Shown here: positions 1-64,000 of the stretch, piece by piece
Position numbering within the stretch: position 1 is the stretch's first letter
Layout: every line of letters begins with the position of its first letter
Source: an uncultured Tateyamaria sp.
Lineage (GTDB): Bacteria > Pseudomonadota > Alphaproteobacteria > Rhodobacterales > Rhodobacteraceae
Assembly: GCA_947501275.1 (NCBI GenBank)
Contig: CANMVD010000004.1
Coordinates: 1-64,000, forward strand
DNA: 64,000 nt
Reading direction: 5' to 3'
Position numbers and translations under genes: made by a program
Notes under the pieces: model-generated
Told to the model about the DNA's origin: nothing
The model's input: the letters and a program-made list of their open reading frames with translations, nothing else
Databases searched by the model: none

Positions 1-69
1 GGCCCCAATCTCCTGGATCGGCTTCTTATCCGCGTCGCGCGCAATCTCAATATCGCTCTTATAAGCCAT
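1..69 (-). CDS. fhs: Formate--tetrahydrofolate ligase, N-terminal fragment (cut by window edge)
   Basis: Only the first 23 codons are inside the window, starting from an ATG at 67-69 on the minus strand. They read MAYKSDIEIARDADKKPIQE, which matches the conserved start of formate-tetrahydrofolate ligase (typically S/Y-K-S/T-D-I-E-I-A, then P-I-x-E-I). The enzyme makes 10-formyl-THF from formate, THF and ATP in the cytoplasm. It lies 32 nt after fdsA on the same strand, so it is probably the last visible member of a formate-handling operon. The identification rests on a short stretch but the motif is distinctive. Confidence 0.8.
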   Translation of the reverse strand, partial: MAYKSDIEIARDADKKPIQEIGA

Positions 70-101
70 GATGCTTCGTCCTGTTGGATGTGGCAGACTG
101 A

Positions 102-2879
102 TTATTCAGCTGCAATTTTTGTGATGGCCTCGACCCGCACGGCCGAGAATTTGAATTCGGGGATCTTGCCATAGGGGTCCACGGCAGGGTTGGTCAGCAC
201 GTTCGCTGCCGCCTCGACATAGGCGAAAGGCACGAACACCATGTCTTCGGACACGGCGCGGTCCGCGCGCGCCATAATGTCGATTGAGCCGCGCCGCGTG
301 GTCAGACGCAGCATGCCACCCGGCTCCACTCCCAAGGCGCGCAACGTCTTGGGGTGCAGAGAGCAGTTCGCCTCGGGCTCGACGGCGTCCAGCACTTTGG
401 CACGCCGCGTCATTGACCCGGTGTGCCAATGTTCCAGCTGGCGCCCCGTCGTCATGATCATCGGGTAGTCCGCATCGGGTGCCTCGTCCGGGGGTATGAC
501 CGCCGCAGGTGTAAACCGTGCGCGTCCGTCCGGACGCGGGAAGCCATCGCCAAACACCACCGCCTGACCAGGATCCGTCGGGCTGAGCGAGGGGTAGGTC
601 ACCGTTTCCGTCTTAAGCCGTTCCCACGTGATGTTGTTGAGCGAGCCCATGACCTGTTTCATCTCGGCAAAGACCTGCGACACGTCCGTATAGTCCCAGT
701 CCAAACCAAGGCGCTGACCCAGTTCGACAGTGATCTGCCAATCCTCGCGCGCCTCACCGGGGGGCGGCACAGCCGGGCGTACCCGTTGCACCTGACGGTT
801 GGTGTTGCTGACCGTGCCGTTCTTTTCATAAAGCGCCGAGGCTGGCAGGATCACATCGGCAAAACAGGCAGTTTCGGTCAGGAAAATGTCCTGCACCACA
901 AGATGTTCCAGCTTGGCAAACGCCTCGCGCGCATGTTCAACATCCGGGTCGGACATCGCCGGGTTCTCGCCCTGAATATACATCCCCCTGATGTTCCCGG
1001 CATAGGCTTGATCGACGATCTCCGTAACTGTCAGGCCCTTTTGGTTGGACCAATCCTCGTCCCGGCCCCAAACGCTGAATATATCCTCGCGCACGGCGTC
1101 ATCCGTGACCGAGCGGTAATCGGGCACAAACATCGGGATCAGTCCCGCATCCGAAGCCCCCTGCACGTTGTTTTGCCCCCGCAATGGGTGCAGGCCAGAC
1201 CCAGGGCGCCCCACCTGCCCCGTCATCAGAGCCAGAGAGATCAGGCAGCGCGAATTGTCTGTACCGTGAATGTGCTGGGACACACCCATCCCCCAGAAAA
1301 TCATACCCGCCTTGGCGCCGGCAAAGGTGCGCGCCACATCGCGGATCACCTCGGGTGAAATCCCGCAGATCGGCTCCATCGCTTCGGGAGTGAACGCCTT
1401 GAGGTGCTCTTTTTCGGCCTCCCAGTTCTCGGTGTAGGCGTCGATATATTGCTGATCAAACAGACCCTCTTCGACGATCACGTTCATAATCGCATTCAGC
1501 AACGACACGTCCGCGCCGGGGCGGAATTGAAGCATCTGATAGGCATGGCGTTTCAGGCCCTGCCCACGCGGATCCATCACGATCAGCTTGCCGCCGTTCT
1601 TGACGAACTGCTTGAAATAGGTCGCCGCGACCGGGTGGTTTTCGACGGGATTGGCCCCGATGACGATGGCAACATCTGCGTTTTCGATCTCGTTAAAAGT
1701 TGCCGTCACAGCCCCCGAGCCGACATTTTCAATTAGCGCACTGACCGAGGACGCATGGCACAGCCGGGTGCAGTGATCGACGTTGTTGTGTTTGAACCCC
1801 TGGCGGATCAGCTTTTGAAACAGATACGCCTCTTCGTTGGTGCATTTCGCGCTGCCAAAGCCCGCAACCGATTGCCCGCCATGGGCCGCGCGCAAGTCGG
1901 CCAGCCCTCCAGCGGCAGCTTGCATCGCCTCTTCCCAACTGGCTTCGCGGAAGTGGGTGAGCACATCGCCGGGGTCCACGTTCAACCCCTTGGCAGGCGC
2001 GTCATCCCGCCGGATCAGCGGTTTGGTCAGGCGATGTTCGTGGTGGATATAGTCAAATCCAAAGCGGCCTTTGACACACAGTCGGCCTTCGTTCGCAGGA
2101 CCGTTGATGCCTTCGACATATTTGACCTTGTTGTCCTTGACCTTGAGCGACACTTTGCAGCCGACACCGCAGAATGGACAAACGCTTTCGGTTTCGCTGT
2201 CAAAATCGTTGCGATCCCCAACCTGATTTTCGTCCACCACTGTGGCGGGCATCAATGCGCCTGTTGGACAGGCCTGCACACATTCGCCACATGCCACGCA
2301 GGTGCTGTCGCCCATCGGGTCGGCCATGTCGAAGGTGGGATAGCTGTCATGGCCACGCCCCGACATCCCGATCACATCATTGACCTGAACCTCACGACAG
2401 GCACGCACGCACAACCCACACTGAATGCAGGCATCCAGATTGACAGACATCGCAACATGGCTGTCGTCAAGCAATGGAATGCGCCCCTCTTCCAGCTTGG
2501 GAAAGCGGCTTTGATCGATGCCATTTGCATCGGCCATGTCCCAAAGGTGGCTCGATTTGTCGTGGGCCTGATCGCGCGCAGGCTGATCCGCGACCAGCAT
2601 CTCGACTACCATCTTGCGCGCATTTTCGGCGCGGGCAGAGTTGGTCGTGACAACCATTCCCTCAACGGGTTCGCGAATACACGAAGCCGCCAATGTGCGT
2701 TCGCCCTCGATCTCGACCATGCAGGCACGGCAATTGCCGTCGGGGCGATATCCCGGTGCGGGTTTGTGGCACAGATGCGGGATCACGAGGCCACGGCCGT
2801 TGGCGACCTCCCAGATCGTCATGTTGGCATCTGCTGTGACGGTTTCGCCGTCAAGGGTAAAGGTGACCTGATCGCTCAT
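102..2879 (-). CDS. fdsA: NAD-dependent formate dehydrogenase, molybdenum alpha subunit
   Basis: Catalytic subunit (925 aa) of the soluble NAD+-dependent formate dehydrogenase, oxidising formate to CO2 at a bis-MGD molybdenum centre. The N-terminus has a [2Fe-2S] domain (CHKPAPGYRPDGNCRAC, then a fourth Cys) and a His/Cys segment. Next come two 4Fe-4S ferredoxin motifs (CIQCGLCVRAC and CVACGECVQAC), then the CPFCGVGC motif that opens the molybdopterin oxidoreductase domain. The residue expected to ligate Mo is a cysteine (RLCHASS), so this is a Cys-type, not a selenocysteine, enzyme. The C-terminal molybdopterin-dinucleotide domain contains TGRQLEHWHTGSMTRR. The gene starts 3 nt after the fused fdsGB gene, implying translational coupling. 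The small accessory genes fdsC/fdsD that usually follow fdsA are not between it and fhs. Confidence 0.95.
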   Translation of the reverse strand: MSDQVTFTLDGETVTADANMTIWEVANGRGLVIPHLCHKPAPGYRPDGNCRACMVEIEGERTLAASCIREPVEGMVVTTNSARAENARKMVVEMLVADQPARDQAHDKSSHLWDMADANGIDQSRFPKLEEGRIPLLDDSHVAMSVNLDACIQCGLCVRACREVQVNDVIGMSGRGHDSYPTFDMADPMGDSTCVACGECVQACPTGALMPATVVDENQVGDRNDFDSETESVCPFCGVGCKVSLKVKDNKVKYVEGINGPANEGRLCVKGRFGFDYIHHEHRLTKPLIRRDDAPAKGLNVDPGDVLTHFREASWEEAMQAAAGGLADLRAAHGGQSVAGFGSAKCTNEEAYLFQKLIRQGFKHNNVDHCTRLCHASSVSALIENVGSGAVTATFNEIENADVAIVIGANPVENHPVAATYFKQFVKNGGKLIVMDPRGQGLKRHAYQMLQFRPGADVSLLNAIMNVIVEEGLFDQQYIDAYTENWEAEKEHLKAFTPEAMEPICGISPEVIRDVARTFAGAKAGMIFWGMGVSQHIHGTDNSRCLISLALMTGQVGRPGSGLHPLRGQNNVQGASDAGLIPMFVPDYRSVTDDAVREDIFSVWGRDEDWSNQKGLTVTEIVDQAYAGNIRGMYIQGENPAMSDPDVEHAREAFAKLEHLVVQDIFLTETACFADVILPASALYEKNGTVSNTNRQVQRVRPAVPPPGEAREDWQITVELGQRLGLDWDYTDVSQVFAEMKQVMGSLNNITWERLKTETVTYPSLSPTDPGQAVVFGDGFPRPDGRARFTPAAVIPPDEAPDADYPMIMTTGRQLEHWHTGSMTRRAKVLDAVEPEANCSLHPKTLRALGVEPGGMLRLTTRRGSIDIMARADRAVSEDMVFVPFAYVEAAANVLTNPAVDPYGKIPEFKFSAVRVEAITKIAAE

Positions 2880-2882
2880 GCT

Positions 2883-4568
2883 CTACACCTCATCCGCAAA
2901 ATGTTTCATCGTCAGGCGAATGGGATTGGGCGCCGCTTGCCCCAGACCACAGATTGACGCATCCACCATGGCCTGGCTCAGTTCCTCGAGCAGCAGCTGA
3001 TCCCATTGATCCGCCTGCATCAATTTCACTGCCTTCTCGCAACCGACCCGACATGGCGTGCATTGCCCGCAGCTTTCGTCCTCAAAAAACCGCAACATGT
3101 TCAGCGCGGCATCGCGGGCCTTGTCGTGATCGCTGAGGATCACAATGGCTGCCGAGCCGATGAACGTCCCATGCGCCTGAAGTGTGTCAAAATCCATCGG
3201 TACATCGTGGATTGAAGCAGGCAGCAGTCCCGCCGATGGTCCGCCGGGCTGGTAGGCCTTGAAGATGTGCCCGGCCAACATGCCACCCGCTGCCTCAATC
3301 AAGTCAGTGATGGTGGACCCTGCTGGCAGCAAATAGACGCCCGGCGCGTTTACCCGCCCTGAAATGGAGTAGCTGCGCAGCCCCGTCCGCCCGTTTTTCT
3401 CGGTGCTGCTCAGCACCTCGGGCCCCTCGCGGCAGATCCGCGCGACCCAAAGCAGCGTTTCGACATTGTGCACAAGCGTGGGTCGATCAAAGATGCCCAC
3501 CTGCGCCACAAAGGGCGGGCGATGGCGCGGCAACCCGCGCTTGCCCTCGATGCTTTCGATCATCGCGCTTTCTTCGCCGCAGATATAGGCGCCGGCGCCG
3601 CGCCGCAGGTCGATAAAGCCGGGTGTGACAATACCGGCATCCTCCAGCGCCGCAATCTCGCGTGCCAGAATGTGCAGCACAGCCGGGTATTCGTCGCGCA
3701 TGTAGATGAAACAGGTCTCCGCCTCGACCGCCCAAGCGGCAATGAGCATCCCCTCAAGAAACAGGTGCGGCATGCGTTCGAGATAGTAACGGTCCTTGAA
3801 CGTGCCCGGCTCGCCCTCGTCCCCGTTCACAGCCAGATAGCGCGGCCCCGCATTGGCACGGACAAATCCCCACTTTTTTCCCGACGGGAATCCCGCGCCG
3901 CCAAGACCACGCAAACCAGAGCTGAGCACGCTGTCCTGAACAGCCTCCCAGTCACCTGAAGCGCGCAGGGTCTTCAGCGTGTCATAGCCACCCTTGGCGA
4001 CGTAGGCCGCATGATCTTCGTAATCTGGTATGTCGGCGTGTGTATGACCGGCTGCAATGGCTGCGTGCACCTTTTCCGGGGTCGCATGATCGATATGGTG
4101 ATGACCCAATTCCAGCACCGGCGCCGTGTCGCAACGGCCCATGCACGGCGCGCGCAGAACCCGCACTTCAGATGCATCAAGCCCGTCCTCCAATGCCGTT
4201 CTAAGTTGTTGCGCTCCTGCCAATTCGCAGGACAGCGAGTCGCAGACCCGAATGGTCAAGGCTGGTGGCGGCACGTCTTCTTCCTTGATCGGGTCGAAAT
4301 GCGCGTAGAATGTCGCAACTTCCCAGATTTCCGCCATGGAAAGCCGCATTTCTTCCGCCAAGGCCCTCAGGTGAGCGGCGGACAGGCAGCCATAGGCATC
4401 TTGAATGAGGTGCAAAAACTCGATCAGCAAATCACGGCGACGCGGTCGATTCCGAAGCAAAGACAGAACGTCACGCAGCGCCTGGTCATCCAGCTGCCGG
4501 CCCTTTGGGGTGTGACGGCCCCGGCCCTTTCCGGACTTCCAAACACCTTTGCGGTCATCAAGCGCCAT
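2883..4568 (-). CDS. fdsB: Formate dehydrogenase fused gamma-beta subunit (FdsG-FdsB, NuoE-NuoF-like)
   Basis: Electron-transfer subunit (561 aa) that passes electrons from FdsA to NAD+. Residues about 25-175 are a NuoE/FdsG thioredoxin-like [2Fe-2S] domain, with Cys pairs in RVCDSLSC and APCMGRC. Residues about 190-561 are a NuoF/FdsB flavoprotein with the FMN/NADH glycine-rich segment (GAGAYICGEE), a SLBB region and a C-terminal 4Fe-4S motif (ESCGQCTPCRVGC, then SICGLG). In Rhodobacter and Cupriavidus these are usually two genes, fdsG and fdsB; here they are one reading frame with no stop. It is the first gene of the operon. The 251 bp upstream is AT-rich near 4605-4640 and presumably holds the promoter. 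Confidence 0.93.
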   Translation of the reverse strand: MALDDRKGVWKSGKGRGRHTPKGRQLDDQALRDVLSLLRNRPRRRDLLIEFLHLIQDAYGCLSAAHLRALAEEMRLSMAEIWEVATFYAHFDPIKEEDVPPPALTIRVCDSLSCELAGAQQLRTALEDGLDASEVRVLRAPCMGRCDTAPVLELGHHHIDHATPEKVHAAIAAGHTHADIPDYEDHAAYVAKGGYDTLKTLRASGDWEAVQDSVLSSGLRGLGGAGFPSGKKWGFVRANAGPRYLAVNGDEGEPGTFKDRYYLERMPHLFLEGMLIAAWAVEAETCFIYMRDEYPAVLHILAREIAALEDAGIVTPGFIDLRRGAGAYICGEESAMIESIEGKRGLPRHRPPFVAQVGIFDRPTLVHNVETLLWVARICREGPEVLSSTEKNGRTGLRSYSISGRVNAPGVYLLPAGSTITDLIEAAGGMLAGHIFKAYQPGGPSAGLLPASIHDVPMDFDTLQAHGTFIGSAAIVILSDHDKARDAALNMLRFFEDESCGQCTPCRVGCEKAVKLMQADQWDQLLLEELSQAMVDASICGLGQAAPNPIRLTMKHFADEV

Positions 4569-4819
4569 GCACGAATCTTTCTTGTCATCGCCGAAGTTTG
4601 GCGTTCATATTTTTACTATGGTGAATATTTTTTGCATTTGCGTCAATGCGGAAAATTCGAAACCGCATCGTTTGACCCGGTTTTGGCAGGATGTGCCGTG
4701 GCATGGATTTTCAGTCAGCCACTCAAGCCAAAACAGATGTGAACATGCCGGGAGAACAGGGCGTTCGTTGTGTCACTTGGTGGCCCCACATAAACAATAC
4801 CGTGCACCGGGCAGTCACA

Positions 4820-5614
4820 TCACCTTCCGGGTGTTGCAGCTGATCCGGCCAATATTCCACCGTCAATCGACAGTTCTGCGCCCGTCATATACGCCGCCTC
4901 ATCCGACGCGAGCATGACGGCGAGGGCCGCGACTTCTGTCTGCTCGCCAAATCTCTGCATCGGCGTATCTGCGACCATTGCCGCTTCGCGCTCTGCCCGG
5001 TCCGGTCCATCACCCAACATGGGATTCCACATCGGTGTCATGATCGCTGCGGGGTGAATGGAGTTGCAGCGAATGGCGAGCCCTTGTCCCGCACAATAGA
5101 GAGCAACTGACTTAGTATGATTTCGGATCGCAGCCTTTGAGGCCGCATAGGCTGCTGCCATGGGGATGCCGACAAGACCAGAGCGGGATGAAATATTGAC
5201 GATGCTGCCCGCCCCTTTCGGCCGCATCGCCCGAATGGCGTAACGGCATCCAAGAAAAGTGCCGTCGTTGTTCACGGCATGAACAGCCCGCCAATTCGCC
5301 AGCGAAGCGTTTTCAGGGTCATGGGCCGGTGGGGTGCCGTCAAACGGTCCTTCGAAACCGGTAACGCCAGCATTGTTCACCAGCACATCAAGCACCGGGA
5401 AACGCTCGGCAACACGCTCCCAGTCTGTCTCTGACGCAACATCCAGACACGCAAAAACCGCACCGATCTCATCGGCCATCGCCTGCCCGGTCCGTGCGTT
5501 GATATCCGTCAAAATCACCTCTGCGCCCTCGTCGCAAAAGGCCTTGACAATAGCGGCGCCAATGCCGCGGGCCCCTCCGGTTACGAGGGCAGTCTTGTTC
5601 TTTAATCTGGGCAT
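4820..5614 (-). CDS. SDR-family NAD(P)-dependent oxidoreductase
   Basis: Classical short-chain dehydrogenase of 264 aa. It has the Rossmann nucleotide motif TGGARGIG (about residues 12-19), the structural NNAG motif, a catalytic Ser in NISSRSG and the active-site YAASK pair. An acidic residue (LTDIN) follows the second strand, which suggests NAD(H) preference. A longer frame extends to 5698, but the ATG at 5612-5614 is preceded by GGAG at good spacing and gives the standard SDR start, so I chose it. It lies 232 bp downstream of, and in the same direction as, the XRE regulator; MmyB-like regulators commonly sit beside SDR genes, so it is the likely regulatory target. Its substrate cannot be told from sequence. 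Confidence 0.88.
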
Positions 5615-5705
5615 GAAAGCTCCGGAAATGACAATTTCAACGAGATCTAAAGGTCTTGGTGGCACCAATGGTCGCGTCCGGCGGGCAAGATGCCACACAA
5701 CGCTT

Positions 5706-5764
5706 GGTTACCCCATTTCTACTGGTGCGGCACGCCCAAAAGTACGAGACCAGCGGTTACCCCA
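5706..5764. promoter_or_regulatory. Direct repeat GGTTACCCCA x2 upstream of the SDR gene
   Basis: GGTTACCCCA occurs at 5706-5715 and again at 5755-5764 in the non-coding stretch between the XRE regulator and the SDR gene, 49 bp apart start to start. It could be a paired protein-binding site controlling the SDR promoter, but ten bases twice could also be chance. Confidence 0.3.
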
Positions 5765-5846
5765 ACTGCCATTCAACGGCACAAGAAAGGCCCATGGCAA
5801 ACAGCACAGATCTACTGCGCTACACTGCGGAGCGAAACACGGCCCA

Positions 5847-6662
5847 TCAGTTAAACTGAGCGAACCACTTCCGCGTTGGTTCATCCGAAGGCAACAGGGT
5901 TTCCATCCTCATATCGTCAAGCGTCGCGTCCATGCTCATGCCAACCGTCGCAATGAGCGAAAACAGCTTCAACTGTGCTCCGTCGATCAGGAATTCGACC
6001 GAGATCACTGGCGCGGGGTGCTCTTTGGGGCGTTCCGCAATTGCATCCGCAACACCGGGGAGCGCTTTCAGCTCCTCCAACAGATGCCTGCCTTCTTGAT
6101 CATGTGGCCGTCGCGCCACCTCCAGATCAAGCAATCGAAAGAGGGCTCGTGTAACTTCTGGCCAGTTGCGGATATTGTCACGCAGGACGCCGGGCGAAAA
6201 CACTTCGCAAAGCAGATTGGGCTGCCCAGTCCCGCCTGCAACCGCAAAGAACCTTAACGCACTTGCATTGGCCTTTTGAAGGTTCCAGATGCGGTCAACG
6301 GCGACAGCGGGATAGGGATCATGGCTTTTCAACACATGATCAATCGACAGATCTACTGCCTTGCGTATGTCGGCGTTCCAACTCGCATCCGTCGATTGCG
6401 GGGCAAATCCGGCGGACACCAACATCACGTCATGCTCAGCCGCAGGCATTCCAAGCGCCTCGCAGATTTGTCTGACAGCATAGCGGCTCGGTTTGGAGCG
6501 CCCCGTTTCGAGAAAGCTGATGTGTCGTTGAGACATGCCAGCGTCCATGGCGAGGTCAAGTTGGCTTACATGCTGCCTGGCACGCCATGATTTGAGCAGC
6601 GGCCCAAACGCATCCTGTGGTCTGTTCATCAATAGTGACATGCCCTCTTTTCGCAGGTTCAT
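5847..6662 (-). CDS. XRE-family regulator with MmyB-like ligand-binding domain
   Basis: Transcription factor of about 271 aa. Residues about 15-75 form an XRE helix-turn-helix (SQLDLAMDAGMSQRHISFLE, then GRSKPSR). The rest resembles the MmyB/MLTR ligand-binding domain, a PAS-like fold that in one solved structure held a fatty acid (family knowledge). Start choice is uncertain: the ATG at 6660-6662 has AGGA 8 nt upstream. Later ATGs at 6641 and 6629 are possible, and 6629 gives the most usual N-terminus (MNRPQDAFG). It is divergent from the membrane/START protein and upstream of an SDR gene. A palindrome at 6675-6691 lies in the divergent promoter and is the natural autoregulatory operator. 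Confidence 0.85.
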   Translation of the reverse strand: MNLRKEGMSLLMNRPQDAFGPLLKSWRARQHVSQLDLAMDAGMSQRHISFLETGRSKPSRYAVRQICEALGMPAAEHDVMLVSAGFAPQSTDASWNADIRKAVDLSIDHVLKSHDPYPAVAVDRIWNLQKANASALRFFAVAGGTGQPNLLCEVFSPGVLRDNIRNWPEVTRALFRLLDLEVARRPHDQEGRHLLEELKALPGVADAIAERPKEHPAPVISVEFLIDGAQLKLFSLIATVGMSMDATLDDMRMETLLPSDEPTRKWFAQFN

Positions 6663-6674
6663 ACGGTTGGTCCT

Positions 6675-6691
6675 ATTACGTTGGGCGTAAT
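6675..6691. promoter_or_regulatory. Palindromic operator ATTACG-N5-CGTAAT
   Basis: A perfect inverted repeat, ATTACG TTGGG CGTAAT, lies between the start of the XRE regulator (6662, minus strand) and the divergent gene at 6754. The 11-bp centre-to-centre spacing suits a dimeric HTH regulator, so it is probably bound by the adjacent MmyB-like protein. This is inferred from position and symmetry. Confidence 0.6.
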
Positions 6692-6753
6692 TGAGCCGCC
6701 CGCGGCGCAGTGGGATTGGTGGACGGATATCAGCACACCAACAGAGGTACACC

Positions 6754-7668
6754 ATGCCAGGATCCGCGCCCGCTCACATCTTTCTAAAGCTCAACAGCCA
6801 ATTCTCGGCATTGAACGGCACGGCTTTGATGCTGGCACCAGCATTGATTGCGCCCATTCTGTTTTCCAATCCCATTGAGTGGGCTGCTTTGGGATTGCGT
6901 GGACTGGGGTTTGGACTGCTGTGTTTTGCCTTGTTTCTTTATCTGCTGTCGAAAAACAAATTCGTGTCCCGCTCCATGGTCAACGAGGTGGTTGTGCTGG
7001 ACGCGCTGTGGGTTGTCGGCAGCGTTGTGCTGGTCGCTTTCTTTGCAAGTCTCTTCACCACACACGGAATTATCGTTGTGTCCGTGGTGGCATTGGTCGT
7101 GGCGTTCCTTGCAGTCGCGCAATTTGCCGCTGCGGCCAAAATTAAAAATCCGGTCCCGGTTGCACGTGTTGAGGCACGCGATGGTCAAATCCGCGCGACG
7201 GTCAGGCGCATTGTGAAGGCTCCGACAGACATAGTCTGGGAGGTGATGACAGATCACCCGGCCTACGCAGATGTTGCCGGCAACATCTCCAAAGTCGAAG
7301 TCCTGTCGGGCGACGGCTTGGGTATGACACGCCGCTGTTTCGGCCCGAAGGGCGAGAGTTGGACGGAAACCTGTGACCACTACGTGCCCGGACATAGCTA
7401 CGGATTTCGTATTCACACCGAGGCAAAGGATTACCCCTACCCGTTTTTAAAACTTTCAGGTCGCTGGTCCGTCGGTCAGCACACTGCTGGGTCAGAATTC
7501 GACATTGAGATTGTGGCTACATTGAAAGGCAGCACCGCATCGAAATGGATGTTCGCTGCAATAGCCAAACCACAGTTCACGGTCATCATGATTGACCTCG
7601 CTGATGCTTGGGCTGCCCGTATGGAAAAGGAAGCTGGTCGGGCTGACGAAGGAAAGCATTCGGGGTGA
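6754..7668 (+). CDS. Four-helix membrane protein with C-terminal SRPBCC (START-like) domain
   Basis: 304 aa. The first ~125 residues contain about four hydrophobic segments (starting near residues 20, 45, 80 and 102). Residues ~145-304 resemble the SRPBCC/polyketide-cyclase fold: a start like ATVRRIVKAPTDIVWEVMTDHPAYADVAGN (given in two parts: ATVRRIVKAPTDIVWEVM and TDHPAYADVAGN), then a hydrophobic-cavity strand pattern and a final long helix. START-like domains usually bind lipids or hydrophobic ligands. The ATG at 6754 has GAGG 7 nt upstream; the longer frame from 6691 would run into the palindrome. It is divergent from the MmyB-like regulator and probably controlled by it. A membrane anchor fused to SRPBCC is not a common arrangement, and its function is unknown. 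Confidence 0.75.
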   Translation: MPGSAPAHIFLKLNSQFSALNGTALMLAPALIAPILFSNPIEWAALGLRGLGFGLLCFALFLYLLSKNKFVSRSMVNEVVVLDALWVVGSVVLVAFFASLFTTHGIIVVSVVALVVAFLAVAQFAAAAKIKNPVPVARVEARDGQIRATVRRIVKAPTDIVWEVMTDHPAYADVAGNISKVEVLSGDGLGMTRRCFGPKGESWTETCDHYVPGHSYGFRIHTEAKDYPYPFLKLSGRWSVGQHTAGSEFDIEIVATLKGSTASKWMFAAIAKPQFTVIMIDLADAWAARMEKEAGRADEGKHSG

Positions 7669-7673
7669 GAAAG

Positions 7674-8139
7674 CCTGCATCGGGCGAGATGTCAGGCCAA
7701 ATACGCCTGCCTATCTAACTCCAACCGCACAGCATTATGGCACCATAAGCATCGGCGCAGTTTCGTCCGTGTGGCACAACGTCGTGGTGCGCGCGGAGTT
7801 GCACGAGATCCGGATTGGGAAAGGAGCCAACATTCAGGACGTCGTCGTGATCCACGTTTGCGCACATATGCCGACCATTGTGCGCAACGGCTTTTCAATC
7901 GCGCACCATGCCAGTTGGCAAAATCGCAGATCAATCCCTGATTGTTCTCGACGCGATCGTCATGAATGGTGCGGTGATCGGTAAAAACTGTATTGTTGCT
8001 GGACGCTCGATTGTAACTGAACTCACCGTATTTTTTTCCGCGATACTCGATCATTGCTGGGGTGCCGACAACGCTTGTAAGGACGTACGACAATTCGGAA
8101 ACTAACCTTGCCAATGCCCGGTCTGACAATCTGAACGCA
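7674..8139 (+). pseudogene. Gamma-carbonic-anhydrase-family protein, frameshifted
   Basis: Three consecutive plus-strand frames together resemble a gamma-class carbonic anhydrase/hexapeptide acetyltransferase-like protein. Frame 2 reads through about 7910 (SVWHNVVVRAELHEIRIG, then GANIQD and IAHHA). The match jumps to frame 3 from about 7910 to 8050 (IADQSLIVLDAIVMNGAVIG, then KNCIV), then to another frame ending at the TAG at 8139 (IAGVPTTLVRTY). These correspond to left-handed beta-helix repeats, the NIQD and HHA motifs and the usual C-terminal PAKVVRE region. At least two frameshifts separate them, and no intact start is evident because the fragment abuts the end of the preceding gene. It is probably a dead gene; sequencing error is a less likely alternative. 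Confidence 0.7.
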
Positions 8140-8658
8140 TAGGCTTGTGCCTTGGGGCTTTATCGGACGAACGATTCACAGCACGTGTTTCTCCGTTCAA
8201 AAGACAGCTGACTTTTTTCCCGCTTTTCAAACAGTCGCACTGGCTGACAGTGTTCAGCATGTGTCCGATCCGCACGTGGCCGCGCATTTGCGCTGGCTCA
8301 AGCCCGATTGAGATATCGACATAGCCAAACAGTTTGTCGCTGCCAAACAAACATGCTGGAACCGCGCAGGGGTTGGCCATTGGGATATTCTCATGGGTGG
8401 CATTCCCACGAGCAGATGAGCGGATCCGTCTGCGACGTTTCTGCTGCATTTGAACAAAACCAACCTGAGCGCGATGCGGCGGTTTGTGCCCTGCCAGTGC
8501 GCGAAGTGAGCTATGAGGGTGTAATGTTTCGACGTTTTCAACTCGACACCACATGAAGTAAACCTGCGCGGATCAATTCAACCGATGGCGCGATTTTCGA
8601 CAGGGCCTCAACGCAGTAACATAAGGGAACTTTTGAACAGAACGGAGCGTACATCACA
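8140..8658. other. 519-bp stretch with no convincing intact gene
   Basis: Open frames exist on both strands (for example a 150-codon minus-strand frame, 8102-8554), but none shows a recognisable family or a good start. Short plus-strand segments between about 8170 and 8510 read like protein but are broken by stops and change frame, as expected for a second decayed gene following the carbonic-anhydrase remnant. I could not identify the family. Confidence 0.35.
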
Positions 8659-9117
8659 ATGCCCATGCCTTGGACATACCGGCACGCAAGCAAGGAATGG
8701 AGCGCGTTTCTTGAAGATGCCAAAGAGCGGATGGGGCTTGTGTCCGACAACATGACCTACACTGCGGTCGACGCAGTGCTGCAGGTCTTTCGCCGTCGTC
8801 TGAGCGCGCAACAGGGCCTGCTCTTTGCAGCTGTTTTACCATCCGTGTTGCGCGCGATATTTGTGAAAGACTGGGATGTGACCGTGTCACCATTGGCATT
8901 CGCAGATCGTGCTACGCTCACAAAAGAGGTCAAGCGCATCCGTCCTCATCACAATCTGACACCAGACAATGCCATAGAGGCAACCGCCTGGGCCATCCGA
9001 AGATGCACGAACGCAAGAGAGTTTGATCGTGCATTGGAGCGGATGCCAAACGGTGCGCAAGAGTTCTGGCATGTCGATGTCGAAGACTCCAAAGACCTGG
9101 AACAGCGGATCATTTAA
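8659..9117 (+). CDS. DUF2267 domain-containing protein
   Basis: 152 aa, cytoplasmic by appearance. The start MPMPWTYRHASKEWSAFLED followed by a helical repeat (AVDAVLQVFRRRLSAQQ, then LFAAVLPSVLRAIF) matches DUF2267, a small all-helical domain of unknown function often found alone in stress-related or accessory gene sets. The pattern of a first helical repeat, a linker and a second repeat (TLTKEVKRIRPHHNLTPDNA) fits the usual length of about 130-150 aa. It stands alone, between decayed DNA and the DUF4157-like gene. Confidence 0.7.
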   Translation: MPMPWTYRHASKEWSAFLEDAKERMGLVSDNMTYTAVDAVLQVFRRRLSAQQGLLFAAVLPSVLRAIFVKDWDVTVSPLAFADRATLTKEVKRIRPHHNLTPDNAIEATAWAIRRCTNAREFDRALERMPNGAQEFWHVDVEDSKDLEQRII

Positions 9118-9348
9118 CCATGGGCAAACGTCATACGGGTTGCCAAAATCGCGGGGGCGCCATGCTGGTCGACTGCGCGAATGCGCTTTCCTGACTCTAT
9201 ACCAAACCACATTTTACAGTGCTGTAACGCGGTTTTTCCAAGCCTGATACACACTATGCCGCGTCCGGCAAGCTAAGGTATACCTGACCTGCCCGTGGGA
9301 GCTTTTTGTGCTAAAGCGCGCCCGCAAACGAGTGATTTGGAGACGCAC

Positions 9349-9642
9349 ATGTCCGTCAATTCAAATGATCAAAACGTGTCAGCAGCCGTCAAGGCCGTTG
9401 CGCAGTCCATGGACGTATCCGAGGCAGAAGCCCTGAAAGTGCTTGTGGCCAAGGGTGCCGAAGAGATGGCCAAGGCGCTTAATGCGCAGACCTTCGCGCA
9501 GGGAAACAGCGTTCATCTTGGCCAGAGCCAGGGCCACAAGTTGCTGGGGCATGAGCTAACGCACACGATCCAGCAAAGTACGCGGACGATCCAGGCCGCT
9601 GCAGAACGCGAAAAAGTAACGAGCGCATCCCTGAGAAGCTGA
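9349..9642 (+). CDS. Small DUF4157-like protein with HELTH zinc motif
   Basis: 97 aa from the ATG at 9349, chosen because GGAG lies 6 nt upstream; the frame is open further upstream to 9295 without a good ribosome site. Residues ~45-80 (ALNAQTFAQGNSVHLGQ, then GHKLLGHELTHTIQQS) closely follow the second half of the DUF4157 metallopeptidase-like domain, including the HExxH zinc signature (HELTH) and the QQ that follows. In known DUF4157 proteins this is a domain of larger secreted toxins or contractile-injection-system cargo; here nothing follows it. The first ~40 residues are helical and unlike DUF4157. No signal peptide is visible. It may be a remnant or a stand-alone miniature. It converges on the PQQ dehydrogenase gene. 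Confidence 0.6.
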   Translation: MSVNSNDQNVSAAVKAVAQSMDVSEAEALKVLVAKGAEEMAKALNAQTFAQGNSVHLGQSQGHKLLGHELTHTIQQSTRTIQAAAEREKVTSASLRS

Positions 9643-9651
9643 CATCCGTCG

Positions 9652-10755
9652 CTAGCGTGTGATGCGATAGACCGCACCATTGCCGACCGAGACAAACAGG
9701 ATGCTCCCGTCTGGAGCCTGAACGATGTCGCGCACGCGCAGCGTCTCGTCGCCCTCAATCTGCTCGACTTCTGTTGCGTCAGATCCATTTAAATCCAGCC
9801 GCGAAATGTAGTTGAATTTCAGCGACCCCACGAACATGTCACCCTTCCATTCGGGAAACATCGCACCGTCATAGACCATGAGCCCGGACGGTGCGATGGA
9901 CGGGTCCCAGTAATGCGCAGGCTGTTCCATGCCCGCCTTGGCGGTGCCTTCGCCAATCTGCCCGCCGCGGTAATGCTGGCCGTACGAAATCACAGGCCAG
10001 CCGAAATTTGCGCCCTTACGAATGCGGTTGACCTCATCACCACCACGTGCGCCATGTTCGGCGGTCCACAGAGTGCCCTGCGCATCCAGTCCGGCCCCCT
10101 GAGGATTGCGATGACCATAAGACCAAATCTCGGGCAGCACGTTCGCATCGCTGACAAAAGGGTTGTCCGCAGGCACAGACCCGTCTCGATTGACCCGCAC
10201 AATGGAACCGTTATGCAGATTGCGATCTTGAGCGGATGGACGATCACCCCGGTCACCGATCGTGACGAATAGTGTCCCATCGACACCTTCCACGACGCGG
10301 CTCCCAAAATGGCGTCCCGTCGCGCCACCCAACGCGCTTTCGAATAGATCCCGGACATTTTCCAGACGTTTGCCATCGGCACTCAACTCCGCGGCCGCCA
10401 GTGCTGTGCCAAATCCACCCCGTTGGGGTTTGGAATAGGTCAGAAACAAGGTGCGGCTCTGATCAAAGTCTCGCGCCAACGTGACGTCGAGCAGACCACC
10501 CTGCCCTTGCGCCGCAACACGCGGCACACCGCGCACACGACTGGCACGCCCGTCAACGATGTGCTGCAACAGACCGTCTCTTTCCGTCACCAACAGGCTG
10601 CCATCCGGCAATTCAGCCACGCCCCAAGGCTGGTCAAGCCCGCTGGCGACCTCCACAACACGCATCTGCCCTGCATCCGTCTCAAGGGCGTGACCGACGT
10701 TTGTACCAAAAACAACCGCCAACATCGTCAATTGAAACACGGCAATACGGGGCAT
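9652..10755 (-). CDS. PQQ-dependent aldose sugar dehydrogenase, periplasmic
   Basis: 367 aa with an N-terminal signal peptide (hydrophobic stretch to about residue 23, AxA-like site at GHA). The mature protein is a six-bladed beta-propeller of the glucose/sorbosone dehydrogenase family (YliI/Asd type). Visible marks are LDQPWGVAELPDGSLLVTER, HFGSRVV, GDRGDR, YGHRNPQG, WTAEHGARGGDEVNRI and NFGWPVISYG, which carry the PQQ and calcium contacts known in the family. It should oxidise aldoses in the periplasm and pass electrons to the respiratory chain. It is divergent from the ABC-transporter operon. The start at 10755 gives a normal signal peptide, with GGAG just upstream. Confidence 0.9.
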   Translation of the reverse strand: MPRIAVFQLTMLAVVFGTNVGHALETDAGQMRVVEVASGLDQPWGVAELPDGSLLVTERDGLLQHIVDGRASRVRGVPRVAAQGQGGLLDVTLARDFDQSRTLFLTYSKPQRGGFGTALAAAELSADGKRLENVRDLFESALGGATGRHFGSRVVEGVDGTLFVTIGDRGDRPSAQDRNLHNGSIVRVNRDGSVPADNPFVSDANVLPEIWSYGHRNPQGAGLDAQGTLWTAEHGARGGDEVNRIRKGANFGWPVISYGQHYRGGQIGEGTAKAGMEQPAHYWDPSIAPSGLMVYDGAMFPEWKGDMFVGSLKFNYISRLDLNGSDATEVEQIEGDETLRVRDIVQAPDGSILFVSVGNGAVYRITR

Positions 10756-10877
10756 GGCGAACTCTCCTTAGGTCAGCTGATGTCACAAACGTAAGGAGCA
10801 TCCGGGCCGCGTCCACCCACATCTCCGTGCGCAGGTTGGACTATTGCGCTTTTCTTTTATGTCGCGCCTGCTTAACG

Positions 10878-10889
10878 TCCTGCGCAGGA
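10878..10889. promoter_or_regulatory. 12-bp palindrome upstream of the ABC solute-binding protein
   Basis: TCCTGCGCAGGA is a perfect palindrome 26 bp before the start codon of the solute-binding protein gene, in the 159-bp divergent region shared with the sugar dehydrogenase. Its position, just downstream of the likely promoter, would suit a repressor site. This is inferred from symmetry only. Confidence 0.3.
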
Positions 10890-10914
10890 TAAAAATCCGA
10901 TAGGGAGTATCAAC

Positions 10915-12114
10915 ATGAAAAAACTACTTATGGCGTCCGCAGCATCGGCGCTTTTGGCCGGTACAGCCTTTGCAGGCGGTCATGCAAAAGAAGTGAAAAT
11001 CGGTATCATTCTCGGCTTCACTGGTCCAATTGAATCGCTGACCCCTTCGATGGCGGACGGCGCTGAGCTGGCGATGAAGGAAGTGACTGACTCCGGTTTG
11101 CTGCTGGACAGTGCGACCGTGACACCCGTACGCGCGGATTCGACATGCGTGGACGCAGGTGCTGCAACAGCTGCCGCCGAACGTCTCGTCACCTCTGACA
11201 AAGTCGACGGTATCATGGGCGCAGACTGTTCCGGCGTCACAGGTGCGATCCTGAACAACGTGGCCGTGGCCAACGGTGTGGTCATGGTTTCGCCATCCGC
11301 GACATCCCCCGGCCTCAGCCACAATGACAACGAAGACAACGGCCTGTTCTTCCGCACCGCTCCGTCGGATGCGCGCCAAGGCGTCGTGATGACCGAAGTC
11401 TTGATGGAAGAAGGCATCAAGGAAGTTGCCGTCACTTACACCAACAACGATTACGGCAAAGGTCTGGCTGATGCTTTCCAAGCTGCCTTTGAAGCTGCTG
11501 GTGGCACCGTGACCATCAACGCCGCACACGAAGATGGCAAAGCCGACTACTCCGCAGAAGTTGGCGCACTGGCGTCAGCCGGTGGCGATCGGTTGGTTGT
11601 GGCAGGTTACGTGGACCAAGGTGGCTCGGGCATCGTGCGCGCCGCCCTTGATTCCGGTGCTTTTGACACGTTCCACTTCCCCGATGGTATGATCGGCGCC
11701 AAATTGCAGGAGAACTTCGGCGACGAAATCGAAGGCTCCACCGGTCAGCACCCCGGCACCGACAGCAACGGCGCAGCGATGTTCACTGAAATGGTGGGCG
11801 ACGCATTTGACGCAACATCGCCTTTCACACCTGAAAGCTATGATGCCGCGGCTTTGATCATGCTGGCCATGCAGGCCGCCAATTCCAAAGACAGCAACGA
11901 CTACAAAGACAAGCTGATGGACGTGGCAAACGCACCGGGTGAGCAAATCTTCCCCGGTGAACTGGCCAAAGCGTTGCAGATCATCAAGGACGGCGGCGAC
12001 ATCGACTATGTCGGTGCAACAGCCGTTGAACTGATCGGCCCCGGTGAATCTGCCGGCAACTACCGTCAGATCGTCATCGAAGGCGGCGAGATCACAACGG
12101 CCAAGTACCGCTGA
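10915..12114 (+). CDS. Branched-chain-type ABC transporter substrate-binding protein
   Basis: 399 aa with a clear signal peptide (MKKLLMASAASALLAGTAFA). The mature protein is a type I periplasmic-binding fold of the leucine-binding family (Peripla_BP_6). Motifs include KIGIILGFTGPIESL, VDGIMGADCSGVTGAIL, PSATSPGLS and VAVTYTNNDYGKGLADAF. It delivers ligand to the LivHMGF-type permease encoded downstream. The substrate is unknown: the family also binds amides, urea and aromatic acids. GGGAG precedes the ATG. A strong hairpin just after the stop separates it from livG and probably makes this transcript more abundant than the membrane components. Confidence 0.92.
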   Translation: MKKLLMASAASALLAGTAFAGGHAKEVKIGIILGFTGPIESLTPSMADGAELAMKEVTDSGLLLDSATVTPVRADSTCVDAGAATAAAERLVTSDKVDGIMGADCSGVTGAILNNVAVANGVVMVSPSATSPGLSHNDNEDNGLFFRTAPSDARQGVVMTEVLMEEGIKEVAVTYTNNDYGKGLADAFQAAFEAAGGTVTINAAHEDGKADYSAEVGALASAGGDRLVVAGYVDQGGSGIVRAALDSGAFDTFHFPDGMIGAKLQENFGDEIEGSTGQHPGTDSNGAAMFTEMVGDAFDATSPFTPESYDAAALIMLAMQAANSKDSNDYKDKLMDVANAPGEQIFPGELAKALQIIKDGGDIDYVGATAVELIGPGESAGNYRQIVIEGGEITTAKYR

Positions 12115-12128
12115 TCTGAACACAAATT

Positions 12129-12162
12129 GAAACAGCCCGAGGCGCAAACCTCGGGCTGTTTC
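12129..12162 (+). terminator. Perfect 14-bp stem hairpin between substrate-binding protein and livG
   Basis: GAAACAGCCCGAGG (12129-12142), loop CGCAAA, then the exact reverse complement ending in TTTC (12149-12162). It lies 15 nt after the stop codon. There is no long U-run, so it is more likely a partial terminator or a 3'-end stabilising structure within the operon than a full stop. Confidence 0.75.
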
Positions 12163-12213
12163 AACATCTTGAAGACCACTCTTAAAGTGGCACAAGAGAC
12201 TACGGGGAAGCAT

Positions 12214-12999
12214 ATGATCATCACCGTCGACGACGTTCACAAGCATTTTGGTGGATTCCATGCGGTCGACGGCGCGACCCTGACCATTGAACTTGGGTCC
12301 ATCACCGGCTTGATCGGCCCAAATGGCGCAGGAAAAACAACTCTTTTCAATGTGATCGCGGGAGTTCTTCAACCCACGTCCGGGCGCGTCGCCATGGGTG
12401 GCGAAGACATTACAGGCCTGCCACCGCATACCCTGTTTCACAAGGGATTGCTGCGCACCTTTCAGATCGCCCACGAGTTTTCATCAATGACCTGCCGCGA
12501 AAACCTGATGATGGTTCCCGGCGCACAATCGGGCGAAACCCTGTGGAACACTTGGTTCGGGCGCAAACGCATCGCCGATGAGGAACGCGCATTGGCCGCC
12601 AAGGCCGACGAAGTGCTCGAATTTCTGACCGTCGCGCATCTGGCCGATCAAAAGGCTGGCCAAATCTCCGGCGGTCAAAAGAAACTGCTGGAGCTGGGGC
12701 GCACCATGATGGTTGACGCCAAGATCGTGTTTCTGGACGAAGTGGGCGCAGGTGTGAACCGCACCCTGCTCAATACGATTGGCGATGCCATCCTGCGTCT
12801 GAATAAAGAGCGCAATTATACCTTTGTCGTGATCGAACATGACATGGATTTCATCGGCAAGATCTGCGATCCGGTCATCTGTATGGCCGAAGGCAAAGTG
12901 CTGGCCCAAGGCACGTTGGCCGAGATCAAGGCCAACGACCAGGTGATCGAGGCGTATCTCGGCACCGGTTTGAAAAATAAGGACAAGGTGGGCGCATGA
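12214..12999 (+). CDS. livG: Branched-chain-type ABC transporter ATP-binding protein (LivG-like)
   Basis: 261 aa from the ATG at 12214 (GGGGAAG upstream); the open frame extends earlier but would cross the hairpin. It has Walker A (GPNGAGKTT), the LivG-type switch regions, the ABC signature (ISGGQKKLLELGR), a Walker B (IVFLDEVGAGVN) and the switch His in VIEHDMDFI. The Walker B reads DEVGAG where most LivG proteins have DEPxAG. It energises import together with LivF. Its stop overlaps the next gene by ATGA, so the operon is translationally coupled. Confidence 0.9.
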   Translation: MIITVDDVHKHFGGFHAVDGATLTIELGSITGLIGPNGAGKTTLFNVIAGVLQPTSGRVAMGGEDITGLPPHTLFHKGLLRTFQIAHEFSSMTCRENLMMVPGAQSGETLWNTWFGRKRIADEERALAAKADEVLEFLTVAHLADQKAGQISGGQKKLLELGRTMMVDAKIVFLDEVGAGVNRTLLNTIGDAILRLNKERNYTFVVIEHDMDFIGKICDPVICMAEGKVLAQGTLAEIKANDQVIEAYLGTGLKNKDKVGA

Positions 13000-13619
13000 T
13001 CCATCGCAGCTTTAGTGTCGGCTCATTTTTGAGCGCCCGGATGTTGTTATCTTTGGCTTTACTATTAGCCGGTTCAGCGGCCGGGGCCAGAGACCTCATG
13101 TTCCAAGGCAATGTTAAAGACCAAGAGGTATTGATCTTTGACGATGGCTTTTGGCGGTTTAGCGATAGTGGCGGAGAGCGCTGCACAACGGTTGCATCCG
13201 TCGGTGAACTCTGTGCCATGCCGTCATCCTGGGCACCCTTTCCGCAAAGTGACACAAAGGCGCTTCGTCCGCGATTTGTCCGTGGCGCGTTCGAGGGATT
13301 TGTCACCTCGTTGACGCCAATCGTGGGGCCAGTCGGAAATCAGTCTGTAAACAGGACATTGACCGATCTGGCTGACTTTGAAGGTGGTGACGCGCCGACT
13401 TTGCTCACTGAGAACGACACGCAATTGGGCGATTTTGAGGGTGAGCAAATCGTGTACCTACACGGAGATCGGATCGTTGTGTTCAGCATATTCGATCAGA
13501 ATGGGCGCGTTTTGATCTTTCAAACCCAAAGACGAGGCTTCACCTTGTTTCACAAAGACCACCAGACCGCGCATGCGAATTTGATCGACGCGGTGGTGTT
13601 GGAGGCATTCGATGGCTGA
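12996..13619 (+). CDS. Secreted protein of unknown function inside the liv operon
   Basis: 207 aa, starting in an ATGA overlap with livG and ending 8 nt inside livF, so it is firmly part of the operon. The N-terminus has a signal peptide (MLLSLALLLAGSAAGARD, hydrophobic core from about residue 16). The remaining ~170 residues look like a small beta-rich periplasmic domain (DLMFQGNVKDQEVLIFDDGF, then GFWRFSD) with one Cys pair (ERCTT and ELCAM) that may form a disulfide. I recognise no family. It could be an accessory subunit or chaperone for the binding protein, or an unrelated passenger. Confidence 0.7.
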   Translation: MIHRSFSVGSFLSARMLLSLALLLAGSAAGARDLMFQGNVKDQEVLIFDDGFWRFSDSGGERCTTVASVGELCAMPSSWAPFPQSDTKALRPRFVRGAFEGFVTSLTPIVGPVGNQSVNRTLTDLADFEGGDAPTLLTENDTQLGDFEGEQIVYLHGDRIVVFSIFDQNGRVLIFQTQRRGFTLFHKDHQTAHANLIDAVVLEAFDG

Positions 13620-14325
13620 TCCTTTTCTCATCGGCGATACAATGACGGGCGGCTATGGCGCAGGCCCCGACATTCTGCACGATTGCACTGTCGCGGTTGA
13701 GCCCGGCGAAATCGCTGTGATTGTCGGCCCCAACGGCGCGGGTAAATCCACCGCAATGAAGGCGGTGTTTGGCATGCTTGACGTGCGGCAAGGGTCTGTG
13801 CGCCTTGATGGAGAGGACATTACATCGCTTTCCCCACAAGACCGTGTCGCCAAGGGCATGGGGTTTGTGCCGCAAACGTCCAACATCTTCACCACCATGA
13901 CGGTGGAGGAGAACCTTGAGATGGGCGCCTTTATCCGGCGCGACGACTTTTCGGACACGATGGCACAGGTTTATGAGCTGTTTCCCATTTTGAAAGAGAA
14001 GCGGCGGCAGGCGGCGGGGGAACTGTCAGGTGGGCAGCGTCAGCAGGTCGCCGTGGGACGGGCGTTGATGACCCAGCCCAAGGTGCTGATGCTGGACGAG
14101 CCGACCGCCGGGGTCAGCCCCATCGTGATGGACGAGCTGTTTGATCGGATCATCGAGGTGGCGCGCACCGGCATCCCGATCCTGATGGTTGAACAGAACG
14201 CCCGTCAGGCCCTTGAGATTGCCGACAAAGGCTATGTGCTGGTGCAGGGCCGGAATGCGTATACCGGGACGGGCAAGGAATTGCTGGCCGATCCCGAAGT
14301 GCGCAAGAGTTTCCTGGGGGGGTGA
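13612..14325 (+). CDS. livF: Branched-chain-type ABC transporter ATP-binding protein (LivF-like)
   Basis: 237 aa. Walker A (GPNGAGKST), signature (LSGGQRQQVAVGRALM), Walker B (VLMLDEPTAGVSP) and switch His replaced in the usual LivF way (LMVEQNARQALEIAD). The N-terminus (MTGGYGAGPDILHDCTVAVE) is typical of LivF. It overlaps the upstream secreted-protein gene by 8 nt. The next gene starts 2 nt after its TGA. Confidence 0.9.
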   Translation: MADPFLIGDTMTGGYGAGPDILHDCTVAVEPGEIAVIVGPNGAGKSTAMKAVFGMLDVRQGSVRLDGEDITSLSPQDRVAKGMGFVPQTSNIFTTMTVEENLEMGAFIRRDDFSDTMAQVYELFPILKEKRRQAAGELSGGQRQQVAVGRALMTQPKVLMLDEPTAGVSPIVMDELFDRIIEVARTGIPILMVEQNARQALEIADKGYVLVQGRNAYTGTGKELLADPEVRKSFLGG

Positions 14326-14327
14326 GA

Positions 14328-14699
14328 ATGTTCAGATCACTGTCGCTCGTTATGTGTGTCGCATGCTTGAACCCGGCAAGTGCCGCAGTCTTCAATTGCA
14401 ACTTTGATCAGCGTTGCTCGTCATTGAGGGCAGAGTGTGGGGACGAACCTCTTAGTATTCGAGCAGACCTCGAAAATGGAAACCTCACAATTCTGGACAA
14501 CGGCAACACGTTCGACGCCCAAATCGTTAGAGACCAAATAATGCCATTTCGCAGCCTCGCCGTTGTTGATGGACGCGGTGCGATTAGTATTCTGTCCGTC
14601 CACGAAGACCTTTCCGCAGTTTACACCTATCATACCGGACTGCTGCAGGTAGGAGCCATTTGGTCATCGGCATCGGGCACGTGCAGGGAGGCATCGTAA
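14328..14699 (+). CDS. Small secreted cysteine-containing protein inside the liv operon
   Basis: 123 aa starting at the ATG at 14328, with a G-rich ribosome site overlapping the end of livF; a GTG at 14322 in the same frame is possible. The signal peptide is MFRSLSLVMCVACLNPASA. Mature cysteines occur in FNCNFDQRCSS, AECGDE and GTCREAS, suggesting disulfides in the periplasm. No known family is recognised. It ends TAATG with livH, so it is coupled to the permease gene. It is the second small secreted protein in this transporter operon and does not obviously resemble the first beyond size and location. Confidence 0.65.
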   Translation: MFRSLSLVMCVACLNPASAAVFNCNFDQRCSSLRAECGDEPLSIRADLENGNLTILDNGNTFDAQIVRDQIMPFRSLAVVDGRGAISILSVHEDLSAVYTYHTGLLQVGAIWSSASGTCREAS

Positions 14700-15709
14700 T
14701 GGACCTCCTCAACGCCTTCGTCACCCTTTCGAACTTCGTCCTGATCCCCGCCATCGCCTATGGCTCGCAACTGGCCCTTGGCGCACTCGGCGTGACCTTG
14801 ATCTACGGCATCCTCAGATTCTCCAACTTCGCCCATGGCGACACGATGGCCTTTGGCACCATGGCCACCATCCTCATCACCTGGGCCTTCCAGGCCGCGG
14901 GTATCTCCGCAGGCCCCCTGCCCACCGCACTGCTCGCCCTGCCCTTCGGCATCGCGGCCTGTGCGCTTTTGATCCTTGCCACGGATCGCGGCATTTACCG
15001 GTTTTATCGCACCCAAAAGGCCAAACCGATCATCTTTGTCATGGTCTCGCTCGGGGTGATGTTCATAATGAACGGCCTTGTGCGCTTTATCATCGGCCCC
15101 AACGACCAGCGGTTTTCAGACGGCGAGCGGTTCATCATTTCCGTGCGTGAGTTCAAGGCGCTGACGGGCCTGAAGGAAGGGCTGGCCATCAAAACAACCC
15201 AAGGGCTGACGGTGATCACAGCCGTCATCGTGGTGGCGCTGCTGTTTTACTTCCTGAACCGGACACGCACGGGGAAATCCATGCGCGCCTATTCCGATAA
15301 CGAAGATCTGGCGCTGCTTTCCGGCATCAACCCGGAACGGGTGGTGATGGTGACGTGGTTGATTGTTGCGGCATTGGCCACAGTTGCAGGTGTTCTTTAC
15401 GGGCTCGACAAGTCCTTCAAACCCTTTGTCTATTTCCAGCTGCTTCTGCCGATCTTTGCATCTGCCATCGTGGGTGGACTGGGCAATCCGCTGGGGGCAA
15501 TTGCCGGGGGTTTCACCATCGCCTTTTCCGAAGTGATGATCACATACGCCTGGAAGAAAGTTGCCAATTACACGTTGCCCGACGCACTTGCGCCGGATGG
15601 GTTGGCCCAGCTTTTGTCCACCGACTACAAGTTTGCCGTCAGCTTCGTCATTTTGCTGATTGTGCTGTTGTTCCGGCCCACGGGTCTGTTTGCGGGGAAA
15701 TCGGTATGA
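14699..15709 (+). CDS. livH: Branched-chain-type ABC transporter permease (LivH-like)
   Basis: 336 aa integral membrane protein with about eight hydrophobic helices. The start MDLLNAFVTLSNFVLIPAIA and the motif GALGVTLIYGILRFSNFAHGD are typical of LivH. The conserved cytoplasmic loop near ALLSGINPERVVMVTWLIVA and the segment GGLGNPLGAIAGGF also match. The ATG at 14699 is preceded by GGAGG. It overlaps livM by 4 nt (ATGA). Confidence 0.9.
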   Translation: MDLLNAFVTLSNFVLIPAIAYGSQLALGALGVTLIYGILRFSNFAHGDTMAFGTMATILITWAFQAAGISAGPLPTALLALPFGIAACALLILATDRGIYRFYRTQKAKPIIFVMVSLGVMFIMNGLVRFIIGPNDQRFSDGERFIISVREFKALTGLKEGLAIKTTQGLTVITAVIVVALLFYFLNRTRTGKSMRAYSDNEDLALLSGINPERVVMVTWLIVAALATVAGVLYGLDKSFKPFVYFQLLLPIFASAIVGGLGNPLGAIAGGFTIAFSEVMITYAWKKVANYTLPDALAPDGLAQLLSTDYKFAVSFVILLIVLLFRPTGLFAGKSV

Positions 15710-17010
15710 GCGACACAACACGCAACTTCGCTTACTTCGCTTTCATTGCCGTGCTGATCATCGGCACAGGATTTATCCAAAGCTGGAATTCGGCCCTGTT
15801 TGTTCTGAACTTCGGATTGATCAGCGCGATCATGGCCTTGGGCGTGAACCTGCAATGGGGTTTTGCCGGGCTGTTCAACGTGGGGATCATGGGCTTTGTC
15901 GCTCTTGGCGGGCTGGCCACTGTGCTGATCTCCATGCCACCTGAGACCGAGGCGTGGTCGGCAGGCGGTCTGCGTGTCGTGGTTGCCTTGATCCTTGGGG
16001 CGGCCACTGTGGTTGGTGCGATTGTCGCCTATGGCGCGCTGCCCAAGGGACGGGTCCGCGTTGTGGGTATGGTGGCCATCCTGATCATCGGCTTCTTTGT
16101 CTACCGCGCGGTCTTTGACGGAGGTGTGCAGGCGGTCGAAGCCATCAATCCTGCCAATGCGGGCTATCTGGGTGGGCTGGGCCTGCCCGTCCTGCTGGCC
16201 TGGCCTGTGGGCGGCGTTTTGGCGGCCGGGGCTGCGTGGATTATTGGCAAGACGGCCCTGGGTCTGCGTTCAGACTATCTGGCGATCGCGACACTTGGCA
16301 TTGCTGAAATCATTATTGCCATCATGAAAAACGAAGACTGGCTGGCGCGCGGGGTCAAGAACGTCGTCGGCCTGCCCCGCCCTGCACCTTATGAAATTGA
16401 TTTGCAAAACGATCCCGATTTTGTTGAACGGGCTGCCGGTCTTGGGCTTGATCCTGTCACGGCCTCGACCCTGTGGGTCAAGCTGATCTATGCAGGCCTG
16501 TTTGCCGTTGTTCTGATTGCGCTGTTCATGCTGGCCCAACGCGCGCTCCATTCGCCATGGGGACGGATGATGCGGGCGATCCGTGACAACGAGGTCGCGG
16601 CCGAAGCCATGGGTAAGGACGTGACCGCACGCCATTTGCAGGTCTTTGTTCTAGGCTCGGCCATCTGCGGCATCGCCGGGGCGATGATGACGACGCTGGA
16701 CGGTCAGCTTACGCCGGGCACCTACCAGCCGCTGCGCTTTACCTTCCTTGTCTGGGTGATGGTTATCGTGGGTGGGTCCGGCAGCAATCTGGGCGCAGTG
16801 TTAGGCGGATTCCTGATCTGGTGGCTTTGGGTCATGGTCGAACCCATTGGACTTGGCCTGATGCAACTGATCACCTCCGGCATGGCAGAGGGCTTTTGGC
16901 TGCGTGCACATCTGCTGGAATCTGCTGCACATATGCGGCTGCTCACCATGGGCGTTGTGTTGTTGTTGGTGCTGCGGTTCAGCCCACGTGGGCTGATCCC
17001 CGAGAAATAG
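15706..17010 (+). CDS. livM: Branched-chain-type ABC transporter permease (LivM-like)
   Basis: 434 aa membrane protein. The open frame extends far upstream, but the ATG overlapping the livH stop gives the normal LivM start (MSDTTRNFAYFAFIAVLIIG). It carries the family motifs GVNLQWGFAGLFNVG, LRSDYLAIATLGIAEI, WGRMMRAIRDNEVAAEAMGK and GSGSNLGAVLGG. About ten hydrophobic helices. Somewhat longer than many LivM proteins because of an extra loop near residues 105-165 and another around 215-260. Confidence 0.9.
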   Translation: MSDTTRNFAYFAFIAVLIIGTGFIQSWNSALFVLNFGLISAIMALGVNLQWGFAGLFNVGIMGFVALGGLATVLISMPPETEAWSAGGLRVVVALILGAATVVGAIVAYGALPKGRVRVVGMVAILIIGFFVYRAVFDGGVQAVEAINPANAGYLGGLGLPVLLAWPVGGVLAAGAAWIIGKTALGLRSDYLAIATLGIAEIIIAIMKNEDWLARGVKNVVGLPRPAPYEIDLQNDPDFVERAAGLGLDPVTASTLWVKLIYAGLFAVVLIALFMLAQRALHSPWGRMMRAIRDNEVAAEAMGKDVTARHLQVFVLGSAICGIAGAMMTTLDGQLTPGTYQPLRFTFLVWVMVIVGGSGSNLGAVLGGFLIWWLWVMVEPIGLGLMQLITSGMAEGFWLRAHLLESAAHMRLLTMGVVLLLVLRFSPRGLIPEK

Positions 17011-17011
17011 G

Positions 17012-17695
17012 GTGGCTGTGCGCCGCGTTTGGGCGGTTCTTGGCCTTCTGCTTTTGCTGATATCCGTGCAGGAATTTACGTGGCACGCGCTGTGGCGCGG
17101 GTGGTTTGGCCTCGGTGGTGATAACGCCGCGCAGGGCCGCTTGGTCGGCACGCGGATATCCGACGTCGCAGTCTTTGGCCACATGATCACAGGTGGTGTC
17201 ATTACGACGCTGGCAGTGTTGCAATGGGCCGGTCCGATCCGGGCACGCTGGCCAGTGATACACCGTTTGTCCGGGCGCATTCTGGCCCCTCTCGCCGTGC
17301 TGACGGGCGTTGCCGGGCTGATCTACATCCTGTTGCGCGGCACGATTGGCGGGCCAATCATGAACGTCGGGTTTGCGCTTTACGGCGTTCTGATGATTGT
17401 CGCGGCGCTCCAGACTTTTCGACTGGCACAACAGCGCGACGTGGTGCGGCACCGACGCTGGGGACTGCGTTTGATCGTGCTGGCTTTGGGGTCTTGGATT
17501 TACCGGGCCCACTACGGGATATGGTTTGCCATCACATGCGGCATCGGGCCGGAAACGTGCAGGTTGGGCAGCCAAAAGGACTTCTCTGGCCTGTTTGACC
17601 AGATACAGGTGTTTGCCTTTTACCTGCCCTATCTGCTGATCGTCGAAATCTGCCTGCGCTTGCAGAGCGCAAGAGGCGCGCTTAGCGCCCCTTGA
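17012..17695 (+). CDS. DUF2306-like multi-helix membrane protein
   Basis: 227 aa beginning at GTG 1 nt after livM. There are about six hydrophobic segments. The pattern of HMITGGVITTLAVLQWAGP, then HRLSGRILAPLAVLTGVAGL and RHRRWGLRLIVLALGSWIYR, with conserved His and Arg, follows the DUF2306 family (predicted membrane proteins, function unknown). It shares the strand and spacing of the liv operon, so it is probably cotranscribed, though a transport role is not implied. Its 3' end overlaps the convergent HerA-like gene by 14 nt. Confidence 0.7.
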   Translation: MAVRRVWAVLGLLLLLISVQEFTWHALWRGWFGLGGDNAAQGRLVGTRISDVAVFGHMITGGVITTLAVLQWAGPIRARWPVIHRLSGRILAPLAVLTGVAGLIYILLRGTIGGPIMNVGFALYGVLMIVAALQTFRLAQQRDVVRHRRWGLRLIVLALGSWIYRAHYGIWFAITCGIGPETCRLGSQKDFSGLFDQIQVFAFYLPYLLIVEICLRLQSARGALSAP

Positions 17696-19223
17696 ACAAT
17701 CCGCCCAGCACACCGCGTACGATACGGCGCCCTGTTGTGCCCGTTAGCTCCTTGACCACCATCTTTGTCATGGCCTCACCAAAGTTGGCCCCGCGCCGTG
17801 TCGTTTTCGAGGTCGACCGCGATACCCGTGTTCCTGAATAGCGCCGTGCAGCGTTGAACTCACGCAGGACAGGCTGCATTTCATCTGCCTTCTCTTCAGC
17901 CTTTGCCGCTTCGGTTGCAGCCTTGTCCGCCCGCGCCTTCAAAATCTCAAAGGCGGAATTTCGATCGAGCGGTTCGTCGTATTTGCCAGCCATGTCGGAG
18001 GCCTTCAAATGCGCAGCACGCTCGGCTTTGGTAATCGGCCCCAACTGTGTTGAGGGTGGGCGGATCAATGTGCGTTCAACGATGCCCGGTATCCCCTTCT
18101 TCATCAGCATCGATGTTACCGCTTCGCCTACGCCAACTTCACGTATGGCCTCTTCTGTCTCAAAGCGCGGATTTTCGCGGTAGGTTTCGGCGGCCATGCG
18201 CAACTCTTTGCGATCCTTGGCCGTGAACGCGCGCAAGGCGTGCTGAAAGCGGTTGCCCAATTGACCAAGGATATCCTCCGGCACATCAGCCGGATTCTGC
18301 GTGATAAAGTAGACACCAACCCCCTTGGAGCGGATCAGGCGCGCCACTTGTTCAACCTTGTCCACAAGCGCCTTGGGGGCGTCATCGAACAGCAGATGCG
18401 CTTCGTCAAAAAAGAAGACCAGCTTGGGTTTGTCCGGGTCGCCCACTTCGGGCAACTCTTCGAACAATTCAGACAAGAGCCACAACAGGAAGGTCGCATA
18501 AAGGCCCGGCGAAGCCATCAACTTGTCTGCTGCAAGAATGTTGATCATCCCCTTGCCCGACGAATCTGTGCGCATCAGATCATTCAGTTCCAGCGCCGGT
18601 TCGCCAAACAATCCCGCTCCGCCCTGATTTTCGAGGACCAAAAGGCGACGCTGAATCGCACCAACGGACTGACTCGACACATTGCCATAGCGTAGTGACA
18701 GCGATTTCCCGTTCTCGCCAATCCACACGAGCAAAGACTGCAGATCCTTGAGATCCAACAAGGGGAGGCCCTCTTCATCGGCCAGTCGGAACGCGATGTT
18801 CAAAATACCTTCCTGCGCTTCGGTCAGCTCCAGAAGCCGGGCCAACAACAGGGGCCCCATGTCAGAGACCGTGGTGCGCACAGGATGGCCCTGCTCGCCA
18901 AAAAGGTCCCAGAACGTCACCGGGCAGGCATGGTAGCTGTAGTCGGAAAACCCAATCTTTTCAGCACGATCCATGAAGGGCTTATGCAGCTTGTGATCGG
19001 GCGTTCCGGATTTGGCGAGCCCGGAAAGGTCGCCCTTCACGTCGGACAAGATCACTGGAACCCCTTCGTTGGAAAAGTTCTCGGCAAGGATCTGGAGCGT
19101 CACCGTCTTACCTGTGCCTGTCGCACCTGCCACTAATCCGTGCCGATTGGCGTACTTTAGCGTCAGTTCCTGACGCTGGGCGTAATCAGGGCCACCACCG
19201 CCAATAAAAATACCGTTGTTCAT
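17682..19223 (-). CDS. HerA-like ATPase, DUF853 (YjgR) family
   Basis: 513 aa. The start MNNGIFIGGGGPDYAQRQEL is preceded by AAAGGG; an upstream in-frame Met at 19268 gives an untypical extension. Walker A is GATGTGKT (about residues 32-39) and Walker B is LVFFFDEAHLLF, followed by FITQNPADVPEDILGQLGNR, typical of the DUF853/HerA-like P-loop family. The C-terminal ~110 residues are charged and helical, with a basic end (RRGANFGEAM). Members are thought to be FtsK/HerA-type ATPases, but the physiological role is unclear. Monocistronic by position. Confidence 0.88.
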   Translation of the reverse strand: MNNGIFIGGGGPDYAQRQELTLKYANRHGLVAGATGTGKTVTLQILAENFSNEGVPVILSDVKGDLSGLAKSGTPDHKLHKPFMDRAEKIGFSDYSYHACPVTFWDLFGEQGHPVRTTVSDMGPLLLARLLELTEAQEGILNIAFRLADEEGLPLLDLKDLQSLLVWIGENGKSLSLRYGNVSSQSVGAIQRRLLVLENQGGAGLFGEPALELNDLMRTDSSGKGMINILAADKLMASPGLYATFLLWLLSELFEELPEVGDPDKPKLVFFFDEAHLLFDDAPKALVDKVEQVARLIRSKGVGVYFITQNPADVPEDILGQLGNRFQHALRAFTAKDRKELRMAAETYRENPRFETEEAIREVGVGEAVTSMLMKKGIPGIVERTLIRPPSTQLGPITKAERAAHLKASDMAGKYDEPLDRNSAFEILKARADKAATEAAKAEEKADEMQPVLREFNAARRYSGTRVSRSTSKTTRRGANFGEAMTKMVVKELTGTTGRRIVRGVLGGLFKGR

Positions 19224-19309
19224 CGCGTTAACCCTTTGTCCATGCACACTTTCGCGACGACCATACAAAGTTAACCTTTTGACGCCATAGTGATCTTCGT
19301 TCCCGCCTA

Positions 19310-19376
19310 AATGTCCTCCTGGTGCGGAACATTCCTCCCTGTCAGACTGGCCGCGCCTTGTGCGCGGCCTTTTTTT
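19310..19376 (+). ncRNA. Candidate small RNA with two anti-Shine-Dalgarno-like CCUCC motifs
   Basis: A plus-strand intrinsic terminator (19349-19376) sits in non-coding DNA with no plus-strand gene ending nearby, which implies an independent transcript. Just before it are UCCUCCU (19314-19320) and UCCUCCC (19333-19339). The first lies in a small hairpin (AAUGU 19310-19314 pairing ACAUU). Rhodobacter has a family of stress-induced, Hfq-dependent small RNAs with CCUCCUCCC motifs; this element has a similar plan, but I cannot claim homology. The 5' end is not defined; a TTGACG lies at 19279. Confidence 0.5.
19349..19376 (+). terminator. Intrinsic terminator of the candidate small RNA
   Basis: GGCCGCGC (19349-19356), loop CTTGT, GCGCGGCC (19362-19369), followed by seven T. 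A textbook rho-independent terminator on the plus strand. Confidence 0.9.
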
Positions 19377-19456
19377 GACAAATCCGGTCTAATTGCCCAA
19401 GATACGAGCATTGCTGGATATTTGCGGTTGACCGCTCATGCCCTCTCTCGTACGGT

Positions 19457-19537
19457 CCGCTCCATAAGTCGGCCAGTCCGACAGGGAGCAAAAAATTCGG
19501 AGAGCAGAGAACTTAGCGGTTCTCTGCTTTCTTTTTT
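19457..19537 (+). ncRNA. Second candidate structured small RNA
   Basis: A promoter-like TTGACC (19428-19433), 17-nt spacer and TACGGT (19451-19456) precede a short structured stretch. GCTCC (19459-19463) pairs with GGAGC (19485-19489), enclosing GTCGG/CCGAC (19468-19472 and 19478-19482). An A-rich linker then leads to a strong terminator at 19503-19537. There is no plausible ORF. Another promoter-like TTGACA with 17-nt spacer and CAAGAT (19375-19403) could start a longer form. The family is unknown; it may also end transcripts reading through from the first small RNA. Confidence 0.5.
19503..19537 (+). terminator. Intrinsic terminator of the second candidate small RNA
   Basis: AGCAGAGAAC (19503-19512), loop TTAGCG, GTTCTCTGCT (19519-19528), then TTCTTTTTT. 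The perfect 10-bp stem plus U-tract works in the plus direction. Confidence 0.9.
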
Positions 19538-19649
19538 GAAACGGCTTTTATTTTTCCTGACAACGCGTCACAGAAACTTGCATGTTTCGCACTGACACCA
19601 GCGCGCCAGCATGCTAGCAACCGCCAAACGCAACACTACAGGGAACGAT

Positions 19650-20273
19650 ATGCGCACTTCTTTGATTGCCCTTTCCATGGCCGTCCTTTTGCCCGTCGCA
19701 GCACTGGCACAATCCACGGACACTGAGACAGCACAGACAGAGACCGAGCAGACCGAAAACACTGGGTCGTCCATCGAAGACCAACTGAGTCTGGGCGAAG
19801 ACGCAAATGCTGCCCCTGAAGTCGGACAGACCTATGTTGGCGAAATAATCGGTGATTGGGAAATGCGCTGCATCAAGGCCGAAGAAGGGGAAGATCCCTG
19901 CCAGATGTACCAGCTTATGAAAGACAGCGAAGGCACACCTGTTGCAGAGATCTCGATCTTCCGCTTGCCCGAAGGTGGCCGGGCCGTCGCCGGTGCTACG
20001 ATCATTGTCCCGCTTGAGACATCCCTGCCCCAACAGCTTACCATTCAGGTCGATGCTGGTCAGGCGCGCCGCTATCCTTTTGCATTCTGTAACCCGATTG
20101 GATGCTACTCGCGCGTCGGTCTAGTCGCTGACGAAGTGGCATCTTTTCGCCGTGGCAACGCGGCGACGGTCACCATTGTCCCAGCCCTTGCGCCGGATCA
20201 GAAGGTTGACTTGAAGCTGTCCTTGTCCGGTTTTACAGCGTCGTTTGAAAAGACCTCGTTCGCTCAGCAGTAA
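19650..20273 (+). CDS. IalB-family (invasion associated locus B) periplasmic protein
   Basis: 207 aa from the ATG at 19650 (AGGGA upstream). Signal peptide MRTSLIALSMAVLLPVAALA, then a Thr/Gln/Glu-rich linker to about residue 40, then the IalB domain. Diagnostic segments are GDWEMRCIKAEEGEDPCQMY, VPLETSLPQQLTIQVDAG and YPFAFCNPIGCYSRVGL, with the two Cys pairs typical of the family. IalB proteins are widespread in alphaproteobacteria and not restricted to pathogens; the role is probably in the periplasm or envelope. A strong terminator follows. Confidence 0.9.
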   Translation: MRTSLIALSMAVLLPVAALAQSTDTETAQTETEQTENTGSSIEDQLSLGEDANAAPEVGQTYVGEIIGDWEMRCIKAEEGEDPCQMYQLMKDSEGTPVAEISIFRLPEGGRAVAGATIIVPLETSLPQQLTIQVDAGQARRYPFAFCNPIGCYSRVGLVADEVASFRRGNAATVTIVPALAPDQKVDLKLSLSGFTASFEKTSFAQQ

Positions 20274-20293
20274 GCGAGCACATAGAACAGATC

Positions 20294-20324
20294 AAAGCCG
20301 CGCGTTTGTTCGCGCGGCTTTTTT
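20294..20324 (+). terminator. Intrinsic terminator after the IalB-family gene
   Basis: AAAGCCGCGCG (20294-20304), loop TTTGTT, CGCGCGGCTTT (20311-20321) and a T-run to 20324. Because the left arm ends in A residues it may also serve, in reverse, the convergent ketoacyl-synthase gene ending at 20337. Confidence 0.9.
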
Positions 20325-20336
20325 GTTTTGCGGCCC

Positions 20337-21545
20337 TCAAATCGCCCGCAAGGCCAGAACTGCGTTCATCCCCCCAAACGCAAAGGCGTTGGACAATACA
20401 ACGTCGACTTTCGCATCCCGTGCATCATTAGGGACCACATCAAGTGCACATTCGGGGTCGGGTTCCTCGTAACCGATTGTCGGGGCAATCACACCGTCCC
20501 GCAGCGCCATGATGCAGGCCAGCAATTCCACCGCACCCGTGCCGCCAATCAGGTGTCCGTGCATCGACTTGGTCGACGAAATCATCAGCTTGTCGGCGTG
20601 GATCCCGAACACATCCGCAACGGCCGCGCATTCCGTTTTGTCGTTGGCAGCCGTGCCAGTGCCATGCGCGTTGATATACCCAACATCGGCGGCATTGACC
20701 TTGGCATCTGCCAGTGCGCCAGCCATGGCACGCGCGGCGCCGTTCTTGGACGGCATGACGATATCCGACGCATCCGACGACATGGCAAAGCCGATGACTT
20801 CGCAGAGGATTTCGGCACCCCGTGCGCGCGCATGTTCGTATTCCTCAAACACAAAGATCCCGGCGCCTTCGCCCTGCACCATACCATTGCGATTGGCAGA
20901 AAACGGGCGACAGGCGTCCTTGGACATCACGCGCAACCCTTCCCACGCCTTCACTCCACCAAAGCACAACATGGATTCTGACCCACCGGTGATCATCGCA
21001 GGCGCCATCCCGGACCGCACCATCTGAAAGGCCTGCGCCATGGCATGATTGGACGACGCACAAGCCGTCGACACGGTAAAGGACGGCCCCTTGAGGTTGT
21101 GCTCCATACTGACATGGGAAGCCGCAGCATTGTTCATGAGCTTGGGCACGACAAAGGGGTGCACGCGGTTCTTTCCCTCTTCGTAGACCGAGCGATAGTT
21201 GGCATCCCACGTACTGACACCACCACCCGCCGTACCCAGTACTACGCCTGACTTGGCTGAGGTCTCACCAGAAAACACAATCCCGGACTGCTCAATCGCT
21301 TCTTTTGCCGCGGCAAGGGTGAACTGCGTAAAGCGGTCATACAGGCTCATCTGCTGGCGGTTGTATCGCCCTTCGGCCTCGAACCCGCGCACCTGCCCAC
21401 CGATCTGGATCGACAGACGTTCTACATCCTGAAAATCGAGCGCACAGATTCCGCAGCGCCCCTCGCGCATCGCGTCCAGCGTGGCCGGTACGTCATGCCC
21501 CAACGCATTGACCGTGCCCGCCCCGGTAATGACAACGCGGTGCAT
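20337..21545 (-). CDS. Beta-ketoacyl-ACP synthase (FabF/KAS II-like)
   Basis: 402 aa thiolase-fold condensing enzyme. The active-site Cys is in VSTACASS, and the two catalytic histidines are in NAHGTGT and STKSMHGHLIGGTG, with the Lys of STKS retained. It elongates acyl-ACP with malonyl-ACP. The start codon overlaps the stop of the adjacent acyl-carrier-protein gene by 1 nt (TGATG), so the two are coupled. The set is separate from any housekeeping fabF and lies behind lpxD, suggesting a dedicated function such as making a special acyl chain for an envelope lipid. Sequence alone does not show the chain length. Confidence 0.9.
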   Translation of the reverse strand: MHRVVITGAGTVNALGHDVPATLDAMREGRCGICALDFQDVERLSIQIGGQVRGFEAEGRYNRQQMSLYDRFTQFTLAAAKEAIEQSGIVFSGETSAKSGVVLGTAGGGVSTWDANYRSVYEEGKNRVHPFVVPKLMNNAAASHVSMEHNLKGPSFTVSTACASSNHAMAQAFQMVRSGMAPAMITGGSESMLCFGGVKAWEGLRVMSKDACRPFSANRNGMVQGEGAGIFVFEEYEHARARGAEILCEVIGFAMSSDASDIVMPSKNGAARAMAGALADAKVNAADVGYINAHGTGTAANDKTECAAVADVFGIHADKLMISSTKSMHGHLIGGTGAVELLACIMALRDGVIAPTIGYEEPDPECALDVVPNDARDAKVDVVLSNAFAFGGMNAVLALRAI

Positions 21546-21805
21546 CAGCTTTTTTGCTCGGCAACAAGTTTGTCTATGCCAGCGATGATTGATTGAACAC
21601 TGGTGATGTCGAAATCACTTTCACTTGGTTCATTGGCATTGAAGGGGATCGAAATGTCGAACTCTTCTTCAATGGCAAAGATACTTTCGACGAGGCCGAG
21701 ACTGTCGATGCCCAGATCTTCGAGCGTGGCGTCAAGGCTTACATCGCCCGGCTCCAGGACTGCTTGTTCCGCGATGATCTCGATCACTTTGTCTTTGACG
21801 CTCAT
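21545..21805 (-). CDS. Acyl carrier protein
   Basis: 86 aa. The phosphopantetheine attachment Ser is in DLGIDSLGLVE (about residue 36 of the form starting MSVKDKVIEI). The start at 21805 gives a normal ACP N-terminus; a Met eight codons earlier is possible. It is acidic overall. It lies between lpxD and the ketoacyl synthase and is probably their specific acyl donor. It is unlike the main AcpP, with a longer stretch between the second and third helix (NEPSESDFD), and is reminiscent of specialised ACPs such as AcpXL, though not close enough for me to name it. Confidence 0.88.
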   Translation of the reverse strand: MSVKDKVIEIIAEQAVLEPGDVSLDATLEDLGIDSLGLVESIFAIEEEFDISIPFNANEPSESDFDITSVQSIIAGIDKLVAEQKS

Positions 21806-21838
21806 GCCATCCACCTTTTGGCCACCCATGCGTGTGAT

Positions 21839-22930
21839 CTAATCACTGTCTCCTGACTTGAAAACCGCTTTCTTCAGCGCCGCGACCTCACGTAAAACCC
21901 GAGGCAGGCGGCGCGTATTCTTGAAGCCTTCAAGATATGTTTTCATTTCGATGGCCGGGTAGCCCAGCATCACTTTGCCGGGCCGCACCGAACTGAGCAC
22001 TTTGGAAGCAGCCCCCAGCACTACACGATCACCGATGGTGATATTGTCAGCCAATCCCACCTGCCCCGCCATGACCACAAAATTCCCGATCACAACCGAT
22101 CCGGCAATACCGACTTGCCCGCAAAGCAGGTTGTCTTCGCCGACGATCACATTGTGACCGATGTGGACGATGTTATCGATCTTGGTGCGGTCCCCGATCC
22201 GCGTCGGCCTGATTGTGCCGTTGTCGATCGCAGAATTGCTGCCAAGCTCGACATCATCACCAATCACGACACTGCCCAGACTGGCGATCCTGGCCCAGGG
22301 CTGCCCTTCTGCTTCGCCTTGATCCCCAAGGCTTTCGCGCACGGCCTCAACGCCGCCTTTTTCCGGGGTGACAAATGAAAATCCATCGCCACCGACACGC
22401 GCGCCCGGCTGGGCAATAAACCGTTCCCCGATACGGACGTGGGCACCGATGCTCACATGTTCCCGCAACAGCGCGTTGGCCCCGAGATGCGCCCCGTATC
22501 CAACATAGCACAACGGGCCGATGACCGAACCAGGACCGATTACGGCTTTGGCAGCGACGACAGCACCCGGACCGATGGTCACATCGGATGCGATATCCGC
22601 GTCCTTGTCGATGATGGCGGAGGGATGAATTCCCGTGCCAAAGCCTTGGCCCGGATCCATCATCGTCGTCAATCGGGACATCGCAAATCGCGGGCGTTTT
22701 GGCAGGATCGCAGCCTTGAGACCAAGTGCCTCCCAATCCGCTCCGTCCCACAACAGCGCCGCTTGCGGTGCCCCCTGCGTCAGAGCATCGGCATATTTTG
22801 GATTGCTGGCCAATGCCAAATCGGCCGGACCGGCATCCGCCGGCTCCGACAGCCTCTCGATCACATGGTCAACGTCCCCAACAGCCTCGGCCTGCAGAGC
22901 CGAAGCAATCTCGCGCACGGTGTACGACAT
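21839..22930 (-). CDS. lpxD: UDP-3-O-acylglucosamine N-acyltransferase
   Basis: 363 aa. The N-terminal uridine-binding domain (MSYTVREIASALQAEAVGDV) is followed by a long left-handed beta-helix of hexapeptide repeats (GPGAVVAAKAVIGPGSVIG and similar). The catalytic His is in NIVHIGHNVIVGEDN, and a C-terminal helix follows. It adds the N-linked 3-hydroxyacyl chain to UDP-glucosamine in lipid A synthesis. It is not in the usual bamA-lpxD-fabZ-lpxA cluster, so it may be either the sole lpxD displaced or a second copy with its own ACP. It lies 29 bp after the L,D-transpeptidase gene. Confidence 0.92.
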   Translation of the reverse strand: MSYTVREIASALQAEAVGDVDHVIERLSEPADAGPADLALASNPKYADALTQGAPQAALLWDGADWEALGLKAAILPKRPRFAMSRLTTMMDPGQGFGTGIHPSAIIDKDADIASDVTIGPGAVVAAKAVIGPGSVIGPLCYVGYGAHLGANALLREHVSIGAHVRIGERFIAQPGARVGGDGFSFVTPEKGGVEAVRESLGDQGEAEGQPWARIASLGSVVIGDDVELGSNSAIDNGTIRPTRIGDRTKIDNIVHIGHNVIVGEDNLLCGQVGIAGSVVIGNFVVMAGQVGLADNITIGDRVVLGAASKVLSSVRPGKVMLGYPAIEMKTYLEGFKNTRRLPRVLREVAALKKAVFKSGDSD

Positions 22931-22959
22931 GGTGCCTCCTGACTGGTCAGGATGCTGAC

Positions 22960-24567
22960 TTAACCCTGAACGGCGCGCAGTGCCACCCCGGCGTTGCTCA
23001 ATGCGTTCCAGATCTTGGCGTCCCGCCCATAGATGTCACGGCGATACTGCGTGTGACCTTTGGGTGTGGTGACAGCAGTGCGGTAGATGATGTGTACAGG
23101 TACCGGGCTTTTGAGATCCACACGGGCTTCTTTGCCAGTGGCCAGTTTGGCCTGAAAGAAGGCCTCGGGGTTGGATTCCTGCTTGGCCAAAAGCGCGTAG
23201 GCGAAATCAAAAGGATCAGCCAAGCGGACACAGCCATGGCTATAGGCGCGCACTTCGCGGCCAAACAGGTTCTTGGCTGGAGTATCGTGCAGATAGATGT
23301 TGTGCACATTCGGGAACATGAATTTCACCAAGCCCAACGCGTTCCCTTTTGAGGGTGGCTGACGCATGGCGAAAGGGAACGTCTTTTCCGTGTACTGCGC
23401 AAAGTTCACATTGCTGCGGTTCACCTTGCGCCCCTTGCTGTCGGTGATCTCGATATGGCGCACGGCATTGCGATTGCGCTTGAGCGCGGGCAGGTATTCC
23501 TTGGTGACGATCGAGCGTGGCACATACCAGCTTGGGTTGATCACCATGAACTCCATCACGTCTGAAAACTCAGGCGTTGGGCGATCTTCCTTGTTGGCAC
23601 CGACAACCGAGCGGGTTTGGAAGGTGACCTTGCCGTTGTCGACAATCTTTGCTGTGAAATCAGGAATGTTGACGAGGATGTGCCGTTTGCCACGCTCCTG
23701 ATTGACCCAGCGTTCCCGCTCCATTGCAACAATGATGGATTGCAGGCGATATTGAACGTCGCGGTTGATCTCGGACATTGTGCCTGCGCCGACAACGCCG
23801 TCCGTTACCAGACCATGTGCCAACTGGAATTGTTGCACGGCCGATTGCATCGCGGCATCGTAGGTCTGGGAATTGGTCCGCTTAAGGAAACCCATGGCGA
23901 TCAGACGATTGCGCAGTGCCACAACGGCTTCACCTGATTGGCCGGGCTTGAGCGACTTGGCGGGAACTCTGGCACCCCAGCCGCCCTTGGCGAGAAGGCG
24001 CTCCATGCGCAACTTTTCCTTCATCAACGCATTGTATTCCGTTGTTTTCGGAGCAAGCGCCTTGAAAAACCCGTTGGCCGAGGATTTGGAAAAGTTCACC
24101 AAATACGAAGTGCGGTCACGGTAAGGGACCTGACGCACGATTGCGCGGTCCACCCGGCTGGGCACCAGCACGCCCGTTTGCAGATCACGCGCATATTGCA
24201 GGAAGGTGCGGCTCAATTCGACCTCGACTTCCCCGCGGGCGCGCGGTGTCTTGGCTGCTTTCATTTTCATTTGCAGGCCTGCAGCGTCGTACCGTGACGT
24301 CGGAAGGCCATGATTGCCCGCCTGGTCAAGTGCCTTGAACAGCGCGATACGGCGCTGGCGTTCCTTGCCAGAGCGCCCCGTCCACAGGCTTTTGTATCCG
24401 TTGGCTTGATAAAAGGCAGCGATGTCTGCGTCACGCGCGGCCGCTTCGGCCACAGATTGTTTAAAGGCAGTGACCTGTGCCTGCACGCTTTGCGGTGCAG
24501 CGAAAAGGCTTAAGGCAAGAAGAGTCGCAAGTGCAAAACTCCACGCACGAAAAATGGTAACAGTCAT
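22960..24567 (-). CDS. L,D-transpeptidase with peptidoglycan-binding domain (LdtD/YcbB-like)
   Basis: 535 aa from the ATG at 24565-24567 (GGTGG upstream); the frame remains open to 24711 but that extension is untypical. Signal peptide to about residue 29 (AAPQSVQAQ). A scaffold domain (FYQANGYKSLWTG) and a PG_binding_1 domain (LKPGQSGEAVVALRNRL) precede the YkuD catalytic domain, with the active-site motif YSHGCVRLADPFDFA. It makes 3-3 cross-links in peptidoglycan in the periplasm. In E. coli ldtD lies beside mepK, and here a MepK-like gene is divergent from it. It leads an operon with lpxD, an ACP and a ketoacyl synthase. Confidence 0.9.
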   Translation of the reverse strand: MTVTIFRAWSFALATLLALSLFAAPQSVQAQVTAFKQSVAEAAARDADIAAFYQANGYKSLWTGRSGKERQRRIALFKALDQAGNHGLPTSRYDAAGLQMKMKAAKTPRARGEVEVELSRTFLQYARDLQTGVLVPSRVDRAIVRQVPYRDRTSYLVNFSKSSANGFFKALAPKTTEYNALMKEKLRMERLLAKGGWGARVPAKSLKPGQSGEAVVALRNRLIAMGFLKRTNSQTYDAAMQSAVQQFQLAHGLVTDGVVGAGTMSEINRDVQYRLQSIIVAMERERWVNQERGKRHILVNIPDFTAKIVDNGKVTFQTRSVVGANKEDRPTPEFSDVMEFMVINPSWYVPRSIVTKEYLPALKRNRNAVRHIEITDSKGRKVNRSNVNFAQYTEKTFPFAMRQPPSKGNALGLVKFMFPNVHNIYLHDTPAKNLFGREVRAYSHGCVRLADPFDFAYALLAKQESNPEAFFQAKLATGKEARVDLKSPVPVHIIYRTAVTTPKGHTQYRRDIYGRDAKIWNALSNAGVALRAVQG

Positions 24568-24880
24568 ATCCCACCCATTTGTAATGTACTGTAGCAAGCT
24601 GCAGCAGTTTTCAGCCGCGCGGAGGGTGCATGTCCATTCACAACTGGCTGAATTGGCAATCTTGCAGGCCAATGATGCAAGCCTGCATCGGGTTTGCCAC
24701 CCCTCCACCAAATCAGCAACATTAACGCAAAAATTTGCCTAAAACTGATGAAACACTTCACAAGTCAGATTCATTGCTTGGTTAACGAATCGCAATATGC
24801 AATAAGCGAGTTGCATCTGGGGATGAGATGACAAAGACCCGTGTAACATCATGGGTGGCAGGCGTACGGGACGACAGACT
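24568..24880. promoter_or_regulatory. 313-bp divergent promoter region between L,D-transpeptidase and MepK-like genes
   Basis: No gene is seen. The part from about 24710 to 24830 is AT-rich and should contain the promoters of both envelope genes. Repeated TGCAATA/GCAATATGC-like words near 24790-24815 might be a regulator site, but nothing is clear enough to name. Confidence 0.4.
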
Positions 24881-25450
24881 ATGACGACAGATACCTCTAC
24901 GGGCATGACCCGCCGGGCTATTCTCGGTGCATTTGCAGCAACAACAGTTGCAGCAGCCCCAACCTTCTCCAAAGCCGCTGGTTTCCTTCGAGGCGCAGGC
25001 GATATCCGCCGCCTCAAAATGTATTCTGGCCGGACCGGCGAGCGCATCGATATGATCTATTGGATCGAAGGCAAGTACATCAAAGACTCCGTCAACGAAA
25101 TCAACCACTTCATGCGTGACTGGCGCACCAGTCAAGTCAAGTCGATCGATCTGCGCACGGTGGATATTATGGCTGCGTCGCACAACCTGCTGGATGCAAG
25201 CGAACCCTATCTTTTGCTGTCGGGATATCGCAGCCCGCAGACCAACGCGATGCTGCGCTCGCGCAGCCGTGGCGTCGCCAAGAATTCGCTGCACATGCAA
25301 GGCAAGGCTGCGGACCTGCGACTGTCGTCGCGGTCGGTCGGCCAGATTGCACGCGCCGCGCAAGCCTGCCGTGGCGGCGGAGTCGGCAGCTATTCCGGGT
25401 CCAACTTTGTCCACATGGATTGCGGCGACGTACGCAGCTGGGGCAGCTGA
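24881..25450 (+). CDS. Peptidoglycan endopeptidase, DUF882/M15 family (MepK-like)
   Basis: 189 aa. The N-terminus has a twin-arginine signal (TGMTRRAILGAFAATTVAAA), so it is exported folded by Tat. The zinc peptidase motifs are SGYRSPQTN, SLHMQGKAADLRL (HxxGxAxD) and FVHMDCGD (second His). MepK of E. coli cuts the 3-3 cross-links that L,D-transpeptidases form. It is divergent from such a transpeptidase here, a matching maker/cutter pair. The start could also be 24851 or 24905; 24881 gives a normal Tat n-region. Confidence 0.88.
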   Translation: MTTDTSTGMTRRAILGAFAATTVAAAPTFSKAAGFLRGAGDIRRLKMYSGRTGERIDMIYWIEGKYIKDSVNEINHFMRDWRTSQVKSIDLRTVDIMAASHNLLDASEPYLLLSGYRSPQTNAMLRSRSRGVAKNSLHMQGKAADLRLSSRSVGQIARAAQACRGGGVGSYSGSNFVHMDCGDVRSWGS

Positions 25451-25538
25451 GCCAACATTTTGCAAAAACTGAACGAAATCTGAGCAACTGGATACCGCGA
25501 TCTGTTTGGCTCTGCATGAAGCAGTTTGCTGCAATCGC

Positions 25539-27974
25539 TCATTCAGCCCACGCGCGTCGTAGATAGTCCCCAGCACTCAACAACTCTTCGTCTGCCTGCA
25601 CCTTGTTGCCCGGCGTGCGCCACAGGAATTGCTTTTCCTGATCCCAGAGCAAGCGGAATTGCGTGCGCATGTCGTCCAATTCGTCCTTTGGCATGATCCA
25701 GTTCATCCCCCCGTTGACGCAATTCACCAATACCAGCCGTTGCATGGGCACTGCGTCGGCAGAGTCCGCATAATGGCGCAGCACCTGTTCGTTGCGCAGC
25801 ACCATTGTGCCTCCACGTGCAGACAGCACCGCGTCGATTGGGCTGGTCAAAAATTCCAACCGGCCCCTTTCATCTGCAACAGCGTCCGGTTCGGGGCAAT
25901 GCTGTGTGCGTTCCGATGATGTCCCCAACTCAAACGCCCGGATCTCGATCAAAATGATGCCGGACGTGTTTTGCGCCAGCCACTTGGACAAACAGAACGG
26001 AACACGGTTGCCCCGAACGTCGCGTCGGTCTGCGTGGAATGAACACACGTCCCCATCACTTCCGAACAGCCCGGTAATGAGCGAGACGCCGTAATTGTCG
26101 TAATATCCTGCATCAACAACCCGGCGGCGTGGGTTGGATGGCAAGGACACCGCAGGTGAAATGTAGGGAAAGGTTGCGTTCATTCGCGCAGCTGTCGCCA
26201 TGCTGAAAGTGCCACGTGCACAGGGAAAAGCGCGGTGAAATTCAACGATCTCACCGTTGCGCGCATCCGGTATCTCGCTCAGGCGCAGATTTGAGATCAC
26301 CAACGGTTTGCTGCTCTCTATCAGCATTGGTGAAAACAGGATTGACGGACGCCACCCTTCGGCCTCTCCTGCGCGCAACGCGCCAAAGGGCACGTCGATT
26401 GTTTCCCAATGCTTCTCAAGTACTTTACCGCGGTCCACGTCGACCCTGCCCGGAATGATCAGGCTGGGCAGGTCCTTGCGAATGATGTGCTTGGAAACGG
26501 CAGACAGACTGTCACGGGGGAACGGGTTGGCAACGGCATGAAAATAGGCGCCTTGCTGCGCCGGTCGCGCCACTGTGTTGAGCTGCGCGTTACGAATGTC
26601 TGTTTCGAGCTGCAGTTCCGTCAGCTTTTGCTGAACGGGAAAACCGTCCTGCTGCGCCATCGCCGCAAAATAGGCTGCCCCGACCATGCCCCCCGACGCG
26701 CCCGTGATAAAGCGAACGCTGCGCGCCACACCTTCGAGCGCTGGATCTGTGCGGTCCGCATAGATCAACTCGTCTAACACAAGTGATGTCCAGAAGGCGG
26801 CGCGATACGCGCCACCAGATGTCGCCACAACAACCATTTTGGGTTTTTCGCGCTGTTGGGCCGCGCGTGCATGCTCCAACCAGCCATTCATGGCATGCGC
26901 CATATCGACCGGGCCGCCCGCAAATCCGTCGGCCGCACACCCTTCGGCAAAATCGTCGAAAAAACGCGCATCCCCAGCTTCAATGTCGTAGTGCAAATCC
27001 CTGAGAGCGTAGTGATTTTCGCCTCCGGGCCCGTTGATCCCGTCAAATGTCAACTTGAACCCATCGTCACCTTTGCCAAAGGCGCTCACGAACAGGAGAA
27101 CCACAAACAGAACCGTCCCGATTTTCACAACCGGGGTTGCCGCAGACAGAAAATGGAAGAACACAAAGACCAATAGGAAGAGGCAAATAAGTGCAACACC
27201 GGGCAGCAATGAATCGACCTTCAGCATGAGATACAGACCAACCCCCATGATCCCGAAAAACAGCGCGGCTGCCGTGTCGCGCAGGTTGGCGTTCATGAAA
27301 GCGGCCTGTCGCATCGCAAATGGTGCAACCATGCGAAGCACAGGCGACGTGGTGTCTTTGAGCAAAGCATCCACAGCGTGCGGATCCTGCAACAGCACCG
27401 TTGTGGGTCCAAAGATGTTGCGGATATAGGCCATAACCCATTGCAACAATTGCAAAAGAAGCGCAAATGCGGCCCATCCGACGACCACTCCCGCTGCGGC
27501 TCTGATGATTTCACCGGGCAAGAGCGCACTGCCATCTGCCGAGTACCAACCCCAGAGCAGCACGGCATGGATAACCACGCCAAACAGCACCAGCAGGATG
27601 GTTAGGACACGAGCCCCGATCATACGCTCGTTATGAGGTTTGAAATACCACTGGAACAGTGGTGCCACGAGCATCAGCCCAACTGCCATCGCCAACACGG
27701 CGGATGTCCAGGCCGTTGGACTGCTCAGGCTGTCCCATTCCCAAAAGCGATCATGCAATTCCGGCACATCGCGAAACAGATTGGACACACCAACCCCGTC
27801 GCTGCCCATACGCACGACATTCCACAGACAAACTGCAAGCACAGCACTGCCCCAATATCGCGGCAGGACAAATTCAGTCAAAAACCCTGAGATCTTGCGC
27901 CACAACGGACTGTGTTGGGCTGTCTTTTCAGGTGCAGTTGTGGGCGGAACAGACTCCGATTTTGCATCAGACAT
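25539..27974 (-). CDS. Membrane-anchored patatin-like phospholipase
   Basis: 811 aa. The first ~330 residues contain about seven hydrophobic segments (for example starting near residues 42, 83, 120, 160, 240 and 262). The C-terminal half has the patatin signature: an oxyanion-type VVVATSGGAYRAAFW, the nucleophile elbow GASGG (FITGASGGMVGAAYF) and the catalytic Asp in VVDAGYYDNYG. It should hydrolyse membrane lipid acyl chains, with the catalytic domain attached to a multi-helix membrane part. Similar large membrane patatins occur in proteobacteria with unknown substrates. It is alone on this strand, with the AT-rich divergent region to the molybdenum hydroxylase upstream. Convergent with the MepK-like gene. 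Confidence 0.82.
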   Translation of the reverse strand: MSDAKSESVPPTTAPEKTAQHSPLWRKISGFLTEFVLPRYWGSAVLAVCLWNVVRMGSDGVGVSNLFRDVPELHDRFWEWDSLSSPTAWTSAVLAMAVGLMLVAPLFQWYFKPHNERMIGARVLTILLVLFGVVIHAVLLWGWYSADGSALLPGEIIRAAAGVVVGWAAFALLLQLLQWVMAYIRNIFGPTTVLLQDPHAVDALLKDTTSPVLRMVAPFAMRQAAFMNANLRDTAAALFFGIMGVGLYLMLKVDSLLPGVALICLFLLVFVFFHFLSAATPVVKIGTVLFVVLLFVSAFGKGDDGFKLTFDGINGPGGENHYALRDLHYDIEAGDARFFDDFAEGCAADGFAGGPVDMAHAMNGWLEHARAAQQREKPKMVVVATSGGAYRAAFWTSLVLDELIYADRTDPALEGVARSVRFITGASGGMVGAAYFAAMAQQDGFPVQQKLTELQLETDIRNAQLNTVARPAQQGAYFHAVANPFPRDSLSAVSKHIIRKDLPSLIIPGRVDVDRGKVLEKHWETIDVPFGALRAGEAEGWRPSILFSPMLIESSKPLVISNLRLSEIPDARNGEIVEFHRAFPCARGTFSMATAARMNATFPYISPAVSLPSNPRRRVVDAGYYDNYGVSLITGLFGSDGDVCSFHADRRDVRGNRVPFCLSKWLAQNTSGIILIEIRAFELGTSSERTQHCPEPDAVADERGRLEFLTSPIDAVLSARGGTMVLRNEQVLRHYADSADAVPMQRLVLVNCVNGGMNWIMPKDELDDMRTQFRLLWDQEKQFLWRTPGNKVQADEELLSAGDYLRRAWAE

Positions 27975-28176
27975 GGCAAATTCAGCTTTTCAAATGGACG
28001 TCAAAAATACCCGGAAAGAGTGAGGCTGGCCTGATTTCCTGTCAAGCACGGACACACGCGCGGCGCTCAAAACCGCTGCAATGCTGGATACTTCCTCATG
28101 TTTTTTGAAAAATGCTTTGCATCGTCATGCGGGAAGTGGTCCTTGTTGATGTAAAAGCCGGATCTGGGGGGATGTG

Positions 28177-31100
28177 ATGGCCGACGATACTGTGACCGGT
28201 CTGGGGGCCGGAAACACGAAGCCTGTTCAATTCATACTGAATGGCGCACACGTCACATTGGATGACGTAGCGCCTCATGCGTTGCTGATAGACTACCTGC
28301 ATCAGCCGGATGTCGGCCTTGCCGGACCCAAACTGGTATGCGGAGAAGCCGGGTGCGGCGCGTGCACAGTGATGGAAACATCGTGGGACCCGATTTCAGA
28401 AACCTTCGTCAAGCGGGCCATCAATTCTTGCGTGCGTCCTGTCGCATCGCTCGACGGCGCGGTGATAACCACCACCGAAGGGTTGGGATCGACCCGCACG
28501 GCGATGGATCCTGTCCAATATGCCCTCGCCGCGCATAACGGATCACAGTGCGGATTTTGTTCTGCCGGTTTTGTCATGAACATGCATACTTTGCTGGAAA
28601 ACAATCCCGGTGGTGTCAGCGAAGCAGCGATCGAGCAAAACTTTGACGGGCACATTTGTCGCTGTACCGGGTATCGCCCGATCCTCGATGGATTCAAAAC
28701 ATTTGCTGATGACTATACGCCGCAACTCACTCCGCAACCCGTTGAGATTGCAGATGATTATGCCCCGCTGGTCAAAGATCTGGAAAGCCCGGCACCGCCG
28801 CCTGCGCAATTTCAGGGGTATATGAAAACCCCAAATCTGGCGTATTACACCAACGGGTCCGAAACATTCGTTCGTGCAACGGATCACGCGACACTGTCTG
28901 AAATCATGACCAGCTTTGACCCGGTGTCAGGTGGCCGCAGGTTGGTGTCAGGCAATACCAGCATCGGCATATACAAGCCCCTCTCGGTCTATAACGAAAA
29001 GCCGGTGGCGCCGCGCACGCTGATCGACATTTCGCGCGTGCCAGAGTTGATGGGTGTGTCGGAAAACGCCCTGAACGGAGACCAAGAACCGCCGGTTCTG
29101 GAAATCAACGCCGGCACAACGCTGAGCCAGTTGATCGCGTTCCTCGAGGACCAAATCGCCACGCAGCCCGCGGCGCATGTGCGTGCATATGCGGGCATGT
29201 TGCGTCACCTCAAGGTCGTGGCCAATCATCAGGTGCGCGAGGTGGCCACAGTGGGCGGCAACATCGCCATGGCCGTCAATTACGGGTTCATGTCGGATGT
29301 GATCGTGCTGCTCGCGGCGTTGCGCACCAGCGTTACCTACACAACCTTCCGTCCCACCAACGACACGGCTTCAGATTACGTGCTGAACCTGCCATCGCAT
29401 GACACGGGCAATGTGCTTTACAGCAAATTCCATGCCACGACCGGTCTTGGGCCAGACTGGTACTTTTCCAGTCACAAGGTGCGCGCGCGGCCTGACAACG
29501 CCCATGCCCTGGTCAACAATGCGCTTTCCGTCAAGATCGAAGATGGGCGGATCAGTAGTATTGTTATCATTTACAATGGCTTGAGGCCCGATCTTGATAA
29601 CGGAACGCTACGCTCAGTTGGGGGCAATCCGGCGTTTCGTGCCGTTCAGATGATCGAACTTGAAGGCGCGCTGCATGGGCGTGGCTGGGACAATGAAACC
29701 CTTCAAATCGGGCTCGCCGCGCTGGAAAAGGAGCTTGACCAGATCATCCCCACGGACCTCGCACCAGTAGAGACCGTGCCATGGTCCTACCGCCGTTCGT
29801 TGGCGCGCACCCTGTTCTTCAAGGCATTTGTCGAAATCGCGGAACAATTGGGAACTGACCTGAGCAGCGCAGACAAAAGTGCGGCAGGCCCCATTGCACG
29901 CGGCGTGTCCGGTGGACGTCAAAGCTACAACGATTACCCGGACGAATTGCCCCTGTCCGCGCCAATGCTCAAGCTGTCAGCCTTCATGCAGACGACAGGC
30001 GAAGCGGAATACGTCCAGACGCAGAAAACGCCGCCGGACACTTGGGAAGCGGCGTATGTGTATTCGCGCGCGGCACTGGGCACCTTCCGGTTCTGCAATC
30101 TCAAGGGAGAGACCTGCGGACCACAGGACGTTGTGCGCGAATTGCAGGCCGAGGGCTTCGACAAGCTGCTGGGGATTGTCACCTATGATGATGTGCCCAA
30201 CAAGACCGGCAACTGGGCTGGCATGGGTCTCGACGAGCCGATCTTTGTGCCCGCTGAAGGCGCAGACATCCCCGAGGGCATTCTGAAGCTGGCACAGGAA
30301 CAATCGACGTTCCAGCCAACGGCCTTTACTTCTTCTGGCGCGCCGTTGGCTCTGATCTTTGCAAAAACACGCGAGGATGCCCGCCAATTGGCGGCCTTTA
30401 TCCGGTACAACCACGTTGTTGAAACGCCCCTGCCCGACCCGCTTGTGACATTGGATGCGGCCATTGCCGCTGGATCCGAATTCACAAATCTGCCCCCTAC
30501 CAATCCGACCATGGAGCGGATCGAAAGCATCACGCGCCCGGGCAGCAATACCAAATGGCTTGACGACCCATCCATCGGCATGACGGGCTGTACATCCGTG
30601 GCTGGCACACACCGGACAGGCGCGCAGAACCATTTTTATCTGGAGACTCAGACGACGCTGGCTGTGCCGGGCGAAAATGGTGCGATGACGGTGCATGCCT
30701 CGACGCAGAACCTCGCAGACAACCAGTACGGGGCGGCGCACGCGCTTGGCGTGTCCGCCAACAAGGTCGCCGTCAAAATGATCCGGGCGGGTGGTGGATT
30801 TGGCGGCAAGCAAATGCGCACCGCCTTCACATCAACCGCCGCCTCTGTGGCTGCCGCTGCATTGAACCGGCCTGTGCGCCTGATGCTGGATCGAAACACG
30901 AATCTGATCATGCAAGGCAACCGTCACCCGTTTGAGGCCGATTACCACGCGGCCGTGTCCCCGAACGGACGGATTCAGGGGTTGCGTGTCGACTTCCGCT
31001 CTGACGGGGGCTGTACCTACGACATTTCGTTCAACATCATGGATTTCGTGCAGCTTCTGGCGGAAAATGTCTATGACCTACGCACATGGAGAACGACCGG

Positions 31101-32754
31101 CAAGGTATTCAGAACAAACAAGATTTCCTCAACTGCCTATCGCGGTTTCGGCATCATCCAATGTATGAACATCATGGAAGGGATCATTGCGCATATTGCC
31201 CATGATATGGGCATGTCGGTGGAAGATGTGCGCGCCCAGAACCTATATGTGCGCGGGCGTCCCGTTTCGGGTCCTTTCCGGATCACGAACCAGACGCTGG
31301 ACGCGTTGACGACGATGAACGTTCTTTCGGATACCGATCTCAGCAGCCTTGCGACACTGGCGGGTCAGGATTTTCAGACAGAAACAGAATTTCGTGAGCG
31401 ACTTCAGGCGACACTGGATCTGAGCCCGGCGCAACTGCTGATCATTCTGGACATGGCCACGCTGGCCCACGGCTTTACGCCGTACATGCAGCCGCTGGAC
31501 AAGTTCAACCTCGACACGACCTACCTCGCCATGGTGCGTGACCCGGACTATGCCGCGCGACAACAAGCGGTCGCAGAGTTCAACGCCACGCACCGATGGA
31601 AGAAACGTGGTCTCTATTCGATGCCGCTGAAATACGGCAATGCGTTCACCGGCCCGCGTGGGGCGCTGAACCAGGGCGGGGCCTATGTGGTGGCTTATTC
31701 TGACGATGGGTCAGTGTTGGTGCGCCATGGCGGCGTTGAATTGGGCCAGGGCATTCAAACGCAGATGGCGCAGATTGCAGCCCAGACCCTTGGCATCCCG
31801 CTCGACAAGATCCAGATGGGATCGACCACCACCGAAGTGATTGGGGATGCAGCACCAACTGCGGCATCAACCGCCTCTGATCTGAATGGCGGGGCTGTCG
31901 AAATGGCGTGTCGTGATCTGCGCTCTCGGCTGGAGGATTTCTGCCGCACGCTCGAGCAATACAGTTTTCGCGATGTCCAGACCAACAGGACACCCTCAGA
32001 GGCCGGGTACAAATCGATGGTCGAGGCCGTCGTCCTGAACTGGCGTACCCGGTGGTCCGAAGTGTGGGATATGGTGGTGTCGCTGGCGTTTCAGAACCGG
32101 ATCAACCTGGCTGCAAGTGCACGGTATGCTGTACCGGATTACTCGGCAGTGGATGGGCGCCACCCGATAGGCAATCCGTTCCTTTATCACCTCTATTCCG
32201 CGGCCATCTCCGAGGTCGAGTTGGATGTGTTGACGGGTGAGTGGAATTTTGTGCGTGCGGACATCCGGGGCGATATCGGCAAATCGCTCAACCCATTGCT
32301 GGATGTGGGCCAGATCGAAGGTGCCTTTATTCAGGGGCTTGGCTATCTGACCACCGAGGAGATGTTGTGGCAAACCCCTGATCAGGCCCCGATTGAAGGG
32401 TTCGAGAACGGGGCGCTGCTGACGTATGGGACGTGGGCTTACAAACCGCCCACTATCAACTCGATCCCCGAAGACTTCCGCGTTCACATCGTTGACAACA
32501 CCGCCACCCAAGCCACCGGCATGAACGAGACCGGCCCCGCCCCTGCAGACAGTGGCGTTAAAGCCTCCAAGGGGGCCAGCGAATTCGCCCTCGTTCTCGC
32601 CAATTCAGCCTTTTATGCGTTGCACGCAGCCGTCACCGCAGCGCGCAAGGATGCTGGTTTGACGGAATGGGCACAGATTGACGCGCCCGCAACCGTGCCA
32701 CGCCTACAAATGGCATGTGCCCCTGATCCAAGCCGCTTTTCCCTGAAACACTAA
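28177..32754 (+). CDS. Single-chain molybdenum hydroxylase, xanthine dehydrogenase/aldehyde oxidase family
   Basis: 1525 aa; ATG at 28177 with GGGGGG upstream (a GTG one codon earlier is possible). One chain carries all cofactor domains, as in eukaryotic xanthine dehydrogenase, while most bacteria use two or three subunits. In order: [2Fe-2S] (CGEAGCGACT), second [2Fe-2S] (CGFCSAGF, then CRCTGYRP), FAD domain (GGNIAMAVNYG), and the molybdopterin domains (STQN, GGGFGGK, STAYRGFG, ELGQGIQTQM). The catalytic Glu is kept (E1469, in SKGASEF). By comparison with bovine XDH from memory, Glu802 is Gln (Q879) and Arg880 is Tyr (Y948), while both pocket Phe are kept. An insertion of about 70 residues precedes RWKKRGL. 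This argues against plain xanthine oxidation. It heads a plus-strand cluster to 39.7 kb. Confidence 0.9.
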   Translation: MADDTVTGLGAGNTKPVQFILNGAHVTLDDVAPHALLIDYLHQPDVGLAGPKLVCGEAGCGACTVMETSWDPISETFVKRAINSCVRPVASLDGAVITTTEGLGSTRTAMDPVQYALAAHNGSQCGFCSAGFVMNMHTLLENNPGGVSEAAIEQNFDGHICRCTGYRPILDGFKTFADDYTPQLTPQPVEIADDYAPLVKDLESPAPPPAQFQGYMKTPNLAYYTNGSETFVRATDHATLSEIMTSFDPVSGGRRLVSGNTSIGIYKPLSVYNEKPVAPRTLIDISRVPELMGVSENALNGDQEPPVLEINAGTTLSQLIAFLEDQIATQPAAHVRAYAGMLRHLKVVANHQVREVATVGGNIAMAVNYGFMSDVIVLLAALRTSVTYTTFRPTNDTASDYVLNLPSHDTGNVLYSKFHATTGLGPDWYFSSHKVRARPDNAHALVNNALSVKIEDGRISSIVIIYNGLRPDLDNGTLRSVGGNPAFRAVQMIELEGALHGRGWDNETLQIGLAALEKELDQIIPTDLAPVETVPWSYRRSLARTLFFKAFVEIAEQLGTDLSSADKSAAGPIARGVSGGRQSYNDYPDELPLSAPMLKLSAFMQTTGEAEYVQTQKTPPDTWEAAYVYSRAALGTFRFCNLKGETCGPQDVVRELQAEGFDKLLGIVTYDDVPNKTGNWAGMGLDEPIFVPAEGADIPEGILKLAQEQSTFQPTAFTSSGAPLALIFAKTREDARQLAAFIRYNHVVETPLPDPLVTLDAAIAAGSEFTNLPPTNPTMERIESITRPGSNTKWLDDPSIGMTGCTSVAGTHRTGAQNHFYLETQTTLAVPGENGAMTVHASTQNLADNQYGAAHALGVSANKVAVKMIRAGGGFGGKQMRTAFTSTAASVAAAALNRPVRLMLDRNTNLIMQGNRHPFEADYHAAVSPNGRIQGLRVDFRSDGGCTYDISFNIMDFVQLLAENVYDLRTWRTTGKVFRTNKISSTAYRGFGIIQCMNIMEGIIAHIAHDMGMSVEDVRAQNLYVRGRPVSGPFRITNQTLDALTTMNVLSDTDLSSLATLAGQDFQTETEFRERLQATLDLSPAQLLIILDMATLAHGFTPYMQPLDKFNLDTTYLAMVRDPDYAARQQAVAEFNATHRWKKRGLYSMPLKYGNAFTGPRGALNQGGAYVVAYSDDGSVLVRHGGVELGQGIQTQMAQIAAQTLGIPLDKIQMGSTTTEVIGDAAPTAASTASDLNGGAVEMACRDLRSRLEDFCRTLEQYSFRDVQTNRTPSEAGYKSMVEAVVLNWRTRWSEVWDMVVSLAFQNRINLAASARYAVPDYSAVDGRHPIGNPFLYHLYSAAISEVELDVLTGEWNFVRADIRGDIGKSLNPLLDVGQIEGAFIQGLGYLTTEEMLWQTPDQAPIEGFENGALLTYGTWAYKPPTINSIPEDFRVHIVDNTATQATGMNETGPAPADSGVKASKGASEFALVLANSAFYALHAAVTAARKDAGLTEWAQIDAPATVPRLQMACAPDPSRFSLKH

Positions 32755-32779
32755 ATCAAAACACTTTAAGGAGACCCCG

Positions 32780-33781
32780 ATGACCAAGATACCATTGCTC
32801 GTGACACATGATGGCTCCGTCGACGAATTTGCGTCAATTGCGCTGTTGTGTGGATCTGATTTCCTCGCAAACTACGACCTGCAAGGGATTGTCGTCATCA
32901 ATGGAGACACGCTTGGCGTACCGGCATATTGGTGCACGAAACGGATCCTAAACATGTGCGGTCAGGGCCATGTGCCTGTTGGGCTGAGTGCTGCGCGTGC
33001 CGTCAACGGATTTCCGTGGGCATATCGCCAATTCCCGCTAATCCTGAACACATTGCCCGCGCTGCCCGAGATGCCTGGGCTGGAAGACGCAGATATTGTC
33101 GATGGTGATCACCTTTTGGCGGACATCATGACAAATGCGGAGGAAGGCGCTTTGGCGGTGCTGAACCTTGGAGGGCTGACGCCATTTGCGCAGGTAGCGG
33201 GCGATCTCAACATGTGGAGCAAGGTCAAGTGCATGTACTGGATGGGTGGGGTCATCGGGGACACCGTGCCCGGCAACATTGATCCCGGCATTGTTCCCGG
33301 CGCACCTGAACATTCCGAGTGGAATGTCTTTTTCGATCCCGGCGCGGTCCAGACGGTTTACAATGAAATGTTGCCTGCGCCGATCTATCAATTCCCGCTT
33401 AACGTCACGAATGACTACCCCAACTCTGCCGAGTGGGTGCGCAGCAGCCTGAACCCGTCGGCCAATGCCGGACACCGTGTGGTGAACTTTCTGGCCAACG
33501 CCTATGCAGCCGTCGTGCCACAGGGTGGTGCGTCGCTGTGGGATGTTGTCACAACGATCGGGCTGATGAACACGGGCTCTTCCGCAGGTGTGACGTTCTT
33601 TGGCTACGAGGCCCATGACGTTCATGTTGGTACGCAATACGGGCCAAATGAGGGGCGCATCATCACTTCGACCAGTGGCGGAGGCCGACGGATCAACGTC
33701 GCGACCAAGAACGCGCCTGTCGAAACTGTACACGGCTACGCGCTCGGTCAGTGGGAAAGCATCCCGAACTTTGAAGGTTGA
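32780..33781 (+). CDS. Inosine-uridine nucleoside hydrolase-like protein
   Basis: 333 aa. The fold is suggested by the N-terminal LLVTHDGSVDEFASIALL, ALAVLNLGGLTPFAQ and VKCMYWMGGV, the calcium-site-like FPLNVTND and the late WDVVTTIGL. The family hydrolyses N-glycosidic bonds of ribonucleosides using Ca2+ bound by a DxDPGxDD motif; here that motif is THDGSVDE, so two of the usual acidic residues are changed. No signal peptide, so cytoplasmic. It starts 25 nt after the hydroxylase gene (AAGGAG ribosome site) and is probably cotranscribed. It could release a base for the hydroxylase, but the altered motif leaves the activity open. Confidence 0.72.
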   Translation: MTKIPLLVTHDGSVDEFASIALLCGSDFLANYDLQGIVVINGDTLGVPAYWCTKRILNMCGQGHVPVGLSAARAVNGFPWAYRQFPLILNTLPALPEMPGLEDADIVDGDHLLADIMTNAEEGALAVLNLGGLTPFAQVAGDLNMWSKVKCMYWMGGVIGDTVPGNIDPGIVPGAPEHSEWNVFFDPGAVQTVYNEMLPAPIYQFPLNVTNDYPNSAEWVRSSLNPSANAGHRVVNFLANAYAAVVPQGGASLWDVVTTIGLMNTGSSAGVTFFGYEAHDVHVGTQYGPNEGRIITSTSGGGRRINVATKNAPVETVHGYALGQWESIPNFEG

Positions 33782-33808
33782 GGCAGGGACCAAATGAAAG
33801 GACAGACA

Positions 33809-34546
33809 ATGCGCCATTGGATACGTTGCATTGTGATCGCGACCGGTCTGATCTGGGCGGCCACGCTGCACGCAACCGAAATCACCATGACGTTCGGGGA
33901 TTCCACGCCTCCATATGCGTTTTCGGACACCGGTGTCGGCCTCGAAGTCGATATCGTGCGTGAGGCCCTTGCTCACAGTGGGTACACGCTTGTGCCGAAC
34001 TTCGTGCCTGCTGCGCGCGTAGAGCGGCAGTTCAAGCAAGGGCTGGTGGACGCGGCTTCAAAAGATCCAGTGCGTATTCTGGAGGGGCCGGATGCACATT
34101 ACGGCGCGGTTTCTGTGGAATACTTTGACGTGCTGATTACCCTGAGCGCAGATGATCTGACACTGGACACGCCTGCCAATCTGGATGGCCTCAAGGTGAT
34201 GGCGTTTCAGAATGCCTGGAAGTTTTTTCCCGAATGGCTTGAGCCTGTGCGGGATGACGCGCGCTACAGCCAGACACCGAACCAGCTTGAACAAGTGCGT
34301 GCGTTAATCAGTGGCTTGGTGGATGTTGTGGTGGCTGATCGAAACATTTTCAACTACCACGCCCGGCAATGGGCAACAGAAAGCGGATCGACGTTGCCGC
34401 CGCTCAAATACACGGCCTTTCAGGCTCCGCTGGAGGTGCGCCCGGTCTTTAGGGATGCCGCTATTCGCGACGCATTCAATGCCGGTCTCGCCCACCTGAA
34501 ATCCACAGGCCGCTATGATGAACTTGTGAACCAGTACTTGAATTGA
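33809..34546 (+). CDS. Family-3 extracellular solute-binding protein (copy 1)
   Basis: 245 aa. Signal peptide MRHWIRCIVIATGLIWAATL with cleavage near LHA. The mature part (EITMTFGDSTPPYAFSDTG, VDIVREALAHSGY, VVADRNIFNYHA, FNAGLAHLKSTGRYDELVNQ) is a polar-amino-acid type periplasmic-binding protein (PF00497-like). I prefer the ATG at 33809 (AAAGGA upstream) over 33794, but both are possible. There is no lipobox. No ABC permease or ATPase is nearby. It shares an ancestor with the next gene and sits just before a membrane histidine kinase, so it may present ligand to a sensor rather than a transporter. Confidence 0.85.
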   Translation: MRHWIRCIVIATGLIWAATLHATEITMTFGDSTPPYAFSDTGVGLEVDIVREALAHSGYTLVPNFVPAARVERQFKQGLVDAASKDPVRILEGPDAHYGAVSVEYFDVLITLSADDLTLDTPANLDGLKVMAFQNAWKFFPEWLEPVRDDARYSQTPNQLEQVRALISGLVDVVVADRNIFNYHARQWATESGSTLPPLKYTAFQAPLEVRPVFRDAAIRDAFNAGLAHLKSTGRYDELVNQYLN

Positions 34547-34550
34547 AAAT

Positions 34551-34630
34551 GTCACGCAGTTGTGACGGGCAAGTTGCCCCAAACCGATGACCATCAGGCG
34601 CAAAGGCTCTTATACCACAAGAGCGCCTGA
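34551..34630 (+). repeat. Nested stem-loops in the leader of the second solute-binding protein gene
   Basis: Three inverted repeats fill the gap between the two paralogous binding-protein genes. GTCAC (34551-34555) pairs with GTGAC (34562-34566), followed by GGGC/GCCC (34567-34579). A larger one has TCAGGCG (34594-34600) paired with CGCCTGA (34624-34630), enclosing CTCTT (34607-34611) and AAGAG (34619-34623). The last ends 24 nt before the ATG of copy 2. They may act as mRNA processing or stability structures; no U-run follows. Confidence 0.6.
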
Positions 34631-34653
34631 ACCGAACGATGAGGGACTATGAG

Positions 34654-35406
34654 ATGAAAGTTTGGACATTAGGCCACCGTGTCGTTTTGATGTTGATCCT
34701 TATGACAGGGATCATGGCATCACACGCGCAGGCCGAGCCCGTCACAATGACCTTCGGGGCGTCCACGCCGCCCTACGCGTTCCCCGACACCGGCCGCGGT
34801 ATCGAGGTCGACATCATTCGAGAAGCCTTGGCGCAATCCGGTTACGAACTGGAACCCGTCTTTGTCCCGGCACGGCGTATCGCATTTGAGTTCATTCAGG
34901 GCAAAGTCGATGCAGCCTCTAAAGATCAGGGCGAGGATCTGACACAGCATGGCGGCATCTACGGCGATGTTTCGGTCAAGTTTCAGGATGTCATCTTTAC
35001 CCTGACCGACAGCGACATTTCAGTGGCAAAGCCAGAGGATCTGGCCCCCTTGCGCGTTGTCGCCTTCCAGAATGCCTCCAAGCACTACAGCGAATGGCTT
35101 TCGCCGCTTGTCGGATCGGCCAACTATACCGAAACCGCAGATCAGAGCCTGCAGGTCAAGATGCTACATCGTGGCCGTGCGGACGCGATCGTAGCAGACC
35201 GCAACATTGTGCAATACCTGACAAAACTGGTGGCCGAGGAAGGCAAGATCGGCATCAAGCCCGTCACCATCAATGACTTTGCTGATCCCTGGGGATATCG
35301 CCCCATCTTCAAAAGCGAACAACTGCGAGACGAGTTCAATGCCGGTCTGAAAAAACTGATAGACTCGGGACGCTATCAGGAGATTGTAGAAAGCTACGTG
35401 AACTGA
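34654..35406 (+). CDS. Family-3 extracellular solute-binding protein (copy 2)
   Basis: 250 aa. Start at 34654 with GAGGG 8 nt upstream (34639 is an alternative in-frame ATG). Signal peptide through ASHAQA. The mature protein follows copy 1 closely (PVTMTFGASTPPYAFPDTG, VDIIREALAQSGYELEPVF, VAFQNASKHYSEWL, IVADRNIVQYL), so the pair arose by tandem duplication. Family-3 fold, no lipobox. The hybrid kinase gene starts 83 bp downstream. The divergence between copies in the ligand-binding half suggests different ligands or roles. Confidence 0.85.
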   Translation: MKVWTLGHRVVLMLILMTGIMASHAQAEPVTMTFGASTPPYAFPDTGRGIEVDIIREALAQSGYELEPVFVPARRIAFEFIQGKVDAASKDQGEDLTQHGGIYGDVSVKFQDVIFTLTDSDISVAKPEDLAPLRVVAFQNASKHYSEWLSPLVGSANYTETADQSLQVKMLHRGRADAIVADRNIVQYLTKLVAEEGKIGIKPVTINDFADPWGYRPIFKSEQLRDEFNAGLKKLIDSGRYQEIVESYVN

Positions 35407-35488
35407 AGCACGATGACCCGGGGGGACAGGACGTGCCAGCCACGGGATTGCCAGAACGGAACCACCTTTTGACACGGGATCTGACGTT

Positions 35489-38400
35489 ATGACCGCACGG
35501 CGTGCACCAGCAAGTCTGCGCACACTCCGTGCCAAATTTTTGATTGTTATCGTCCCGCTTGTTCTGCTGGCAGTTGTCATCGTTTTTGCCTTCTTCGAGA
35601 TCAACGCCGATCGTCGCGCCACCCAGCAATTGCAGGATCGACTTGACCAACTGCTGACCATGCAAAGTCAGGTCTTGTCGCGCCCGCTGTGGAGCCTGTC
35701 GGAGGAGCAAATCGAACTCATCGTTTCCGCAATCGAAGTCGATGACGATGTTCTGGCGGTTGCGATCTACGATGAGACAGGCAGCCTGATGTCCGCCAAA
35801 GGTGTGATTGAGGGGATGGAGCAGAACCGCTTCTTTGGCCAGCGCGACATCGTGCAGTCCAGCGGTGATGTCCAGCAAATCATCGGAACACTCGCCATTA
35901 CGCTGGCACCCAACTCGGTACGCGAAGAGCGTAACAGCCGTCTGGTGCTCGCCTTTGGCCTCGCCGGCGTATTGCTCGCCGCCATTATCATCAGCGCCCT
36001 TATTGCCAATCGCAGAACCATCGGGATGCCGCTGGACATGCTACTCACGTCGATCAATCAGTTGCGACAGGGGGACGGGCGCCACCGTGTCAATTGGCAC
36101 AGTGATGACGAAATGGGCGCGGTAATTGACGCCTACAACGAAATGCTCGCGCGGCAGGAAAGCGACGAACGGAGCCTGCGCGCTGCCTATGACGAGCTGG
36201 AAGAGCGGGTTGAACGGCGCACCGCAGAACTTCTGGTTGCAAGCCAACAACTGACCGACGCCATCGAAAGCATGTCCGAGGGATTCGCCCTTTACGATGC
36301 CGAAGATCGACTTGTTCTTTGCAACACCACCTATCGCGACAAGATCTTTACCGGCGATCCGGATCGATTTGAGATCGGGATGCGCTTTTCCGATGTTGTG
36401 AGATTGATCGCGGACTCCGGTCAGGTGCTGTCGGCACTTGATGATCCGGACGCTTGGTATCAACAGCGCAAAGATCGGCATCGCACACCGGACCAACCCA
36501 TTCTGGAACAGCGCAAGGACGGCACGTGGATTCAGATCAAGGAATATCCAACAGCCGATGGTGGGGTTGTCGGAATTTACACCGACCTCACCGAGCTACA
36601 GCGCCTGTCCGTCGAACTGGAGGATGCCAAGAACGTGGCCGAAAGCGCCAACGAAGCCAAGAGCACATTCCTTGCCACCATGAGCCACGAAATTCGCACG
36701 CCCATGAACGGGATCATCGGGATGTCCAACCTGTTGTTGGACACACACCTTGACGATGAGCAACGCGACTTTGGAGAAACGATCAACAGCTCCGCCGAAG
36801 ATCTTTTGACCATCATCAACGACATTCTGGATTTCAGTCGCGTGGATTCAGGCAAGTTGGATCTGGAACACATCGCCTTTGATCTGCGCACCACGATCGA
36901 AGAAGCCGTGGATCTTGTTTCGGTTCTGGCCGCCAAGAAGGGGCTTGATCTGGCCTATTTGATGGAGCCTGACGTGCCGACGCTTGTGCACGGTGACCCA
37001 ACGCGTCTGCGCCAGGTTCTGTTGAACTTGCTCAACAATGCGATCAAGTTCACGGAGAAAGGCGATGTTGTCCTTGCCGTGCACTATTCAGGAAACGGAG
37101 CCAAGGCCGGAACGCACGCCCTACAGTTCTGTGTGCGCGATTCAGGGATCGGCATTCCTGCGGACCGCATGGATACGTTGTTTCAGTCATTCAGTCAGGT
37201 CGATGCCTCAACGACCCGTCGCTATGGCGGCACTGGGCTCGGGCTGGCGATCTCGGAAAAGCTGGTGTCGCTCATGGGCGGGCGGATTTGGGTCGAAAGC
37301 GAAGTTGGCAAGGGCACGATTTTTCATTTCGTGATCGACTTCGAAGCGGACACCGCAGCCCCTGCCCCCGATTTAAGTGCAGCAATCGCCGGGCTCGCCG
37401 ACAGGCGCGCACTTATCGTGGATGACAATGCCACCAACCGCCGCATATTGGATGTGCAGACCCGAGATTGGAACATGCAACCGACCGTCGTAGAAGATGG
37501 CGATGCCGCAATTTCCGTTTTGAGCGATGACGCCGCCTTTGATGTCGCCATTCTGGATCTGTCTATGCCCGGTGAAGATGGTTTGAGCTTGGCCAAGCGG
37601 ATCAAAGCTTTGCCTGATTGCGCCAACCTGCCTTTGATCTTGCTGAGTTCAATCGGGCGTACAGTGTTGGAACGCCAGCCCGGATTTAACACGATCATCT
37701 TTGAACGCGTGTTGCAAAAACCGATCAAGCCTGCCCCGCTCTTGCAGGCATTGGCGTCTATCCTGTCCCCGCATGAACAGACGATTGTGGCCGCAAATGT
37801 TGCAACCAGAACAGAATTCGACACCGAAATGGCACGTCGCCTGCCGCTGAGGATCCTGCTGGCTGATGATAATACCACCAACCAGAAACTGGCAAAAATG
37901 CTATTGGCACGGCTTGGATATCGCGCCGACGTCGCCTCAAACGGCGTTGAGGTTCTCGAAGCACTGGAGGTGCAGACATACGATGTCGTTTTGATGGATA
38001 TTGAAATGCCAGAGATGGACGGCATGGAGGCCACCCGCCGCATTCACGCCGATTGGGGCGAAAAGGCCCCTGCGATTGTTGCCATGACGGCCAATGCGAT
38101 GCGCGGAGATCGTGACAAGTACCTGTCGATGGGCATGTCGCAATACATCTCAAAGCCGATCCGTGTGGCGGCGCTTGTGCGCGCTCTTGAGGCCGTCGCC
38201 GCAGGGCGAACGGTGCATGAAACGGCAGCCGAGGATACAGAGATCAATTCGGATGTTCCGCCAGCAGATGCCGTTTTGGATGAAGCGTCCCTGTCTAACC
38301 TGATGGATGTCATTGGCGGTGACAGCGCCGCGCTGAATGAGTTGATCGACAGTTTCGCCAGCGAGGGCGAAACCTTGTTGCGTCGAATGCGCGACGCCAC

Positions 38401-38611
38401 AAAGGCAGATGACGTTGACGCCCTGCGTCGTGCCGCCCATTCGATGAAGTCCAGTAGCAATGACTTTGGGGCCAAGTCGCTGTCCGCGCTTGCCCGGGAC
38501 CTGGAACAGCGCGCCCGTCAACACGATCTGACCGATTGTGATGGTCTGTTGGATGAAATCGCACTAGCCTTCAGCCAAACCAAAGAAGCGCTGCAAAAGC
38601 TGCAGGAATGA
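35489..38611 (+). CDS. Hybrid sensor histidine kinase (PAS, HisKA, HATPase, two receivers, HPt)
   Basis: 1040 aa membrane kinase. A first membrane helix at about residues 16-37, a periplasmic loop of ~110 residues, and a second helix at ~153-173 come first. Then HAMP (~174-226), a coiled coil ([14 protein letters not shown]), PAS_7-type domain (~255-375), HisKA with phospho-acceptor H400 ([11 protein letters not shown]) and HATPase_c ([24 protein letters not shown]). Two receivers follow with acceptors D690 (LDLSMP) and D837 (MDIEMP), and an HPt domain with H984 (AAHSMKSSS). The phosphorelay ends in the adjacent receiver-cyclase, only 12 nt downstream. Two binding-protein genes precede it, and its periplasmic loop is a plausible docking surface for them. 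Confidence 0.93.
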
Positions 38612-38623
38612 ATGGCGACCTGA

Positions 38624-39682
38624 ATGTCTGACTTTGAGATGCCGCAAAAGGCCAGTACCATTCTGGTGGTCGACGACAACATGACGAGCCGGCTCAAAAT
38701 GTCCATGGCAGTCAAGCAGTTGGGCCACGAGACGGAAGGCGCCGAAGATGGTGTGCAGGCTCTCGAACGGTTGCGCGACGGCAGCTATGACCTTGTTCTG
38801 CTAGATATCGAAATGCCCAATCTTGATGGCTATGGCGTGCTGGAGACGATGAAGGCGGACCCAGCCTTGCGCGACATTCCGGTTATTGTCATTTCAGCCG
38901 TCGAGGAAATGGAACAGGTCGTCAAAGGCATTCAGTTGGGCGCACAGGATTTTCTGCCCAAGGATTTTGATCGCATCCTGTTTCGGGCCCGTGTCGGCGC
39001 TTGCCTCGCCCAGAAGCACCTGCGCGATCAAGAGGCGAGCTATCTGGCACAGATCGAGACAGAGCGGCGGCGCGCAGATGATCTGTTGCACGCCACCCTA
39101 CCCGCCCGAGCAGTGCGCGAACTCAAAGACACCAACGAGGTCAAGCCCCGGCGGTTTGACAATGTCATTGTGCTGATGGCGGATGTCGTCGGTTTTACCG
39201 ACTATTGCGACAAACATCCCGCCGAGCTGGCCGTGCGCCATCTCCAGCATCTCGTGACGCGGTTTGAGGACATCACATTGTTTCACGGTCTGGAAAAGAT
39301 CAAGACCATCGGAGACGCGTATCTGGCCACCGCCGATCTGTTGCAGCCCAACGCCGAGGCAGCCCTTGCCACGGCGCGCTGCGCACTTGAGATGACAAAC
39401 GCCGTGGCCGAAGTGACCGACAACTGGCAATTGCGTATTGGCATTCACACCGGCTCGGTTGTCGCCGGCGTCATTGGCCGTCACCAGCACCTGTTTGATA
39501 TCTGGGGCGACACCGTGAACACTGTGGCGCGTATAACGGCCATGGCTAAGCCTGACACGATCTTTGCCAGCGCGGATGCATGGGCGCGGATGCAAGACCA
39601 TTGTGTTGGCACCGCCCAAGGCGCATTGCCTGCCAAGGGCAAGGGCGAGTTGGAGGTTTTCCAATTGACCGGCCTGACCTGA
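38624..39682 (+). CDS. Response regulator with class III adenylate cyclase domain
   Basis: 352 aa. An N-terminal receiver (LVVDDNMTSRLKMSM, acceptor D61 in LLDIEMP, TRL-type K in PKDFD) is followed by a short coiled coil and a class III nucleotide cyclase catalytic domain. Metal-binding D187 is in LMADVVGFTDY, and a second acidic site is near HGLEKIKTIGDAYL. The Lys in EKIKTIGD and the Asp in HLFDIWGDTVN are the adenine-specifying residues of adenylate (not guanylate) cyclases. It is probably the output of the upstream hybrid kinase, turning phosphorylation into a cAMP signal. No membrane segment is seen. Confidence 0.92.
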   Translation: MSDFEMPQKASTILVVDDNMTSRLKMSMAVKQLGHETEGAEDGVQALERLRDGSYDLVLLDIEMPNLDGYGVLETMKADPALRDIPVIVISAVEEMEQVVKGIQLGAQDFLPKDFDRILFRARVGACLAQKHLRDQEASYLAQIETERRRADDLLHATLPARAVRELKDTNEVKPRRFDNVIVLMADVVGFTDYCDKHPAELAVRHLQHLVTRFEDITLFHGLEKIKTIGDAYLATADLLQPNAEAALATARCALEMTNAVAEVTDNWQLRIGIHTGSVVAGVIGRHQHLFDIWGDTVNTVARITAMAKPDTIFASADAWARMQDHCVGTAQGALPAKGKGELEVFQLTGLT

Positions 39683-39760
39683 ACCGCAGGCCACGGATCG
39701 CAATCCCTTGAACACGTGTCGTTAAATTGCCCGTCCTAGCCAAAGGGCGCGCACGACGCG

Positions 39761-40330
39761 CTAACGCAAGCCTTCCGTGGCGACGAAGCTCACCAATGCA
39801 CGCTCCGCGACTGCGCGGGCCTGGGCAATTGCGGTCGCGTCACCGGGATCGGCCACCGGTGTTTCAATCTCGAACGCACGGGCACGGTCACGTCCGGTTC
39901 CGTCTTCGGGTGCGACAAACACCTGTCCAGCCATGCGGAACGTGCCGGTATTGGTCGCCAGGAAAGCATCAAGACGAATGTCGACCCGCACGTCCGGCAA
40001 ATCCCGGAAAGGCCAAGGTTCGGGCGCGACCAGACGATCCGTGACTTTCGCTAAGCCGGTTGCGACGTTCAGCGTCACCCCCCGCGCTGGATCATCGGCC
40101 CACAACGCCCCCAGTGGAACAATGGCGCCGCTGGCATCGCGGACGTGAATGTCTTCGCTCTGAGCGTAGACTGGCAACGACACAGCGACCACTTCGATAC
40201 GGGCAAACCGCACGCTGACCTTTTCCTCGCTCGCCTCCAAGGGCGCGGCATCAAATCGCGTCTCTACAGTGCCACACGCACAAAGCGCGCTCAGAACCAT
40301 CACTGCCAAGATATTACGTCTTTGGATCAT
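39761..40330 (-). CDS. pqiC: PqiC-like outer-membrane lipoprotein of MCE transport system
   Basis: 189 aa with a lipoprotein signal (LAVMVLSALCACGT; the Cys of LCACG is the lipidation site). The family (ABC-type transport auxiliary component, PqiC/YmbA-like) shows in VRFARIEVVAVSLPVYAQSE and LGALWADDPARGVTLNVATG. In E. coli PqiC binds the end of the PqiB tube at the outer membrane. It starts 2 nt after pqiB and is the last gene of this operon, convergent with the cyclase gene 78 bp away. Confidence 0.88.
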   Translation of the reverse strand: MIQRRNILAVMVLSALCACGTVETRFDAAPLEASEEKVSVRFARIEVVAVSLPVYAQSEDIHVRDASGAIVPLGALWADDPARGVTLNVATGLAKVTDRLVAPEPWPFRDLPDVRVDIRLDAFLATNTGTFRMAGQVFVAPEDGTGRDRARAFEIETPVADPGDATAIAQARAVAERALVSFVATEGLR

Positions 40331-40332
40331 CG

Positions 40333-42768
40333 TTACCGGCCCGTCAAAAGAGAATTGGGATTGCGCGCGATCTGGCGGGCCAGACGCTCTATGGCTTCTG
40401 CTGCGGCATCTATTTGGCGCACGGCTGTCGCCAGACCACGGGAGAATTCGGAATTGCGATCATACGCGGAGAGCGTCGAATTAGCCTGCGTTGCAGCGGC
40501 GCTCAGGCGGTTGGACAGCGCGGGCAGTGTTGCGCTGGCTTGCGAGATTGCCTCGGCCGCTTCGCGTGCTGCTGCCAGTGTTGCATTTGCATTATCAACG
40601 ACCCCTCCGGCCCGAAGATCGCTCAATGTGCCCTCAAGGGTGGTCAGGGTCTGGTTCATCTGGCGTGGCAGATCTCGGGTGCTGTCTTGATCAACAAGCG
40701 CGTCAATCGCGCCGAGCACGGATCGCAGCTGCTCTGCCACCTGATCCAATGCCAATTGTTCAGCCTGAGACAGGATCGCATCCGCCCGTGCCGTCAGTTT
40801 CGGCAGGTCGGCAGCTGTCGCCTCAAGCGAGGCCATCAAATCACTTGCGCTTTGGATGATCTCGCTGTCGTCCACGCTGTCCAACAGGTCATCCACCTTG
40901 GTCGCCGCCGATGTCGCGGTATCTGTCAGTGCCGCAAGGTCGGTCGGCAGACCTGTCAGTGCTTCATCCACCAATAGCATGCGCAACGCATCCATCGCCG
41001 CGCGCAGATCGGCGGGCAATGCGGCAAGGTCCTCGTTCTGAAGGATGGCGCGGAAATCATCTGTAGTGGTCACAAAGCTGTCCACGGCCGTTTCGAGCGG
41101 CAGATTTTGTGCCTGAGCGATCAAGGCAAAGGCTTGCTCGGACAAGGATGGTAACGTCTGCGCGGTCCGATCAAGCCGTTCGATCAATTGTGAGACCTGC
41201 GCGATGATCGCTTGGTCCTCCACCTCGGACAACACGGCGTTCAGTTGTTTTGATGCTGTCGACAGTTGGTCCGCAACTTCGCCAACCTGGGCCGGCAGAC
41301 CTGCAACTTCTGGACTGGTCGCAACGGCCTGCACCGCCTCAAGCGTTGCAATCAGCGACGCCGGGGCGCGTTGCACGTCCGCGCCACCAATAACGGATCG
41401 CACATCACCGATTAACCCAATCGCTTCGTTCAGAACGTCTTCAATCGGCAATGCCTCGATCCGGGCCAACACCCCTTGGGCGCTTGCTGTTACGTCCGTG
41501 ACGCGCGCCGCGGTTGTCGGCATGACAGGAAAGGGTTCAGACACCTGATCCAGCGTCGCAGGGGGCGCATTGGGCACGTCGACCAGTTCGACCTTGAGCC
41601 CACCCGTCAGGATGGACCCGGTCGCAAGACGTGCGCGCAACCCATCGCGCACACGGGTGTCGAGAAACGCGAGAAACGCGCTTTCGTCCACGTTGCCCTC
41701 AAGTCCCAAGCGGGCCGGACTAAGGCGCAACGTAGCCACAAGCCGCGCCTGACTGTCGCCAAACTGTGCGCGATCAACAATGCCGGACAGCGCCAGAACC
41801 TCCCCCAGTCGCAAGCCGCCCAATGTGACCGCCGCTCCGGCTTGCAGACCCGGCAGGTTCTCCTCAAAGATCGCCAGAACATCCAGCGTGCCGCCAGTGT
41901 CATTCACAAAGAAGTCCTCGCGGGCGATCTCCTCGTTCGGGTGCAGTTCAAACACCTTGTCGGCATCCAGAGGATCGCCACCTGAGGCAAGCGTTTCAAA
42001 CGTGACACCGCCCGTGACCAGCGATGCAAGCGAGTCAAAATCAAGGCTCGCGCCCTGTGCCCCCAATGAAAAGTCGACGCCGGAGATGTCCCAGAACCGC
42101 GTCGCAGAGGTGATCAGTGTTTCGTGGGGCTCGAAGATAACCGCCGATGCACTGGCCGTCAGTCCCCCCGCATCAAGTTTGGATGGACCGATGCGCCCAA
42201 CCCGTACCCCCCTATAAAGGATCGGCGTGCCAGCCAATGGCAGTTCGACTTCTGACTGCAGCGTAAATGTCGTTCCGTTCTCTCCCAAGGCCAAAAGCGG
42301 TTGCGCGGCAAGGGCTGTGAACCTGGTCTGCGGCTCGGCGCGTTCGCTGTCCCATGCACCGGCAAGGTAAACGCCGGACAAGACAGTATCGAGGCCCGAC
42401 ACGCCTTGTGCTGTCACCTCGGGTCGCACGATCCAGAATTGCGCATCGGCGTCCACAAATGGGGCTATTTCCTTGTCCAGACGGATGGTGGCAATGACAT
42501 TTGCCAGATCTTCGGAAAAGCGCAGTTCCTCAACAAGACCAACCGAAATGTCGCGGTACCGCAGTTCCGTCTCACCGGCATGCAGGCCATCCGCTTCGGC
42601 CAGGGCGACTTCGATCACCGGGCCTTGCTTGGACCAGTTATCCCAAGCGACCCACGCCGCAACGGCAATTGCCAGCAATGGGATGAACCAGACGGGCGAA
42701 AGCCGGCTGACGGGCGATTGTTTTCCGCTTATCGGCACGGGTGGTGGCGATGGAGCATCATCCGCCAT
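40333..42768 (-). CDS. pqiB: PqiB-like MCE-domain protein, intermembrane lipid transport
   Basis: 811 aa from the ATG at 42768 (AAAGG upstream). One membrane helix near residues 27-46 (VWFIPLLAIAVAAWVAW) anchors it in the inner membrane. It has three MCE domains in a row; the first begins VIEVALAEADGLHAGETELR, the second has GTPILYRGVRVGRIG and the third ENLPGLQAGAAVTLGGLRLG. About 370 residues of mostly helical, repeat-like sequence follow, matching the PqiB needle that bridges the periplasm. It moves lipids between membranes with PqiA and PqiC. It overlaps the upstream pqiA-like gene by 11 nt. Confidence 0.92.
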   Translation of the reverse strand: MADDAPSPPPVPISGKQSPVSRLSPVWFIPLLAIAVAAWVAWDNWSKQGPVIEVALAEADGLHAGETELRYRDISVGLVEELRFSEDLANVIATIRLDKEIAPFVDADAQFWIVRPEVTAQGVSGLDTVLSGVYLAGAWDSERAEPQTRFTALAAQPLLALGENGTTFTLQSEVELPLAGTPILYRGVRVGRIGPSKLDAGGLTASASAVIFEPHETLITSATRFWDISGVDFSLGAQGASLDFDSLASLVTGGVTFETLASGGDPLDADKVFELHPNEEIAREDFFVNDTGGTLDVLAIFEENLPGLQAGAAVTLGGLRLGEVLALSGIVDRAQFGDSQARLVATLRLSPARLGLEGNVDESAFLAFLDTRVRDGLRARLATGSILTGGLKVELVDVPNAPPATLDQVSEPFPVMPTTAARVTDVTASAQGVLARIEALPIEDVLNEAIGLIGDVRSVIGGADVQRAPASLIATLEAVQAVATSPEVAGLPAQVGEVADQLSTASKQLNAVLSEVEDQAIIAQVSQLIERLDRTAQTLPSLSEQAFALIAQAQNLPLETAVDSFVTTTDDFRAILQNEDLAALPADLRAAMDALRMLLVDEALTGLPTDLAALTDTATSAATKVDDLLDSVDDSEIIQSASDLMASLEATAADLPKLTARADAILSQAEQLALDQVAEQLRSVLGAIDALVDQDSTRDLPRQMNQTLTTLEGTLSDLRAGGVVDNANATLAAAREAAEAISQASATLPALSNRLSAAATQANSTLSAYDRNSEFSRGLATAVRQIDAAAEAIERLARQIARNPNSLLTGR

Positions 42769-43381
42769 GTTGTGCCTTTCCATGATCTTCTGCGGCAGAC
42801 CATATCAATCTGCTGTCAAAGCACTGCGCTGAAAGCATTGTGAAAATGACGGAAAAGGCAAACGTCAAGGCGGCAGGTCCCGGTTGGATGGAGGCAACAA
42901 CAGACAGTTGCACAAGTGCGCTGAGAATGGCCACCACAAAAACATCGATCATGGACCAGCGCCCGATGAACTCAACCGCCTCGTAAATCAGCGTGCGTTG
43001 ATGCGCTGTGGCCCTGCTGCCCCTCTGCACGGTGAGCGCAAGATAGGCGATGGCCGCGAATTTGGCGATTGGGATGACCACGGATGCGATCAGCACAATC
43101 GCCGCTATGGCGTAGTCCCCGTGTTTGGCAATCTCGACCGCGCCACCCACGATGGTGCTGGATTGTGCGCCCGTCAGCGTCTTGGTGATCAGCATCGGGT
43201 AAAGGTTCGCCGGGATATAGGCGAGCACACCAGTCAGCCACAGCGCCCAGACCCATTGGAGACTGCGACGATCGGCAGATCGCAATTGGTGCCCGCAGCG
43301 ATCACAGCGAGTGACCTCCATGGGCCAGACACGTGCACAGGTCACGCAGGTCCTAAGACCAAGAGCCCGCGCAGTCGTCAA
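42758..43381 (-). CDS. pqiA: PqiA-like membrane protein, second half
   Basis: 207 aa with about four hydrophobic helices and an N-terminal zinc-ribbon-like CxxC pair (TCVTCARVW and RCDRCGHQL). The body (WALWLTGVLAYIPANLYPML, HGDYAIAAIVLIASVVIPIA, GRWSMIDVFVVAILSALVQL) matches the PqiA family, in which E. coli PqiA contains two such halves in one chain. Here it is a separate gene overlapping the first half by 4 nt (ATGA). Confidence 0.85.
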   Translation of the reverse strand: MTTARALGLRTCVTCARVWPMEVTRCDRCGHQLRSADRRSLQWVWALWLTGVLAYIPANLYPMLITKTLTGAQSSTIVGGAVEIAKHGDYAIAAIVLIASVVIPIAKFAAIAYLALTVQRGSRATAHQRTLIYEAVEFIGRWSMIDVFVVAILSALVQLSVVASIQPGPAALTFAFSVIFTMLSAQCFDSRLIWSAAEDHGKAQHGG

Positions 43382-44007
43382 CTCTGCACTCCCTGTGCGC
43401 CGTCACGCTCCAATGCATTCCAGATGGACCACGTGCACAGATAACGCTCGCAAAAAACCACTGTCACAGACAATGCGATGAACATCCAAAATGCAGGGCC
43501 GAACTCCAGCCGAGCCAAACCGGATACCTTGACCAGCGCAACAGCGCATCCAATCGCGAAGATTTCTGTCATGGCCCATGGCTTGAGCCGTTGAGCGACC
43601 GCAAAGGCGCGGTGCGCGAAGGGCCAAGGTTGGCGTTGCAATTCGATGGGCACAATCACGTAGATCAGCAGCGCCATGCGCACGGCAGGCAAGCCGACGA
43701 TGAACAAAACCGATGTCACCGAAACCAGCACCAGAACGCCGGAGCGGAAACTTGTCGCAACCCCAAGCAAGGACACGCTGTTTCCGATGCCTGCGGCGTT
43801 GATCGACAGAAACGGAAAAAACGCTGCCGCGAGAACCAGAACAAGAACGGCAAACGCCAAAGCCAGCGTGCGTACACCTGCCTCATATTTGTTTGAAATC
43901 AGGACAGTGTGACAGCGCGCACACGTCGCTTTTTGCCCCAATTCAGGTATGCGTACCGCATATACGGCATCGCATTTCGGACAACCAATCAAGTCTTGAT
44001 GCAACAT
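43378..44007 (-). CDS. pqiA: PqiA-like membrane protein, first half
   Basis: 209 aa from the ATG at 44005-44007; the open frame extends to 44085 without a good start. An N-terminal zinc ribbon (GCPKCDAVYAVRIPE, then TCARCHTVL) precedes about four hydrophobic helices (LAFAVLVLVLAAAFFPFLSI, ATSFRSGVLVLVSVTSVL, LKPWAMTEIFAIGCAVALVK). It resembles the first repeat of PqiA. First gene of the pqi operon; the 239-bp divergent region to tamA contains its promoter. Together the two small proteins should form the inner-membrane part of the system. Confidence 0.85.
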   Translation of the reverse strand: MLHQDLIGCPKCDAVYAVRIPELGQKATCARCHTVLISNKYEAGVRTLALAFAVLVLVLAAAFFPFLSINAAGIGNSVSLLGVATSFRSGVLVLVSVTSVLFIVGLPAVRMALLIYVIVPIELQRQPWPFAHRAFAVAQRLKPWAMTEIFAIGCAVALVKVSGLARLEFGPAFWMFIALSVTVVFCERYLCTWSIWNALERDGAQGVQS

Positions 44008-44246
44008 GGGTGATAACCCCGCACTCACTAAACTACGCCTCCAAGTGTTTGGACCGGGGCCCGCTTTTCGGGCCAAAAAACCCACAGGTCTTTACATGTC
44101 ATACACAGTTCCTGACGCCTTGGCGCTTTGCAAGTGGGCATTAAGCGGACTTACCGTGCAAATTGGGCAAAACCTGCATGTTGGCAATTCAAGTTCCTTG
44201 CCACATTTGTTAGACGGTAGGTAGCAGTGTGTAGGAACGACCTAGT

Positions 44247-46037
44247 ATGTTCACGGGCAAGATCAGTGCGAAAACACACTATATGTGGTGTATCGGCCTG
44301 TTTTGCCTGCTGTCTCCGTTGATTTCCCATGCGCAGACTCTGACCGTAGCGCCGGCATCTCCCGACTTGCAGGACCGTCTGAGTGCCGAAGCCAGCGTAC
44401 TGGACATCGCGCTGGACGCCCCGGTTGGCGACGTGATCGCGACCGCACAAGGTGATTATGGGCGACTTCTCGCCTTGCTTTATCAAGAAGGGTATTTTGG
44501 CGCAGAGATTTCAATTCAACTGGCAGGACGCGAAGCGGCGCGCCTGACCGCACTGGATCGGCCATCCGTGGTGCATCCGGTCGTGATCGAAGTGTCATTG
44601 GGACCCGCATTTGTACTTGGTGAGACCGAGGTCGCCCCCCTGCCCCCAAACGCAGATTTGCCAGCCGGGTTTGTACGCGGAGCACCTGCACGAACGGACG
44701 TCATTCGTCAGACGGCCGCGACTGGCATTAGCGACTGGCGCGATGCCTCACACGCAAAGGCGGAGTTGGTGGACCAAAAGATCGTTGCGCGACATGCGCA
44801 ATCTGCGCTGGACGTTAACCTGCGCATTGATCCCGGACCTGCTCTGCGCTTTGGCACCCTTGTTGTCCCAGAGGATTCAGGTGTGCGCCCAAATCGGTTG
44901 CGTGCGATTGCTGGACTTCCTCGCAACACGCCCTTCAGCCCCGCCGAGCTGGACAATGTCCGCGACAGACTGGTCGATACCGGAGCCTTCAGCAGCGTTA
45001 TCGTGCGCGAGGCGGAGGTCCCGAACCCTGATGGTACGTTGGACATTGCGCTCGAAGTGCAGGACGCGCCTTTGCGCCGGATCGGATTTGGTGCCGAAGT
45101 TGAAACCCGGGACGGCATTTCGCTGGAGGCGTTCTGGATGCATCGCAATGCATTTGGCGGCGCCGAGCGCCTGCGATTTGATTTTGATGTGGACGGTATT
45201 GGTGGTGAAACTGGCGGCATCGACGTGGCTTTGGGCGGCAGGCTGACGATACCGGGGTTTCGGCGCCCAGACAGCACATTGGAAATCTATGGCACACTTG
45301 AACGGCTGAACGAAATCCACTTCACCTCGCAATATGCAGAAATCGGGGTGCGGCGCGTGCGCGAGTTACGCGACAGCGCGCTTGAGATCGGGATTGGTGC
45401 GCGGTTGCGCTATTCGGATGCCGAAGACGCCTTTGGCGACCGCCAGTTTCGCCACGCGCTTTTGCAAATTGATGCCACCCGCGACTTGCGCGACGATCCA
45501 CTGGACGCACGTTCTGGCAGGTACAATCAGATCAAGGCCGAGCCCTTCTTTGGCCTCAGCGACGGGTCTGGATCGGGTGTGCGCCTGACAGGCGACTTTC
45601 GCCGTTATCGCGAAGTCGGAGAGCGCACGGTTTTGGCCGGGCGGTTGCATTTTGGTTCTATTCTGGGCAGTTCCCTTGAGGAAACACCACCGGAGTTGCT
45701 GTTCTTTTCCGGCGGGGGTGGCACGGTGCGCGGGCAGTCCTTTCAATCCTTGGGTGTCGATATCCCGCAGGGTACCGTCGGCGGGCGCGGATTTGTCGGT
45801 GCGAATTTCGAGGTGCGCCGCGATGTGACCGACACCATAGGCATCGTCGGGTTTCTCGATGTTGGATATGTATCCGAAGATGGTTCGTTCGAGGATGGCG
45901 AAAGCCATGCAGGTGTTGGACTGGGCGTGCGGTATCGCACATCGCTTGGTCCAATCCGTGCCGATATCGGAATTCCGTTGGGGGGTGACAGCGACGACAA
46001 CTTTGGTCTGTTTATTGGCATTGGGCAGGCGTTTTGA
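44247..46037 (+). CDS. tamA: TamA-like outer-membrane assembly protein (Omp85 family)
   Basis: 596 aa. Signal peptide (LFCLLSPLISHAQT). POTRA-like repeats occupy about residues 30-205 (VGDVIATAQGDYGRLLALLY, LRIDPGPALRFGTLVVP, NTPFSPAELDNVRDRLVDTG, with SVIVREAE after). The C-terminal ~380 residues are a 16-strand barrel (Omp85 domain) ending in GLFIGIGQAF, with a terminal Phe. Within it, VRGQSFQSLG corresponds to the VRGY/F lid-lock motif. It forms, with TamB, the translocation and assembly module. It overlaps tamB by TGATG. Confidence 0.92.
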   Translation: MFTGKISAKTHYMWCIGLFCLLSPLISHAQTLTVAPASPDLQDRLSAEASVLDIALDAPVGDVIATAQGDYGRLLALLYQEGYFGAEISIQLAGREAARLTALDRPSVVHPVVIEVSLGPAFVLGETEVAPLPPNADLPAGFVRGAPARTDVIRQTAATGISDWRDASHAKAELVDQKIVARHAQSALDVNLRIDPGPALRFGTLVVPEDSGVRPNRLRAIAGLPRNTPFSPAELDNVRDRLVDTGAFSSVIVREAEVPNPDGTLDIALEVQDAPLRRIGFGAEVETRDGISLEAFWMHRNAFGGAERLRFDFDVDGIGGETGGIDVALGGRLTIPGFRRPDSTLEIYGTLERLNEIHFTSQYAEIGVRRVRELRDSALEIGIGARLRYSDAEDAFGDRQFRHALLQIDATRDLRDDPLDARSGRYNQIKAEPFFGLSDGSGSGVRLTGDFRRYREVGERTVLAGRLHFGSILGSSLEETPPELLFFSGGGGTVRGQSFQSLGVDIPQGTVGGRGFVGANFEVRRDVTDTIGIVGFLDVGYVSEDGSFEDGESHAGVGLGVRYRTSLGPIRADIGIPLGGDSDDNFGLFIGIGQAF

Positions 46038-49000
46038 TGCGTTGTTTTGCCCTCCTGTTCCTCGCGTTGTCTTTCTGGCCTGCAACTGTCATCGCCCAAA
46101 GTGCACGCATCGAAGCCCTGCTTGAACGTCAGTTGTCAGGCGATGGCCGCATCGTGGAAATCGACGGGTTTGCAGGTGCCCTATCGTCACAAGCCCGCAT
46201 GGATGCCTTGCGCATTTCAGATGACACCGGCGTCTGGCTTGAGCTTGAAAATGCCGTGCTTGACTGGGATCGCAGCGCCCTGTTGCGCGGCCGCCTTGAT
46301 GTGACCGCATTGACCGCCACGCGCCTGTCCGTACTCCGTGCGCCCCAATCCACGCCAAGTGCGCCGGACGCAGAGGCGTCGGGCTTTCGCATTCCTGACC
46401 TGCCGATTGCGATCGCGGTCGACCGTTTTGCCATTGAGCGGATTGAGTTGGGCGCGCCTCTTCTGGGAACACCTTACGTCGCGACGCTCGAGGCGAATGC
46501 CGCACTGAACAGCGACGGCGTTGTAGTGGTCGCACAAGCCAATCGCCTGGACGCCGCGCGGGGAGAGATACAGATTGATCTGTCCTTTGGGCGTCAAGAC
46601 GAGATGCTCGCGCTCGTCGCGCGCATTGACGAAGCGGGTGGAGGTATTGTGGCCACATCGCTCGGGTTGCCGGGTGATCCTGCCCTTGTGCTTGATATCT
46701 CGGGCGAAGGGCCGTTAGACAACTTCGCGGCTGACATCGGGTTGGCCACAGATGGACAGGACCGCTTGTCAGGTGCGGTCTCCATTGCCGCTATGGAAGA
46801 CGGCAGCGGGCGTCGGTTCAATGCGGATGTGTCTGGCGATCTGCGGCCATTGCTGGACGTCGAAACGCGGGCGTTCTTTGGCGCACGTACAGCGTTGCGC
46901 GTGGAAGGGCTTGCACTGGAGGATGGTGGCCTCGACCTGTCCCAACTGGATTTGCAAACCGCGCAATTGGCCGTAACGGGACGCGCGCTGCTAGATGCAA
47001 CCCGTGCGCCGCAGCAATTGACGTTGCAGGTGAACATCGAGGGCGATGCGCCGGTCAAGTTGCCGGGCAGCGGCGTCACGCTGCAAAATGCGGATTTGTC
47101 ATTGGCATTTGATGCAGCGCAAAGCCCCGACTGGACCATGCGCGGCACCGTCAACGATGCGCGTTCGGGGCAGATCAACGCAGAGCTGATCACGCTGAAT
47201 GGAACGGGTCAGATCGCGCCGAACACTGACACGCCCCTAAGCGGCAGACTTACCCTGTCCGCGCAAGGCGTGGGCGCGCCGACTGATCCTGCACTGGCAC
47301 AGATCATTGGGCCCCAGTTGAGCCTGCAAACAAACCTGACAATTCAGGACACGGGTGCCGTTGCGCTTGAAGCGCTGCGCCTTGAAACGCCGCACAGCAC
47401 TGCCGAAGGTACTATTCGTTTTGCTCCGACCGATGGGCGGTTGCAGATGGATGCGAATTTGAATGCCGATTTGCCGACTCTCGCACCTTACAGCGGTGTC
47501 GCCGGCCTACCACTGACCGGAGCGATTGTGGCGGATGTTGCCCTGTCTGCTGAACTGCCCGGGGGGGCGATCACCGTCTCGCTTGATGGTCAGTCTGAGG
47601 GGCTGGACATCGGGCAGCCCGTTCTGTCGCCCTTGTTGACGCCAGACACACAGCTTGGTCTTGCCGTGACGCGCGATGAGACAGGCACGCGTATCGAGCG
47701 TTTCTCTTTGGAAAATTCAGAGCTGACAGCGCGCGCGCACGGAGATGTGGACGCCGAAGACGGCGCGGTGGAACTGACGGCCACCTTGCGCGATGCGGCC
47801 TTTTTCGACCCACGCCTTGCCGGGGCGGTGGATCTGACAGCGGCCGTGCGAGACATTCAAAACACAATTGCAATCGACACCGAACTGAGTGCCGCGTTTG
47901 GCCTCGATCTCAACCTTGTCGGGACCGTCGCAGGCGATGCACCAATGCTGAAATTTGACGGCACGCTGCAAGAGGTTGAGCGATTTGCGGCCCCTCTGAA
48001 CGGTCCTGCAACTCTGGACGGGATGCTTGATTTGGGCGCGGCCAACCCCGTCATCTCGGCCAATGTCTCAACCGCGCCGGGCATTGCCGCGCGCATTGAC
48101 GGACCGCTCAATGGCCCAAACGCGGCCTTGCGCATTGCGGCTGACGTTGCGGATCTGGGCGCATTGGTGCCCGCCCTGCCCGGCCCTGCCACGGCACGCG
48201 GCACACTGGATATGTCAGGCACAGCACCGCGTATTAGCGCCACAGTCACCGCACAGCCCGCGATCACAGCGCAGATCGACGGCGCATTGTCCGGACCTTC
48301 CGCTTCGGTGGATATACTGGCTGAAATCGAAAACCTCGCTCCGTTTGTTGCGCAACTGCCCGGCCCTGCGCGCTTGAAGGCGACGGTGTCCGATTTCACC
48401 GGCGATCTGGCCGTGATGGCCGAACTCAGCGCCCCCAAAGGTCTGAGTGCGCGGGTCCAAGGCACCCCCTTGGGTGATGCAGGTATGTTGAACCTGACGG
48501 CAGACCTGAGCAACCTGGGCGTGTTCGTTCCGCAATTGCCGGGGCCTGCCAATATTGCCGCGGTCGTTCGCGATCCGGTCACTGCCCGCAACCTGTCCGC
48601 TACGCTGAGCGCAACCGGGCTTGATGCAACGGTTGATGGAACACCCGATGCACTGGCGCTTACGGCCCGACTTGATCGGCTGAACCGATTTGCGCCGGGT
48701 CTGGCGGGTGGGGCCAACGTCTCAGCACAATTGGCAAATCTGAGCGGCACGCCGGATGTAGACGTGGCCTTGCGAACTGACACCGGGGCAACCGCGTCGA
48801 TCAATGGCCGCGTGGATGTGCCACGAAACGCCTCCGATCTGAATATGTCAGGCAGCTTACCGCTTGGACTGGCATCGGCATTTGTCGGAGATCGCGCGCT
48901 GTCGGGAAGCACGGATTTCAACATGCGACTGACCGGCCCATTGCAACTGTCGTCACTGGCTGGCCGTGTGCAAATCAGCGGTGCACGATTGTTTGATCCA

Positions 49001-50125
49001 GCTATCGGATTGACGGTCAACAGTCTTGACGCAACTGCCGACATCGGCGCATCGCGTGCTCAAATTTCTGCTGGCGGTACGGCAAATGAAGGGCAACTTG
49101 GCCTCAACGGAACCGTCGGCCTTAGCGCGCCTTTCCAAACGGATCTCGACATGCGGATCAACGGTTTGATCTACGCCATCGACACGTTTGTGCGCACCCG
49201 CGTCGACGCGACACTGGCCTTGCGGGGGCCCGCATCCCGCCGATTGGCAGTGTCAGGAGACGTTGGCCTGTTTGACACCGAGATCCGTGTACCGGACACC
49301 GGGCTGGGTGGTGCAGAGCCGATTCCCGATATTGAACATGTTGGCGCCCCTTCCTCGGTTTTGCGCACGCAACGGCGCGCCGGCGTTGCGTCACAATCAG
49401 GAAATGCTTCGCAAGGCGGCAGCGGGCCTGCCATTCCTCTTGATGTGCGGATCACAGCGCGTGATCCGATTTTTGTCCGGGGTCGCGGGCTCGATGCGGC
49501 CTTTGGGGGTGCTTTGCTTCTGGGCGGAACGGCTGCAGCACCGGAACCAGTGGGCCAGTTCAACCTGCAGCGTGGACGCCTTGATTTTCTGGGGCGACGG
49601 TTGGAGCTGACCGAAGGACGGGTTATTCTATCCGGCATGCAAGTGCCGCGCATCAGGGTCATTGCGGAAACAGTGCTCGAATCCCTGACTGCGCAGATCA
49701 TCGTCGAGGGACCAGCGGATGCACCCGAAATCAACATCACCTCGTCCCCGCAGTTGCCAGAGGACGAGGTCCTTGCGTTGCTGCTCTTTGGACGTAGTTT
49801 TGATACGCTGTCTCCGTTTCAGGTGGCGCGGCTGATATCCTCGATCCGAACGCTTGCAGGCAAGGGCAACGGGATACTGGACGGCACGCGCCGGGTATTC
49901 GGTCTTGATGATCTGGATGTACGCACGGACGAAACAACCGGCGAAACCGAATTGTCCTTTGGGCGCCGTATCAGCGAAGATGTCTATTCAGAAGTGGAAG
50001 TCGGCAGCCAAGGCGAAGTACAATTGAACCTGAACCTCGACATTGGGCGCAACACGCGCCTGCGTGGCTCGGCGTCCAACAGTGGCGATACTGGGATCGG
50101 GATCTTCTGGGAACGCGATTACTAA
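46037..50125 (+). CDS. tamB: TamB-like protein (DUF490/AsmA-like)
   Basis: 1362 aa from the ATG that overlaps the tamA stop. A signal-anchor (FALLFLALSFWPATVIAQSA) precedes a very long beta-helical, AsmA-like region rich in short repeats (LPGPATARGTLDMSGTAP, LPGPARLKATVSDFTGDL and LPGPANIAAVVRDPV recur every ~85 residues). The last ~330 residues are the DUF490 domain (GRLDFLGRRLELTEGRVILS, LFGRSFDTLSPFQVARLISS, ending RGSASNSGDTGIGIFWERDY). It bridges inner and outer membrane; recent work links the family to phospholipid transport, which fits its location beside pqi genes. Confidence 0.93.
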   Translation: MRCFALLFLALSFWPATVIAQSARIEALLERQLSGDGRIVEIDGFAGALSSQARMDALRISDDTGVWLELENAVLDWDRSALLRGRLDVTALTATRLSVLRAPQSTPSAPDAEASGFRIPDLPIAIAVDRFAIERIELGAPLLGTPYVATLEANAALNSDGVVVVAQANRLDAARGEIQIDLSFGRQDEMLALVARIDEAGGGIVATSLGLPGDPALVLDISGEGPLDNFAADIGLATDGQDRLSGAVSIAAMEDGSGRRFNADVSGDLRPLLDVETRAFFGARTALRVEGLALEDGGLDLSQLDLQTAQLAVTGRALLDATRAPQQLTLQVNIEGDAPVKLPGSGVTLQNADLSLAFDAAQSPDWTMRGTVNDARSGQINAELITLNGTGQIAPNTDTPLSGRLTLSAQGVGAPTDPALAQIIGPQLSLQTNLTIQDTGAVALEALRLETPHSTAEGTIRFAPTDGRLQMDANLNADLPTLAPYSGVAGLPLTGAIVADVALSAELPGGAITVSLDGQSEGLDIGQPVLSPLLTPDTQLGLAVTRDETGTRIERFSLENSELTARAHGDVDAEDGAVELTATLRDAAFFDPRLAGAVDLTAAVRDIQNTIAIDTELSAAFGLDLNLVGTVAGDAPMLKFDGTLQEVERFAAPLNGPATLDGMLDLGAANPVISANVSTAPGIAARIDGPLNGPNAALRIAADVADLGALVPALPGPATARGTLDMSGTAPRISATVTAQPAITAQIDGALSGPSASVDILAEIENLAPFVAQLPGPARLKATVSDFTGDLAVMAELSAPKGLSARVQGTPLGDAGMLNLTADLSNLGVFVPQLPGPANIAAVVRDPVTARNLSATLSATGLDATVDGTPDALALTARLDRLNRFAPGLAGGANVSAQLANLSGTPDVDVALRTDTGATASINGRVDVPRNASDLNMSGSLPLGLASAFVGDRALSGSTDFNMRLTGPLQLSSLAGRVQISGARLFDPAIGLTVNSLDATADIGASRAQISAGGTANEGQLGLNGTVGLSAPFQTDLDMRINGLIYAIDTFVRTRVDATLALRGPASRRLAVSGDVGLFDTEIRVPDTGLGGAEPIPDIEHVGAPSSVLRTQRRAGVASQSGNASQGGSGPAIPLDVRITARDPIFVRGRGLDAAFGGALLLGGTAAAPEPVGQFNLQRGRLDFLGRRLELTEGRVILSGMQVPRIRVIAETVLESLTAQIIVEGPADAPEINITSSPQLPEDEVLALLLFGRSFDTLSPFQVARLISSIRTLAGKGNGILDGTRRVFGLDDLDVRTDETTGETELSFGRRISEDVYSEVEVGSQGEVQLNLNLDIGRNTRLRGSASNSGDTGIGIFWERDY

Positions 50126-50300
50126 ACCAGTTGGCTTGTGTAGCGCACGACAGACACCATCGTAGAGTGCATGACAGATCATGCCGCGATACGCTGGCAG
50201 GTGCCAAGACATCAACGGGCAATGCACACGATCAGACCCGCGCTGCCTGTGACGCGGCTGGGTGAGCATAATCGCAGCACGATGCCTATCTGGTACTGCG

Positions 50301-51194
50301 TTACACAACCAATGACAGTCGTTTGCGCGCCATCCCGACCTGCGCCTCGACGCCCCAGTTGAATGGCAGATAGTCGTGTTCAATCCCATCTGCAAAGATC
50401 ACACCGCCTTCGTTGATACGCGACAGAAGCGACAGATGCGCAGATCCACTGATCTCGCCCGCAGCGATTTCACAGCCGCTGGTCCGGCTTGGCCAAGGTT
50501 CGCGTGCAAAGAACGCGGCGCGGTCGTCCTCGGGGGCAATGTCAATCACGCGGTGGGTCGCGGTCATGATGGACTTGGCCCACCCGGTCAGCCCTGTGCC
50601 CGTGGCAACGATCATCCCGCTCGAAGACTGGAATTCTTCTGCGTCGCCCGACTGCACGACATAACGCGCTGACTGATGGGACCGGTGGCCGATGAACAGC
50701 TCGTTCAAAGCCAGCAACGACATACCTTCGCCGGCTTTGGCTTCGACCATCGCGCGCGCTTGGATGTCGACATCGCCGTGCCGCGCTGATTTGAGCAGGC
50801 CAGGCAAACGATCAACACCGTGACGGGTCAACACGCCCTCGGATGCGCCGGGGTCAGGCGTGACCCCGATCACAGGCTGGCCATCCAGATATTTGGCAAT
50901 GTTCGCCACCAAACCATCCTGTCCAATCGGCACAATGATGTCCTCTGCGCTGAACAAAAAACGGTTCAGGTCCTCGCGGACGACATGCACAAAGGACCAT
51001 TCAGATGGCACAGCTTCCTTGGCGGCAGTCAGCGCGCGGGATTGCAACGCATCCCGCACCTCGAGTTCCTCGATTTCTTGTCCGCGAGTGGACAGAAAGA
51101 ATTCTGCCTGCCCCCGTGTGCCGTGCTTGGTCAACAGGGCGGCATATTCTGTCTGTCTGGAGACAAACACAACACGCGGGTTCAGGCTGCTCAT
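50301..51194 (-). CDS. NAD kinase-like protein
   Basis: 297 aa. The NADK family signature is present in part: LLALNELFIG (the NE motif) and SSGMIVATGTGLTGWAKS (the substrate-binding loop). The nucleotide-binding GGDGT motif is changed to GQDGL (IIVPIGQDGLVANIAKYL), keeping the Asp. It may therefore be a divergent paralogue with different activity, not the housekeeping NAD kinase. Last gene of a three-gene operon with an SPFH protein and an NrtR-like regulator, 1 nt after the SPFH stop. Linkage to an NAD-sensing regulator supports a role in NAD(P) or ADP-ribose metabolism. Confidence 0.75.
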   Translation of the reverse strand: MSSLNPRVVFVSRQTEYAALLTKHGTRGQAEFFLSTRGQEIEELEVRDALQSRALTAAKEAVPSEWSFVHVVREDLNRFLFSAEDIIVPIGQDGLVANIAKYLDGQPVIGVTPDPGASEGVLTRHGVDRLPGLLKSARHGDVDIQARAMVEAKAGEGMSLLALNELFIGHRSHQSARYVVQSGDAEEFQSSSGMIVATGTGLTGWAKSIMTATHRVIDIAPEDDRAAFFAREPWPSRTSGCEIAAGEISGSAHLSLLSRINEGGVIFADGIEHDYLPFNWGVEAQVGMARKRLSLVV

Positions 51195-51195
51195 T

Positions 51196-52215
51196 TTACT
51201 GCTCCATCACTTGTGGGGCCATCATCGCCCGCGCCTGTTGGACAATCCCGGACAGCATGTCAGGACTGACGGTCAAGCTATCGATCTTGTCCAGCTTGCC
51301 TGCGAACTCCTGTGCAGCCAAAGCAAACATGACCGCAGGAGGGACCGACGCGATGGCTTCCATACGGGCCTTTTCCATATCCGCAGCCGCCTGTTCGACC
51401 GCGCGGATACGCTTGGCTTCGGCTTCAGCACCAATGATCTTGGCCGCGCTGTCCGCTTCCACCATGATACGTTTTGCACCCGCTTTCGCTTCGGCTTCGG
51501 AACGCGCGTTTGCATCTTCCCGCGCAATCAGATCCTGGCGTTGAGAGGCCAGCTCAATCTGGTTTTGCAACTCGTTTTCGGCAATCGCTCGTTCTTTGTC
51601 CACAGCCAACGCCCGGCGCGAAAAGGTCGCCTCGTCCGCCTTCTGTTGCAGGCTCTCGAAGGTTGGTGCCTGAAGAGCCCGCTGCAACTCGGAACTAGGA
51701 GACAAGGCAGACACACGGATGCTGACCACCTCGAGACCCATTGCGTCCAAAGTTGGATCGGCCTGAAACCCGGCTGCAATTGCGGCCTGGACAGGGGACA
51801 ATCCCGCCTCGAGCAAGTCGCGCACGCCTTTGTCTTTCAGGTAGGCATCTGCAAATTCGCGCACCAGCCCGGTCAACACCGACTTGATTTGCTCTTCGGG
51901 TTTGCCGAGGCGGCCACCCTTGTTGATGTCGATGCCAAAATCCACCCGAGAGGCGATCTTGTCCGCATCGCTGACCCGCCAGATGACAGAGCCTTGGACA
52001 GCCAAATCCTGAAAGTCCGAGGATTGACCCTTGATCATGAAGATCAGTTCGCGGTCGTTCATCGGGATTTCGTTCAAGGACGCGCCGTTGGGATCAAACC
52101 AGAACGACAGGCCCTTGCCAGATTTCTTAAGGGTCCCTTTGCGGAAATATTGAATGTGCTGCGATGCCTCTGCACGCAGCTGGTTGGCGAAAATGTAGCG
52201 TTTGATCTGTGCCAT
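51196..52215 (-). CDS. SPFH/Band 7 domain protein
   Basis: 339 aa from the ATG at 52213-52215, chosen because AAAGGAG lies 8 nt upstream; a GTG 2 codons earlier overlaps the NUDIX stop. There is no transmembrane segment. Residues ~1-200 fit an SPFH domain (QIKRYIFANQLRAEASQHIQ, VWFD-like segments, VSIRVSALSPSSELQ). Residues ~210-300 are a long coiled coil with flotillin-like EA repeats (EAEAKAGAKRIMVEADSAAK, IGAEAEAKRIRAVEQAAAD). The middle gene between an NrtR-like regulator and an NAD-kinase-like protein. Function unknown; SPFH proteins often act as membrane-scaffolding oligomers. Confidence 0.82.
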   Translation of the reverse strand: MAQIKRYIFANQLRAEASQHIQYFRKGTLKKSGKGLSFWFDPNGASLNEIPMNDRELIFMIKGQSSDFQDLAVQGSVIWRVSDADKIASRVDFGIDINKGGRLGKPEEQIKSVLTGLVREFADAYLKDKGVRDLLEAGLSPVQAAIAAGFQADPTLDAMGLEVVSIRVSALSPSSELQRALQAPTFESLQQKADEATFSRRALAVDKERAIAENELQNQIELASQRQDLIAREDANARSEAEAKAGAKRIMVEADSAAKIIGAEAEAKRIRAVEQAAADMEKARMEAIASVPPAVMFALAAQEFAGKLDKIDSLTVSPDMLSGIVQQARAMMAPQVMEQ

Positions 52216-52217
52216 GG

Positions 52218-52895
52218 TCACAACTCCTTTGACTTGACTTCGTACAGTTCGGCGGGGCGATACGCGCCGCCGGTCTCAAACTCGCCTGTTGGGACGATCA
52301 TCCCGCGATCCAGCAACTTGCGCCGGAACGGAGGTTTCTTCAGGGGCTTGCCCAGAATGGCTTCGTGAACTTCTTGCACTTCACGCAAGGTGAAACGGTC
52401 CGGCAGCAGGGCAAAGCCGATGGGAGAGTAATCCAGCTTACCGCGCAACCTCTTGATAACGTCACCAAGGATCTCTGCGTGATCGAAGGCAAGATCCAGA
52501 CGCACGCCCTTCATCTGCACTGCCGCCGGACCACCGACCTCGCCCACCCAATCCACGCTGATTTTTGCAAGATTGGCCTCGCTCAACACCTCAGACGGGC
52601 ACAGCGCAAGATAAACGATGCTGATCACCCGGCCACGCGGATCACGCCCAAGCGCCCCATAGGTGGCCAGCTGTTCAAAGTGGACGGGTTTGGTGCCAAC
52701 CTTTTCGCGCAACACCCGTTCAACGCTGTCTTCAAGTGCCTCGTCTATGTGAACAAAGCCGCCGGGCATCGCCCACCCCGCGACATCGTTTTCAGGACGA
52801 TCCACCAGCAAAACGTGCAGGTCACCCCCCATAACGGTCATGATCGCAAGGTCGACGGCCACACTGGGTTTTGCAAAGTTATCGAGGTTGATCAT
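52218..52895 (-). CDS. nrtR: NUDIX-domain transcriptional regulator (NrtR-like)
   Basis: 225 aa. N-terminal NUDIX domain (residues ~10-135) with a NUDIX box that is degenerate: GFVHIDEALEDSVERVLREK lacks the REUxEE glutamates, as expected in regulators that bind ADP-ribose but do not cleave it. The C-terminal ~80 residues (LPDRFTLREVQEVHEAIL, LKKPPFRRKLLDRGMIV) match the winged-helix domain of NrtR, the repressor of NAD metabolism. It is the first gene of its operon, and a nested palindrome overlaps its likely -10 region (52899-52934), consistent with autoregulation. Confidence 0.85.
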   Translation of the reverse strand: MINLDNFAKPSVAVDLAIMTVMGGDLHVLLVDRPENDVAGWAMPGGFVHIDEALEDSVERVLREKVGTKPVHFEQLATYGALGRDPRGRVISIVYLALCPSEVLSEANLAKISVDWVGEVGGPAAVQMKGVRLDLAFDHAEILGDVIKRLRGKLDYSPIGFALLPDRFTLREVQEVHEAILGKPLKKPPFRRKLLDRGMIVPTGEFETGGAYRPAELYEVKSKEL

Positions 52896-52898
52896 TTC

Positions 52899-52950
52899 TT
52901 ATATCCACATTAGTTATTACCTAATTAGATATAACAAACCAACTTGTCAA
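52899..52950 (-). promoter_or_regulatory. Promoter and nested palindromic operator of the NrtR-like operon
   Basis: On the minus strand, TTGACA (52945-52950), a 17-nt spacer and TAATTA (52922-52927) make a good sigma-70 promoter. It overlaps nested inverted repeats: TTATATC (52899-52905) with GATATAA (52928-52934), and ATTAG (52909-52913) with CTAAT (52921-52925). The site lies directly before the nrtR-like start and is the probable binding site of its product. Confidence 0.6.
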
Positions 52951-53154
52951 CCGTCTGCGGAAACATTGGGATAATTGAGGGCACCAGAGACAGGTGTCCA
53001 AACGCGCCATGAGCGTCAATCAATCTTTACACGCCAGTTGATGACGACAATCTCGCCGCGGCTCTTGGCTGAGTGATGCACGTCGGTTCATTAAAACGGG
53101 CATCAAACCGCACGTCCCCCACCGACCTGCGTCCTTCTTCCAACAGATCATCTC

Positions 53155-53352
53155 GTGGGGATCGCCAAAACAGCCATTCGACATCTCGATCACGGAGTTG
53201 TCTGTGCGCCTAAGATCAGCATCCGCACGCAAATCGGCGCGTGGACGGATCACGAAAACCTGCAAAAGATTGCGCACTACACGAAAGACGTGAACAAAAA
53301 AAGCACTGGTTATGAGAAACCAGACTGGAAACAAATCGCCAGACGCGCCTAA
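53155..53352 (+). pseudogene. Possible remnant of tyrosine recombinase (integrase) C-terminus
   Basis: The frame ends with HGVVCAPK, then QIGAWTDHENLQKIAHYTKD and a basic tail. The spacing WTxHxxLxxIxxYTK is like the TGHxxLxxxxxYT box near the active Tyr of phage-type integrases, and HG resembles the HGLR box, but the Arg is lost and the gap is shorter than usual. Upstream in the same frame there are stops, so only a decayed fragment remains. It lies 33 bp from tRNA-Arg, a classic integration site. Identification is tentative. Confidence 0.4.
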
Positions 53353-53385
53353 AGACACTGATTTTAAATGGAAATAATCGCAGTG

Positions 53386-53462
<77 letters not shown>

Positions 53463-53722
53463 ATTCCATTCGCGATATGCTGCGTCATGCTTACGCGAGA
53501 TTTTCGGCCGTTTGAAGGGAGAATCCGATATTCACCCAAGCCATTGTTTCTTCACTGTCGTTCGTCGGCACCATGGATTTCCACCAGACCCTGCGCCTAC
53601 GTGCACAGCGTGGCACCTTGTCCAATGGAGCCTCAGGTTCCACTGGCGTGCCTATATGGCATTCCAAAGACGCGGGCAATTCAGAAAATCACCCGCGCCG
53701 ATGAAGCGTGTTGGATCTGCGA

Positions 53723-54877
53723 TTAAAACAGGAAGTCGCTGCCATCGAGGTCCGCCAAATCGATGTTTTCGATCTCTAAACTTCCTGAGCCGCCGACAAG
53801 CGACAGATCAATAATCACGGACCTGCTGTTTTGCGACAAAGCCCCCGATCCACTGAGTTCGCCAAAGTCGGCGATCCCCAGAAAGTTCAGTGCTATCAAG
53901 TCGCTGCCGTCCTGGAAATCTGTGATGCGGTCATCGCCATTGCCCTTGCGCTGCATCACAAAAACGTCGCTGGCCCCGCCCCCTTCAAGAACATCATTGC
54001 CGCGCCCGCCGTTCAGCAAATCGTTGCGGCCACCGCCGGACAACCTGTCGTCGCCCAAGCCGCCAAACAGCCGATCCGTGCCCGCGTCACCGCTCAGATC
54101 ATCGTCCCCGCGCCCGCCTTCCAGCAGATCATTGCCGTCACCACCCTGAAATTCGTTGTCTTCATCCCCACCGGTCAGAGTGTCCCGGCCACTGCCGCCA
54201 AAGACCAGACCGTCAACATAGCCCTGTTTCCCGAGATACCTGTCCGTACCGTCTGTGAAGATGATATCGCCAAACATCTCACCCGAGTTCGAGATAACAA
54301 TTGACGTGTTCGTGGAGCTTCTGACGGAGTATTCAAAGCCGGTGATGGTGCCGGTATTGTCGATCCTTGTCACCGCCTGATTGCCCGTACTCAAGACAAG
54401 GACACCGGTTTCGCCAATGATCTCGCCGGCGTTGCGCACCTCAAAACCCGAGCCGTTCACTGTCGCTTGTACGCCAGTGGACTCGGCGGCAATGGTGCCG
54501 ATATTCGTGATCAAACCAAATCCGTTGCCATCACTGGTCGAGATGCGCACGCCGTTGTTGCCAAGGATCTGACCTGCGTTCAGCAACTCAAAGTCATCCT
54601 GCAGGGTGCCAAGGATCGCGGTGCTGTTCAAACCGCCCGAAACAATGCCCGTTGCACCGATCGTGATTTCGACGGCATTGTTATCCGTCAAAAAGATGGG
54701 CGCCGCCCCGGTAGACAACACCTCGCCATTGATCAGCATTTCGTGTGTGCCACCTGACGTCGCCTGGATGGCAGCCCCTGCGAACACGGCAATCGACCCG
54801 CTTGAGGTCACAATAATATTGTCAAAGTTGCTCAGGATCTGGCTGGCCGAAATCGAGTCGTCGACAAGGATGTTCAT
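53723..54877 (-). CDS. RTX (hemolysin-type calcium-binding repeat) secreted protein
   Basis: 384 aa from the ATG at 54875-54877 (GGAGAG upstream); the open frame to 55027 is not used. The first ~210 residues are a repetitive beta-helix-like region ([32 protein letters not shown]). Residues ~225-310 hold several GGxGxDxLx nonapeptides ([40 protein letters not shown]), and the C-terminal ~75 residues ([14 protein letters not shown]-like, ending DLDGSDFLF) are typical of type I secretion substrates. No signal peptide, so export should be by a type I system elsewhere. Possible adhesin or surface-matrix protein. Confidence 0.85.
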
Positions 54878-55033
54878 TAAATTCTCTCCGTTGAAAACTG
54901 CGGGGTGTTGGACCCCAAAACGTAAAATGCTGACGTTTGCCGCTGCGGTACCGGAATAGGTGCCGAAGTTTGGAAAACTCTGAAAAACAGTATAACGGAC
55001 CAGAACGGAGTCAAACGTGAAAAACACGTTAAG

Positions 55034-55045
55034 GCATTATAATGC
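55034..55045. promoter_or_regulatory. Palindrome GCATTATAATGC upstream of the RTX gene
   Basis: A perfect 12-bp palindrome containing a consensus TATAAT hexamer on both strands, about 155 bp before the RTX start and 60 bp after sufS. It may be the -10 element of the RTX promoter; no clear -35 is seen. Confidence 0.35.
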
Positions 55046-55105
55046 TTACCTTTCTGCGCGGCGTCCGCAACGCATTTCGAAACATTCGCCTTGGGCGGGT
55101 GTGCG

Positions 55106-56326
55106 CTAGCCAAACAACTCGTGCGCCAGTTCCAACGCATCCACCAACGCGTCCACTTCAGCCTTGGTGTTGTACATTCCAAAGGAGGCACGGCACGTGG
55201 CTGTCAGCCCCATGTGCTCCATCAGCGGCCCTGTGCAGTGTTGCCCGGCCCGGACCGCGACACCCTTCTTGTCGAGGATGGTCGAGATGTCATGCGCATG
55301 CCCTGCCCCTTCCAGAGTGAAGGAAAAGATCGCGCCTTTGTCAGGGGTCGTTCCCTGCACCTGCAACCAGTTCAATCCGCCAAGACGTTCGACAGTATAG
55401 TCGCGCAACATGTCTTCGTGGGCCGAGATGGCTTCCATCCCGTGACCCATCATGTAATCGAGAGCGACGCCCAAACCGATCATTTGCACGATGCCCGGCG
55501 TGCCAGCCTCGAACTTCATAGGCCCATCGTTGTAGATTACCTCGTTCTTGAAAACATCCTTGATCATGTCTCCACCACCGATGAAGGGGCGCATTTCAGC
55601 CATGCGATCGGCCCGCACATAGATCGCACCTGACCCGGACGGGCCGTAGAGTTTGTGCCCCGTAATCGCATAGAAATCAGCACCAAGGTCCTGCACATCG
55701 ACGGGCATGTGCACGCAGGCTTGCGAGCCGTCCACGAGCACCGGCACGCCTCTGTCATGGGCTCCATCGCAGATCGATTTCACATCTACCTTGGTGCCCA
55801 GCACGTTCGACATATGTGTCACCGCAATCAGCTTGGTGCGCGGCGTGATTGCCTCAAGCACTTTTTGCGGGTCCAAAGCGCCCGTGCTGTCGACATCTAC
55901 CCATTTCAGAACAACGCCTTGGCGTTCGCGCAGGAAATGCCAGGGCACAATGTTGGCGTGGTGTTCCATCACAGACAAGATGATCTCATCGCCCGCTTCC
56001 ATCCGTGGCATCGCCCAGCCATAGGCCACCATGTTGATGCCTTCAGTCGTGCCCGAATTAAAGATGATCTCGTCTTCGGATCCGACATTCAGAAAACGCG
56101 CAATCTTGGCGCGCACAGCTTCATAATTATCCGTCGCGAGGTTGGACAGAAAGTGTAAGCCACGGTGCACATTGGCATATTCTTCGGAGTAAGCCCGGGA
56201 GATGGCGTCAATCACCACTTGCGGTTTCTGCGCCGAAGCCCCGTTGTCGAGATACACCAAAGGCTTGCCATTGACCTCACGGCTGAGGATCGGGAAATCC
56301 GCCCGGATCTTTTCGACGTCATACAT
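55106..56326 (-). CDS. sufS: Cysteine desulfurase SufS
   Basis: 406 aa class II cysteine desulfurase. PLP-Lys is in AITGHKLYGPSGSG, and the active Cys in RAGQHCTGPLMEHMG. Other marks are VYLDNGASAQKP, HRGLHFLS and NSGTTEGIN. It mobilises sulfur from cysteine for the SufBCD scaffold. It is the last gene of the suf operon and overlaps the upstream Yip1-like gene by 8 nt. Confidence 0.95.
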   Translation of the reverse strand: MYDVEKIRADFPILSREVNGKPLVYLDNGASAQKPQVVIDAISRAYSEEYANVHRGLHFLSNLATDNYEAVRAKIARFLNVGSEDEIIFNSGTTEGINMVAYGWAMPRMEAGDEIILSVMEHHANIVPWHFLRERQGVVLKWVDVDSTGALDPQKVLEAITPRTKLIAVTHMSNVLGTKVDVKSICDGAHDRGVPVLVDGSQACVHMPVDVQDLGADFYAITGHKLYGPSGSGAIYVRADRMAEMRPFIGGGDMIKDVFKNEVIYNDGPMKFEAGTPGIVQMIGLGVALDYMMGHGMEAISAHEDMLRDYTVERLGGLNWLQVQGTTPDKGAIFSFTLEGAGHAHDISTILDKKGVAVRAGQHCTGPLMEHMGLTATCRASFGMYNTKAEVDALVDALELAHELFG

Positions 56327-56921
56327 TGTTCATTCCTCCGGCCGTCAGGCCAAACAGCGTCACGATCAGCATCAAGCCCAACAGCATTCCGGCGCTCACA
56401 GCGACAAGCAGCCCAAACGCCCGCAATAGCGAGTCAAAGCGCAGGGCCGCAGATATAAAATGCAGCATCAGCCAGAATGCTGCGATCATCACGACCAAGG
56501 CAACAAGTCCCCCCAGCACGGGTACTGCAAGGCTAAGAACGATCACCACAACCTGCGCTGCCACCCGCAACGCCTGCAGCCACGTCAGCAGCACCAGCAG
56601 TTCGGCCAATTCCCCTTCGCCGCCCATGGCGCGCCCGGCCCAGAACAGCGCATGCACCATCACAACAAGCCCACCCGCCGTCAGCAAGAACAGCGCCAGT
56701 GGCCGCTCAAGCAACGCCAAGACAGGAAATGCATCGATCACTTCGGGGTCCGTGGGTGGTCCAATCGCCGTCATTGTTCCCACCAACAGCGCGGTGAGCG
56801 CGCACACAGCCCCAAGCGCCATATACACGGTGTTCCGCTCGATCTGCCACGCCATGATCTGCTGGGAGGTGCCACGCGGATCACGCAAGGTTTGCAGGGC
56901 CAGCTCGAACCAGAAGGTCAT
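56319..56921 (-). CDS. Yip1-domain membrane protein (suf operon, second copy)
   Basis: 200 aa from the ATG at 56919-56921, overlapping the preceding gene by 4 nt. About five hydrophobic helices (MALGAVCALTALLVGTMTAI, ALFLLTAGGLVVMVHALFWA, GLVALVVMIAAFWLMLHF, LLVAVSAGMLLGLMLIVTLF). It resembles bacterial YIP1-family proteins. Function unknown, but it is translationally coupled to sufS and to another Yip1-like gene. Confidence 0.75.
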   Translation of the reverse strand: MTFWFELALQTLRDPRGTSQQIMAWQIERNTVYMALGAVCALTALLVGTMTAIGPPTDPEVIDAFPVLALLERPLALFLLTAGGLVVMVHALFWAGRAMGGEGELAELLVLLTWLQALRVAAQVVVIVLSLAVPVLGGLVALVVMIAAFWLMLHFISAALRFDSLLRAFGLLVAVSAGMLLGLMLIVTLFGLTAGGMNNV

Positions 56922-57400
56922 GATCTGCGTTCCTGTGCGATGGATCCACCGATCCAGAACCAACCAAAAACCACCAGCCAGATCAGGCCCACGATTTGCA
57001 ATTCCAGTCCGGGGCCAACAAAGCCCGCCGTCAGACCGTGCAACAGGATCAAAGGCGACGATGCCAACAAGGCCCAGAACAGTGCCAGCCGCGCGCCGTA
57101 GGCAGAGCCGTTCCCGCCCAGAATGCGGCCAACGCCGCGCGCCAACAGCGCGATGGCATAAAGCGCCAGGGGCGCGATGAAAATCCACGCCATCAGGGTC
57201 GCCCCCATCAGCATGTTCAGGTCCTGCCCGGTAAGGTGCGCCTCGCGGGACAGGCGTGGCAGTTGCGCGACAAACACCAGCGCGCACGCCCCCATAAGAT
57301 AGGCGAGCGCGCGATCTTCGCGCGCGCCCATCTCAAGCAGACGACGCATCACGCGCCCCGGCCCACGATAGGTGGCTGCAATATTGCGCGAGATGGCCAT
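56918..57400 (-). CDS. Yip1-domain membrane protein (suf operon, first copy)
   Basis: 160 aa; starts MAISRNIAATYRGPGRVMRR, with about four hydrophobic helices (LMGACALVFVAQLP, LMAWIFIAPLALYAIALL, LFWALLASSPLILLHGL, VGLIWLVVFGWFWIGG). YIP1-like. It starts 1 nt after the sufD stop. The N-terminus is basic and cytoplasmic by the positive-inside rule. Function unknown. Confidence 0.75.
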   Translation of the reverse strand: MAISRNIAATYRGPGRVMRRLLEMGAREDRALAYLMGACALVFVAQLPRLSREAHLTGQDLNMLMGATLMAWIFIAPLALYAIALLARGVGRILGGNGSAYGARLALFWALLASSPLILLHGLTAGFVGPGLELQIVGLIWLVVFGWFWIGGSIAQERRS

Positions 57401-57401
57401 G

Positions 57402-58676
57402 TTAGCCCCGGTGTCGCTCCAACCAACCCTGCAAGCGGTCTACCAGAGCATCGCGCAGTGTCTCGTCCTCGATTTCTTCAACCGCTTCGGCCAGAAACGC
57501 GAGCGTCAGCAAGTCCGTTGCATCTGCGGCAGGCACGCCACGCGAGCGCAGGTAAAACAGCGCTTCTTCGTCTATCGCACCTGAGGTAGAGCCATGCGAA
57601 CACGCCACATCGTCGGCGTAGATTTCCAGTTCCGGCTTGGCGAGGAATTCACTGTCCCCATCCAGCAAGAGCGACTGGCTGATCTGGTAACCGTCTGTTT
57701 TCTGGGCACCTTCCTTGACAAGGATCTTACCCTGAAAGACGCCAACAGCCCCGTTGCGCAGCACTTTCTTGAACACCTGACGGCTTTCGCATGCCACCGC
57801 ATCATGGGTGATGAACACGGTGTCGTCGTGGTGAAAATCCCCGTCTCCGACGCAAGCGCCAGCAACATGCGCCACCGCATTGTCGCCCGTGATGTCGATC
57901 ACGCATTCGTTGCGCGTCAAACGGCCATTCACAGTCAGCGTAAACGACTTGAACGTGCTTTCAGCCCCGAGACGCGTGAAGATATGCGTCACGGCGCGGC
58001 GTTCATGGTCACGACCCTGTGCACGCACATGGTGGAAAGTTGCACCATCCGCCACGTCTACTTCCATGACCTTGTTCAATCGTGCAGCGGCAGGCCCAGT
58101 TTCCAGCAACGTCAGTTCAGCACCCGCGTCCAACTTAACCAGGTGGTGCAGAATTGCGTCCGATCCGGAGTCTTTGTGCAGATAAATCAGGTTGATCGGC
58201 TTGGTCGCCTTGTCCGTGACATGGATCAAAACGCCGTCACTGGCAAAGGCGGTGTTCAACGCGGCGAGCGGGCGCTGCACGTAGTGGCCAGCACCTTCCA
58301 ACGATCCATAAAGCTCGGACGCCCAGTGGATGTCAGCGGCTTCTGCCAGACGGTCAATGCGCACCCCGGACAGGGTCAGATCGTCGGATGCTTCTGCATC
58401 AAATACGCCGTCAACAAAGACAATCTTCACCCGATCCAGATCGTCGAACAACGGACCTTCGTCATTGTGAAAGATTGCCGCTGTTTCTGGCTCCGGTTGG
58501 GTCAATGTATCGGGGCGCGTGAACTTCCAATACTCGTCGCGCCGCTGTGGCAATCCCATATCCTGCACACGGGCCAGTGCGGCCTTGCGCGCTGCCTCTG
58601 ACCAACCACCGGTGGGCATCGTCAGGGTTGCCAGACGCTCTTCGGTCAGGCTGGGCTGTTGGGCTGGTGCTGCCAT
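57402..58676 (-). CDS. sufD: Fe-S assembly scaffold subunit SufD
   Basis: 424 aa from ATG 58676 (a GTG one codon earlier is possible). The SufBD beta-helix core carries ILVKEGAQKTDGYQISQSLL and ACSHGSTSGAIDEEALFYLR, the latter with the conserved His used for cluster assembly. It forms SufBC2D with the neighbours. Overlaps the sufC stop by 1 nt (TGATG). Confidence 0.93.
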   Translation of the reverse strand: MAAPAQQPSLTEERLATLTMPTGGWSEAARKAALARVQDMGLPQRRDEYWKFTRPDTLTQPEPETAAIFHNDEGPLFDDLDRVKIVFVDGVFDAEASDDLTLSGVRIDRLAEAADIHWASELYGSLEGAGHYVQRPLAALNTAFASDGVLIHVTDKATKPINLIYLHKDSGSDAILHHLVKLDAGAELTLLETGPAAARLNKVMEVDVADGATFHHVRAQGRDHERRAVTHIFTRLGAESTFKSFTLTVNGRLTRNECVIDITGDNAVAHVAGACVGDGDFHHDDTVFITHDAVACESRQVFKKVLRNGAVGVFQGKILVKEGAQKTDGYQISQSLLLDGDSEFLAKPELEIYADDVACSHGSTSGAIDEEALFYLRSRGVPAADATDLLTLAFLAEAVEEIEDETLRDALVDRLQGWLERHRG

Positions 58677-59431
58677 CACGCCACCTCGGCGAGGATGTCG
58701 GCATAGCCGTTGTTTTCAACTTCCAGCGCCAGTTCGGGGCCACCCGTTTTGACGATACGGCCATTGGCCATGATGTGCACAACGTCCGGTTTGATGTGGT
58801 CAAGCAACCGCTGATAGTGCGTGATCACCAGAAAACCCCGGCCCTCGCTGCGCAACGCATTCACACCCTCGGCCACAAGCTTCATCGCATCCACGTCGAG
58901 ACCTGAATCCGTTTCATCTAGAATACACATCTTGGGCTCAAGCATCGCCATCTGCAGGATTTCGTTGCGCTTTTTCTCACCACCGGAGAACCCTACATTG
59001 ACGGGCCGCTTCAACATATCGGCGTCGATCTTCAATTCCTTGGCACGCGCACGAATGACCTTGAGAAAATCTGCTGCGCTCATTTCCTCTTCGCCGCGGG
59101 CCTTGCGTTGGGCATTCACGGCCGTGCGCAGGAAAGTCATGTTGCCCACGCCAGGGATCTCGACGGGGTATTGAAAGGCCAAAAACAGGCCAGCCGCCGC
59201 GCGCTCTTCCGGTTCGATGTCCAGAAGGTCGATATCGCCCAGATGGGCCGAACCACCGGTGACCTCGTAGCCATCCTTGCCAGACAACACATAGGACAGT
59301 GTCGATTTCCCCGACCCGTTTGGCCCCATGATCGCATGTACCTTGCCCGCTTCGACCTCAAGGTCGACACCTTTGAGGATCTGTTTGTCTTCTTCCTCGA
59401 GTTGCACATGCAAGTCTTTGATCTTCAGCAT
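58676..59431 (-). CDS. sufC: Fe-S assembly ATPase SufC
   Basis: 251 aa from the ATG at 59429-59431 (GGAAG upstream). ABC ATPase with Walker A GPNGSGKST, SufC-type signature VGFSGGEKKRNEILQMAMLE, Walker B CILDETDSGLDVDAMK and switch His in VITHYQRLL. Cytoplasmic ATPase driving shape changes of SufBD. Confidence 0.95.
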   Translation of the reverse strand: MLKIKDLHVQLEEEDKQILKGVDLEVEAGKVHAIMGPNGSGKSTLSYVLSGKDGYEVTGGSAHLGDIDLLDIEPEERAAAGLFLAFQYPVEIPGVGNMTFLRTAVNAQRKARGEEEMSAADFLKVIRARAKELKIDADMLKRPVNVGFSGGEKKRNEILQMAMLEPKMCILDETDSGLDVDAMKLVAEGVNALRSEGRGFLVITHYQRLLDHIKPDVVHIMANGRIVKTGGPELALEVENNGYADILAEVA

Positions 59432-59518
59432 CTTTTCTTCCTTTTGCAGTAAGGCGCGCAATCGCACGGCTTACATCTTCATCCCTGGCAGGGCGTGTCA
59501 TTTCAGACCGTCTGCCCC

Positions 59519-59764
59519 TTATTCTTCATCTGTTTCTTCGACACGCCGGAACAGTTGCTGCACCCCGACAGCGACGGACACCGCCATAGACAGCATCGCA
59601 AACCACACCCAAAATGATGTCAGCGCCAGCGGGTGTGCCACGGAGGCCGCAATGATCCCGACAAGCACCATGATGCAAAACACCAAGCCGCCCTGCTGCG
59701 TGCCATCCAGATCCGACACCACGTGTCGCTTGATTTTAGGGCGTTGTGGCTCCGTTTGTGTCAT
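59519..59764 (-). CDS. Small two-helix membrane protein in suf operon
   Basis: 81 aa. Two hydrophobic helices (GGLVFCIMVLVGIIAASVA and SFWVWFAMLSMAVSVAVGV) with an acidic C-terminal tail (EETDEE). Overlaps the next upstream gene by 4 nt (ATGA), so it is coupled. No known family; conserved position between sufB and sufC is the only clue. 87 bp separate it from sufC. Confidence 0.7.
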   Translation of the reverse strand: MTQTEPQRPKIKRHVVSDLDGTQQGGLVFCIMVLVGIIAASVAHPLALTSFWVWFAMLSMAVSVAVGVQQLFRRVEETDEE

Positions 59765-60102
59765 TTGCGCTTGGCCTCGATCTCCGCAAGCGCCTCGCGC
59801 ACCTCTGCCTCGGTGCGGGAACGGCCAGCGCTGTATTCATCCGGCTCGGCCGATTTGACCAAAAGCATCGCTACCACGCCAGCCGGGAACAGCATTGCAC
59901 CTGTGATCGCAAAAAAGATCGCAAAACCCGGTGCCACGATCACGCTCAGGATCAGGCCAAACAACCCGCCCGAAAGGACGGCCAAAACCATTTTGCCAAA
60001 AACGCCTGTTCGCGGCGAGTGCCCAGCCGTTTTTGCCAACTCCGCTTTTGGATGCGGATTGGTTCGCCCAATTTGTTGTGACGCGTCGACATGAGACTCC
60101 AT
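59761..60102 (-). CDS. Small membrane protein in suf operon
   Basis: 113 aa. A soluble N-terminal ~35 residues, two hydrophobic helices (VLAVLSGGLFGLILSVIVAP, FAIFFAITGAMLFPAGVVAM) and a charged C-terminal helix (EAEVREALAEIEAKRK). Starts 6 nt after sufB. Unknown function. Confidence 0.7.
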   Translation of the reverse strand: MESHVDASQQIGRTNPHPKAELAKTAGHSPRTGVFGKMVLAVLSGGLFGLILSVIVAPGFAIFFAITGAMLFPAGVVAMLLVKSAEPDEYSAGRSRTEAEVREALAEIEAKRK

Positions 60103-60108
60103 CTCGGA

Positions 60109-61644
60109 CTACCCAACCGAACCTTCGAGTGAAATCGCCACAAGCTGTTGAGCTTCCATGGCAAATTCCATCGGCAGCGCCTGCAACACGTCCTTGCAGA
60201 AACCGTTTACAACCAACGCAACCGCTTCTTCTTCGTCCATGCCACGCGAGCGACAATAAAACAGCTGGTCATCGTCCACCTTGGATGTCGTCGCTTCATG
60301 CTCGACCCGGCTGCTGTTGTTTTTCACCTCTATGTACGGAACTGTATGCGCACCGCACTTGTCGCCAATCAGCAATGAATCGCACTGCGTATAGTTGCGC
60401 GAGTTCTTGGCCTTGGGGTGCATCGACACAAGCCCGCGATAAGTGTTCTGCGCCTTGCCCGCGCTGATCCCTTTGGAGACGATGCGCGATTTGGTGTTCT
60501 TGCCCAGATGCACCATCTTGGTGCCGGTGTCGGCCTGCTGCATATTGTTGGCAATCGCGATGGAATAGAATTCGCCCTGAGTATCGTCGCCGCGCAGGAT
60601 GCAGGACGGGTATTTCCACGTCACGGCAGAGCCCGTTTCGACCTGCGTCCACATCACCTTCGCCCGGTCGCCCCGGCAATCGGCACGCTTGGTCACAAAG
60701 TTGTAAATCCCGCCTTTGCCGTTTTCATCACCGGGGAACCAGTTCTGCACCGTCGAGTATTTCACCTCGGCATCTTCAAGCAACACGATTTCCACCACAG
60801 CCGCGTGCAACTGGCTGGTGTCGCGTTGCGGTGCCGTGCACCCTTCGAGGTAGGAGACATAGGAGTCTTTGTCGGCAATGATCAGCGTACGTTCGAACTG
60901 GCCGGTGTTTTCCGCGTTGATGCGGAAATATGTCGACAGCTCCATTGGGCAGCGCACGCCCGGCGGGATGTAAACAAAGGACCCATCCGAAAACACAGCC
61001 GAATTCAGCGTCGCATAGAAATTGTCAGACACTGGCACAACTGAACCGAGATACTTCTTGACCAACTCCGGATGCTCTTTGATCGCTTCCGAAATCGAAC
61101 AGAAGATCACACCTGCCTTGGCAAGTTCTGCCTGAAACGTTGTGCCCACGGAAACAGAATCAAACACGGCATCGACGGCCACCTTGCGTCCCTCGGCAGG
61201 CGCGTTTTCCGCCCCTTCGACACCCGCAAGGATCATCTGTTCCTTCAGGGGGATGCCAAGTTTTTCGTATGTGGCAAGCAGCTTTGGGTCAACCTCATCC
61301 AGCGACTTGGGCTTCACTTCCATGGATTTGGGGCGGGCGTAATAGTACTGGTCTTGAAAATCGATCTCGGGGTAATCCACCATCGCCCAGTCGGGCTCGA
61401 CCATCTTGAGCCAGCGATCGTAAGCGGCCAAACGCCAGTCCAGCATCCACTCGGGCTCTTCGTTCTTTTCCGAAATAAGACGGACAATGTCGGGGGTCAG
61501 GCCCTTCGGGGCATATTCCATCTCGATGTCGGTTTCCCAGCCATACTTGTAGGCGCCACCGACCTCGCGGACCGCATCGACGGTCTCCTGATCGACACCA
61601 TCCTTGACCACTACATCTTCGACAACATTGTCCATATCAGACAT
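60109..61644 (-). CDS. sufB: Fe-S assembly scaffold subunit SufB
   Basis: 511 aa. SufB core: [40 protein letters not shown] and [20 protein letters not shown], with the conserved Cys used as the acceptor site (TQCDS). Assembles [Fe-S] clusters with SufC, SufD and SufS. Lies 20 nt after the cysteine desulfurase gene. Confidence 0.95.
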
Positions 61645-61664
61645 TTCCCTTTTGCATCAGCGGC

Positions 61665-62852
61665 CTATGCCGCCCGTGCTTCGTGCTTCTTCAACTTTTG
61701 CGCCCATATGTCAGCAAAGCGCAAAACATCCTTTTCCGTCGTGTCCAAACCCAGCGACACGCGCACCGCGTCACCTGCCACATCATCCAGCCCCATGGCC
61801 TGCAAGACGCGGCTGGCCTTGACCTTGCCCGACGAACAGGCAGACCCGGCCGAAATGGCAAACCCCGCCAAATCCATCTGCATCACCTGCGTCTCACCCT
61901 TCCATCCGGGCGTTGCAAAACAACTGGTGTTTGGAAGGCGCGGGACATCTTTCCCGATAAAAATAGTCGTATTTGAAGCGGCAGCAAGGGCAGTTTCTAG
62001 AATATTTCTAAGTTTCTCCACATCCGCCCACTTAGCTGCCTCCACGTCTCGCTGCGCGGCTTCCGCGGCAGCGCCAAAACCGGCGATCCCGACAACATTT
62101 TCCGTGCCGGAACGACGACCCATCTCCTGTCCACCACCCCGCAAGATCGCCTCCGGATCGTCCCGGGTAAAATTGATCAACGCGCCAACGCCCTTGGGGC
62201 CACCGATTTTGTGGGCGGAAAGGATCATGTACGCAGGACGTGTATCATCCCCGTGCTGCACAAGAGCCTTACCGGCCAATTGCGTTACATCACAAACGAC
62301 CGCATGGGGCACATGCCCGGCAGTAAATGAATTGACGTTTCCGTTCGTGACTACTTTACCGTCATTGAACAAAATACCTGTTTCGCTGTTGGCCGCCGAG
62401 ATCGCGACCAAAGCCACGTCACTGTGCGTGGCTGACCATGTCTTACCGCCCAAGCCGGTCAACCAACCCAAGAAGGCGGATGCGCCACCCGGATCAAGCG
62501 CGCCATCGCTGCCGATCAGGGACGGCAAGTCCCCCTCATCCCAATCGAAGAAACAGTCATGTTCCGTTGGCAGGGCAGCAAACACTCCACCATGACGGCC
62601 CTTTTGCGCGACAGCCAAAGCTGCGGCCTCGGTCGCGGAGCCGGTAAAGACTACCTGAGTCGGCAAACAGCCCACCAATGATGCCACTTGCGCGCGCGCA
62701 CGTTCGACAATCATTTTTGCCGCGCGCCCTTCGGCATGCACAGATGACGGATTGCCAATCACATCCATGGCCACCAGCATTGCTTCACGGGCTTCACCCC
62801 GCAAAGGGGTTGTCGCATTATGATCCAGGTAGACCCGGCTCACCTGATCCAT
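61665..62852 (-). CDS. Cysteine desulfurase, IscS/NifS class
   Basis: 395 aa class I cysteine desulfurase: VYLDHNATTPLRGEAREAML, PLP-Lys in ILSAHKIGGPKGVGAL, and active Cys in ISAGSACSSGKVKASRV. It is in addition to sufS further downstream, so the operon has two desulfurases of different class. It may be more specialised than housekeeping IscS. It lies between iscR (54 bp upstream) and sufB. Confidence 0.9.
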   Translation of the reverse strand: MDQVSRVYLDHNATTPLRGEAREAMLVAMDVIGNPSSVHAEGRAAKMIVERARAQVASLVGCLPTQVVFTGSATEAAALAVAQKGRHGGVFAALPTEHDCFFDWDEGDLPSLIGSDGALDPGGASAFLGWLTGLGGKTWSATHSDVALVAISAANSETGILFNDGKVVTNGNVNSFTAGHVPHAVVCDVTQLAGKALVQHGDDTRPAYMILSAHKIGGPKGVGALINFTRDDPEAILRGGGQEMGRRSGTENVVGIAGFGAAAEAAQRDVEAAKWADVEKLRNILETALAAASNTTIFIGKDVPRLPNTSCFATPGWKGETQVMQMDLAGFAISAGSACSSGKVKASRVLQAMGLDDVAGDAVRVSLGLDTTEKDVLRFADIWAQKLKKHEARAA

Positions 62853-62906
62853 CCTTCATCTTGCCAGGCAAACTTCGGGGGTCTGGGGGCTGGCCCCCGT
62901 CCGACA

Positions 62907-63368
62907 TCAACCATCATCGACCACCGCAAACAGGTTGGGCACAGCCGGACAAGGTGCCAACTCGTTGCCAACGACATCCGACAGTCGTGTCTGGTGCAAA
63001 AAGACATAGACGTTGGCGCTCAGACCTTCCCACAAACGATTGGTGAGGGATTGCGCCTGCGAGCCGGACGCCGCACCCGAAGCCCCGGCCCCTTTGTGCA
63101 TCGCATCAACGGTCTCATCGACGGCCGCAAGAATGTCGGACACCCGAATTTCCGATGCCGGGCGTGCAAGACGATACCCACCCCCCGGCCCACGGACCGA
63201 AGACACAAGCTCAGCGCGGCGCAGTTTCACAAACAACTGCTCGAGATAGGGCAGCGATATGTCCTGACGGGTCGAAATATCACCAAGGCTGACCAAGCGA
63301 TCACCTGGTTGCAGGGCGATGTCACTCAGCGCCACCATCGCGTAGCGCCCCTTGGTCGAAAGTTTCAT
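62907..63368 (-). CDS. iscR: Rrf2-family regulator IscR, without the usual cysteine triad
   Basis: 153 aa from the ATG at 63366-63368 (MKLSTKGRYAMVALSDIALQ, typical of Rrf2/IscR); the longer frame to 63539 crosses its promoter. Winged-helix with the recognition segment SVRGPGGGYRLARPASEIRV. The cluster-binding region (around residues 90-110) has no Cys: the only Cys is near the C-terminus (LAPCPAV), whereas E. coli IscR has three. A single-Cys IscR binding an Fe-S cluster has been reported in Rhodobacter, which this matches. It probably represses the suf operon and itself through the palindrome overlapping its -10. Confidence 0.92.
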   Translation of the reverse strand: MKLSTKGRYAMVALSDIALQPGDRLVSLGDISTRQDISLPYLEQLFVKLRRAELVSSVRGPGGGYRLARPASEIRVSDILAAVDETVDAMHKGAGASGAASGSQAQSLTNRLWEGLSANVYVFLHQTRLSDVVGNELAPCPAVPNLFAVVDDG

Positions 63369-63447
63369 AAACCACGCCCCCAATTGACGTTGCACAGCTT
63401 TGGACATACATGCGTTGCCACGCCTGCTTGTACAGCCTGACCCTAGA

Positions 63448-63476
63448 TTTAGAACCGTTCTAAAGAATCCGATCAA
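63448..63476 (-). promoter_or_regulatory. iscR/suf promoter with TTTAGAA-N3-TTCTAAA palindrome
   Basis: On the minus strand TTGATC (63471-63476), a 17-nt spacer and TCTAAA (63448-63453) form the likely iscR promoter. The perfect palindrome TTTAGAA CCG TTCTAAA (63448-63464) overlaps its -10. It resembles iron-responsive palindromes proposed in Rhodobacterales (Iron-Rhodo-box, from memory) and is the expected autoregulation site. Confidence 0.7.
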
Positions 63477-63525
63477 ACCCGTCAAGAAATCGGATCCACA
63501 AAACACGCGCGAGGACAAACCGCAT

Positions 63526-64000
63526 ATGCCCGAGGTCATTTTTCCTGGACCCGAAGGCCGCCTTGAAGGCCGCTACCACCCCCAAAAAGAACGCGACGCA
63601 CCCATTGCGATCGTGTTGCACCCCCACCCGCAATTTGGCGGCACAATGAATCACAAAGTGGTGCATGCGCTGCACTATGCGTTCTTCAAAATGGGGTTCA
63701 CCGTCCTGCGCTTTAATTTCCGTGGCGTCGGACGTTCTCAGGGTGAATATGACCAGGGGATTGGTGAGTTGAGCGATGCGGCCTCCGCACTCGATTACCT
63801 TCAATCCATGAACAACAATTCCAAGCATTGCTGGGTCGCCGGGTTCAGCTTTGGCGCATGGATCGGGATGCAGTTGCTGATGCGCCGCCCCGAGATCACC
63901 GGGTTCATATCGGTCTCGCCTCCTGCCAACATGTACGATTTTTCGTTTCTGGCGCCCTGCCCGTCTTCGGGTTTGATCATCAACGGCACAGCTGACCGTG
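63526..64000 (+). CDS. Alpha/beta hydrolase, N-terminal part (cut by window edge)
   Basis: 158 codons are visible from the ATG at 63526 (GAGGA upstream). The sequence (MPEVIFPGPEGRLEGRYHPQ, IVLHPHPQFGGTMNHKVVH, LRFNFRGVGRSQGEYDQGIG) is an alpha/beta hydrolase of the COG2945 type. The nucleophile elbow is VAGFSFGAWIGM (GFSFG), with the oxyanion HPHP upstream. Substrate unknown. It is divergent from iscR and shares its promoter region. Confidence 0.85.
   Translation, partial: MPEVIFPGPEGRLEGRYHPQKERDAPIAIVLHPHPQFGGTMNHKVVHALHYAFFKMGFTVLRFNFRGVGRSQGEYDQGIGELSDAASALDYLQSMNNNSKHCWVAGFSFGAWIGMQLLMRRPEITGFISVSPPANMYDFSFLAPCPSSGLIINGTADR

Follow-up and report, generated by a model that had tools for sequence, protein, structure and literature searches.

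All the proteins encoded at this locus are members of known families. Mammalian XDH and AOX and the fungal enzymes HxA and HxnS share with the hydroxylase described here a single-chain domain order, the catalytic Glu1261 and an aromatic sandwich, whereas the present enzyme has Gln and Phe for E802 and R880, is ~200 aa longer and is bacterial. IAG-type (group II) nucleoside hydrolases are likewise PF01156 proteins with a W-D motif and another aromatic residue where the base would stack, but the nucleoside-hydrolase-family enzyme (NH) of this locus differs from them in having E16 for the calcium-binding Asp and T9 for the first Asp of the motif. TorT-TorS and LuxP-LuxQ are systems in which hybrid kinases are triggered by periplasmic binding proteins. 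The cassette similarly combines a periplasmic binding protein with a hybrid kinase and a REC/Hpt phosphorelay, and it departs from both systems in its duplicated pair of family-3 solute-binding proteins (SBPs), in the small periplasmic domain of the kinase (~105 residues), in an adenylate cyclase output where those systems have a transcription factor, and in the enzymes placed in the same cassette. CyaC of cyanobacteria is reportedly a kinase-driven response-regulator cyclase of class III, fed by phosphotransfer; its receiver-controlled class III cyclase has a counterpart here, but in the cassette the REC-cyclase is a protein of its own, with the membrane kinase and the binding proteins encoded separately beside it. 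A partial literature search found no published description of the combination.

The locus lies within a window of 64,000 nucleotides (the whole stretch of DNA analysed) from a marine bacterium. A first-pass annotation had described six plus-strand genes in a row, and all six open reading frames proved intact at those coordinates, with Pfam agreeing on their families (Table 1). The gap lengths it gave were reproduced as well (25, 12 or 27, 92 or 107, 82 and 12 bp in gene order, the alternatives depending on start codon choice). Scanning the cassette gaps for terminator patterns gave none on the plus strand and listed a minus-strand hairpin between SBP1 and SBP2, though its totals were within ~1.5 standard deviations of those for shuffled sequence, so the scan proves little. 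The upstream DNA of the three copies described below aligned too poorly, on visual inspection, for a common promoter to be recognised. As had been claimed, Pfam detected no transporter genes among the six, and the nearest permease and ATPase genes seen were those of a branched-chain-type ABC system ~11 kb away (10915-17010) with its own binding protein. No permease or ATPase genes linked to the SBPs occurred among the flanking genes scanned at the three copies; a pqi-type lipid-transport operon is on the flank of the window copy.

Table 1 The six genes of the cassette, with the basis for each assignment.
Feature	Position	Strand	Length	Basis
Single-chain molybdenum hydroxylase, XDH/AOX family	28174 (GTG) or 28177 (ATG)..32754	+	1525-1526 aa	Pfam, alignments to solved XDH, XdhB controls, orthologues
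Nucleoside-hydrolase-family enzyme (NH)	32780..33781	+	333 aa	PF01156, alignments to 2c40 and IAG-NH
Family-3 solute-binding protein 1 (SBP1)	33794 or 33809..34546	+	250 aa	PF00497, orthologues
Family-3 solute-binding protein 2 (SBP2)	34639 or 34654..35406	+	255 aa	PF00497, AlphaFold2 model
Membrane hybrid histidine kinase	35489..38611	+	1040 aa	Pfam, hydropathy, motif positions
Response regulator whose output domain is a class III adenylate cyclase	38624..39682	+	352 aa	Pfam, alignments to solved adenylate cyclases

Among 20 genomes of the window's genus, three contained NH, three the full-length hydroxylase (3297-3328 bits including the window's own, every other match scoring at most 220.5) and three the cyclase (754-763 bits; next best 473). 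These were the same three genomes, and neither NH nor the full-length hydroxylase occurred without the cyclase. All three carriers have the six genes in one order on one strand, the other copies (L006 and L007) showing 63-79% identity. Scattering in related genomes had been set beforehand as the test of whether the six genes belong together; they are not scattered in any carrier, and recurrence of the same six, in the same order and strand, at two other unrelated sites bears out the suggestion that they co-occur beyond chance. Whichever two copies are compared, the third codon position differs at 46-61% of sites and positions 1 and 2 at 12-29%, as expected under purifying selection on all six genes.

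A search for the gene order in other Rhodobacterales had also been proposed; in our searches the cassette was seen in this genus only and is much rarer than that wider scope would suggest. NH profile searches of 394 genomes of the family (393 genera) and 289 of the class each gave a single hit, the window's own genome, and a genome-contig scan with NH, a method that finds close relatives only, returned two loci, both in the genus. We thus rejected a wide Rhodobacterales operon. Phylum-wide hydroxylase searches, which scored two candidates per genome and may therefore miss rare relatives, recovered only the window's own genome at E 1e-150 (299 genomes) and that genome plus G715, which has an ordinary xdhAB, at 1e-70 (2 of 398). 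The known copies number only three, and a single genus holds them all.

In a carB tree the carriers lie scattered, and the cassette occupies a different site in each. Ten genes that flank the cassette in the window were searched for in ~5 kb upstream and ~4 kb downstream of the L006 and L007 copies, and none matched; the scanned flanks of these copies hold sugar-nucleotide and thiolase/PaaA genes (L006) or ilvD and DMSP lyase/carB (L007). An empty site was found in G205, a sister genome of the carrier G211, where the stretches that align to the two G211 cassette flanks are no more than 74 bp apart. No exact repeat of at least 8 bases was common to both ends of the G211 insertion, and no transposase was found among the flanking genes scanned (a subset of ORFs). 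The G+C content of the cassette (57.1, 61.3 and 61.4% for the window, L006 and L007) looks adapted to its site (flanks 57.6, 63.3 and 62.4%); DNA sampled elsewhere in these genomes has 59.7, 64.4 and 58.4%. Since the cassettes at L006 and L007 have similar G+C and their genomes do not, exchange is possible. The cassette has diverged about as far as the 28 reciprocal best hits shared by G000 and G206 (median 76%, mean 70% identity); the pairs G000-G211 and G206-G211, with only 6 and 5 such hits, were excluded from this comparison. Either transfer, or loss and relocation, may have produced the scattered presence.

The occurrence of six intact genes together at three unrelated sites in three related species suggests an undescribed sense-and-degrade system. 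We consider the case evenly balanced that they make up a single operon-like unit, transferable or at least able to relocate, which would couple sensing of the outside to oxidation of a specific small compound. This reading has to be weighed against another that is possible but less probable, namely that the enzyme pair and the sensor are independent modules made neighbours by chance co-transfer, with the sensor acting elsewhere through cAMP. In G207, a sister of a carrier other than G211, a divergent SBP is encoded with a kinase (46% identity) and a cyclase (58%) in a different orientation, and neither NH nor the cassette hydroxylase is present in that genome. SBP, kinase and cyclase have therefore been associated twice, in support of a modular sensing half. 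A Methylobacterium plasmid carries a distant hydroxylase relative (39% identity), and an incomplete annotation table names neither a nucleoside hydrolase nor any kinase, cyclase or binding protein within 12 kb of it. As this relative and the sensing set each also occur alone, the sensed ligand and the enzyme substrate need not match. The independent-module reading is also favored by the diffusible, global nature of a cAMP output, and the lack of any cAMP target within the cassette counts against a single unit. Independent modules are opposed by the presence of all six genes at three unrelated sites over a divergence like that of the reciprocal best hits, and by the consistent company that the enzymes keep with the cyclase among the 20 genus genomes.

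The hydroxylase contains Fer2_2, FAD_binding_5, CO_deh_flav_C, MoCoBD_1 and MoCoBD_2 domains (Pfam), placing the [2Fe-2S], FAD and Moco modules in one chain in the order found in XDH (Pfam and PDB alignments). Its catalytic machinery is conserved in all three copies: numbered on the window's enzyme, Glu1261 corresponds to E1469, and the aromatic pair Phe914/Phe1009 to F991 and F1157. The counterpart of Q767, identified by count, is Q844 of an STQN motif, without variation among the copies and Gln in four ordinary XdhB controls. Bovine E802 and R880, which bind purine (residue roles from PMC3624778, PMC4334109, PMC5746545), are replaced by Q879 and F957 in all three copies (numbering from ATG), whereas the XdhB controls (G715, G000, G206 and G211, three of the four being from the carriers themselves) all have Glu and Arg at these positions. 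XDH-like aldehyde oxidases also keep neither residue, as stated in PMC5746545. Profile scores place the protein far below the NCBIfam cut-offs for xanthine dehydrogenase (480.2 of 849.5 bits for TIGR02965, 228.7 of 467 for TIGR02963) and for mammalian-type aldehyde oxidase (528.4 of 1912.3 bits for TIGR02969).

The family names alone would fit ordinary purine salvage, in which NH frees hypoxanthine or guanine, a xanthine dehydrogenase produces urate and the sensor detects purines. NH lends this some support by carrying W254-D255 and Y82, a motif of the tryptophan kind resembling that of group II, purine-type hydrolases. The hydroxylase, however, argues against purine salvage, given its altered purine-binding pair and its low scores. 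Moreover, each of the three carriers has a separate xdhA-xdhB-xdhC operon that keeps the Glu/Arg pair, and its XdhB and XdhA pass both cut-offs, TIGR02965 and TIGR02963, that the cassette protein fails. We consider purine salvage very unlikely. The replaced pair and the separate operon led us to reject an identity as ordinary xanthine dehydrogenase and make purine (xanthine) breakdown by this enzyme unlikely; purines were among the compounds that the first-pass annotation had proposed to test. The substrate is probably neither hypoxanthine nor xanthine. That cells with an intact xanthine dehydrogenase operon also have this atypical molybdenum enzyme points to a new substrate.

NH is predicted to be an N-ribosidase, with the Glu at a calcium-binding Asp position counting against this assignment. 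It matches PF01156 at 1e-25, but the DXDXXXDD calcium/ribose motif reads T-H-D-G-S-V-D-E in all three copies, with D11 and D15 kept alongside the T9 and E16 substitutions.

The two SBPs had been called duplicates, and they are indeed 47% identical to each other, each with a PF00497 domain. Both appear to be exported, judging by eye from their N-termini. SBP1 changes faster than SBP2 (63-70% versus 74-78% identity among orthologues). The SBPs resemble amino-acid-type binding proteins, to which an AlphaFold2 model of SBP2 (pLDDT 79.5) was matched in the PDB; we counted this resemblance against the single-unit reading. In the three cassettes, and again with the divergent SBP of G207, binding protein genes adjoin a kinase with a presumed periplasmic domain. 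Such adjacency does not always signify partnership, which further favors independent modules: in Pseudomonas, PMC11113362 describes neighbouring sbp and kinase genes whose products did not interact.

The kinase has the Pfam architecture PAS_7-HisKA-HATPase-REC-REC-Hpt, with a HAMP match just below cut-off. Hydrophobic segments at ~10-42 and ~149-175 flank the presumed periplasmic domain, and the phosphorelay domains and sites are complete (HisKA H400, REC1 D690, REC2 D837 and Hpt H984). Its best NCBIfam match was TorS, under cut-off at 465.7 of 676.5 bits. The sensor model was poor (pLDDT 57), and a Foldseek match to a WalK-type receptor domain was therefore set aside as evidence. The cyclase protein joins a receiver (PF00072, D61) to a class III cyclase domain (PF00211) containing D187 and D231, which we take to be catalytic, and K227 and D292, presumably adenine-type residues.

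If the six genes do act as one unit, the two exported SBPs, lacking a transporter of their own, would bind one or two small compounds and deliver these to the small periplasmic domain of the kinase. Phosphate could then pass from H400 through a receiver to Hpt H984 and on to D61 of the cyclase receiver, and the phosphorylated REC-cyclase would make cAMP, which would act via a CRP-type factor encoded outside the cassette. In the cytoplasm, the NH-like enzyme would cleave a riboside and the hydroxylase would oxidise the aromatic N-heterocycle so released, or an aldehyde made from it. Within this scheme we infer the contact between SBPs and kinase, the control of the enzymes by cAMP, and the identity of the sensed compound with the substrate. 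A more specific version, in which the cassette serves one N-riboside or its aromatic base (for example a cytokinin-type substituted adenine or another algal nucleoside), combining the cAMP output with a hydroxylase pocket re-shaped away from xanthine, is doubtful. The absence of a transporter, sensing placed beside metabolism, patchy presence and the faster change of SBP1 are indirect pointers to another reading, in which the enzymes act on an excreted heterocycle or nucleoside that signals between cells or with a host, by producing, maturing or destroying it, and the relay measures its level. We regard such a signal as improbable: neither the hydroxylase nor NH has a strongly hydrophobic segment, by a crude measure that also flagged neither SBP.

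Should the single-unit reading be true, the cassette would be a compact, self-contained catabolic unit whose dedicated regulator is a second-messenger (cAMP) synthase and not a transcription factor. The empty sister site and the three locations ease the design of knock-out and comparison tests.

Relatives in a plasmid collection were distant. NH matched 25 records, the best at ~30% identity among the matches listed, and SBP2 matched 14, the best at ~31% among those listed; of the four SBP2 contexts read, three had usable annotation, in which neither the enzymes nor such a cyclase appeared. On an Azospirillum plasmid, an SBP gene adjoins a response regulator gene.

The linkage of the six plus-strand cassette genes (molybdenum hydroxylase, nucleoside hydrolase, binding proteins SBP1 and SBP2, hybrid kinase, and REC-cyclase) is real and well supported. 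ORF calls and a domain search bore out the coordinates and domains given for six intact reading frames by the first-pass annotation, and the intergenic gaps (25, 12 or 27, 92 or 107, 82, and 12 bp, the alternatives depending on start codon choice) agree with it. A promoter/terminator pattern scan detected no plus-strand terminator in the five gaps and a minus-strand hairpin between SBP1 and SBP2; its totals were near those of shuffled sequence (promoters 8 vs. 5.0 ± 2.2, terminators 6 vs. 10.1 ± 3.8) and it proves little. A check for the same gene order in relatives was positive: scanning genome contigs with the nucleoside hydrolase identified two loci, L006 and L007, both from uncultured Tateyamaria (genomes G206 and G211), which carry all six genes in identical order and strand. 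Cassette proteins of these copies showed 63–79% identity. Among the three copies, differences amounted to 46–61% at codon position 3 vs. 12–29% at positions 1 and 2, a pattern as would be expected for proteins under selection.

Nucleoside hydrolase protein searches matched 3 of 20 genus genomes, including the window's own. The latter was the sole match for this protein and for SBP2 among 198 genomes of the family, for the hydrolase profile among 394 family genomes (393 genera), and for the hydrolase among 289 genomes of the class. A full-length hydroxylase profile scored 3297–3328 bits in the same three genus genomes and at most 220.5 bits elsewhere in the 20 (matches counted at E up to 1e-50), while a cyclase profile scored 754–763 bits in these three vs. 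473 bits for the best match elsewhere in the 20 (genome G207).

The three copies occupy different surroundings. Ten flanking genes from the window had no matches in L006 or L007, where the sequence compared reached ~5 kb beyond the upstream end of the cassette and ~4 kb beyond its downstream end. Among the genes scanned, L006 is flanked by sugar-nucleotide genes and a thiolase/PaaA pair, and L007 by ilvD and by a DMSP lyase gene followed by carB. In G205, sister of G211, the ilvD-side and DMSP-lyase-side flanks of the G211 cassette align no more than 74 bp apart; the matching site in G211 holds 11.6 kb, including the cassette. By eye, DNA similarity among the three copies fades close to the outer gene ends. 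A second cyclase gene (cyclase and weak TPR matches) adjoins ilvD in the G211 copy, and lies outside the cassette because its DNA also matches in cassette-free G205.

In a carB tree of 20 genomes the carriers are scattered, with at least three state changes forced by well-supported branches, though this is one gene tree, from which gain and loss are not distinguishable. The carriers' nearest relatives (G212, G207, and G205) all lack the nucleoside hydrolase and the full-length hydroxylase. The distribution may reflect ancient exchange among members of the genus, or else the cassette may have been lost repeatedly and relocated. Comparisons of G+C and divergence do not establish a recent foreign arrival. 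Cassette divergence approximates the level seen across 28 reciprocal best hits shared by the window's genome and G206 (median 76%, mean 70%). Cassette G+C is near that of the immediate flanks, but it is alike in L006 and L007 (61.3 and 61.4%) whereas other stretches of those genomes differ (64.4 and 58.4%).

Four alignment stretches with mammalian XDH together span most of the hydroxylase. The catalytic Glu1261 corresponds to E1469, and Phe914/Phe1009 to F991/F1157. The positions of human Glu803/Arg881 (bovine 802/880) are Gln879/Phe957 in all three cassette copies and Glu/Arg in four of four ordinary XdhB proteins, from the three carriers and from G715, a genome outside the carriers (for residue roles, see PMC4334109 and PMC5746545). 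In each carrier the ordinary genes are arranged as an xdhA-xdhB-xdhC operon, with nine of nine products above NCBIfam cut-offs (XdhB 1201–1233 bits, cut-off 849.5), and the cassette enzyme falls below the xanthine dehydrogenase cut-offs. Given the Gln/Phe pocket, the separate intact xdhABC, and the missed cut-offs, the purine assignment first made for the molybdenum enzyme should be dropped.

One of 11 plasmid records contained a closer relative, a single ORF from Methylobacterium indicum (38.7% identity over 1361 aligned residues) with Thr/Cys at the pocket positions. Two hypothetical proteins without Pfam matches flank it, and the incomplete annotation lists no nucleoside hydrolase, binding protein, kinase, or cyclase within 12 kb. 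The other ten records showed 26–28% identity (six annotated xdhA/xdhB, four unannotated under the match).

Structure alignments and motif positions revealed that the nucleoside hydrolase has the group II tryptophan (as defined in PMC10526354) and that its second stacking position is aromatic. In its calcium motif, T9 replaces the first Asp and E16 the last; structure 2c40 likewise deviates at the first position. Both enzymes would be compatible with a riboside whose aromatic base is neither xanthine nor hypoxanthine.

On the sensing side, Pfam and hydropathy place two hydrophobic segments around a ~105-residue domain in the kinase, with a HAMP-like match and PAS_7. Its phosphorelay sites are H400, D690 and D837 in the two receivers, and H984 in Hpt. 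In the cyclase, Pfam and motif positions identify D61 of the receiver and the class III residues. The predicted SBP2 structure (pLDDT 79.5) and a profile search both match amino-acid-type binding proteins.

A related set in G207, which has neither the nucleoside hydrolase nor the cassette hydroxylase by protein and profile searches, differs in orientation. Its kinase lacks Hpt and is 46% identical to the cassette kinase overall (kinase core 62%, periplasmic domain 32%), its cyclase is 58% identical, and its binding protein shares 23–25% identity with SBP1 and SBP2. An alpha/beta-hydrolase/LuxR-type gene adjoins this set. A G201 cluster differs in its input, a Tll0287-like protein instead of a binding protein. 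Across the three sets, an exported or presumed exported small protein, a hybrid kinase, and a REC-cyclase therefore recur as neighbours. However, a published study found no interaction between binding proteins and kinases encoded side by side (PMC11113362), which counts against coupling. A sense-and-degrade mechanism, as originally proposed, is in our judgement the preferred explanation of the cassette, with a likelihood of roughly one half. A literature search of partial coverage found no description of a system with this composition, and this absence is therefore weak evidence of novelty.

Features of the window and of the compared loci
Feature	Location	Strand or orientation	Remarks
Hydroxylase relative, Methylobacterium indicum	L070 (NZ_AP024146.1) 12010-16269		plasmid typed conjugative; single chain, same broad group
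Sensing set without enzymes	L064 (G207:C11) 10739-17514		REC-EamA fusion, REC-cyclase, hybrid kinase, divergent family-3 binding protein
Kinase-to-cAMP cluster	L065 (G201:C201) 9154-14540		Tll0287-like protein with CxxCH motif, hybrid kinase, HisKA-REC-cyclase in a row
Second cyclase gene	L007 1659-3428		
Branched-chain-type ABC transporter	window, ~11 kb upstream of cassette		own binding protein
Two ORFs, 264 and 811 aa	window 24782-27974	minus	adjoin cassette; no Pfam match; 811-aa ORF upstream, divergent
pqi-type operon	window, downstream of cassette	convergent	
tRNA-Arg gene, then protein with RTX calcium-binding repeats	window 53386-55027	minus
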